From Prolixibacteraceae bacterium (GTDB lineage: Bacteria; Bacteroidota; Bacteroidia; Bacteroidales; Prolixibacteraceae), in the NCBI GenBank assembly GCA_009773765.1, contig WTWZ01000040.1:1-35393 (forward strand): a DNA stretch of 35,393 nucleotides. The letters are read 5' to 3'. Shown here in pieces: positions 1 through 35,393 of this stretch. The position numbers and the translations under genes were made by a program. Numbering within the stretch: the first letter of the stretch is position 1; the number at the start of each line of letters is the position of its first letter. Below the pieces are notes generated by a model. The model was not told where the DNA came from. It ran no database searches and worked only from the letters and a program-made list of their open reading frames with translations.

Positions 1-1
1 T

Positions 2-2233
2 GCCCAACAAGACCAGCCAGTAAGTATTTTCGGAGCCAGTGATGGTGTCGCCACTGTTACCGCTTATGGTGGAAACGTTGATTATACCTATTTATGGGAC
101 AATGGTGAATCGACCGCAACAGCCATTGCTCTAAATTCAGGTTCACATTCTGTAATCGTAACTGACAGTAAAGGATGTGAAACGACTTGTAATGTTATAA
201 TTACAGAACCAGGTGCACTTTATTGCAATACTGAATTAATATACAATGCTATTTGCTACGGTGAATTCAATGGTATTGCAAGGGTTGTTCCAACAGGAGG
301 AGTTGAACCTTTTACATATCTCTGGGATAACAATGAAACTTCTCAAACTGCAAGTGCATTAAATGCAGGTTCGCATTCAGTGATTGTTAAAGATGCCAAC
401 GGTGCAATTTCCACTTGTTATGTTTCAATTTCAGAACCACACGAATTAATAGCCTTGGCCGTTCAGGACAATCCAGTGGTTTGTTATGGCGGAGCCAACG
501 GCGCTGCCACTTTGACTGTTTCGGGTGGTAACGTTCCTTACTCTTACGCATGGGACAAAAGTGCTTCGGCTTCTGCTTCTGCTGCTGATTTGGCGGCAGG
601 GTTGCATACTATTACCATTACCGATGCAAAAGGTTGTGTAACTACTGCTACGGTAACAATTACCGAACCAAATATTTTAACAGCCACCGATGTGCAGACT
701 GCATGTGATTCATATACATGGATTGACGGCAATACTTACTCTGCAAGCAACAACTCCGCCATTTACACTATGGTAAATTCGAATGGTTGTGATTCTATCG
801 TTACTCTGAATTTGACGGTGCTGAAAAGCTCTTCTGAAACCATCGAAGCTACCAACTGTGGCGTGGTGGCCGTTAACGGTGTGGAATACACCGTTTCGGG
901 GACTTACATTCAGAATTTAACCAATGCCGCCGGTTGCGACAGCACGCTGACCATCATTGCCACTGTGCTCAACAGCACCGAAGGAACAATCGAAGTGTCA
1001 GGTTGCGGCGCAGTGACGGTTAACGGAACTGAATACACCGTTTCAGGGACTTACACCCAGGAACTTCAGAATATTGCCGGGTGCGACAGCACGCTGACCA
1101 TCATTGCCACTGTGCTCAACAGCACCGAAGAAACAATCGAAGTGTCAGGTTGCGGTTCAGTGACGGTTAACGAAACTGAGTACACCGTTTCGGGGACTTA
1201 TATCCAGAATTTAATCAACGCAGCCGGGTGCGACAGCACGCTGACCATAGTGGCTACTGTAACTGTCTGCATCACTAAACCAGAAATGGAACTGGCAGAC
1301 GATGACAGTTCAACATTAATGAATACACCGGTTACCGTTTCTGTTCAAAACAACGACAGTAATATTCCTGAGGGGTCAGTTATTTCAACACCAGCTACCA
1401 CGACAATTGGAGGAACAATTAAAGTAAATACAGATGGAAGTGTAACTTACAATCCACCAAAAGATTTTGTCGGTGAAGATAAATTTGAATATACAATTTC
1501 CACACCTGACGGACATAAAGATTCAGCCAGTGTAGTTATAACTGTGACCGCTCCTGCTGAACTTGTAATACAAGCTGTTGACGATGAATTTGAAATTTAC
1601 AATGATAAGATTGCTGAAGGAAGCATTATATCCAATGATATCAGTCCAATTGGAAAAATAGTTATTAATATTACTCCCGTTAGTGCACCAACTAATGGTA
1701 CAGTTGTGATTAATACTAACGGGACCATTGTATATATTCCTAATCCCGATTTCTCTGGAGTTGATTCTTTCAGTTATCAGATTTGTAATTCAATTGTTAC
1801 CACATTGTGTGATATTGCTGAAGTAAAAATCATTGTAATGGATACCGATACAGTTCCAGAAAATCCGTTTACCGCTCAAGAAATTTTTATTCCAAACGGA
1901 TATTCTCCGAATGATGATGGAATTAATGATTATTTCACCATAACTTTATATGGCAAGGACAGCAATGGAGTTTACAGGGAACAATCTTTTGATTCTAAAT
2001 TTCCCGATGCCAAAGTTGAGATATTCAACCGCTGGGGCAACCTGGTATTTGAAAAAGAAGGGTTCGGGAATACCGGCCGCTGGGGATCAACTGAAGCATG
2101 GTGGGATGGACGCTCCAACAAGGGCTTGACAATTGGCAAGGACAAACTGCCTCCCGGAACTTATTTTTACATCTTGTATTTTAATGACGGGAACAGAGAA
2201 CCTGCTGCAGGCTCTGTATTCCTTAACAGGTAA
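2..2233 (+). CDS. SprB-like repeat adhesin, C-terminal part, with T9SS type B sorting domain
   Basis: The reading frame is open from base 2, so the 5' end lies outside the window and about 743 codons are visible. The visible protein starts with three SprB-type repeats of roughly 75-80 residues (YLWDN / SVIVTD, FTYLWDN / SVIVKDANG, YSYAWDK / TITITDAKGC). A cysteine-containing region follows, then three near-identical 49-residue repeats (CDSTLTI core, bases 827-1267), then two cadherin-like or tandem-95-type modules (DGSVTYNPPKDFVGEDKFEY and a second copy). The C-terminus is a CHU_C / gliding-motility-associated domain (IFIPNGYSPNDDGINDYF, VEIFNRWGNLVFE, PPGTYFYILYF), which directs export and surface attachment through the type IX system. 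SprB-family proteins are mobile surface adhesins in gliding Flavobacteriia, but whether this organism glides cannot be seen. A PorP/SprF gene follows, as in the known sprB-sprF pairing. Confidence 0.9.
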   Translation, partial: AQQDQPVSIFGASDGVATVTAYGGNVDYTYLWDNGESTATAIALNSGSHSVIVTDSKGCETTCNVIITEPGALYCNTELIYNAICYGEFNGIARVVPTGGVEPFTYLWDNNETSQTASALNAGSHSVIVKDANGAISTCYVSISEPHELIALAVQDNPVVCYGGANGAATLTVSGGNVPYSYAWDKSASASASAADLAAGLHTITITDAKGCVTTATVTITEPNILTATDVQTACDSYTWIDGNTYSASNNSAIYTMVNSNGCDSIVTLNLTVLKSSSETIEATNCGVVAVNGVEYTVSGTYIQNLTNAAGCDSTLTIIATVLNSTEGTIEVSGCGAVTVNGTEYTVSGTYTQELQNIAGCDSTLTIIATVLNSTEETIEVSGCGSVTVNETEYTVSGTYIQNLINAAGCDSTLTIVATVTVCITKPEMELADDDSSTLMNTPVTVSVQNNDSNIPEGSVISTPATTTIGGTIKVNTDGSVTYNPPKDFVGEDKFEYTISTPDGHKDSASVVITVTAPAELVIQAVDDEFEIYNDKIAEGSIISNDISPIGKIVINITPVSAPTNGTVVINTNGTIVYIPNPDFSGVDSFSYQICNSIVTTLCDIAEVKIIVMDTDTVPENPFTAQEIFIPNGYSPNDDGINDYFTITLYGKDSNGVYREQSFDSKFPDAKVEIFNRWGNLVFEKEGFGNTGRWGSTEAWWDGRSNKGLTIGKDKLPPGTYFYILYFNDGNREPAAGSVFLNR
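827..1267 (+). repeat. Three tandem 147-bp coding repeats in the adhesin gene
   Basis: Three head-to-tail copies of a 147-bp (49-codon) unit lie at 827-973, 974-1120 and 1121-1267. Copies 2 and 3 are close to identical at DNA level over long stretches, for example the segments coding CDSTLTI and ATVLN. Each copy has two cysteines in the same places (NCGVV/GCGAV/GCGSV and AGCDS). Such DNA-level similarity suggests recent duplication or gene conversion and could allow copy-number change by slippage or recombination. Confidence 0.9.
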
Positions 2234-2290
2234 TTATTACCACTGTTTTGAAATAACAGAAGGATTTAAAGAGTTTAAAATAAATTTTGA

Positions 2291-2336
2291 AAAACAGGAG
2301 TTTTTGAGGTTCGCTTCGAAAACTCCTGTTTTTTGT
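2291..2336 (+). terminator. Rho-independent terminator after the adhesin gene
   Basis: A perfect 14-bp inverted repeat (2291-2304 against 2319-2332) with a 14-base loop is followed directly by a T run. It lies 58 bases after the adhesin stop codon and separates that gene from the PorP/SprF gene. The rest of the gap to 2751 is AT-rich and holds no gene or clear promoter that I could find. Confidence 0.85.
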
Positions 2337-2751
2337 TGTTATAAACATGCCTTTTTTTCTTCAGAAATGAAAAACCAAAAGCAATCTCTTATCCCGCAAC
2401 AGTTATCAAATTTCTCAATGGAATGTTTGTCCAAAAATGAGACAATCAAACCCACTCTACTTAACGCATAAACATTTGATTGTATGCTATTTACTATATG
2501 AGGCATATAAATTGAATGTATATTGTTACGCTTTTTTACTTAAAAAATGAAAATACAGAAGTTGCCAAAAATGCCATTAGAAATTTAAAAAATTACCTTT
2601 TAATGTTCTGTTTAACAGTGAAAAATTGTTTGTGCTGAAACACCGGAAGAAAAAAATTAATACATGGGTTTCGAATCAAAAACAAAAAAACTGAAAAAAT
2701 TAACGGGACAAGCATTTAAAGCATCGAAACCGCTGATAAAAAATTGAAAAA

Positions 2752-3711
2752 ATGAAAACAAAATCGAATCTGACAAAAGGGATTTTAATGATTATCATCA
2801 TTGCCGGAGGCTTAACCTCTAATGCACAACAAGATCCGATGTACACACAATACATGTTCAATACCCAAACTATAAATCCTGCCTACACCGGAACCTGGGA
2901 GTCGTTTAGTTTCATGGTACTGGGGCGCCAGCAATGGGCCGGCCTGGAAGGTGCGCCGCAAACCTACACGTTTTCGATGCAGGCGCCGCTAAAAAACGAA
3001 AGGGTGGCTTTAGGTTTGAATTTGATTAGCGACGTCATAGGTTTGGAAAAAAGGTTTTATATGTTTGGCGATTACTCCTATTTACTTCCCATGAATGACG
3101 AAATGAATCTGCGATTGGGATTAAAAGGAGGTTTTACCAATTACACCAACAATTTACTTGAATACCAGACCAATGCTCCGGGATCAGGAATTACCGACCC
3201 TGCTTTTATGGGCGAAATCGACAGAAAGTTTGTACCCAATTTTGGTGTTGGTGCATTTCTGTTTGGGCAGCGATATTTTGTTGGGTTTTCTATTCCTAAA
3301 ATCTTAAATCATGATTTTGAAAATAATTACAATAATCTGTCAGTATCGCACGAATTGCGTCATTACTTCCTTACAGCAGGATTGGTTTTCGACCTTGGGG
3401 AGAATTTAAAATTTAAACCAACAATGCTGACAAAAGCCACATTTTCATCGGAAACCGGCGCGCCTGTTGAACTTGATTTAACAGCCAACTTCCTGATAAA
3501 AGAACGCTTCTGGCTTGGGGCAATGTACCGCACAGGCGATTCGTATGGCTTTATTGCCCAATGGATTATCGACAAAAAATTGAGGATTGGATATTCTTAT
3601 GATATTACAACTTCAGCTCTGCAGAATTTTCAAAATGGCTCTCACGAAGTGATGATCTCTTACGAAATGCGGTTCCTGAAAGAGATGTTTGCATCTCCGC
3701 GATATTTCTAA
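2752..3711 (+). CDS. PorP/SprF family type IX secretion outer-membrane protein
   Basis: This is a 319-residue protein with a signal peptide (hydrophobic core LMIIIIAGGL, cleavage near SNAQ, about residue 25). The family signature follows directly: QQDPMYTQYMFNTQTINPAYTG, then GRQQWAGLEGAPQTYTFSMQ. The rest alternates as expected for an outer-membrane beta-barrel and ends in an aromatic residue (ASPRYF). PorP/SprF proteins are partners of T9SS substrates with type B sorting domains and help anchor or secrete them. SprF in Flavobacterium sits directly downstream of sprB, and this gene follows an SprB-like adhesin in the same orientation. A terminator in the 500-bp gap suggests it has its own promoter. 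The start is the ATG immediately before the lysine-rich signal peptide. Confidence 0.93.
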   Translation: MKTKSNLTKGILMIIIIAGGLTSNAQQDPMYTQYMFNTQTINPAYTGTWESFSFMVLGRQQWAGLEGAPQTYTFSMQAPLKNERVALGLNLISDVIGLEKRFYMFGDYSYLLPMNDEMNLRLGLKGGFTNYTNNLLEYQTNAPGSGITDPAFMGEIDRKFVPNFGVGAFLFGQRYFVGFSIPKILNHDFENNYNNLSVSHELRHYFLTAGLVFDLGENLKFKPTMLTKATFSSETGAPVELDLTANFLIKERFWLGAMYRTGDSYGFIAQWIIDKKLRIGYSYDITTSALQNFQNGSHEVMISYEMRFLKEMFASPRYF

Positions 3712-3730
3712 TATAAATGATTTGGCCTGA

Positions 3731-3946
3731 TTAAAGCCCAAAGTCCTGTTCTTTCTGGATGATTTTGGGCTTTTCTGTTTGATGTTGTGCAACAAGTTCG
3801 TCAATTAAGGGCAAACATCTCCCGCACGATGTCCCTGCACGTGTTAAATTCTGAATATCCACTGTCGATTCAGCCCCCTTCCTGAATAATAATTTGATTT
3901 CCTTTTTTTCAACAAAATTGCAAATGCAAATTAACCTGTTCGACAT
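3731..3946 (-). CDS. Bfd-like [2Fe-2S]-binding small protein
   Basis: This is a 71-residue protein with four cysteines at residues 7, 9, 41 and 44 (ICIC near the start, SCGRC later). They have the CxC-x31-CxxC spacing of bacterioferritin-associated ferredoxin (Bfd) and the Fer2_BFD domains of nitrite reductases. The fold binds one [2Fe-2S] cluster. In E. coli, Bfd reduces bacterioferritin to release stored iron. Here no bacterioferritin gene is nearby, so the partner is unknown. The gene begins 23 bases after the HD-domain gene on the same strand and may be co-transcribed with it. Confidence 0.85.
   Translation of the reverse strand: MSNRLICICNFVEKKEIKLLFRKGAESTVDIQNLTRAGTSCGRCLPLIDELVAQHQTEKPKIIQKEQDFGL
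3733..3775 (+). terminator. Terminator after the PorP/SprF gene, overlapping the 3' end of the bfd-like gene
   Basis: A 10-bp inverted repeat (3733-3742 with 3764-3773) is followed by a short T run on the plus strand. The hairpin begins within the stop codon of the convergent minus-strand gene and covers its last codons, so it also encodes the C-terminus of that small protein. Confidence 0.7.
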
Positions 3947-3969
3947 TACTTTTAAATCAAAGAAACCGT

Positions 3970-4752
3970 TTACGACATAATTTTATTTTCAGTATAAACC
4001 TTAATTTTTCGGTAGATTTCAATCACTAAATCGTTTTTTGGCAACGAATTATATACATTCTCCAAATACCTGTTTTTTACCAGGAACTCAAATGTTGGAC
4101 GGAAATTCAGGTCGTAAACCCAGGATAACTGCATAATTTTGACATCCATTTCAGAGGCTATATTCTTCTTTGACACCATTTTTCCGGCCAGAATTTCTTT
4201 CGAAACCAATGGTGAAACAGCAGTTCCTTTGGGCAATTCCCATGTTAACGTATGATTTGCTTTTCCGTTTCGGTTGGCATAATATACTCCAAGAACCCTG
4301 AAAATATCGAGCTTATCGGCATCGCGGATTAATTTTGCATGTAATAATTGCTGTCCCGTTAAACCTTCCTGGATTTTGAATTTATTGTGATTTAGTATTG
4401 CAGCAAAAATAAGTTCCCTGTTTTCGATCTGTAATACGTCAAACAAATTCTCTTCTTTCAGAATTTTTACCGCTTCCCCTGCATGATCAACCGATTTTTC
4501 ATCACTAAACTTATCAAATTCAACCAACTGACGAAACCTGCCCAAATCGTGCAATAAACCAACAAGAAATGCAATTTTTTGTTCCTCATCGGTCCATTCA
4601 AGTTTTTCAGCGAGCGAAAGCGCAATTGCAGCTACCCTGAGCGAATGTTCTTTTTTAATGGTGAAATCCGAACTCTGGCTTTCGGTTAACCGGTTAAACG
4701 AACTGCAGTAAGCATTAAACCAGTTTGTCGAAATATCAATCCATTCTTTCAT
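3970..4752 (-). CDS. HD-domain phosphohydrolase
   Basis: This is a 260-residue cytoplasmic protein with an HD superfamily metal-dependent phosphohydrolase domain. The visible metal ligands are H36 (KKEHSLRVA), H68-D69 (GLLHDLGRF), H90 (VDHAGEA), H122 (LNHNKF) and D144/D146 (IRDADKLDIF). This pattern, with two further histidines between the HD pair and the last Asp, resembles HD proteins able to hold two metals. The natural substrate (a nucleotide, cyclic dinucleotide or other phosphate ester) cannot be told. There is no signal peptide or transmembrane segment. The start is the ATG at 4752, preceded by a plausible -7 box. Confidence 0.88.
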   Translation of the reverse strand: MKEWIDISTNWFNAYCSSFNRLTESQSSDFTIKKEHSLRVAAIALSLAEKLEWTDEEQKIAFLVGLLHDLGRFRQLVEFDKFSDEKSVDHAGEAVKILKEENLFDVLQIENRELIFAAILNHNKFKIQEGLTGQQLLHAKLIRDADKLDIFRVLGVYYANRNGKANHTLTWELPKGTAVSPLVSKEILAGKMVSKKNIASEMDVKIMQLSWVYDLNFRPTFEFLVKNRYLENVYNSLPKNDLVIEIYRKIKVYTENKIMS

Positions 4753-4776
4753 TTATACTTTATTTTTTGATAGCTG

Positions 4777-4784
4777 CAAATTTA
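4777..4784 (-). promoter_or_regulatory. Possible -7 box for the HD-domain gene
   Basis: Read on the minus strand this is TAAATTTG, an exact match to the Bacteroidota -7 consensus TAnnTTTG, 24 bases before the start codon. No good TTTG -33 element is seen at the usual distance, so the call is tentative. Confidence 0.4.
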
Positions 4785-4862
4785 TATATATCTAATCACG
4801 GGGAAGTGCCATGCTGCTTTTTTTATTAACATTCAATCACCTGCCAGGTTTGAAATAAAATC

Positions 4863-4892
4863 TTTCATATAACCGGAATTTTGTTATTTTTG
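4863..4892 (+). promoter_or_regulatory. Promoter of tRNA-Arg
   Basis: TATTTTTG at 4885-4892 matches the TAnnTTTG -7 consensus exactly. TTTC at 4863-4866 is one base from the TTTG -33 element, with an 18-base spacer. The tRNA begins 14 bases after the -7 box. Confidence 0.6.
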
Positions 4893-4906
4893 CTGCTCGT
4901 TAAAAG

Positions 4907-4978
4907 GGTCCCATAGTTCAATGGATAGAATGTAAGATTCCGGTTCTTATGATCTGGGTTCGAGTCCCGGTGGGGTCA
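4907..4978 (+). tRNA. tRNA-Arg (anticodon CCG)
   Basis: This is a 72-base cloverleaf. The acceptor stem is GGTCCCA/TGGGGTC (with two G-U type pairs), discriminator A4978. The D stem is GTTC/GAAT with an 8-base loop. The anticodon stem is TAAGA/TCTTA, a perfect match, with loop TTCCGGT, giving anticodon CCG. The variable loop has 4 bases. The T arm is CTGGG-TTCGAGT-CCCGG. CCA is not encoded. The 3' part of the gene overlaps the left attachment site of the mobile element, so its present 3' end is probably donated by the element. Confidence 0.93.
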
Positions 4979-4979
4979 C
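4965..4979 (+). other. attL core: left attachment-site repeat inside tRNA-Arg
   Basis: The 15-base sequence TCCCGGTGGGGTCAC covers the 3' T stem and acceptor strand of the tRNA. It recurs with one mismatch at 12018-12032, 7053 bp away, just outside the integrase end of the element. tRNA 3' ends are the usual target of tyrosine integrases. Confidence 0.8.
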
Positions 4980-4987
4980 TTTTAAAA

Positions 4988-5022
4988 AGTCAACTATTTG
5001 ATTATCAGTAGTTGATTTTTTC
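4988..5022 (+). terminator. Terminator downstream of tRNA-Arg
   Basis: A 7-bp stem (TCAACTA at 4990-4996 with TAGTTGA at 5009-5015) and a 12-base loop are followed by six T residues. It lies inside the element, so the inserted DNA brings a terminator for the interrupted tRNA gene. Confidence 0.75.
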
Positions 5023-5033
5023 ATTTTTGCCAA

Positions 5034-5054
5034 TTTGCACAACATTTGCACAAC
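5034..5054 (+). repeat. Left-end arm-type repeats (two copies of TTTGCACAAC)
   Basis: Two direct copies of TTTGCACAAC (5034-5043 and 5045-5054) have an 11-base period, close to one helical turn. The TTGCACAAC core recurs three times at the other end of the element, beside the integrase gene. This is the expected arrangement of arm-type binding sites for a tyrosine integrase with an N-terminal arm-binding domain. The binding role is inferred. Confidence 0.7.
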
Positions 5055-5069
5055 TTCCATAAAAAAGAA

Positions 5070-5100
5070 TAAAAAAAGGGTAGCCAAAACCCACCCTTTT
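5070..5100 (-). terminator. Leftmost minus-strand terminator of the element
   Basis: An 8-bp perfect stem (5074-5081 with 5093-5100) is followed, on the minus strand, by a T run. It is the last of three minus-strand hairpins that close the element's transcription before the tRNA. Confidence 0.6.
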
Positions 5101-5174
5101 AATGAATACAAACTTGACATTTTGTTATTCAGATAGAAGTTATCCAAATGTACTAATTTTCAGAGAAATACAAA

Positions 5175-5230
5175 TAAAAAGAGGTGCAAAAATTACACCT
5201 CTTAATAAAAAAAACAGTGTTCAACACTGG
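5175..5230 (-). terminator. Two tandem minus-strand terminators after the last element gene
   Basis: Two hairpins lie in tandem. The first in minus-strand order is a 5-bp stem (5215-5219 with 5225-5229) followed by eight or more T residues. The second is an 8-bp stem (5179-5186 with 5196-5203) followed by five T residues. They begin 27 bases after the stop codon of the 74-residue gene. Confidence 0.8.
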
Positions 5231-5256
5231 CTGTTAAATGGGACAGTCCTAAAATC

Positions 5257-5481
5257 TTAATTATCACTGAAAGAAACTGAATTGTTTTCACCGGGATCAC
5301 CCTCAATAAAATCCTGTACCAGTTCTAAATGAAACATCAAATTTTCACGGTCTTTGATTGGCAGGTTTGAAAACATTTCTGAGGTAATGAAATTTCGAAA
5401 TACCAGTTGCAAACTGTTGGTTAATTCCTTCCTACTTGCAAACTGTAACAAAAATTCTCTTGTGTTTTTCTCTTGAATCAT
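5257..5481 (-). CDS. Unknown 74-residue protein at the end of the element
   Basis: I do not recognise this protein. It is 74 residues, mostly helical by composition, acidic at the C-terminus (EGDPGENNSVSFSDN), with no cysteine, signal peptide or membrane segment. It lies 201 bases downstream of the terminase gene and directly before tandem terminators. The gap has no clear promoter, so it may be read through from the terminase operon or have its own promoter. In phage satellites this distal position often carries accessory or interference genes, but there is no sequence evidence for that here. Confidence 0.65.
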   Translation of the reverse strand: MIQEKNTREFLLQFASRKELTNSLQLVFRNFITSEMFSNLPIKDRENLMFHLELVQDFIEGDPGENNSVSFSDN

Positions 5482-5682
5482 AGCGTTTAATTTTAATGTT
5501 GATTATCTATTTTTTATCAATTTTTGGACGTAGTTTGATAAAAGTGTGACCAATACTTTGCCCAATGAAAAAACGTCTTTTTTTTAACCTTTGTAACATT
5601 TTTATTTTCAATTACTTACAAGCCTTTAAAATCTTCCGACCCTTCGCCTCTGAGGTGTGTGACTTGTTAAAAAGTGCCTTTT
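5482..5682. other. Non-coding gap between terL and the last element gene
   Basis: This 201-bp stretch has no supported gene. It contains a short inverted repeat (CCTCTGAGG at about 5648) next to CTTCCGACCCTTCG and a small A/T palindrome near the terL stop codon. A packaging site near the terminase genes would be one explanation, but nothing proves it. Confidence 0.35.
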
Positions 5683-7014
5683 TTAGTGAAACATAGTTGA
5701 AAGTAAATCAATTGAAACGCCCTCATTTTGTGGGTTCAATTCAAAATACATTCTCATCATTAAGGTATCGGAATAGTCCGGGGATCGTCCGATTAGTTCT
5801 TTAACCTTTTCCTTTGGAATAACTGCCAATTTTCCGTCTTTGTCAATATCCTTTCGTTTCACCTGTTCCAATTCTTGAATTAATAGGTTCCTGACTTCAA
5901 TATCTTCTGTTTTAACGCTGATCTCTCCTTTGTTAATCCTATCTGCCAACTCAAAATAACATTGGCTTTTAAGGTTCGAAAAGTTCTGTTTTTGCCCTTT
6001 TACTTCAACTGGCATTGAATTATTAACAAATCCTTTACACCCGACAAAATCAACAATACCACCCCCCACCCCGTCTTCGTCTGCAATGATATTTGACATC
6101 GGTACATTGTAGTTATTTTTCAATCGGTTTATTTCATTTGAAACATCCAAAACAGACTTTTTTTCGAGCGTTATAATCTCAATGACTGTTAATCCATTCC
6201 AAACGAAAATAACAGTTCTATCGCTGCCAAAACGAGCGACATCGACACTGATAAACATTTCTCCAAGGTTATGAGAATTTGAAAAAATATCCGTAATCCG
6301 GTCAAAAGTCATCAGCGCGGTTTTGTCGCCATCATACTCCCAGTTACCAAACAACAATCTTTCTTTCGAAATTAAATCCAGTTGTAACAAGTTCTCTCTG
6401 TAATGCGGTGTTACATTCGGGTTATCTGTAAGCAATGCAGGAATGAATTTCATGTTACCCGGCAAAGTTTTTTCTTTAAAAGGTTTGTAAAATCTTGTAT
6501 AAAGAAAATTTTTGGATGGATTTGAGGTCAATAAAATCTTTGGGATTAATCCAAAATCAGCAAGTTTATAACGGATCCGGCTCTTAACAATGTTAAATGC
6601 CTTTTCCGTTATCTGGCTGCACTCATCCACGAACACACCTGTTAATTCAATACTTCCTAAACTGTCAAAGTTTGGGTCTGATGGATATTGAAATAAATCT
6701 TTCAGCAATATTTCTGAACCGTTAACAAATCGAATACTCATCAACTGTTGATTGAATGAATAGTGAGAACCGGATTTAATGTTTTGCATTTTGGCGACTT
6801 CAAAAAACGTGTTCAAAGTGCTTTCGCGTAAAGTTTTCAATTCACTTCTACCCATTAACCATCGTGAACCGGGAAATTTCAAGCATGACTTTAAAAGCCA
6901 ATAGCAACCAAGAACACTTTTGCCGCCCGCCGCCGCGCCGCCAAAAAGAAGTTCATTGGTGCTGTTGTCTTCTAAATAGTTTAATGCTTCACTTTGTTTC
7001 CTGGTCAATTGCAT
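5683..7014 (-). CDS. terL: Phage terminase large subunit (TerL)
   Basis: This 443-residue DNA-packaging motor is full length for its family and appears intact. The N-terminal ATPase has a Walker A loop GGAAAGGKS (residues 25-33), a Walker B VFVDE (127-131) and a coupling motif LLTSNPS (161-167). The C-terminal RNase H-like nuclease has SVDVARFGSDRT (D258), ADEDGVGGG (D312/D314) and SPDYSDT (D413/D416). It resembles PBSX-type large terminases. TerL normally works with TerS and a portal on an empty capsid, but no portal or capsid gene is present here. It overlaps the end of the small-subunit gene by 26 bases, so the two are translationally coupled. Confidence 0.93.
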   Translation of the reverse strand: MQLTRKQSEALNYLEDNSTNELLFGGAAAGGKSVLGCYWLLKSCLKFPGSRWLMGRSELKTLRESTLNTFFEVAKMQNIKSGSHYSFNQQLMSIRFVNGSEILLKDLFQYPSDPNFDSLGSIELTGVFVDECSQITEKAFNIVKSRIRYKLADFGLIPKILLTSNPSKNFLYTRFYKPFKEKTLPGNMKFIPALLTDNPNVTPHYRENLLQLDLISKERLLFGNWEYDGDKTALMTFDRITDIFSNSHNLGEMFISVDVARFGSDRTVIFVWNGLTVIEIITLEKKSVLDVSNEINRLKNNYNVPMSNIIADEDGVGGGIVDFVGCKGFVNNSMPVEVKGQKQNFSNLKSQCYFELADRINKGEISVKTEDIEVRNLLIQELEQVKRKDIDKDGKLAVIPKEKVKELIGRSPDYSDTLMMRMYFELNPQNEGVSIDLLSTMFH

Positions 7015-7468
7015 AACGTTTTTCTTCCCAAATGATTTTCAACTCAGATTCTGTCTTTTCCGGCAAATCCCACCCCATCATTTTATTTATTCTTTCAATT
7101 GCTACCAGTTTATTGAAAAGTTTGATTTCAGTTTTGCCTTTGTAAATTTTTATGCTTTCGATACATTTTTTCTGAATGTCGCTTAACTCATTTACAGGCT
7201 TAATTCCGCTATCCTGAAACAAGTCTGCAATATTGGCCTTAATAATGTCTGAAAGTGTATTGATAACCTCTTGCTTTGTTATCCCTGCCTGTTCCCTTGC
7301 TTCAATCTGTAACAAACTTATTTTTTTCTGAATGTCAGGTTTTGTCAAGTTTTCGTTTGCAATCCGGTTTGCAGTTTTCGGACTGTACCCGGCTCTTATT
7401 GCTGACTGAGTACCGTTCAAATCAATCAAGTACTGTTCACAAAATTTCTGTTGCCTTGCTGTTAACAT
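6989..7468 (-). CDS. terS: Phage terminase small subunit (TerS)
   Basis: This is a 159-residue protein. The N-terminus matches the Terminase_2 small-subunit family: MLTARQQKFCEQYLIDLNGT, then QSAIRAGYSPKTANRIANEN, a helix-turn-helix for recognising the packaging site. The middle region is helical (oligomerisation), and the C-terminus would contact TerL. It starts 3 bases after the preceding small gene and overlaps terL. In phage satellites an element-encoded TerS redirects packaging to satellite DNA. Here both subunits are encoded. Confidence 0.93.
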   Translation of the reverse strand: MLTARQQKFCEQYLIDLNGTQSAIRAGYSPKTANRIANENLTKPDIQKKISLLQIEAREQAGITKQEVINTLSDIIKANIADLFQDSGIKPVNELSDIQKKCIESIKIYKGKTEIKLFNKLVAIERINKMMGWDLPEKTESELKIIWEEKRYAIDQETK

Positions 7469-7471
7469 GGC

Positions 7472-7681
7472 TTAAACTTTATCTGATAACTTCGCCAAAA
7501 TGCTTAAAACGGTTTGGTGTTCCTTTTCAACTGGTTCCATCGCTTCGACTGCAATACCGATTTTTGTCAGTTGTTCCAAGTCTGCCAACCCATTTTTAAC
7601 CCGGTAAATTTTTTCATTTATGGTTGATAGCCTGTCAATCAGAAAACCAATTTCATCAAGTGTTAATTCTACTGTTTCCAT
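7472..7681 (-). CDS. Unknown 69-residue helical protein
   Basis: I do not recognise this protein. It reads as two amphipathic helices (LTLDEIGFLIDRLSTINEKI and a second segment ending SILAKLSDKV), which suggests a small coiled-coil or adaptor protein. An in-frame TTG lies nine bases upstream, but the ATG at 7681 is preferred because it leaves a 5-base gap after the upstream stop. It lies between a 209-residue unknown gene and terS in a tightly packed operon, so a role in packaging or replication is possible but unsupported. Confidence 0.75.
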   Translation of the reverse strand: METVELTLDEIGFLIDRLSTINEKIYRVKNGLADLEQLTKIGIAVEAMEPVEKEHQTVLSILAKLSDKV

Positions 7682-7686
7682 ATTTA

Positions 7687-8316
7687 TCAATTTAAACGTT
7701 CAATAATCCACGGATTCAGATTTAAGTCTGTACCGTTAAAACTCTCCGTATAATTCATTAAAAACTCCCGGTGTGAATCCGGTACAACCGTTTGAGTATT
7801 CAGGATTGATTTTAGTTCCTGAATCTTTTTATTAATTTGGGTAACAATGTCAACGGCTTGTTTCTGCTTTTCATTTGTCAGATAGATACTGCATAAATCC
7901 CTTAATTTCTGTTCGTCAAAAGTAACTTCAAATGATTCCGAAACATTGAACAGGGTATAATCCTGAATGAGTGCGGTACGTGTGAATTGTTTAGCCAAAT
8001 AATATTCATTCCGCACCTTTTCAGCAATTGAAAGAACTGGTTTTAAAGAATCTTCAATTTGCTTTTTCAAAGATTCATGGACCACCTTTGGAACAGTTCC
8101 CAAATTCATTAACTCTGCCAAATCCTGAACAATTGAGTTTTTAAGTTCCGGGGCGTTATTTACGGCCTGCAACATAATTTCTTTTGTAAAAGGTGTTTTG
8201 AGTTCCAGGCTTTGATAATGTCTTGATAATTCATTCAGTGGCTTTAACATGGCCTGATAAAGCGACAAGTTTTCATTGAAAAACATTTTGTCAAAAAAAT
8301 ACACTTCCTTTTTCAT
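7687..8316 (-). CDS. Unknown 209-residue element protein
   Basis: I do not recognise this protein. It is soluble and mostly helical by composition (for example AELMNLGTVPKVVHESLKKQ and KQAVDIVTQINKKIQELKSI), with no cysteine cluster, no nucleotide-binding motif and no signal peptide. The gene starts 2 bases after the preceding 52-residue gene and ends 5 bases before the next, so it is co-expressed with the replication and terminase genes. It is in the position where small satellites or phages often encode accessory replication, capsid-diversion or recombination proteins, but none of those families can be seen. Confidence 0.8.
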   Translation of the reverse strand: MKKEVYFFDKMFFNENLSLYQAMLKPLNELSRHYQSLELKTPFTKEIMLQAVNNAPELKNSIVQDLAELMNLGTVPKVVHESLKKQIEDSLKPVLSIAEKVRNEYYLAKQFTRTALIQDYTLFNVSESFEVTFDEQKLRDLCSIYLTNEKQKQAVDIVTQINKKIQELKSILNTQTVVPDSHREFLMNYTESFNGTDLNLNPWIIERLN

Positions 8317-8318
8317 GG

Positions 8319-8477
8319 TTAGTAAGTTTTGTTTTTGGTATTGGCTACCCAGTTATCGATCTCCTTTTCAACATCGCGATCATAAATTTTTGAAATCTCC
8401 GCGATAAGTTCACCCTTAAAATTCGGGTCTGATTTTAACGTTTCTTTCAACGCTGATAGTAATTCGCTCTTTTCCAT
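8319..8477 (-). CDS. Unknown 52-residue small protein
   Basis: This short gene fills the gap between the replication protein and the 209-residue gene. It starts ATG at 8477 (MEKSELLSALKETLKSD), has central ELIAEISKIYDRDVEKEIDN and ends NKTY with TAA at 8319, two bases before the next ATG. The protein is helical, highly charged and has no recognised domain. Support comes from its tight packing in the operon (18-base and 2-base gaps) and a full-length reading frame over otherwise unexplained sequence. Confidence 0.7.
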   Translation of the reverse strand: MEKSELLSALKETLKSDPNFKGELIAEISKIYDRDVEKEIDNWVANTKNKTY

Positions 8478-8495
8478 TTTGTAAAATTTTATTAA

Positions 8496-9188
8496 TTAAT
8501 TAACTCCGTTCGCTTTTATTGCTCTTTCTTTTTTTACCCATTCCGGGGTATATTTTTCGGATTGTTCGGATTTTTCTTTGTTATGATTGGAATAAATTAC
8601 CTCATTATTCCAACATTTACCGTTTAAGTAGGTAAAAGGATTTTTTCTAAACTGTTTGTCCGGGGTGCTTTTTATGTATTCAGGTAGGTTTTTAAAAATC
8701 GTTTCAATGTCCTTTGAGTTTAAACTATTCCACTTTTTAAAACATTTCTCTTTATCCGATTTCTTATCGTATAAATCCCAAAAACGCATAAAATCATGTT
8801 TTGATAAATTATCATTTTTATCATTTTTAATATCATTATCATTATTGGCTTTTTTGGGTTCGTCTGGGTTTTTTGGGTTACCAGAATACCCACTGGGTTT
8901 TTTGGGTTTGTTTGGGTTTTTTGGCCTGCCACCTTTTTCACCGTTTCCCCGGTTCCTTTCGCAAATGGCATTGTATTTATCCCGGTTTTTATCAAAAACA
9001 GGTTTCATGAATTGAAATACAATATTCGATATTGTGGATAATTCGGGCATAGTCAGACCCATGTTATACTGAAACATTGCATCAAGTATTTCAGCTTTTT
9101 GTTCGACTGTTAATCCTTTTACCGGGTCATACCAATACCCATAAACGACAAAATTATCGTTATTCTGTTTTTGTACTTTGTCCGACAT
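8496..9188 (-). CDS. DUF6291-like phage replication protein
   Basis: This is a 230-residue protein in two parts. The N-terminal part (residues 1-90: FVVYGYWYDPVKGLTVEQKA, then FDKNRDKYNAICERNRGNGEKGGR) resembles DUF6291, found in phage and mobile-element replication loci. A low-complexity Asn/Pro/Lys linker (about 90-125) joins it to a C-terminal region (FWDLYDKKSDKEKCFKKWNS, then RKNPFTYLNGKCWNNEV). That region resembles the DNA-binding tail of phage replication-initiation or replisome-organiser proteins. The likely role is starting replication of the excised element with host helicase and polymerase, since no helicase or primase gene is present. It overlaps the preceding 64-residue gene by 29 bases. 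Confidence 0.75.
   Translation of the reverse strand: MSDKVQKQNNDNFVVYGYWYDPVKGLTVEQKAEILDAMFQYNMGLTMPELSTISNIVFQFMKPVFDKNRDKYNAICERNRGNGEKGGRPKNPNKPKKPSGYSGNPKNPDEPKKANNDNDIKNDKNDNLSKHDFMRFWDLYDKKSDKEKCFKKWNSLNSKDIETIFKNLPEYIKSTPDKQFRKNPFTYLNGKCWNNEVIYSNHNKEKSEQSEKYTPEWVKKERAIKANGVN
8850..8935 (-). repeat. Low-complexity repeat coding the replication-protein linker
   Basis: Imperfect repeats of AAACCCAAAAAACCC-like units (minus strand) encode the NPNKPKKP / NPKNPDEPKK linker. Slippage in this tract could change linker length. Confidence 0.6.
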
Positions 9189-9354
9189 AACAACTCAATT
9201 TTTTAACCTTTGTAACCAAATAGGGATGAGTTCCAACATCGATCAGAACATATTCCAGTTCATCTTCCAAGCTCATTTTTTTAGCACCTTCCAGTGATAA
9301 AATCTGATAGGTTTTAGGTTTTTGACGATTTGCAAAAAGTTTAAATGTTTTCAT
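9160..9354 (-). CDS. Unknown 64-residue small protein
   Basis: I do not recognise this protein. It is 64 residues, basic at the N-terminus (MKTFKLFANRQKPKTYQILS) with a central acidic helix (LEDELEYVLIDV). It starts 3 bases after the stop of the HTH gene and overlaps the replication gene by 29 bases, so translational coupling is likely. The tight packing supports it being real, but no function can be inferred. Confidence 0.65.
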   Translation of the reverse strand: MKTFKLFANRQKPKTYQILSLEGAKKMSLEDELEYVLIDVGTHPYLVTKVKKLSCYVGQSTKTE

Positions 9355-9357
9355 CGG

Positions 9358-9651
9358 TTATCCGTTAATCAGTTTTCTAACTTCACTCATCTTGTATCTC
9401 CGGCCTCCTCCAAATTCAATAGATTTCAGATAACCTTTTTTGTTCCATCTCCACAACGTTGTCAAATCAACATTAAGCATCTCTGCTACTTGTTTTGGTG
9501 TGGGATAGCTTTCCGCCTTATCCGAGATAACAACCTCCTCCAACTCCCGGCGTGTGTCTGCAATTACTTCTTTATGCCATTCTTTAAGGTCTTTGATTGT
9601 AATTGTCACATTGAAATTTGCATCTGTTTTTAATAACTCTTGAATTTCCAT
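9358..9651 (-). CDS. HTH (excisionase-like) DNA-binding protein
   Basis: This is a 97-residue protein with a C-terminal winged helix-turn-helix of the HTH_17/MerR-like excisionase type (residues about 49-95: YPTPKQVAEMLNVDLTTLWR, then WNKKGYLKSIEFGGGRRYKM, SEVRKLI). The N-terminal half is helical and charged. Proteins of this type in Bacteroidota mobile elements act as recombination directionality factors or transcription regulators. It is the first gene of the replication/terminase operon and is separated from the integrase unit by a bidirectional terminator, so it could control both excision and the operon switch. Confidence 0.85.
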   Translation of the reverse strand: MEIQELLKTDANFNVTITIKDLKEWHKEVIADTRRELEEVVISDKAESYPTPKQVAEMLNVDLTTLWRWNKKGYLKSIEFGGGRRYKMSEVRKLING

Positions 9652-9831
9652 TTTTTATAATTTACTTTTAATCCAATCTGATTAATGTAAATTTAATGGG
9701 TGTGTTTGGTGGTCTGGTGGTGGTTTGTGTCAGTTTCTTGCAACAAAAAAACGAACTAATAATCTGATTATCAATTCGTTTTTTTATTCATGCAAAATTT
9801 TTTGGTGGTGGCTTGGTGGTCACCTATTGAA
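9652..9831. promoter_or_regulatory. Control region between the integrase unit and the excisionase operon
   Basis: This 180-bp non-coding stretch contains two clusters of GGTGGT motifs (about 9705-9723 and 9801-9824) on either side of a strong hairpin. The GC-rich repeats stand out in AT-rich DNA. They lie upstream of the HTH gene and could be operators, excisionase sites or replication iterons. A -7-like TAAATTTA (one base from consensus, minus strand) lies close to the HTH gene. Confidence 0.5.
9745..9785 (-). terminator. Bidirectional terminator after the integrase unit
   Basis: A perfect 11-bp inverted repeat (9745-9755 with 9775-9785) contains an inner repeat (ATAAT/ATTAT) and has A/T tracts on both sides. 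T runs therefore follow the stem on either strand. It ends the integrase plus 222-residue transcript 47 bases after its stop. Confidence 0.85.
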
Positions 9832-10500
9832 TCATCGTTCTTTTTTTGGTCTTTTTAATTTCCTGTCTAATTGTTTAAGCATTACATTGTTTTCTAATTT
9901 GCTTCCATGACCAGAAACAACAGTTTTTTTCCATTGCATTTTTTTACATATATCAGAATACCATTCCTCATCCATAATACCAGATAACCTGTAAGTGAGT
10001 TCTTGAATAAAATTTTGTTTCCGAATATTTAACAGACTAAAATCTGCTGTTTCAATGCTTTTCCTAAAAGTTAAATAATCACAGTCAATTGCAGTTTTGC
10101 ATATTTCGAAAACAACTTTGACCAATCCATCGTCTTTAATAATATATCTTGATTCCTTTTTGCCGTCAAGATGAATAGATAAACGTTCTGATAAATGAAG
10201 AAACAAGTTTCTGTCTTTTATTACATCTTCTTTGTCGAAAATTGATAACAACATATTTCTGTTATCCAAAATTTCATCACAAATCTTGATTGTTTGGGAA
10301 CATTGCCTTTTGCGCAATTCCAGACCTGCGAATGTCAAGTTCTCTAAATTATTAAGATATTCTGTAATCTCATCGTAGAGAATAAAGGTTCCTTCAGAAT
10401 CAATTTCAGTATATTTTTTTCCTGGGCTGGGTGCAATTCCTTCTAATATCAACTTTTGTTCTTCTATTGATAGTAAACTCATATCTATCTCTCTTTTCAT
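9832..10500 (-). CDS. Unknown 222-residue protein paired with the integrase
   Basis: I do not recognise this protein. It is soluble, helical and basic at its C-terminus (LKQLDRKLKRPKKER). The N-terminal segment (LSIEEQKLILEGIAPSPGKK) is followed by a leucine-rich helical middle with no catalytic motif that I can name. It starts 5 bases after the integrase stop codon and shares its transcript, ending at a strong terminator. This is the transcript that would be on in the integrated state, so a regulator, immunity or defence role is a reasonable guess without sequence proof. Confidence 0.8.
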   Translation of the reverse strand: MKREIDMSLLSIEEQKLILEGIAPSPGKKYTEIDSEGTFILYDEITEYLNNLENLTFAGLELRKRQCSQTIKICDEILDNRNMLLSIFDKEDVIKDRNLFLHLSERLSIHLDGKKESRYIIKDDGLVKVVFEICKTAIDCDYLTFRKSIETADFSLLNIRKQNFIQELTYRLSGIMDEEWYSDICKKMQWKKTVVSGHGSKLENNVMLKQLDRKLKRPKKER

Positions 10501-10505
10501 GTCAA

Positions 10506-11813
10506 TTAATCTAAAAGGTTTACCAAATCAATTTTCATTTCCTCATCAATTTCCCGGTAGCGTGCAAATGCTTTGCTTCCTTCTGAATGTCCTGATAAAC
10601 TACCTACCAAATTCGGGTCTTTTACCTTCTTGTAAAGATTTCCAATAAAACAACGTCTTGCCAAATGGGATGAAGCAATTTCATTCAAAGGTCGTTTCTC
10701 CTCTTTCCTTGTTGCTGAATCAAGTACTGTCACCATCCTTTTCAGTCCTGCTACTTCAAACATTTTCTTTATAGCATAATTATAGTTCTGTTCTGCTATG
10801 AACGGAAGTATTTTCCCACCGTCATTTTTTGGATATTTCTTTAATATTTCTTTGGCTGTGGTATTCAATGGAACTCGAACAGTCACCGGGCGGCCTTCCT
10901 TCGTTTTTCGTGCAATATATTCAACTGCACCATTGATCACACTTGCGTTTGTCATGCTATAAAGGTCGCCAACCCGACAACCAATAAAACATTGGAAAAT
11001 AAAAATATCTCTTTGAATTGCCAATTCTGGACTGTCTGAAAGGTCAAATTGATACAGTTGATTCCGTTCCTCAATTGAAATATAATAAGGGGTTCCATAC
11101 AATTCCGGGTCAATAGAATATGATTTGAAAGGATTGTTTTTTGTTTTTTCTGATTTGATTAACCACAAACAAAATGCCCTGTATTTGGATAACATTCCTG
11201 AAATGGTATTTATTCCGCGCGGTTGTGGTGTTCTGCTTTCAGGAATCAATTCATAAATCTTTGGAAACTTTTCAAAAACGCTTTTTTCATCTTTCAAAAA
11301 TGTTTCAATGTCCTGGATCGTGTCTTTTGAAATTGTATCCATATCAAGTGTTATTCCTTTGTAAAGTTCATAACGCTGTAAAGCTCTTTTCAAAACTTTG
11401 TAATGTGCTTTTCTGCCTTCTGATATTTTATGCAGTTTTAAAAAATGATCGAAGATTTCAAAATAGGTTTGCTTTTTTTGTTCAACCTCTTCTGTAATGA
11501 ATTTTTCAGGATACAGTATTTGTTCTATTTTCAAATCAAGTAATTCAGAAGTTAATCCCGGGGTGCTGTCATAGATTGACCTGATCAGCTTCTTACGGTC
11601 TGCAACTCCATTGTCAAACTCAGTCCGCTTTTCTTTTGGATAAACTACTTTAGCTTTAATTACTTGATTTTTTTCGTCAAACATATCCGGTTCAACTTCA
11701 ATTTCCGATTTATGGAATAACTGAATATTCCTTCCATCGCTTACCCGGAAACGGACTTTTACCGTGTCTGCCCTTTTTGCTGATGTCCTGATGAATGCCT
11801 TAACTGATGCCAT
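10506..11813 (-). CDS. int: Tyrosine recombinase (site-specific integrase)
   Basis: This 435-residue integrase appears complete. The N-terminal arm-binding region (about 1-90) is followed by a SAM-like core-binding domain (about 115-220) and the catalytic domain. All catalytic residues are visible: R280 (IGCRVGDL), K303 (ARKTKEGR), H383 and R386 (SSHLARR), H409 (SGHSEG) and Y419 (FARYREI). It would insert the element into the 3' end of tRNA-Arg and, with the HTH protein, excise it. It lies at the end of the element away from the tRNA and is transcribed inward. Its upstream region holds the arm-type repeats and its own -7 box. Confidence 0.95.
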   Translation of the reverse strand: MASVKAFIRTSAKRADTVKVRFRVSDGRNIQLFHKSEIEVEPDMFDEKNQVIKAKVVYPKEKRTEFDNGVADRKKLIRSIYDSTPGLTSELLDLKIEQILYPEKFITEEVEQKKQTYFEIFDHFLKLHKISEGRKAHYKVLKRALQRYELYKGITLDMDTISKDTIQDIETFLKDEKSVFEKFPKIYELIPESRTPQPRGINTISGMLSKYRAFCLWLIKSEKTKNNPFKSYSIDPELYGTPYYISIEERNQLYQFDLSDSPELAIQRDIFIFQCFIGCRVGDLYSMTNASVINGAVEYIARKTKEGRPVTVRVPLNTTAKEILKKYPKNDGGKILPFIAEQNYNYAIKKMFEVAGLKRMVTVLDSATRKEEKRPLNEIASSHLARRCFIGNLYKKVKDPNLVGSLSGHSEGSKAFARYREIDEEMKIDLVNLLD

Positions 11814-11835
11814 AATGTTAATTTTTTATAATTCG

Positions 11836-11876
11836 GTTGTGCAATACGTTGTGCAAATATAAAAAACTTGCACAAC
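11836..11876. repeat. Right-end arm-type repeats (three copies of the TTGCACAAC core)
   Basis: Three copies of the core are present: two as GTTGTGCAA (11836-11844 and 11848-11856) and one as TTGCACAAC (11868-11876). The first two have a 12-base period and are inverted relative to the third and to the two left-end copies. This fits integrase arm sites on the other side of attP. The site at 11848-11857 overlaps the predicted -7 box of the integrase gene. Confidence 0.7.
11854..11861 (-). promoter_or_regulatory. Integrase -7 box overlapping an arm repeat
   Basis: On the minus strand this reads TATATTTG, an exact TAnnTTTG match, 40 bases before the integrase ATG. Its last four bases are also part of the arm-type repeat at 11848-11857, so integrase bound there should block its own promoter. 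No perfect -33 TTTG is seen; ATTG or TTGC lies at about the right distance. Confidence 0.5.
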
Positions 11877-11907
11877 ATAACCGCAATAATTTGAAATATT
11901 ATGTAAT

Positions 11908-11957
11908 TTAATGCAATAAAATATAAGTATTTAAAATATTGATTAACATTGCATTAA
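11908..11957. repeat. Inverted repeat TTAATGCAAT in the right end of the element
   Basis: TTAATGCAAT at 11908-11917 and its exact reverse complement at 11948-11957 flank a 30-base AT-rich spacer. It lies between the arm repeats and the attR core. It could be an excisionase or bending-protein site, or chance in AT-rich DNA. Confidence 0.45.
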
Positions 11958-12017
11958 AATACATAAATGCCTGTTTTTAATGGTATTTTGAAAATATGAA
12001 TTATTGCAGAATTATGT

Positions 12018-12032
12018 TCCCGGTGGGATCAC
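12018..12032 (+). other. attR core: displaced tRNA-Arg 3' end
   Basis: TCCCGGTGGGATCAC matches the tRNA 3' end at 4965-4979 at 14 of 15 positions. It marks the right end of the element, 205 bases beyond the integrase start. The differing base (A instead of G) would pair better with the tRNA 5' acceptor strand than the present base does, as expected if this is the ancestral end displaced by insertion. The rest of the stretch from 11814 to 12199 has no supported gene. Confidence 0.75.
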
Positions 12033-12150
12033 AAAGTTATAAGGAGATACCCTGGTTTCTCTTCTTTTTTATTAAAACCTCATCAGAAGCTTGTATTTTT
12101 TTTCAATCAAATAATACCTTGATCAACTTAATTTTTTTAATTATCCCAGT

Positions 12151-12183
12151 TTTGCAGCATTTAGGCATAAATCCTTAAATTTG
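12151..12183 (+). promoter_or_regulatory. Promoter of the YbbR-like/coaE/DnaJ-domain operon
   Basis: TTTG at 12151-12154, a 21-base spacer and TAAATTTG at 12176-12183 match the Bacteroidota sigma consensus exactly. The start codon at 12200 is only 16 bases beyond, giving a very short leader. The promoter lies 119 bases beyond attR, so insertion of the element left it intact. Confidence 0.75.
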
Positions 12184-12199
12184 CGCTGATTAATATGAG

Positions 12200-13186
12200 A
12201 TGAACAAGAATTTTACTGAAATATCTGATTACGTTAAGGTTGTAAAACTTAGAAATAACAAACGGGTTGCCGTTTTTCTGATTTGCCTTGCCATTGCAAC
12301 CACACTTTGGTTTTTAAATGCGCTCGGGAAAGATTATTCCGCTACGGTTTCTTACCCCGTAAAATATGTAAACCCGCCCGGTAAACGATTTTTGGCCAAT
12401 AATACACCTGTAAAACTCGATTTAAAAATCCAGGGACAGGGATTTACCATTCTCCGATACAGAATGATGTCGTTTTCGCCAATTATACTTGATATTGAGC
12501 AGGTTACAAATAATCTGGAGCCAAATTCTGGCATATATAAAGTGCAGAGCAAAGATCTCATCCGTGAAATTTCCAGTCAGTTAAGCAGCGAAATTCAAAT
12601 TAACGAGATTAACCCCGAAATACTCGAAATAGTTCTTGATAGTTTAATTACAAAAACAGTTCCGGTTGAACTGGATATTCAAGTGGAATTTGTTCCGCAG
12701 TTCAATCTGAAAAATCCCATTAAAACAGTACCCGGCAAAGTTAATATAACCGGCCCGGCTATTGTCCTGGAAAAAATTCAGGTATTAAAGACCAAGGTTA
12801 ACGTCACCAATAAGCTGGAATCGGGCCTCAGTCAGGAAATTGAATTGATTCATCCCGAAAGAACAACAATTTCGCCCGAAAAAGTGAACTTAATAATTGA
12901 AGCCGAAAAATACACTGAAAAGGAATTGAAAATCCCGATCGAAATCATCCACAAACCTGATAAAGTGCAAATTAAGCTTTTTCCTTCGGAAGTAAAGATT
13001 TTGTTTACAGTGGGTTTAAGCCGGTACGAAACCATAAAACCTGCAGATTTCGGGGTTTCGGTTGATTACAATTCAATTGTTGACAATGTTAATAACCTGG
13101 ATATCCTGCTGCACAAAAAACCCGGCTTTATTCAGGGAATCAGGCTGAACCCCGAAAAAGTGGAGTTTCTGATTGAAACAAATTAA
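12200..13186 (+). CDS. YbbR-like domain protein
   Basis: This is a 328-residue protein with one N-terminal transmembrane segment (residues about 24-42: VAVFLICLAIATTLWFLNAL) after a short basic cytoplasmic head. The remainder is extracytoplasmic and beta-rich, with repeated YbbR-like modules (YPVKYVNPPGKRFLANNTPV, VPVELDIQVEF, VPGKVNITGPAIVLEKIQVL). In Firmicutes, YbbR/CdaR regulates the diadenylate cyclase CdaA. In Bacteroidota the YbbR-like gene commonly precedes coaE, as here, and no cyclase gene is next to it, so its partner is unknown. It is followed 27 bases later by coaE. Confidence 0.88.
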   Translation: MNKNFTEISDYVKVVKLRNNKRVAVFLICLAIATTLWFLNALGKDYSATVSYPVKYVNPPGKRFLANNTPVKLDLKIQGQGFTILRYRMMSFSPIILDIEQVTNNLEPNSGIYKVQSKDLIREISSQLSSEIQINEINPEILEIVLDSLITKTVPVELDIQVEFVPQFNLKNPIKTVPGKVNITGPAIVLEKIQVLKTKVNVTNKLESGLSQEIELIHPERTTISPEKVNLIIEAEKYTEKELKIPIEIIHKPDKVQIKLFPSEVKILFTVGLSRYETIKPADFGVSVDYNSIVDNVNNLDILLHKKPGFIQGIRLNPEKVEFLIETN

Positions 13187-13213
13187 TTTCAAAACTAAAT
13201 ACTTCTGTCATCA

Positions 13214-13813
13214 ATGGCTTTAAAGATAGGCATAACCGGAGGAATTGGAAGTGGAAAATCAAGCGTCTGCCATATTTTCAAAATACTCGGAATACCCATA
13301 TTTGAAGCCGACCTTGTTGCAAAAACTGTCATTAATTCGAATACTGAAATAAAAGAAAGTCTGATTTCGCTATTTGGCAGGGAAATTTATGGCAGCGACA
13401 ACCGCATCAACCGGAAAATGCTTGCCAACCTTATTTTTAACGATGATAAACTGCTGGAACAAGTGAACAGGCTGGTGCACCCTGTGGTCAGAAAAGAGTT
13501 TATAAACTGGATGAAAACCCAGGATTCGGAATACATCATTCACGAGGCAGCCATTTTATTAGAAAGCGGTTTTTATAAAATGATGGATTGCACCATTTTG
13601 GTTTCGGCGCCCGAAGAATTGAGGATAGACAGAGTATGCAAAAAAGAAAACATAACGCCTGAGATGGTGCGGAAACGAATGGCCAAACAATGGGCCGATG
13701 AAGAAAAACGGAAACTAACTAACCTTGAAATTGTTAACGACAATAAAAAATTAATCGTTCCGCAAATATTAGAAATAGATAAAAATTTAAAAACACATGG
13801 CAAAATTTGGTAA
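13214..13813 (+). CDS. coaE: Dephospho-CoA kinase
   Basis: This is a 199-residue cytoplasmic enzyme for the last step of coenzyme A synthesis, phosphorylation of the 3'-OH of dephospho-CoA by ATP. The P-loop GGIGSGKS spans residues 9-16. The EADLVAK segment (D33) corresponds to the substrate-binding Asp region. LVHPVVR and the later lid region VRKRMAKQWADEEKR are typical of CoaE, and the length is standard. The last 17 bases overlap the start of the next gene in another frame, so the two are likely translationally coupled. Confidence 0.96.
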   Translation: MALKIGITGGIGSGKSSVCHIFKILGIPIFEADLVAKTVINSNTEIKESLISLFGREIYGSDNRINRKMLANLIFNDDKLLEQVNRLVHPVVRKEFINWMKTQDSEYIIHEAAILLESGFYKMMDCTILVSAPEELRIDRVCKKENITPEMVRKRMAKQWADEEKRKLTNLEIVNDNKKLIVPQILEIDKNLKTHGKIW

Positions 13814-14531
13814 ATGGCTGGGCGGTGGCCTGGGTTGGGCCGTTGGTGGACCCATTGGGGCAATTTTTGGGTTCATGATTGGATCGATGTTCGACGGAAG
13901 TTCTGAGTTAATGAAAACAACCACCCGCACAGGTTATTCGGGACAGACAACTACAGGGGGTTATGTGATGAGTTTGCTGGTATTAACTGCCTCGGTGATG
14001 AAAGCCGACAGCAAGGTTTTAAAATCGGAACTCGATTATGTTAAAAAATTTATGGTGCATAATTTTGGCGAAGCATCGGCAACAGAAGCTGTTAGGTTGC
14101 TCCGCGATTTGCTGGATCAAAATATTCCGGTGGACGAAGTTTGCCGGCAGATAAAACAAAACATGAACTATTCGGCCCGTTTGCAACTGCTGCATTTTTT
14201 GTTTGGCATTGCCATAGCCGACGGACTGGTAGATGCAAATGAAAGGGGGCTGATTGAATACATCAGTCGCGGGATGGGCTTAACCGACAAGGATTTTGAA
14301 TCGATTCAGGCCATGTTTGTGCCAAATACAGATACCGATTATAAAATCCTGGAAATTGAACCCGTTGCCACCGACGAGGAAGTGAAAAAAGCATACCGCC
14401 GGATGGCCATGAAATTTCACCCCGACAAGGTGAGCCACCTGGGTGAAGATTTCCAGAAGGCGGCCAACGGGAAATTCCAGAGCGTGAACAAAGCATACGA
14501 AAACATCAAAAAAGAGCGGGGAATAGTTTGA
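13797..14531 (+). CDS. TerB-like/DnaJ-domain protein (DjlA-type co-chaperone)
   Basis: This is a 244-residue protein. The glycine-rich hydrophobic N-terminus (GKWLGGGLGWAVGGPIGAIF, GFMIGSMF) could be a membrane anchor with GxxxG-like spacing. A TerB-like helical domain follows (about 55-165: VMSLLVLTASVMKADSKVLK, LLHFLFGIAIADGLVDANER). The C-terminal J domain (about 180-244) contains HPD at residues 208-210 (MKFHPDKVSH), the motif that stimulates DnaK. This order matches DjlA of proteobacteria, a membrane-linked DnaK co-chaperone. It ends the operon. Confidence 0.88.
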   Translation: MAKFGKWLGGGLGWAVGGPIGAIFGFMIGSMFDGSSELMKTTTRTGYSGQTTTGGYVMSLLVLTASVMKADSKVLKSELDYVKKFMVHNFGEASATEAVRLLRDLLDQNIPVDEVCRQIKQNMNYSARLQLLHFLFGIAIADGLVDANERGLIEYISRGMGLTDKDFESIQAMFVPNTDTDYKILEIEPVATDEEVKKAYRRMAMKFHPDKVSHLGEDFQKAANGKFQSVNKAYENIKKERGIV

Positions 14532-14537
14532 TATTAA

Positions 14538-14566
14538 GCCCCCTCTAACTCCCCCAGGGGGGAGAA
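14538..14566 (+). repeat. GC-rich palindrome after the DnaJ-domain gene
   Basis: A CCCCCTCTAACTCCCCC-type sequence folds back as CTCCCCC/GGGGGGAG (14549-14555 with 14557-14564). It is very GC-rich for this intergenic region and no T run follows, so it is not a normal intrinsic terminator. Similar C-rich/G-rich palindromes occur dispersed in Bacteroidota intergenic regions, and this may be one of them. Confidence 0.4.
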
Positions 14567-15184
14567 CAGAACCAGAAAATTAAAATGAAAAGTTAATAAT
14601 ACGTTTATGGCGGCAAGCTGCAATAAGGATTTACTGAAACGGTGGGGTAATTTGATTTAACGCCGAAAATAATTTCATTGCTAAGAGTTGTTTAAAAAAC
14701 TGGCTCCATTTGGCCTGCTTGTATGTTTCGTTCTGGTCTGTTCCCAAAAAGCACTAATTTTTTACTGTTTTTTTAATTTTAAATATATTTTTAGCAACAA
14801 TCAAATGTTCATTGATAAACAAAGTCCCTGCATTGAAATTTTCACTTTTAACCCTCGAAGCCTTCCTTCCTTCCGAATAACAGATATTTGCCAAATAATT
14901 TAGGACAACTGATTAACAACAACTTGTACGAACAAGCATTTTTTAATAAAAAAAGCAGAGTATCAGTAATACATAAAAATGTATAAAACCGGCCTTTAAA
15001 AAATGTGAATGCAAAAATGCTAATTTGTATCCTCAAAAGGTAAACATCCCAAGTATGGTTGATTTATCAACAAAAAAATATCAGGATATTTAACAAAAAC
15101 AGTTGATGAAACAAAAATAAAATATCATATTTGCTTACAGTAAAAAAAACATATTTTTAAATATTAATTTAAACATTAACGACT
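14567..15184. other. Long AT-rich intergenic region before the lamin-tail protein gene
   Basis: This stretch of more than 600 bp is AT-rich and has stop codons in all frames at short intervals, and no supported gene. It must hold the promoter of the 1325-residue protein gene, but I could not find a clean TTTG/TAnnTTTG pair. The final 80 bases before the start codon are almost pure A/T. Confidence 0.5.
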
Positions 15185-18100
15185 ATGAGATTAAAACTTT
15201 TACTTTTTACGATGTTGCTGTCCATGGGTATATTTGCCCAGGAAGCATACAGGGGCTTAGTTATTACTGAGTCCAGAATGTCCGCCACACCCGACAACTA
15301 CGTTGAAATTACGAACATGGGTGACAAAGCGGTTAACCTAAAGGATTTCGAATTAGGGAAAGTTACACCGTGGAGCACGGCAATAAATGATGTATTTAAC
15401 GATCCTTTTACTCCGGGAACGTTTGAGCAGATGAGGTTACCTGATTTCGTGCTTGAACCGGGGAAAAGCTTTGTTGTAGCAACAGCTTATGATTTTGCCG
15501 ACGAACAGTACAGGAAGAAAATAGCGGGATTTGAAGGGGGGCAGCAAAGATTGCAGAAACTTCAAATATACGAAATAGCTGATCTGCTTTTACACATGTC
15601 CGAAGTAAACGGTGATGCAACCGATAGTATTACACGGAATGCAGCCGGGGAAATATTTGGGGTTCTTGAAGCATGGGGAGGACGTGAAGCTCTTTATCTC
15701 GAGCATCATTTATCTGAAGTGGATTCGGTTGTAATTGATCAGGTGGGCGGTGTCTTTGACAACAACGGCCAGAATTTTGACAGAAGTTATGATGTGGCTG
15801 GTGTTACCGGTGCAACTAACAACTCCATACTGATCCGTAAATCAATTGTTAAGCAGGGTAATCTCGATTTTGCCAATGCCCGTGGAGTTGGCGAAGATGA
15901 TTCGGAGTGGATTGTGTGGCAACGTCCGGCTAATTGGGAACAATGGCGCGATTTGCAATGGACAGTTGGAAATCACGGGGATTATGTACTCGATGAAAAA
16001 ACGCTGGAGTCAGATATCGTGGATGTTAATTTTGCAGGAAAAACCATCACCGTTCCATGGGGAATACGCAGGGGCGATGGCGTTATGCGTGCAATGAAAC
16101 AAAAACCGGCTGTTCGCTGGATTTATGACTTGGGTCCAAATTTTAAAGATTCATTAACCTTTGCCGCACGTACTGGTGATAAATTGCACATTACAGTGAC
16201 AGGAAATAAGGCACATAAGGCTACTTTCAACATTATAGTCGCAGAACCGACTGCCGGTGCAAACATTGTTGTTCCGGTTACAGGTTTAAACTACCCAACA
16301 GCAACTGCCGTTCAGTGGTGGAGAGGCGATAACCAGAGAGGTATGCTCGATTGGCCAAGGGTAACACAACACAAATCGGGAACTGACAGTATTACAGGCA
16401 ACTGGTACGGTATTCCGTATGCTACCCGTGTTGACTCATTACTGATGCGACTGGAAAAAGCTGCCAATGCAAAATGGGAAATTGTTCCTGTTGACGGAGT
16501 TGCAAGGCCCGACCTGAAACATGGCGATAAATTAAAAGTTATTGCCCAGAATGGCGCTGTTAAAGAATATTTCATCGAGGTGAGACCGCTTCAGCCAAGC
16601 CATAATGCATACCTTGCATCCATAACCTGGCCTGATATTCCTGATGCATACAGGGGTTTGTTTGGCTGGGTTGGCGATACTGTGCCCGGATTTAACGCAA
16701 CTACCTATAATTACCGTATAACTGTTCCGATGGACGTGGACGGGATTCCTGCCCTGGTTGCAAAAACGCAACAATTGAATGCAAAAGTTCAGGTTAACCG
16801 TGCCACTTCACTGTATGGCACAATTGCACAGCGCACCATTCAGTTTGTGGTTACCGCTGAAGACGACAGCGTTTCGTACACTTACAATGTGGAACTGGTG
16901 AAAGAAATCGACCCATCGAAACTTCAGCCCTACCATGCTGAACCTTTTCTTTCGGAATTTATATTTTGGGAACAATGGTCCAACGGTTTTGCTGAAATTG
17001 CCAATCCGGGCAACCAACCGCTCGATTTAAGCAATTATATGTTTACCTGTCAGTGGAACACTAACCCGTCTGGTGCAATTACTGCCAGAATGCTGCCCAC
17101 CGAATGGTTAGACCGCTACGATAAATACGTTCCCGGTTATAAATGGGTTAACGAGGCACAGTGGTCGGTAACGCCGGGTATCCTGCAACAGGATCTGAAC
17201 GTAAATGCCCTTGTTATGCCAGGCGATGTTTTTTGTCTAGGTGCAATTTTTACAGATGGCGTTACCAATCCCTCATGGATTCCAACTTACAGATGGCCGG
17301 TTCCTGCCCAGTTGGATGTTCAGTTTAATATGTATCCGAACAACTCCAACAAAAGGGACTTCCCTAACGGGCACGTAAACCCATGGGGAGAAAGAATCAG
17401 TGGCAACGGTTCACCCATTCGTAAATGGTCAAATTCAAGCTGGTTCATGTTCAAAATCCTGAACGATTCAATTAAACAGGGTTTAAAACCTGCCAACAAC
17501 CCCGCCGATTTCGAATTAATCGAAACATGGTCAATGGCTTCAACCACCGACTGGATTGTTGGGGGGAAAAGAGCAGAGATGATCACCAACTGGATTAGAA
17601 AACCTCATATTTACAAAAGCAATACCGGTTTTGGTACCAATGGTTCTTTCGGAACCAATCCTGAAACCAGCGAATGGACTTTTACCGACAGGCCATACTG
17701 GCAGAAACTTGGTATAGGATGGCCTCAGGATATCCTTAACGTTGGCAACGATATTGGTCAGCACTTTATGCACGAACCAACACAGTACAAATCAACGGTA
17801 TCTTCCATTGTTTACAAAGTGAGCGAAGGTTACTCCATGAACGAAAGCATAAGGGGATTAAAAACAGGCACTACTGTTGCCGACTTTATGGGGGGCATTA
17901 CAAAAGCCCACGAAAAACAGGCGTTAAAGGTAAAAAGAGCTGCAGCGGAACTGGCCATGGGCGATGCGGTTAAATTAAATGATGTCTTGGAAGTAATGTC
18001 AGCCGACAGCGTTAATACTACAAAATATGTACTGAATGTAACTAATGAAGGTTTGAGTTCGAATGCTGTGTTGACATCAACCAGATATACTGTTACTATT

Positions 18101-19162
18101 GAACAGCAACCGAAAAGCGCTTCGGCAGCATCAGCAGTAGCAGGGGTTGGCAACATCAAAGGTTTTGAATATGGCACTGCATTGCGCACTGTATTAGCCA
18201 ATATCACGGTTCCTTTCGGGGCAAGCCTAACTGTTATCGATGGCCATGGCGCTTATATTCCGTTGAAAATGCTGAATTTCGACACTACATACATCAATGT
18301 AACTGTAAACAACAATATTTTCCTGAATGTTGTTGCTGAAAATGGCGTTACTCAAATCAACTACCAGTTAATTCCATCCTCATCAGACAATGACGCATTC
18401 CTGTTGTCGGATGTTTACAGTGTGATCCAGAAAGATCTATTGGTCCAGTATGTACCTCGCGGAACAAACGTAAGCACTTTTTTGTCGAATTTAGTTCCTT
18501 CGGGAAAAGCTACCATGAAATTAGTTAACAAAATGGGGCAGGTACGTCTTGACGGCGGTGTTGCCGATGACGATAAAGTAGTTGTAACCTCGGCCAATGG
18601 CAAGGTAACAAAAACATACCATATTTCGAAACTGGCGAGTGAAGCCACGCCGGCAACAACTTATCTGGCCTACATTTTATCATCAGTTTATGGTGTTGAC
18701 CAGGTTGCTTACAAGGTAGCCGGGGTATCAGGAACTGAAACTATTGCTGCTTTCCTTGGTAAGGTTACCGCAGCCCCTGGTGCAACAGCAATGGTTGTTA
18801 ACAAAAATGGTGCAATGAAAACCTCGGGCGATATTGACGGGAGCGATATGGTAAAGGTAACTTCAGCCGATGGCAAAATAAATGTAATCTACACATTTGG
18901 CCCGCTTACTTCAGCCGATGTTTTGAAGGCAAATGATATTCAGTTGTATCCAAACCCAACCAACGGCGAAATCAACGTCAGCGGTTTGAAAGCCGGATAC
19001 CGCATTCAGGTTTACAATTCAGTGGGCGCCGCAGTCCGCGATATCAATGTTCAAAGCAGCGTTGAAATAATTTCGCTGAGAAACCAACCAGCCGGAATGT
19101 ATATGATAGTTGTAAGCGACAACAGCAAATTGCTGGGCCGTTACAAAGCATTGAAACAATAA
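15185..19162 (+). CDS. T9SS-secreted lamin-tail and repeat protein (1325 residues)
   Basis: This is a large secreted protein with a short signal peptide (LKLLLFTMLLSMGIFAQ, cleavage near residue 18). The N-terminal segment (YRGLVITESRMSATPDNYVE, then ITNMGDKAVNLKDFELGK) and a second one at about residues 580-625 (LSEFIFWEQWSNGFAEIANP, then GNQPLDLSNYMF) look like lamin-tail domains. From about residue 870 to 1240 there are four copies of a 75-100-residue module (GTTVADFMGGIT, GTNVSTFLSNL, GTETIAAFLGKV; ending VKVTSADGK or VVVTSANGK). The C-terminus (1249-1325: QLYPNPTNGEINVSGL, QPAGMYMIVVS) is a type A T9SS sorting domain. No catalytic motif is seen. Its place at the head of a glycan-degradation cluster suggests a surface binding or scaffold role, which is inference. 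Confidence 0.85.
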   Translation: MRLKLLLFTMLLSMGIFAQEAYRGLVITESRMSATPDNYVEITNMGDKAVNLKDFELGKVTPWSTAINDVFNDPFTPGTFEQMRLPDFVLEPGKSFVVATAYDFADEQYRKKIAGFEGGQQRLQKLQIYEIADLLLHMSEVNGDATDSITRNAAGEIFGVLEAWGGREALYLEHHLSEVDSVVIDQVGGVFDNNGQNFDRSYDVAGVTGATNNSILIRKSIVKQGNLDFANARGVGEDDSEWIVWQRPANWEQWRDLQWTVGNHGDYVLDEKTLESDIVDVNFAGKTITVPWGIRRGDGVMRAMKQKPAVRWIYDLGPNFKDSLTFAARTGDKLHITVTGNKAHKATFNIIVAEPTAGANIVVPVTGLNYPTATAVQWWRGDNQRGMLDWPRVTQHKSGTDSITGNWYGIPYATRVDSLLMRLEKAANAKWEIVPVDGVARPDLKHGDKLKVIAQNGAVKEYFIEVRPLQPSHNAYLASITWPDIPDAYRGLFGWVGDTVPGFNATTYNYRITVPMDVDGIPALVAKTQQLNAKVQVNRATSLYGTIAQRTIQFVVTAEDDSVSYTYNVELVKEIDPSKLQPYHAEPFLSEFIFWEQWSNGFAEIANPGNQPLDLSNYMFTCQWNTNPSGAITARMLPTEWLDRYDKYVPGYKWVNEAQWSVTPGILQQDLNVNALVMPGDVFCLGAIFTDGVTNPSWIPTYRWPVPAQLDVQFNMYPNNSNKRDFPNGHVNPWGERISGNGSPIRKWSNSSWFMFKILNDSIKQGLKPANNPADFELIETWSMASTTDWIVGGKRAEMITNWIRKPHIYKSNTGFGTNGSFGTNPETSEWTFTDRPYWQKLGIGWPQDILNVGNDIGQHFMHEPTQYKSTVSSIVYKVSEGYSMNESIRGLKTGTTVADFMGGITKAHEKQALKVKRAAAELAMGDAVKLNDVLEVMSADSVNTTKYVLNVTNEGLSSNAVLTSTRYTVTIEQQPKSASAASAVAGVGNIKGFEYGTALRTVLANITVPFGASLTVIDGHGAYIPLKMLNFDTTYINVTVNNNIFLNVVAENGVTQINYQLIPSSSDNDAFLLSDVYSVIQKDLLVQYVPRGTNVSTFLSNLVPSGKATMKLVNKMGQVRLDGGVADDDKVVVTSANGKVTKTYHISKLASEATPATTYLAYILSSVYGVDQVAYKVAGVSGTETIAAFLGKVTAAPGATAMVVNKNGAMKTSGDIDGSDMVKVTSADGKINVIYTFGPLTSADVLKANDIQLYPNPTNGEINVSGLKAGYRIQVYNSVGAAVRDINVQSSVEIISLRNQPAGMYMIVVSDNSKLLGRYKALKQ

Positions 19163-19181
19163 TTTGTTTGAAAAATATAGG

Positions 19182-19211
19182 AAAAGGCCTGCAGTTGCAG
19201 GCCTTTTTTTT
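19182..19211 (+). terminator. Strong terminator after the lamin-tail protein gene
   Basis: A perfect 12-bp GC-containing stem (19182-19193 with 19196-19207) is followed by a T run. The hairpin makes the preceding gene a single-gene transcript and separates it from the glycoside hydrolase genes that begin 66 bases later. Confidence 0.9.
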
Positions 19212-19276
19212 GAATCCCAATTCCCCGGTTTTTTTACTATTTTCGCTTTTTTGCAAAAGCTATTAAATTTAAACCC

Positions 19277-21268
19277 ATGAAACAATTCAATCCAAAACAA
19301 ATCCTGTTTCTCATTTATGGATTATTTATATCCACCATCATTTCGGCACAAATCACCCCGCACGGAGCCATTCAACAAATGCAAAAAGGCATTAACCTCG
19401 GCAATACCCACGAACCGCCAACCGAAGCGGGATGGAACAATCCAAAGGCACAGGAATATTATTTCGATTTGTATAAGGAAGCCGGGTTCGATTGTGTCCG
19501 TATTCCGGTGAGATATGATAATTACACCGGTAAAACCCTACCCTACAAAGTAAGCGGCGCCTGGTTAAACCGGATAGAAGAGGTTGCTGACTGGGGACTT
19601 AAACGCGGTTTGTTCGTTGTAATAAACACTCACCACGAAGACTGGATAAAAAGCAGTTACACCGATGCCAACAAAGCCCGTTTCGATAGCATCTGGTCGC
19701 AAATTGCGGTTAAATTCAAAGACAAACCCGAAAGGCTGATTTTTGAAATCATTAACGAACCGCACGGATTGACCAAAGCCCAAAACGACGATTTGCACGC
19801 CCGCGTTTTATCCATCATCCGTAAAACAAACCCTACCCGATTAGTCATTTTCCAGGGGCATAACTGGGGCGGCTCCGATGAACTGATTACCGCTGCAATT
19901 CCAAATGACAAATATGTTATCGGCTCGTTTCATTCATACGACCCTTACTTGTTTGGGTTGGAAGGCCAGGGGACCTGGGGAACGGCATCGGATTACAACC
20001 AGCTCGAGAATAAATTCAAGGCGGTTTCAAACTGGTCGGTTAAAAACAATATTCCTGTTTTTCTGGGGGAATTTGGCTCGCTTAAAAAATGTGAGTTTAA
20101 CTCGCGGATGCGCCATTACCGCGCTTATGTTGAACTGTCGCAAAAATACGGTTTTGCAAGCATGGCCTGGGACGATGGCGGCGATTTCAGGATAATGGAA
20201 CGCCAGCAAAAATCATGGGACGAGGTAAAAGATATTTTAATCTATACCACGGCAAAATCACCTGTGCCGCTGGTAAAAGTTTATCAGGATTCTATTATTG
20301 TTATAAACTGGGCCAACAAGGTATCAGATAACGACAGCATCATCATTCAACGCCGGGCAGGAACATCGCAGAACTATACCGCAATTGCCAGGCTCAAATC
20401 CGATGAAACTTCGTACAACGATGTTAAACCAACCGTGAACCAGACTTACACGTACAGGGTAATTGCGCATTACAACGATTCAACCGGTTTATATTCACAA
20501 CCAATTCAGGTATTCTTTCCAAAATGGGTAAAACCAGTAAGGGTTCCTTTTAAAGGAGTACCCCACGAAATTCCGGGAACGATTGAAGCCGAAGATTTTG
20601 ACAAGGGCGGAGAAGATTTTACCTATCATGATGCAGATGTATCAAACATTCCCGGAAAATACAGGCCCGATGAAGGAGTGGATATTTACGACCGGCTTGG
20701 AACCGGGTTTCACATTGGGAATGCCATTGCCGGCGAGTGGTACGAATATTCGGTGGATGTGAAATCTGAAGGGTCCTACACATTTACTGTACATTTGGCA
20801 ACGGTTTACAATGGAGGTAAATTTCAGATTTCCATCGATTCGGCCAGGTCTGAAATCATTACTGTTGCAAGCACATTGAGCAACCTGAACACCAAACCGT
20901 TTTCAACCGAAATGTATTTGTACCCCGGCAAACGAATTATGCGATTTACTGTGATTGCCAATCCTCTGTTCAATATCGATAAATTTGAATTCGATTTAAA
21001 AACTGCCAACCGCAATTTCGAAATTAATCCTGAAAAATCCTTTCAGCTAACTCAAACCGCAAATGAAATAATTGTTGCGCAAAATTCGAATCAGAATTTG
21101 AATCACATCGGTTTGTATTCGGTTACCGGAAGTCTGATAAAAGTGATTAAAAATCCCGGGAATCAAACGGTGATCCCAACCGTTGGTTTACCAGCCGGTG
21201 TTTACATTATTCAGGCTTCCAACGCTTCCAAACGCTTTTCAGAAAAAGTAATAATCAATCCATTTTAA
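19277..21268 (+). CDS. GH5 endoglucanase-type enzyme with Fn3, CBM6 and T9SS sorting domain
   Basis: This is a 663-residue secreted enzyme. A signal peptide (cleavage near IISAQ, residue 24) precedes a GH5 (beta/alpha)8 domain (about 28-330). This domain has NLGNTHEPPTEAGW, VINTHHEDW, the acid/base E161 in FEIINEPHG and the nucleophile E265 in FLGEFGS. An Fn3-like domain (about 340-425) and a CBM6-type beta-sandwich (about 432-578: PGTIEAEDFDKGG, AGEWYEYSVDV, FNIDKFEF) follow. The end (590-663) is a type A sorting domain. The GH5 part resembles subfamily 4 endoglucanases/xyloglucanases, but subfamily and substrate are not certain. It is the first gene of a run of hydrolases with gaps of 9-13 bases. 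Confidence 0.92.
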   Translation: MKQFNPKQILFLIYGLFISTIISAQITPHGAIQQMQKGINLGNTHEPPTEAGWNNPKAQEYYFDLYKEAGFDCVRIPVRYDNYTGKTLPYKVSGAWLNRIEEVADWGLKRGLFVVINTHHEDWIKSSYTDANKARFDSIWSQIAVKFKDKPERLIFEIINEPHGLTKAQNDDLHARVLSIIRKTNPTRLVIFQGHNWGGSDELITAAIPNDKYVIGSFHSYDPYLFGLEGQGTWGTASDYNQLENKFKAVSNWSVKNNIPVFLGEFGSLKKCEFNSRMRHYRAYVELSQKYGFASMAWDDGGDFRIMERQQKSWDEVKDILIYTTAKSPVPLVKVYQDSIIVINWANKVSDNDSIIIQRRAGTSQNYTAIARLKSDETSYNDVKPTVNQTYTYRVIAHYNDSTGLYSQPIQVFFPKWVKPVRVPFKGVPHEIPGTIEAEDFDKGGEDFTYHDADVSNIPGKYRPDEGVDIYDRLGTGFHIGNAIAGEWYEYSVDVKSEGSYTFTVHLATVYNGGKFQISIDSARSEIITVASTLSNLNTKPFSTEMYLYPGKRIMRFTVIANPLFNIDKFEFDLKTANRNFEINPEKSFQLTQTANEIIVAQNSNQNLNHIGLYSVTGSLIKVIKNPGNQTVIPTVGLPAGVYIIQASNASKRFSEKVIINPF

Positions 21269-21277
21269 TTTAAAATT

Positions 21278-23188
21278 ATGACCAGGATTTTCAAAATAAC
21301 CTTTCTACTCTTACTCGTTTTTGAAATCAGTAATGCGCAACCGGTCCAGATTACCATAAATGCCACTGCGGAAAAACGGCCGGTATCACCTTACATTTTT
21401 GGTAAAAATAATGTATTGCCAAGTACCTATTTAAATAATAACTCCAACGCGGACGTGACCAAAGCCAACGAAGCCGGGGTGCGGCTTGTGCGGCAGGGAG
21501 GCGGAAACAACAGCACCAAATACAATTGGCGCCAGAAACTTTCGAGCCACCCCGACTGGTACAATAACGTTTACGCCAACAACTGGGATGCAGCGGCGAA
21601 AAACCTTACAGTTAAAATGCCCGGAGTACAGGGTATGTGGTCGTTTCAATTGCTTGGGAAAGTAGCCGCCAACACCCAACATAATTTCCCCGACTGGACC
21701 TACAACGGCTCTAAATGGTGGGACGGCGTTCACCAAAACCTGGCAGGGGGCGGCGCTGTGAATCCTGCGGGAGGCGGTAAAGCCCTGCGGGAAGGAAACC
21801 CTGATTTGTACCTGAAAGATTGGCCGGCGGATTCAACAGTTGGCATTCTCTACAAATGGTTTGGCGCTGGCGGCTTGGGTTACGATACAACCTGGTACCG
21901 TTACTGGAGCATGGACAACGAACCCGAAATATGGTCGGGAACGCATGATGATGTAATGAAAACACAAATTCCGGCAGAGGAATTTATGCAACTCTATTTT
22001 AAAGTCGCCAAAGCTGCACGGGCGAAATTTCCGGGCATAAAACTGTCGGGGCCGGTGCCGGCAAATGAGTGGCAGTGGTACAGGTATGGCAGCGACGGGA
22101 TTTTGTACAAAGGGAAAAAATACTGCTGGCTCGAATTCTTTATCCTGCGCATTGCAGAAGAAGAAAAAGAAACCGGGATTAAACTGCTTGATATTCTTGA
22201 CATCCATTATTACCCGTCATCATCGAATGCAGAGCAACTGGTTCAGTTTTACAGGGTTTTCTTCGATCGGAATTATGTTTATCCTGAAGCCAACGGTGTG
22301 AAAACAGTAAACGGTGGTTGGGACAACAATCAGAATAAGGAATATATTTTTGGCCGCTGTTCCGACTGGCTCAAAAAATACATGGGCGATAACCACAGCG
22401 TAAAATTTGGTGTTACAGAATGTGGTTTAAACACAAGCAATGCAAACGTGCATGCTTCATGGTACGCTTCAACCATGGGTGAGTTCATGAAAAACGGAGT
22501 TGAAATATTCACTCCATGGAGTTGGCCAACTGGCATGTGGGAAACACTTCACCTTTTCAGCCGATACTCACATAAAAATTTTATTGATGCAACTTCAACC
22601 CAGGAAACTTATGTTTCGGCCTACCCTACCCTCAATGAAAATTCCGACTCGATGACCATTTTTCTGGTTAACCGACACACCACCCAAACCAAAGACATTC
22701 AGCTTGATGTGCGCAATTTCATTATTAAAAACGAACCGATTTACCTTTACACGCTTTCGAAACTTCCTGCAACTGAAACATTTGTTTCCCGCAATCAAAA
22801 CGCATTGAAAAGGAATCAGGTTGACCTGCCGAAGTATCATATTTCTGTTCAGCTTGAACCACTTTCGGTAAATGCAATTGTGCTTAAAGCAGCCACAACA
22901 TCGGTAAAACCAGTTCAATCTGAAAAGGCCGGACTAAATATTTTTCCAAATCCAAGTTCAGGAAAAATAAATATCGAGTTCTTTTCAGACAAAAACGGCA
23001 GCCCGGTGGTTATCGGGTTGTTTAACAGCAACGGACAAAAGCTAAAAACTATTTCCGGGGCACATACTTTCAGCGGCAAAAATCTCATCGAATTCGATTT
23101 ATCGGTATATTTAAGCGGAATTTACTGGATTACTGTTCGTTCTGATAATTTTAGTGAAACCCGAAAATTAATTCTGAACCAAAAATAA
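21278..23188 (+). CDS. GH44-like endoglucanase/xyloglucanase with T9SS sorting domain
   Basis: This is a 636-residue secreted enzyme (signal peptide ending SNAQ, about residue 20). The N-terminus (RPVSPYIFGKNNVLPSTY), the strongly conserved RLVRQGGGNNSTKYNWR and YWSMDNEPEIWSGTHDDVM match GH44 architecture. E215 in DNEP is the likely acid/base, and E381 in FGVTECG the likely nucleophile. A beta-sandwich C-terminal to the barrel (about 440-545) is followed by a type A T9SS sorting domain (LNIFPNPSSGKINIEF onwards). GH44 enzymes cut beta-1,4-glucans, often xyloglucan. It lies 9 bases after the GH5 gene and 12 bases before the next, clearly in one transcript. Confidence 0.82.
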   Translation: MTRIFKITFLLLLVFEISNAQPVQITINATAEKRPVSPYIFGKNNVLPSTYLNNNSNADVTKANEAGVRLVRQGGGNNSTKYNWRQKLSSHPDWYNNVYANNWDAAAKNLTVKMPGVQGMWSFQLLGKVAANTQHNFPDWTYNGSKWWDGVHQNLAGGGAVNPAGGGKALREGNPDLYLKDWPADSTVGILYKWFGAGGLGYDTTWYRYWSMDNEPEIWSGTHDDVMKTQIPAEEFMQLYFKVAKAARAKFPGIKLSGPVPANEWQWYRYGSDGILYKGKKYCWLEFFILRIAEEEKETGIKLLDILDIHYYPSSSNAEQLVQFYRVFFDRNYVYPEANGVKTVNGGWDNNQNKEYIFGRCSDWLKKYMGDNHSVKFGVTECGLNTSNANVHASWYASTMGEFMKNGVEIFTPWSWPTGMWETLHLFSRYSHKNFIDATSTQETYVSAYPTLNENSDSMTIFLVNRHTTQTKDIQLDVRNFIIKNEPIYLYTLSKLPATETFVSRNQNALKRNQVDLPKYHISVQLEPLSVNAIVLKAATTSVKPVQSEKAGLNIFPNPSSGKINIEFFSDKNGSPVVIGLFNSNGQKLKTISGAHTFSGKNLIEFDLSVYLSGIYWITVRSDNFSETRKLILNQK

Positions 23189-23200
23189 AAACTAATAAAA

Positions 23201-24138
23201 ATGAAACTGAAACAAGTATTTCTTACGGCAGCAATCTATTTGATTGCGTTCGCATTTGTTAACGCCCAACCAGTAAAAACCAACGGAAAACTTTCGGTGA
23301 AAGGAACTTTTCTGGTAAACGAAAAAGGCGAGGAAATTGTGTTGCGCGGCGTTAGTTACGGCTGGCACAACTGGTGGCCCAGGTTTTACAACAAAGAGTC
23401 GGTAAAATGGCTGGCTGCGCTGCTATGGGAGTGGGCCCAAGAGGAAGTTATCTGGACCGAAAAGATTGGTCGAAGGAGAAAATCGAAGCAGTTGTCCAGG
23501 GCGCCATCGAAGCGGGGATATATGTCATCATCGATTGGCATAGTCACGAAATACACACTGAAGAAGCAAAACTATTTTTTGCCGAAATGGCCGGAAAATA
23601 TGGTAAGTTTCCAAACGTGATTTATGAAATATTTAATGAGCCTGTGAAAGATTCGTGGGACACGGTAAAGGATTATTCAATTCAGGTAATAAAAGCCATT
23701 AGGGAAAAAGACCCGGACAATATTATCCTTGTGGGCAGCCCGCACTGGTGTCAGGACATACACATTGTTGCCGACGACCCTATAATAGGTTTCAGCAACC
23801 TGATGTACACCGTTCATTTTTATGCCGCCACCCATAAGCAACATTTGCGCGACCGCAGCGATTACGCGCTGAAAAAAGGCATCCCCATTTTTATATCGGA
23901 ATGTGCCGGAATGGAAGCAAGCGGCAACGGGCCTATTGATTATGAATCATGGAATACCTGGATTGACTGGATGGAGCAAAACAAAATCAGTTGGGTAACC
24001 TGGTCTATCGCCGACAAAAACGAAACCTGCTCAATGTTAAAAACAACAGCAGGCGACAATGGAAACTGGAAGGAGGCTGATTTAAAGGAATCGGGAATCA
24101 AAACCCGTGAAAAACTGAGGGCGTTTGCGAAGCCTTAA
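23201..24138 (+). pseudogene. GH5_2-like cellulase gene broken by a small deletion
   Basis: Frame 1 from 23201 gives a signal peptide (FVNAQ) and the start of a GH5 domain (LRGVSYGWHNWWPRFYNKES, VKWL). Homology then continues from about 23419 in another frame (AAMGVGPRGSYLDRKDW, YVIIDWHSHEIH) to a normal end at 24138. Between VKWL and AAMGV only 5 bases are present where GH5_2 enzymes have about ten residues, consistent with loss of about 25 bases and a frameshift. Both catalytic glutamates remain in the second part (FNEPVKD, codon 23638; FISECAG, codon 23899). The broken protein would stop at 23620. No sorting domain is present. A sequencing error would not explain the missing residues. Confidence 0.85.
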
Positions 24139-24218
24139 TCAGGTTAAAACCGGATGAGCGAATTTCCACCTGCCTGGGTTACCAGATAAATGAGTTGAAA
24201 ATTAAAATAACCATAATC

Positions 24219-25877
24219 ATGAGAAAAGTTTTTTTATTGCTGTTAATTATAGTACACCAAATTTCTTTAATAGGGCAAACAGTAAACTATACAGCATCGG
24301 ATAATATTATTGCAAACCCCGAAAGAGGTTTGCAGAAATATTCTATAACTGCGGGTAATTATTCAACAACCAATGGTGCGAACAATCTTTCGGTTTCCAC
24401 TTTAAATGGTTGGAAGAACAGTACCGACAAAGTAACTGTTGTTTACCGCTACTTTATGTTAGATGCTTTTATGAATTCTAATATTAATTCAACTTATTTA
24501 AATAATATACAAGTTGATTTTAATAATATTAGAACAGCAGGATTAAAAGTTATAGTCAGATTTGCCTATTCCAATGCTGAAGGAATTGTTGCTCAACAAC
24601 CATCAAAGTCACAAATCTTAACACATATTTCTCAACTATCACCAATATTAAACACCAACAAGGATGTTATTTTTTCGCTTCAGGCTGGATTTATTGGTAC
24701 ATGGGGAGAATGGTATTATACAAACTCTGCAGAGTTTGGGACATCAGGTGTCATATCTACGGCTCAATGGGCAAATAGAAAAGAAATATTAGATGCAATG
24801 TTAGCATCTACGCCTGTTGAAATCCCTGTCCAGGTTAGATATGTTGGTATAAAAACAAAAATGTACGGAACTAAACAACTAAAGGCAGAAACGGCCTATC
24901 AAAATACTGCAAATGCAAGGGTCGGTTTTTTTAACGACGCATTCTTAAACAATTATGGTGATATGGGAACCTATTCTAGTGGAAAATGTGATAATCCTGT
25001 TGGTACATCAGAATATAATTATTTGTCGAATGAAACAAAATATTTGCCAATGACAGGTGAAACCAATGGTTTAAACACATGTGATAATGGTTTTAGAACA
25101 ACTGGCGCGAATGCTATTTATGAAATGGGGTTGACTAACTGGACAACCTTAAACAGAGATTATCACTCGGGCTTTTGGAACCAAATAAATACAAATGATT
25201 ACAATAAAATTCTTAAAAACCTGGGGTATAGATTTATTTTAAATTCATCGTCAGTAACGCCAAATGATTCAAATTTTGATTTGACTTTGAAAATTACAAA
25301 TGTTGGTTTTGCAAGGCCTTTTAAACAAAGAAATGTTTATTTAGTATTGAAAAATACTGCAACAAATGCGGTTACAACCCATTTAATCAATACAGATATT
25401 AGAACTTGGGAAACTTCTATTTCAATCACTCAAAATTTTTATTCATCAGCACCAGGAACATTTCAATTATATCTATGGTTACCAGATAAAGAACCTTCAT
25501 TATCTGCAAACTCAGACTATAGTATTCAATTTGCGAATACAGGCACATGGGATTCGGCAACCGGATACAACAATTTACTTCAAACTGTTAACCTTACATT
25601 AGTACCTTCCGCAACTCCGGCAATAACCAATGTGATTGGCAGTGATTTTAAAATCTGGCCAAACCCGGTGAATGAATTTATTTATTTTGATGTTCCGGCA
25701 AATTTCGTGAAAGACACGGCTGAAATTATGAATTTGCAGGGAGTTTCGTTAATAAAAGTTCTGATAAAAAAAGGTTTTCAATCCAGGATTAATGTCAGGG
25801 ATATTCCTTCGGGAATATATTTGCTGAAAATCTCGGAACCATCAAAGCAGATAAATCAGTTATTTATAAAAAAATGA
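24219..25877 (+). CDS. DUF4874/DUF4832 protein with T9SS sorting domain
   Basis: The start is the ATG at 24219; an in-frame TTG 24 bases upstream is less likely. This gives 552 residues with a signal peptide (MRKVFLLLLIIVHQISLIGQ). The DUF4874-like barrel half (IIANPERGLQKYS, VTVVYRYFMLDAF, GFIGTWGEWYYT) is followed by a DUF4832-like part (YLPMTGETNGLNTCDNGFRT, beta-sandwich LKITNVGFARPFKQRNVYLV). The type A sorting domain (DFKIWPNPVNEFIYFDVP onwards) is at the C-terminus. The barrel fold suggests a glycosidase-like or glycan-binding role, but no activity is established from the sequence. The gene is visibly richer in A/T than the flanking hydrolase genes, which hints at separate acquisition. 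It overlaps the next gene by 4 bases. Confidence 0.83.
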   Translation: MRKVFLLLLIIVHQISLIGQTVNYTASDNIIANPERGLQKYSITAGNYSTTNGANNLSVSTLNGWKNSTDKVTVVYRYFMLDAFMNSNINSTYLNNIQVDFNNIRTAGLKVIVRFAYSNAEGIVAQQPSKSQILTHISQLSPILNTNKDVIFSLQAGFIGTWGEWYYTNSAEFGTSGVISTAQWANRKEILDAMLASTPVEIPVQVRYVGIKTKMYGTKQLKAETAYQNTANARVGFFNDAFLNNYGDMGTYSSGKCDNPVGTSEYNYLSNETKYLPMTGETNGLNTCDNGFRTTGANAIYEMGLTNWTTLNRDYHSGFWNQINTNDYNKILKNLGYRFILNSSSVTPNDSNFDLTLKITNVGFARPFKQRNVYLVLKNTATNAVTTHLINTDIRTWETSISITQNFYSSAPGTFQLYLWLPDKEPSLSANSDYSIQFANTGTWDSATGYNNLLQTVNLTLVPSATPAITNVIGSDFKIWPNPVNEFIYFDVPANFVKDTAEIMNLQGVSLIKVLIKKGFQSRINVRDIPSGIYLLKISEPSKQINQLFIKK

Positions 25878-27175
25878 AAAGAAATCTTATCACCTTTTTA
25901 TTATTGCTGTCGCTGAATTACGCTGGTTTTACACAAACCGTGAAAGTGCAGGTTTACCCCGAAATACTGAAACAGAAAATCGAGTCGATTGGTGGAAATT
26001 ATTGCCAGGCCAATTACACGAATCATGCCTGGGATGCCATTGGCGAAGCAACTTTAAGCGAGTTCCGCCCCAGCCATGTAAGGCTGGCGCTGCCTTTACA
26101 ATTTGAAAATCAGCCTTACGAAACCTACAAAGGGGAAAAAATTGTGGAACAGCCCACTGTTATTACCCTTTTGGAAGCCATGAAACGGATGAAAACCGAA
26201 TTTGGCGTAACAAACTTCACTATTTCAGTTTGGCGTGTTCCCAACGCGGTGGTCGATAAACCTGAAAGAAATGATAAACGACGCATTAAACCTGAGCATT
26301 ATGCGGAGGTTATCGACATGATTACAGCTTTTTTAACGGAAGCCAAAACCAAATACGGCGTTGAAGCCGATTACTTTTCGTTTAACGAATCGGATGGCGG
26401 TTATATGACCATCTTTTCGCCGGAAGAAACCATTGTATTTTTTAAAATGGCGGCTGAAAGGTTTCAAAAAGCCGGGCTGAAAACCAAATTCCTTTGGGCA
26501 GATACCGCGCAAACTTTAGGAACAGTGGAGTTTGCCACGATGATTGCCGCCGATTCTACCATCTGGAAATACCTCGGGCCGTTGTGTTTTCACAGTTGGT
26601 GGTCGGAAGAAATCCCGGACAGCGAATTTGAACGGATTGCCAGTTTTGCCAAAGCCTGGAACAGGCCGGTTTGGTGCAGCGAACTGGGTTTCGATGCCAT
26701 GGCATGGAGAACGCGGGGAATGAACGAAAGCTGGGATTACGCTTTCCGGTTTGCGAAAATATCTCTCCGGATGATGAAATATGCCGAAGTGGAAGTTTCG
26801 ATGTACTGGACCTGGCAAAACAACTACGGGATCATGTCGGCAGACACCAAAACCAAATATCCTTCATACTTCGTAACGCGCCATTATACCGATTTTATGA
26901 ACACAGGCACACAAATCATCCACTCACTAAGTTCCGATTCGGAAATCCTCTCCATTTGCGGAATTAACAAGGAAGGCAAAAACGTTATTCAAATCATCAA
27001 CCTGAAAAAAGAACCGGTTAGCATCGAAATTTCAGGAATCGCTGGAAAACTTTCGAAATCGGTAATAACAACCGAAAAAAACAACTGGAACGAAAACAAC
27101 ATCCAAGTGAAAGTTTCGGGAGATAAAAAGGTTGCCGAAATAGAGGCTGAATCGTTGAATACATTGGTGTTTTAA
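25874..27175 (+). CDS. Clan GH-A glycoside hydrolase, GH30-like
   Basis: This is a 433-residue secreted protein (signal peptide ending GFTQ, about residue 20). It has a (beta/alpha)8 catalytic barrel and a small C-terminal beta-sandwich (about 345-433: ILSICGINKEGKNVIQIINL). The motifs KIESIGGNYCQANY, E172 in YFSFNESDGGY as acid/base and E270 in VWCSELGFD as nucleophile, plus MYWTWQNNYG near the end, fit clan GH-A and resemble GH30. The family assignment is not firm. There is no T9SS sorting domain, unlike most neighbours, so it may work in the periplasm on imported oligosaccharides. The start ATG overlaps the previous stop codon (ATGA). It ends 23 bases before the convergent GH9 gene. Confidence 0.8.
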   Translation: MKRNLITFLLLLSLNYAGFTQTVKVQVYPEILKQKIESIGGNYCQANYTNHAWDAIGEATLSEFRPSHVRLALPLQFENQPYETYKGEKIVEQPTVITLLEAMKRMKTEFGVTNFTISVWRVPNAVVDKPERNDKRRIKPEHYAEVIDMITAFLTEAKTKYGVEADYFSFNESDGGYMTIFSPEETIVFFKMAAERFQKAGLKTKFLWADTAQTLGTVEFATMIAADSTIWKYLGPLCFHSWWSEEIPDSEFERIASFAKAWNRPVWCSELGFDAMAWRTRGMNESWDYAFRFAKISLRMMKYAEVEVSMYWTWQNNYGIMSADTKTKYPSYFVTRHYTDFMNTGTQIIHSLSSDSEILSICGINKEGKNVIQIINLKKEPVSIEISGIAGKLSKSVITTEKNNWNENNIQVKVSGDKKVAEIEAESLNTLVF

Positions 27176-27198
27176 AAGTTTTATAAGCGGGTTTGTAC

Positions 27199-30100
27199 CT
27201 ATTTTCGGATTACTTTCCGGAATACAACAGATTTATCCGTGAAAAAGATTTCGAGTAAATATATGCCGGGCCCGGCTTTTAGAAAACCAAGTTCAAAAAT
27301 ACCCTGCCTGTTTTTTGCCGGAATATTTATTTTTATTCCCGAAATGGCGTAAACATTGATTTTACTGATGATATCCGCCGATTCAACCATGAGAAGATCA
27401 TATACCGGATTAGGCCATATTTTCAAATTATCAGGATTTAGTTTTTCATAAATCCCGACAGGAACCGGTTTCATCTGAATATTGATTGTAGTATCAGTTC
27501 TCAAATAAACCGAACCAAACACATCCTGAAAACCTGATTTGTAAATGTGATAATCGTAACTGGAAAAGACAATAAGGTTTCTGATTCGTGTTATTCCAAG
27601 AGTACTGGTGGTTGCAGTATCGGTTAAAACTGCCACTTTTGCATCCGAAACAGGAACAGCGCCATGGATCAGCACAAACTTAATTTCGGCCTGGTTCCGG
27701 GGCATGAAAAAATTAAAGGTTGTATCGGCGGTTATTTTCACATGACCAGCGACTGTTGAAAAATTAGTTTTTATCAGTGTATAACTGTAATCGCCATCGA
27801 ATTCCGAAAAAGTAACAGTACCGTTTATTCCGGTTGTTTTAACAACCGAGTTAAAATTTACATAAGCGCCTGAAACAGGGCTGTTTAGGTATTTATCGAG
27901 TACGTTTACCGTAATGTTTTTTTTTAAGGGGGCGAGAGTGAATTTAAGCGTAGTATCGCTGTAAATACTTATTTGACTTATGTTTTTTAATCTGTAACCT
28001 TTCTTCTTCAAAATTATATCCATCAGCCCGTTTACTTTTTCAAATGTTGCCAATCCTTCAGCATTTGTAATTTTAGTCGAATCCTGAATTTTTACCTCGC
28101 AAAACGCAACCGGCAAACCAGTTATACTATCGGCAACCACCACCGAAACTTTATAATCCAGAGGAATTGTGGTTATCTGAACTGTATCTGATTTATTCGA
28201 GAATCCGCTTTTATCAACCACTTTGGCCGACAATTTAACTGTTCCGTAAGGTGGTTTTTCCCAGTTAAAATGGTAAGGGGCCTCATTGCTTTGCCCTATT
28301 TTATGCCAGTGGTTGTAAAACTCCACCCAGGCAATATCATCTTCCCCGTTCGGATCGGAAACCGCAACATTGATTTTAATATTGCCGCTGACGCCTGATT
28401 CATGCTCCGGTGAAAGGATATTAACTGAAGGTTTTTTGTTCGGTTCAAATGAGCCGTCGGGCACGTCGCACAAATATCCATAAACCACCGCCGAAAGTAT
28501 CGTATTCTGGTGCACAGTAAATTCAGCATTTAATGGAGTGGTATAATTGTTAAACCAGCGTTCGTGCCCTGGCCAATTGTTAATCCCTTCAGGATAAATG
28601 GTTTTATAGGGCCAGCGAATATCCCATGGTCCTGTGGCAGAATTAGTGCCGTCATCTCTCCATGGGCCATAAGGAGTAATTCCGGGTATCATTTCACCTG
28701 TTTCACTGTACCACGAATCAAGGTGCATCACCCTTTCAGGATATCGAACGCCAATATGTGTTATCCATGCCATATTCAGTGGGTTGCAGCCCAGAAAATA
28801 GTCGGCAGTGGTAAAAATTCCTGCCAGGTAATCCATAGTTTTGGATGGCACAAAAGACTTCGATAGAAAATGTCCCATCATAACTTCAAAAACACGCGGA
28901 GTTGTACCCTGCCCTATCAGCATTGGCATCCACATATTATCCCCATAACGGCAGGCCCGCTGTGCTATACTGTTATGCCGCTGGTCGGCTGTGGCCATAA
29001 TTGAACCTTTTACTTTCGATATAAAAGCGGCATCAGTAATCTGATGTTCGTTACCGGTAATCAACGCGTATGTTCCCCATTTTTTATCTTCATCCAAAAC
29101 CGTGGCCGAAATAACCGTTGAAAGGTTATTTTTAACAATTTGCAAATAATCTGAATTACCTGTTAACCGGTACAAACTGGTTGCGGCATACAGTTCATAA
29201 TCTTTCAAGTTGTAATTATGTACTTTGGCCGGATCCCAATCAGTTGGTTTGGCATTATTTTTCGCCCAAAGAAAAGCCTCTTCAGCCTCCTTTTTCCAAT
29301 CAATCCCTTCAGTATCTTCAATTCCAAGTTTGTTCAGTACCAAAGCAAAATGACCGGCTAAACCAGCGTAAAAGTATGTGGTAAACGGGTCTTCTCCCGA
29401 AATTATCCATTGACCTTTATCGAGATTTGAAGGAGATCCTTCAGGCGCATGTCCAAACCAGTCGGGGGCCACACGCGAACCAACTCCGCCAGTTCCATAA
29501 TTTTTGTTTATGATTTCGTGGCGGGTCCGGTGAAAAAAGCGGATTAACCAACGGGCTTCATCCAGAATATCCGGAATTTGATTCACCCCTTCGGGCAAGT
29601 TCAATTCGCCGTCGGCAAATTTTTCGGGGGCAATTTCCCATGTAAGCATCAACATTGCAGGTATTTTCAGGTGCGAAAAATACCCATCCCAGTCTCCTGC
29701 ATCCTGGTACCAGCCCCATGTATCAATTGGACCGAGTATTCCGGCCTCAATATCCGGTTTATCAGCAGAAGAATTATCCGTGTTTCCCCAGTCAACAAAA
29801 CGCGAAGTGGTGTATTTCAGTTTGCCTGCAAAACCTGGTGTTTTCAGGGGATTGTGGGGGGCAGGCCGGGTGTATTCAGTGAATGGTTCTTCAAGGCCGA
29901 TTCCGGAGCGGTTGTGATATAATCCCCGAACAGAAGTGTAAAACGGAAGCCGGTAAATATCCCTTTCAATTTTAAACGAAAAAGAACTTCCTATTCCTTC
30001 CACGGCCAAAATGTATCCGCCGGGGGTATTGAAAGCTGAAAAATCACATTCATAAACATCGGCGCCCAAAAAGTTCTGTTTTGGGGTATCGGAAATTTGA

Positions 30101-30813
30101 AAAGTTTCGATATTGTTTTTGCCCTTTCTGAACTTAACGGTTCCTGTAAATGCTTTTTCTCCGGTTTTTGTATTAATCAGATAAAAGCTATTACCGTTGT
30201 ACCTCGAAAAGTCAATTCCACCTGTTTCCCCTCCCCAGTGATATAGATATCCGTATTTTCCGGGCGCGTGCGGATCATACCCGATAATGTTTACGTGGAT
30301 TGCCTCGCTCCTGTTTTTTCCCAGGGTAAATTCAAACTCCCATTCTTTTCCGTTTCCGGCAATATCACTTGTTGAAATGGCATATTTTTTTCCCATTTCC
30401 AATGGTTCAGGCAGGTGTAAATAAATAAAGTGTTCTTTGGCATGGTCTGGTTTTGAATTTAAACAACCCACACTTTGCGACCAATTTTGGCACAACCAGG
30501 TAAATTCTGTCCCTTTCGATTTACGTGTTACCTTATCAGGCCTTTTAGGTGCGGCATAAAAACCGGTACTGCTTTTTATGGTGTAGTTTTCAACTGCAAC
30601 CGCTTTCAGTGCGTCCAGCGGCTCTGAAACCACCCATTCGTTTTGCCTTGATTCTCCGCGCTGATGATAACGAACGTAACCATCGTCGAAATGCAGCATG
30701 ATTATCCGGTTGTTCAATGCCTGAACATTAATAATATCGGAAGCATATAAAGTACTACTGCAAAGTAAAATGAGTAATACTGTTGTTACTAAAACAAAAT
30801 CAGTCTTTTTCAT
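27199..30813 (-). CDS. Multidomain GH9 endoglucanase with three carboxypeptidase-regulatory-like modules and T9SS sorting domain
   Basis: The ATG at 30813 gives 1204 residues and a clean signal peptide (MKKTDFVLVTTVLLILLCSS). The frame is open 45 bases further upstream, but that stretch is a terminator hairpin. An N-terminal Ig-like CelD_N-type domain (about 160-270) precedes a GH9 (alpha/alpha)6 barrel. This carries WYQDAGDWDGY (D371, D374) and E764 in NAEFTVHQNTIL, the GH9 catalytic residues. Then come an Ig-like module (SVNILSPEHESGVSGNIKIN), three tandem carboxypeptidase-regulatory-like modules (DYKVSVVVAD, KKNITVNVLD, QAEIKFVLIH) and a type A sorting domain (LKIWPNPVYDLLMVES). GH9 enzymes cut beta-1,4-glucan. 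The gene is downstream of susD. Confidence 0.9.
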   Translation of the reverse strand: MKKTDFVLVTTVLLILLCSSTLYASDIINVQALNNRIIMLHFDDGYVRYHQRGESRQNEWVVSEPLDALKAVAVENYTIKSSTGFYAAPKRPDKVTRKSKGTEFTWLCQNWSQSVGCLNSKPDHAKEHFIYLHLPEPLEMGKKYAISTSDIAGNGKEWEFEFTLGKNRSEAIHVNIIGYDPHAPGKYGYLYHWGGETGGIDFSRYNGNSFYLINTKTGEKAFTGTVKFRKGKNNIETFQISDTPKQNFLGADVYECDFSAFNTPGGYILAVEGIGSSFSFKIERDIYRLPFYTSVRGLYHNRSGIGLEEPFTEYTRPAPHNPLKTPGFAGKLKYTTSRFVDWGNTDNSSADKPDIEAGILGPIDTWGWYQDAGDWDGYFSHLKIPAMLMLTWEIAPEKFADGELNLPEGVNQIPDILDEARWLIRFFHRTRHEIINKNYGTGGVGSRVAPDWFGHAPEGSPSNLDKGQWIISGEDPFTTYFYAGLAGHFALVLNKLGIEDTEGIDWKKEAEEAFLWAKNNAKPTDWDPAKVHNYNLKDYELYAATSLYRLTGNSDYLQIVKNNLSTVISATVLDEDKKWGTYALITGNEHQITDAAFISKVKGSIMATADQRHNSIAQRACRYGDNMWMPMLIGQGTTPRVFEVMMGHFLSKSFVPSKTMDYLAGIFTTADYFLGCNPLNMAWITHIGVRYPERVMHLDSWYSETGEMIPGITPYGPWRDDGTNSATGPWDIRWPYKTIYPEGINNWPGHERWFNNYTTPLNAEFTVHQNTILSAVVYGYLCDVPDGSFEPNKKPSVNILSPEHESGVSGNIKINVAVSDPNGEDDIAWVEFYNHWHKIGQSNEAPYHFNWEKPPYGTVKLSAKVVDKSGFSNKSDTVQITTIPLDYKVSVVVADSITGLPVAFCEVKIQDSTKITNAEGLATFEKVNGLMDIILKKKGYRLKNISQISIYSDTTLKFTLAPLKKNITVNVLDKYLNSPVSGAYVNFNSVVKTTGINGTVTFSEFDGDYSYTLIKTNFSTVAGHVKITADTTFNFFMPRNQAEIKFVLIHGAVPVSDAKVAVLTDTATTSTLGITRIRNLIVFSSYDYHIYKSGFQDVFGSVYLRTDTTINIQMKPVPVGIYEKLNPDNLKIWPNPVYDLLMVESADIISKINVYAISGIKINIPAKNRQGIFELGFLKAGPGIYLLEIFFTDKSVVFRKVIRK

Positions 30814-30820
30814 TATTGCT

Positions 30821-30857
30821 AAAATAAAAAGGCAGGCAACATTGTGATTACCTGCCA
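30821..30857 (-). terminator. Hairpin between susD and the GH9 gene
   Basis: A 9-bp stem (30831-30839 with 30848-30856, one G-T pair) is followed on the minus strand by TTTTTATTTT. It lies 22 bases after the susD stop codon and only 8 bases before the GH9 ATG. There is no room for a promoter after it, so it probably works as an attenuator that lowers GH9 expression relative to susC and susD. Confidence 0.8.
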
Positions 30858-30878
30858 TTTATTGTGATTTATTTACCT

Positions 30879-32735
30879 CTACTCAAAATAATTAATATAC
30901 CAGTTTTTTTCATCGAGCAACAGGTTGTACATCGCCTCCCTTCTTTCCTCAGGGAATTTATCAGATACCTTTTTGGCCAGATATGAAGGATCATTTCTTC
31001 GTTTTGCCACCCTCATCAAATCATAAAAACGCTCTCCCTCATAAGCCAGTTCCCTTGCCCGTTCATCTATAATCAAATCTTCGAGATAAAGCTGCAATCC
31101 TTTGAAATTTCCTGTTAAATCGAGATATCCGGTAACTTTATTCGTAAACGGGTGACGTAAAAAATTGATATTGCCAACCCTAAGGCCATCGGTGGCACCG
31201 CCTACACCAACACGCCCCCTGACACCACGCTGCAAGCGAGCGCTGCTGACTGAATAATTTGAACCGTCGTTTAAAATATTTACTGCATTCGAAGTAAATT
31301 CCCTGACAACACCTCCCTGGCTAAACCGCCACCATACATATAACTCTGCTAACCACAGATGAACTCCGGCTGCACGGTAAACAATAAACCTTGCATCCTG
31401 ATCGAAAACACCTTTGCCGATTGAATATTTCCAAATTACAGTATCGGCCCCCTCAACCAGTAATGCAGAGGTACGATAATCTTCCTGCGACTTCAGATAT
31501 AACATTCCCTGAACCATTTGCGGAGGGACAGGCACCCCATTCTGCAAATACATATATGAAGCGCCATAACCTCTGAAAAAATCCCCCGGCCTTCCTATAT
31601 TAGTAGTCCTGGTCCTCTCGGGTTGCGTATTATTTACGGCTAACTGAAAATCATCCCAGGTGGTTTCCCAATTCATAATAGCTGACCGGGTTGGTTTTAA
31701 CATGTACTTGTGCGGGGCGCGGGGTTCAAAAAACTCCTGGAAATTATTCTGTTGAAAAAAGGTTTTACCAAACCACAAGGTGAAAATATGCTCTCTTAAA
31801 TCAATATTGGTAAAGATATTACGCCAGCTGTTGTTTCCAAAACTTGCATCAATCTGGTAGCGGTAATTATCAGAGTTCATGTAAATGATGGATTCAAAAT
31901 GCTTGGCAGCTTTTGCCAAATCACCATCAGTTAAATACATAATACCCAGCAGCGCGTCATAAGCGTATTGGTTCCAAACTGTAACTTCCCAGGTTTGGTC
32001 GTTATTATCGATAAAATGGTTTACACCAACAGATTTAACACTTTTCGTTAGTTCGTTTGTAAAATAATCGATAATTAATTTCTGGTCGTAATATTGTTTT
32101 TCAAGGGTAATGGGTACATTTTTCAGGGTGTCGTTTTTGTACCCGTCAATACCGTAAATAATATGTAAACTGTCAATATAAGTTCCGGGTGAATTTAAAA
32201 AATTGTTAACTTCATCTATATTTGTTATAGACTCGGGAATAAACGGTACTTTACCATAAATGCGCACAGCGTTAAAATAGGCCCATGCCCTCATACATAA
32301 GGCTTCGCCATATAGTTTGTCGTAATTCGTAACCGGACTTTTCGGATCCAATACTTCAGGATGTTCTGTTTTTAAAACCGTAATAAAACTGTTGGCAGCT
32401 GTAATAAGCCGGAAGAAATTGGTTGGCGAGGCGTATTTATTCTCTTTTGAAACATTGAAATTGTAAATTTCAACCATATCGACATCGGCATTTTCTGTAA
32501 TCTGCATTAAATCGCCCCTTAATTCGCCCAGTATTACCAACTGTTCAACCAATTTAGCCTGAATTCCATACAAACCCATTGCAATTGCGCGGTACTCGTA
32601 CCAGTCATCATATAATCTATCTTTCGTAATATTTATTTCCTGTTCCGGGTTTAAAAATTCCTTACACGAAGAAAGTAAAAACGCGGATAGCAGAAAAACA
32701 CTAACGATTACTGCGTATTTTTTGTAATTTCTCAT
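30879..32735 (-). CDS. SusD/RagB family glycan-binding lipoprotein
   Basis: The ATG at 32735 gives 618 residues; an in-frame TTG nine bases upstream is less likely. A lipoprotein signal peptide ends with the lipobox LLSSC (C24), followed by KEFLNPEQEI. The helical TPR-like N-terminal part, YGEALCMRAWAYFNAVRIYG KVP segment and the C-terminal LIIDERARELAYEGERFYDL motif are typical of SusD/RagB. It sits on the cell surface as the lid of the SusC importer and captures oligosaccharides. It starts 24 bases after susC. At 618 residues it is slightly longer than many SusD proteins. Confidence 0.95.
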   Translation of the reverse strand: MRNYKKYAVIVSVFLLSAFLLSSCKEFLNPEQEINITKDRLYDDWYEYRAIAMGLYGIQAKLVEQLVILGELRGDLMQITENADVDMVEIYNFNVSKENKYASPTNFFRLITAANSFITVLKTEHPEVLDPKSPVTNYDKLYGEALCMRAWAYFNAVRIYGKVPFIPESITNIDEVNNFLNSPGTYIDSLHIIYGIDGYKNDTLKNVPITLEKQYYDQKLIIDYFTNELTKSVKSVGVNHFIDNNDQTWEVTVWNQYAYDALLGIMYLTDGDLAKAAKHFESIIYMNSDNYRYQIDASFGNNSWRNIFTNIDLREHIFTLWFGKTFFQQNNFQEFFEPRAPHKYMLKPTRSAIMNWETTWDDFQLAVNNTQPERTRTTNIGRPGDFFRGYGASYMYLQNGVPVPPQMVQGMLYLKSQEDYRTSALLVEGADTVIWKYSIGKGVFDQDARFIVYRAAGVHLWLAELYVWWRFSQGGVVREFTSNAVNILNDGSNYSVSSARLQRGVRGRVGVGGATDGLRVGNINFLRHPFTNKVTGYLDLTGNFKGLQLYLEDLIIDERARELAYEGERFYDLMRVAKRRNDPSYLAKKVSDKFPEERREAMYNLLLDEKNWYINYFE

Positions 32736-32759
32736 ATCAATCAAAAAAAAAATAAATCT

Positions 32760-35393
32760 TTATAAACCTAATTTAATACCAACAACAAATTGTCTTGGCT
32801 GCGGCGTTAAGCCATAATCAATACCCTGTGCAACATGAGCGCTTGAGAATGAAAATTCCGGGTCGTATCCCAAATATTTTGTCACTGTGAACAAATTTGA
32901 TCCTGAAACATAAAACTGCGCATTTTTGAATACAAGAAACTCCCCGGGAATACTGTAACTCAATGAAACATTTTTAATTCGCAGGTACGAGCCATCTTCA
33001 ATCCAACGGGTTGAAAAATCGGAGTTTCCAATTGGATCGTTAAATAAAGCACGGGGAATTTCGGTTTGGTGGCCATCGTAAGCCCATCGATTAAGAACCC
33101 TTGTACTCTGGTTTCCTAATCCAATCATGCTTTCGTTTTGATACCTGACGAAATTAAATAGTTCGTTACCCGAAACAAATTGTACAAAAGCATTTAAAGC
33201 CCAGCGTTTGTAGGTGAAGGTATTGCCAATCCCACCAAAGTTTTCGGGATTTGATGAGCCGATTACAGTTTTATCAAAATTATTAATTACTCCGTCCGGT
33301 GTTTTATTCGGGCCGGAAATATCCTTAAACCTGGCATCACCAGCCTGATATCTTACAAATCTGTCATTCACTTTGCCCGAGCTTTGTGCTTCAGCAGCAG
33401 TTAAATAAACCCCTTCGAAGATATAACCATAAAAACTGTTTGCCTGTTCACCGGGTATATTAACCAACTCAGCGCCTTGAACTTTTGTAACCAGCATATC
33501 GCCTTTAACTTCTAGTACTTCATTCTTAACTGTTGATAAAGATGCCTGCAAATCCCATTTAAAATTCGGTTTATCAAACAAACGGAAGATAACACTGGCG
33601 TCCAATCCTGTATTTTGCATTTTCCCACCGTTTTCAGGCCTGAAATCGAAACCAAAATAAGCTTGCAAGGGAACGTAAATCAACATATTATCAATGGTTG
33701 ACTTATACATATCGACACTGGCACGGGCCCTGTTTCCCCATAGTGCAATATCAATCCCCCCGTTTAGCTGATAAACTGATTCATATGTAAGTTCATCGTT
33801 GGAGACCACACCCGGAATTAAACCTGATGTTTCACGAAATTTAACAGCATTGAAATAATTGGTTGCATTTATTTCTCCTATGGCATCGTTTCCTGTTCTA
33901 CCGTAAGTTAACCGTAACTTCAATTCTTCCAGTTTTGAACTATTCTTCAGGAAAGGTTCATTTGAAATTCTCCACGCGCCACCAATTGAGTAAAACAATC
34001 CAAAAGGAACATCCCCGATTTTGATTGTTTTGGAAGCATTGTCGCCAACTCTTGACGAACCGTCGAGTGTAACAGATGCCGATGCAAGATATTTATCCTT
34101 AAAGCCATAAGTTACATTTTCGTAAAACGAGAGCCAGTTCCAGCTCCGGTTTGCACCGCCAATTTCACGTAAACTGTTTTGACCGTCCTGTAACATGCGG
34201 TATTCATCGTTTTCATGGGCATTTTTGGTAAGTCCCCAGTCTAATTCAAATTTATTGGTAAGTATGTTTACCCCGGTGTTTGATGTAAGCACATGGTTTT
34301 TCCCGAAATTCCTTTTATACTTTAAATAAGTATTGTTGTAAAACGAATTCAGGGTATTATTTGTCGCTTTCGAAACGTTAATTGCTTCCTTGTTGTAATA
34401 ACTTACCATACCACGGTTGGGCTGAAATATTTGTTCTTTTAAAACATTGTAGGTTATCCCAAAGTTTGAATTTAAAACCAGGTTTTTCTTTAAATCAGCC
34501 GAAAACCCCAAAGTTGACAGAAAGTTGAAGTTATTGTTTGCAGCCTCATAGTTATCAACAATTGCCTGTGGATTGCTGACTCCCAACTCATCGGGTTCAG
34601 AAAGCGCAGTTAATTCTTGCCCTTCATTATCGTACTGATAAGGATTTAACATCGGCGATTTTGCCAGACTGGAAAATATAGGGCTGGTTTCATTTACCCT
34701 TGCCGATTCTTTCAATTGCGAATTGTTGTAACTTAACGACACGCTTGCATTCATTTTTAACCAGGTAAAAATATTAAGCAAACTAACAAACCTGAGGTTG
34801 TAACCATCGTAACCCGTGCTTTTTACAATTCCGTCACTGTTCATATATCCGAAAGACAGGCCATATCTTGCAATTTCGTCGCCCCCTTTCACTTTTACGT
34901 TAATATTTGTAAATGCAGCGTTCGAAAATATTAAGTCCTGCCAGTTGGTATTGTGTTGATAATCAATAAAACGATCATCTTCAGGAGTTAGATAAAGGTT
35001 AGGATATTCTAAAACAATCTCTTCTTCGGGCTTACCCGATGAAAAAAGGAGTTCGCTGATTAATGTTTTGTGCTGACCGGCATTCATTTGCGGAATTTGA
35101 TTGGAAGGCGCTAATGAATAACCACTCCTTAAATCCAGTTCAACAACGGTTTCTGTTGCACTGGGGTCTAAAGTTTCGATAACCACCAACCCGTTTGATG
35201 CTTTAGAGCCATAGGGCGCTGTAAGTGTTGCATCTTTAACTACAGTTGTTTTTGAAATATCGAGCGGATTAATACTTAATAATGTATTGTATTCATAACC
35301 ATTGAGATTAGAACCGAAAACATCGGATGGCATTACCGGAATGCCATCGACAAGATATAGCGGGGAATTGTTGCCGTTAATTGAATTTATACA
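32760..35393 (-). CDS. SusC/RagA family TonB-dependent transporter (5' end outside the window)
   Basis: The frame stays open to the window edge, and about 877 codons are visible. The first visible residues (SINGNNSPLYLVDGIPVMPS) and DISKTTVVKDATLTAPYGSK, ASNGLVVIETL belong to the plug domain with the SusC/RagA signature. The remainder is a 22-strand-type beta-barrel ending in PRQFVVGIKLGL. Family members are about 1000 residues, so the signal peptide, the carboxypeptidase-regulatory-like domain and part of the plug are missing. It imports oligosaccharides through the outer membrane using TonB energy and pairs with the SusD gene directly downstream. Confidence 0.95.
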   Translation of the reverse strand, partial: CINSINGNNSPLYLVDGIPVMPSDVFGSNLNGYEYNTLLSINPLDISKTTVVKDATLTAPYGSKASNGLVVIETLDPSATETVVELDLRSGYSLAPSNQIPQMNAGQHKTLISELLFSSGKPEEEIVLEYPNLYLTPEDDRFIDYQHNTNWQDLIFSNAAFTNINVKVKGGDEIARYGLSFGYMNSDGIVKSTGYDGYNLRFVSLLNIFTWLKMNASVSLSYNNSQLKESARVNETSPIFSSLAKSPMLNPYQYDNEGQELTALSEPDELGVSNPQAIVDNYEAANNNFNFLSTLGFSADLKKNLVLNSNFGITYNVLKEQIFQPNRGMVSYYNKEAINVSKATNNTLNSFYNNTYLKYKRNFGKNHVLTSNTGVNILTNKFELDWGLTKNAHENDEYRMLQDGQNSLREIGGANRSWNWLSFYENVTYGFKDKYLASASVTLDGSSRVGDNASKTIKIGDVPFGLFYSIGGAWRISNEPFLKNSSKLEELKLRLTYGRTGNDAIGEINATNYFNAVKFRETSGLIPGVVSNDELTYESVYQLNGGIDIALWGNRARASVDMYKSTIDNMLIYVPLQAYFGFDFRPENGGKMQNTGLDASVIFRLFDKPNFKWDLQASLSTVKNEVLEVKGDMLVTKVQGAELVNIPGEQANSFYGYIFEGVYLTAAEAQSSGKVNDRFVRYQAGDARFKDISGPNKTPDGVINNFDKTVIGSSNPENFGGIGNTFTYKRWALNAFVQFVSGNELFNFVRYQNESMIGLGNQSTRVLNRWAYDGHQTEIPRALFNDPIGNSDFSTRWIEDGSYLRIKNVSLSYSIPGEFLVFKNAQFYVSGSNLFTVTKYLGYDPEFSFSSAHVAQGIDYGLTPQPRQFVVGIKLGL

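Follow-up and report, generated by a model that had tools for sequence, protein, structure and literature searches.

A 7-kb element at a tRNA-Arg gene of a Bacteroidota bacterium, probably a phage satellite with its own terminase

Described satellites and the tRNA-Arg element

PICI elements have hallmark genes for interference and capsid redirection, and P4-like satellites have capsid genes of the psu/sid type. Islands of the SaPI type carry integrase and replication genes, and some SaPIs also carry a TerS that redirects packaging, as described in two accounts (PMC10690885, PMC13376191). According to the first, cf-PICIs encode large and small terminase subunits and additionally capsid, protease, portal and connectors, and the Mulch and Flayer satellites of Streptomyces encode their own TerS and TerL (PMC10690885). 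The PICMI of Vibrionaceae is about 6.1 kb long with few genes, is integrated next to fis, remodels no capsid and has no identifiable packaging genes; its DNA enters particles of full size as a concatemer of 8 copies (PMC10803314). No phage satellite of Bacteroidota was found in a search of open-licence papers, a literature that has most subscription papers and a main satellite survey outside its scope.

The DNA analysed here, called the window, is a stretch of 35,393 bases from a Bacteroidota bacterium, and it holds a mobile element of 7 kb inserted at the 3' end of a tRNA-Arg gene. Two general features of a satellite are present, since it is a discrete integrated unit that has an integrase and is flanked by att repeats, and it is without a full virion and lysis gene set. 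It also has both TerS and TerL, which may divert the packaging of a helper. It is like PICIs in its integrase, replication gene and TerS, but it has its own TerL, which is foreign to the PICI definition, and a Bacteroidota host, and none of the known capsid-redirecting or PICI-specific proteins, hallmark genes included, was matched in Pfam, PHROGs or PADLOC. It has both terminase subunits in common with cf-PICIs, whereas the capsid, protease, portal and connectors of those elements were not recognised in the window with Pfam and PHROGs. Mulch and Flayer also have portal and capsid and are without key replication genes, and the window element is the reverse. A full terminase and the tRNA-Arg site separate it from PICMI, and no psu/sid-type gene was matched in Pfam or PHROGs, unlike in P4-like satellites. 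Among phages, Flavobacterium phage 11b has a TerL 54% identical to that of the window, and TerS is followed by TerL in both. In the phage, portal, minor head protein, protease and capsid genes come after TerL, whereas in the window nothing but a 74-aa ORF lies between TerL and the att site.

Ends and genes of the element

As read from the sequence, the element is about 7.05 kb long from att copy to att copy. The tRNA-Arg(ccg) gene that is the integration target lies at 4907..4979 on the plus strand and contains one att copy, TCCCGGTGGGGTCAC (4965..4979, plus strand), while the far copy, TCCCGGTGGGATCAC (12018..12032, plus strand), located by repeat and tRNA comparison, is the original 3' end of the tRNA, now displaced. 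The preliminary description had reported a direct repeat with a spacing of 7053 bp and one copy in tRNA-Arg, which is correct, though 14 of the 15 bases are identical and the mismatch had gone unmentioned. On the plus strand of the window no further 15-mer within three mismatches of the att repeat was found. In 29 tRNA genes of relatives, T3 occurs with A70 in 22 and C3 with G70 in 7. The combination T3-G70 is found in the window tRNA alone among the 30 genes compared and the displaced att copy has the expected A, so the integration has left its mark in the tRNA, whose present 3' end is derived from the element. Some relatives have recombinase-like ORFs after the tRNA-Arg site.

Just inside the element, a hairpin followed by a T-run (4984..5021, plus strand; -13.4 kcal/mol, z -4.83) is the likely terminator of the tRNA. 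An old terminator to the right of the displaced att copy was dropped, because folding there equals that of shuffled sequences (z -0.11). The 9-bp motif TTGCACAAC forms putative arm sites of the integrase, with two copies 11 bp apart at the TerL-side end (5035..5054, plus strand) and three copies, two on the minus and one on the plus strand, at the integrase-side end (11836..11876); it occurs 6 times in the window, and 5 of these occurrences lie within 481 bp just inside both ends. Upstream of the integrase there is a 19-nt inverted repeat (11899..11966, no strand), which is 95% complementary. A terminator search placed three terminator-like hairpins (5074..5229, minus strand) downstream of the leftward operon, in a region where 6 such sites were found and 4.6 are expected in shuffles, and another hairpin (9735..9795, minus strand; z -6.52) separates the integrase operon from the HTH-TerL operon. 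The G+C content per 1-kb bin is 0.32-0.37 for 5001-12000 against 0.36-0.46 for the rest of 1-20000.

Between the att copies, the minus strand encodes the integrase, an HTH_17 protein, a DUF6291 protein and the terminase subunits TerS and TerL, together with six unknown ORFs that range from 52 to 222 aa. Family scans with Pfam and PHROGs covered 10 of the 11 element proteins, and the remaining 64-aa ORF (9160..9354), taken from the ORF list, was included in the PADLOC scan only. The tyrosine integrase (435 aa; 10506..11813), recognised by Pfam and PHROGs, shows in the alignment the motifs GCR, KTK, HLAR, GHS and RY, which we take to be the catalytic residues, and it is adjoined by a 222-aa protein (9832..10500) of no family in Pfam or PHROGs. 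The HTH_17 protein (97 aa; 9358..9651; Pfam and PHROGs) is a candidate excisionase or regulator, which matches phrog_66 at E 5.9e-8 and, with its HTH part, also a transposase PHROG at E 3e-6. The DUF6291 protein (230 aa; 8496..9188; Pfam E 2.2e-22) is of the phage replication-initiation type and matches phrog_16304 (E 1.6e-32) and phrog_270 (E 3.4e-14). TerS (159 aa; 6989..7468) belongs to Terminase_2 (Pfam E 5.8e-34), and TerL (443 aa; 5683..7014) retains the residues that do not vary among the TerLs of phages. Three short ORFs of 52 aa (8319..8477), 72 aa (7472..7690) and 74 aa (5257..5481) have no family in Pfam or PHROGs. A 209-aa protein (7687..8316), whose structure model is poor (pLDDT 40.9), agrees in place and size with a protein family of other elements.

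Terminase aside, no lysis, conjugation or relaxase, or convincing structural match was obtained with Pfam and PHROGs for these 10 of 11 proteins, the nearest structural match being that of the 209-aa protein to a tape-measure PHROG (E 0.036). The gene set, the integrase residues, the excisionase-like HTH gene and the absence of structural, lysis and conjugation genes had all been put forward in the preliminary description, and they agree with the alignment, the scans and the ORF list.

Similar elements and relatives of the terminase

A small satellite family in Bacteroidota had also been proposed, with the same gene order expected in islands of 6-9 kb with att repeats, and this is supported. 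Two complete elements from two other bacterial families of the same taxonomic order encode an integrase, a protein X, an HTH_17 protein, a replication protein, a protein of 205-210 aa and a TerS-like protein. L108 (7152 bp) lies at a tRNA-Met gene and has a TerL, L224 (6975 bp) lies at a tRNA-Gln gene and is without TerL, and both have perfect 17-bp att repeats. The three complete elements have in common the gene order, the single strand, the tRNA att site and a span of 6.98-7.15 kb, L108 and L224 themselves having helped to define the proposed family. The exact gene set did not recur: the replication genes of L108 and L224 are not DUF6291, and the full set integrase-HTH-DUF6291-TerS-TerL was found in the window element only. 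Structural genes are not convincing in either, L108 having no structural family apart from terminase and L224 two weak tail-type PHROG matches (E 0.0097 and 0.033, on 99- and 81-aa ORFs). Motifs clustered at the element ends have the same layout as TTGCACAAC in the window, namely GTGTACG in L224 (5 of 6 occurrences) and TTCCAAT in L108 (4 of 8). TerS and TerL are adjacent at the operon end in the window element and L108, as in phages. L224 carries an AAA/primase module, and so does, by eye, a third similar element, L227, which is interrupted by the contig end and has a weak tRNA-like fragment (17.6 bits, E 0.45). The satellite-like L189 and L191 are short contigs and were not counted as members, and the TerL of L189 has a stop after residue 362.

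The proteins of about 205-210 aa of L108 and L191 are alike at 31% over 206 aa; that of L224 was found at E 6e-13 by a profile of the window, L108 and L191 proteins, and that of L227 at E 1.9e-22 by a profile that included L224. When scored with a profile built from the remaining four proteins of about 205-212 aa, the window 209-aa protein reached E 0.7, which is not significant, and 4 of 1642 unrelated ORFs and 9 of 2000 shuffles outscored it, so its homology to them is not demonstrated. A regular expression uniting it with the L108 and L191 proteins was written post hoc and has no evidence value. Of four weak matches to the profile of the window, L108 and L191 proteins, two were checked by eye, G387 being a NusB-like protein and G355 sitting within a conjugation-type region, which makes profile E-values of about 0.001 untrustworthy.

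Three scans gave TerL matches in 16 of 393 genomes, in 5 of 395 and again in 5 of 395, with the own genome counted, and those examined were mostly phage-like. The G343 locus has a Versailles-type portal at 67%, the G407, G201, G228 and G158 loci have ORF clusters in common with viral contigs, and by eye long runs of phage-type genes are present at G466 and G1162, G1038 has a 656-aa portal-like ORF followed by cellular-type genes, and the 5-kb record MT838643 has other phage-like ORFs adjoining TerL; the G534 locus was examined as ORFs. A TerL scan of IMG/VR detected 216 relatives, 80 of which were looked at, and a scan of genome contigs returned 6 loci, none clearly a satellite (L098 and L102 read as ORFs, the other four by blast matches and ORF clusters). 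The TerL of L190, followed by portal- and MuF-type matches, is 81% identical to that of L108. In the TerL tree, satellite rows sit among phage rows at two places, and the starred branches force at least two state changes. Scans of IMG/VR revealed no near relative of the window 222-aa, 209-aa or integrase proteins; DUF6291 gave 8 distant loci, and the L108/L191 protein pair returned L191 alone.

The preliminary description had named, as the sign of a prophage remnant, close relatives in which the same block runs into capsid genes at the same locus. This was not seen, as the TerL occurs in 0 of 36 same-genus genomes at E 0.001. A looser form of that case is L006, which has an integrase, a 350-aa protein, HTH, primase, TerS and TerL (57%), followed by genes of tail type and a portal-like ORF on the opposite strand. 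Because of these last genes, an initial satellite reading of L006 was given up and it was set aside as prophage-like.

Proposed life cycle and competing explanations

The element is probably an intact integrative phage satellite, which would bring its own terminase to the procapsid of a helper. The sequence itself shows that the element has integrated, that its ends match, which genes it has, that the TerL residues are conserved and that the plan recurs at other tRNA genes; excision, helper dependence, packaging and concatemers are inferred. The tyrosine integrase would insert the element into the tRNA-Arg 3' end and remove it, with the HTH_17 protein as a putative directionality factor. Upon infection or induction of a helper phage, the element would excise and replicate with its own DUF6291 initiator, its TerS would select element DNA, and its TerL, which is of the type found in Flavobacterium 11b-like tailed phages, would dock on the helper portal. 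Helper capsids would thus be filled, probably with several head-to-tail copies, since no capsid-size gene was seen. With a DNA-packaging motor but no recognisable shell genes, the element is probably carried in virus particles that are not its own.

An ordinary 11b-like prophage that lost its portal-to-lysis genes between TerL and the tRNA could leave a similar block: the portal comes directly after TerL in phage 11b, a portal-cluster ORF is present in 34 of 94 clustered TerL loci, and truncation of a prophage such as L006 could yield this left part. Such an origin is unlikely, as matched putative arm sites lie at both element ends, the element genes are open reading frames, and two elements with other integrases, tRNA sites and replication genes break off at the same place and differ in span by no more than 2.5%, L224 keeping the plan without any TerL. 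This recurrence in two other families weakens the deletion explanation.

The absence of TerL from L224 would also suit an integrative element that makes no satellite-type use of capsids, in which the terminase would be cargo or serve GTA-like packaging or the resolving of replication intermediates. In keeping with this, L102 has a lone TerL among cellular-type genes, L101 has TerS and TerL together among oppositely oriented ORFs (seen by blast matches and ORF clusters), and the own genome gave no helper portal, neither with an 11b-type portal profile, in a search run without positive control, nor with PF04860. The phage-like placing of TerS and TerL together at the operon end in the window and L108, and the invariant residues kept by the window TerL, make this reading improbable. 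Integrative elements of Bacteroidota commonly carry integrase, HTH_17 and AAA/primase modules. L224 and, by eye, L227 have them, and the recombinase-like ORFs after the tRNA-Arg site of some relatives would likewise fit a plain island that is transduced by chance; in such an island a TerS-TerL pair would be unexpected, and no relaxase or conjugation match was found among the scanned proteins, which leaves it very improbable.

Beyond the satellite reading of the window element itself, a separate Bacteroidota satellite family is proposed only tentatively. Its members may be tRNA islands of about 7.0 kb with one architecture and size, swapping integrase target, replication module and terminase, some with a full TerS-TerL motor and none with a recognisable capsid gene. 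Packaging may dictate their size: an 11b-type capsid of about 36 kb (36,012 bp), for instance, would be filled by five copies of about 7.1 kb. A private motor docked on a foreign portal would not be among the satellite types in the accessible parts of the literature compared. If this is real, Bacteroidota would gain satellites of their own, and packaging would be separated from capsid formation, with an element that brings the whole motor and borrows the shell. Terminase-portal matching across phages would become directly testable, and a span that stays close to 7 kb whichever tRNA gene is occupied would give a measurable sign of packaging constraint.

Integration site and gene content of the element

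The tRNA-Arg(ccg) gene lies at 4907-4979 and its last 15 bases are repeated, with one mismatch, at 12018-12032, 7053 bp apart, with no third copy on the + strand of the window at up to 3 mismatches. The HD-domain gene adjoining this tRNA is present in 32 of the 37 genomes of the genus, and tRNA-Arg(ccg) stands beside it in all 30 loci listed, the window's own included. Acceptor position 3 and its partner are T/A in 22 and C/G in 7 of the other 29 loci, and only the window has a T with a G partner. The displaced copy at the far end carries the A expected opposite T, which means that the present end of the tRNA came with the element and that the original one is at the far side. Both integration and the identity of the element are established. 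ARAGORN calls tRNA-Arg in the occupied site and in the joined empty site alike.

In the relative G021, which is free of the element, the genes read by eye are PorP, HD, tRNA-Arg, three small genes, YbbR and CoaE; the three small genes are absent from the window, and therefore G021 is not an exact empty site. This tRNA, next to the HD gene, is a possible hotspot of insertion. By eye, serine-recombinase-like ORFs follow tRNA-Arg(ccg) in three relatives (L120, L122 and L126) and a tyrosine-integrase-like ORF follows it in a fourth (L123).

Eleven ORFs, all leftward, are found between the repeat copies: the integrase (10506-11813), a 222-aa ORF, the HTH_17 protein gene (9358-9651), a 64-aa ORF, the DUF6291 gene (8496-9188), ORFs of 52, 209 and 72 aa, TerS (6989-7468), TerL (5683-7014) and a last ORF of 74 aa. 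Ten of the 11 proteins were scanned against Pfam and PHROGs, and these ten gave no convincing structural match beyond the terminase and no lysis or relaxase match; the closest to a structural match is a tape-measure PHROG on the 209-aa protein (E 0.036). Eight proteins, including the 64-aa one, match no PADLOC family. The G+C of the element is mostly below that of its flanks. Of the six copies of the motif TTGCACAAC in the window, five lie close within one or the other end of the element (5035 and 5046, then 11836, 11848 and 11868); these are putative arm sites of the integrase, and both ends look complete. One hairpin follows tRNA-Arg (z -4.83) and a second lies between the integrase operon and the HTH-to-TerL operon (z -6.52). 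Outside the element, by eye, a series of secreted proteins resembling glycoside hydrolases occupies 15185-27175, followed on the opposite strand by a SusC/SusD-like pair (27199-35393).

Related elements and their common plan

TerL of the window type is found in one of 61 relatives' genomes, which is its own. Across the order, 16 of 393 genomes have a TerL match (E 0.001); under stricter limits the class gives 5 of 395 and the phylum likewise 5 of 395. Each of these counts includes the own genome. The loci examined are mostly phage-like; an exception is L108, from another family of the order (G329). Its integrase is followed by 173 aa, HTH_17, 446 aa, 71 aa and 210 aa, and these by a DUF5681 protein and TerL; beyond TerL come tRNA-Met and genes of cellular type. 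The copies of its perfect 17-bp repeat (3101 and 10253) span 7152 bp. In another genome of G329's genus, a 149-bp scrap (L188:11879-12027) matches the end of the L108 TerL at 87% DNA identity and contains a stop; it may once have been part of a similar element.

A three-row profile was built from the window's 209-aa protein and the 210- and 208-aa proteins of L108 and the short IMG/VR contig L191. With a limit of E 0.01 it matches 7 of 393 genomes, among them G000 and G329, both of which contributed sequences to the profile, and G174 (E 6e-13). Four matches are weak; the two checked are chance. The G174 element, L224, has integrase, 318 aa, HTH_17, AAA_25, BT4734-type primase and 205 aa, followed by a TerS-like protein of 99 aa and three small ORFs; it has no TerL and is bounded by perfect 17-bp copies of the tRNA-Gln end (span 6975 bp). 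The DUF5681 likeness of the 99-aa protein, which has no Pfam match at E 0.01, rests on alignment. A four-row profile matches 2 of 27 genomes in the family of G174, namely G174, which contributed to the profile, and, at E 1.9e-22, G1274. The G1274 contig, L227, carries integrase and 240 aa, then by eye HTH, AAA-type and primase-type ORFs, a 212-aa protein and a TerS-like gene start where the contig ends. L191 (208-aa protein, TerS, TerL) and a second short IMG/VR contig, L189 (HTH, AAA_25, DUF6371 primase, TerS-like, TerL with a stop), are possible further members.

The three complete elements, a small sample, share gene order, strand and tRNA sites, and are without convincing structural genes. 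Their spans (6975, 7053 and 7152 bp) lie within 2.5%, which could be chance. Motifs of their own cluster inside both ends of L224 (GTGTACG, 5 of 6 copies) and L108 (TTCCAAT, 4 of 8). The integrases are only distantly alike (18-32% to that of the window), replication genes differ, and the TerL-less L224 shows that TerL is not the constant core of the plan. A protein of about 205-212 aa is common to L108, L191, L224 and L227. In size and place the window's 209-aa protein agrees with these, but against the profile of those four it ranks ninth of 1642 ORFs (E 0.7), with four unrelated ORFs scoring higher and 9 of 2000 shuffles as high, and hhalign gives P 0.069. A search of 50,697 phage records gave no match at E 0.01 for it or for the L224 205-aa protein.

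Terminases, prophages and possible helpers

In favor of a prophage origin, L006 shows that a left block of this kind can be part of something longer: a similar block lies there in a prophage-like element that also has tail-type genes and a portal-like ORF. Four of the 55 rows in a TerL tree come from satellites or satellite-like loci (the window, L108 and, less certainly, L189 and L191), and they sit among phage rows in two places. The starred branches force at least 2 changes of state, with a warning from the tool of long branches, and two origins need not be implied. The L108 TerL shares 81% identity with the TerL of L190, a locus that continues into portal- and MuF-type genes, and the window TerL 60% with that of L002, which has portal, MuF and capsid matches. 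These likenesses fit terminases shared with phages, which would be possible helpers.

In the own genome, a portal profile of the type of Flavobacterium phage 11b (run without a positive control) and PF04860 (positive in 4 of 14 control genomes) found no match, and so no resident helper of the 11b type is seen there. Two Flavobacteriales MAGs (L098:7478-13865 and L097) have a compact block of HTH, TerS-like, TerL, 170 aa and 358 aa, the last resembling a phage major head protein (22%); the L098 block includes a further four small ORFs and sits between genes of cellular type, and no integrase, portal or tail was seen by eye in either. MAGs named outside Bacteroidota contain a lone TerL amid cellular-type genes (L102) and TerS-TerL amid oppositely oriented ORFs (L101), which are binning errors or other elements.

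Proposed mode of life

The satellite types named in the sources are PICI, cf-PICI, PLE, P4-like, PICMI, VEIME, tycheposon and Streptomyces satellites (PMC10690885, PMC10803314, PMC12324425, PMC13376191, PMC11389934). As far as the parts of these sources seen extend, no capsid-less satellite with both terminase subunits is described among these types, and no Bacteroidota satellite either, within an open-licence literature where absence is no proof. Of these types, VEIMEs and tycheposons are mentioned there by name alone.

Judging from the protein families, the HTH_17 protein would drive excision, the DUF6291 protein would start replication, and TerS-TerL would load helper capsids. Several copies of the element might be packed per particle, a guess suggested by PICMI (PMC10803314) and by the ratio of 36,012 bp (phage 11b) to about 7.05 kb.
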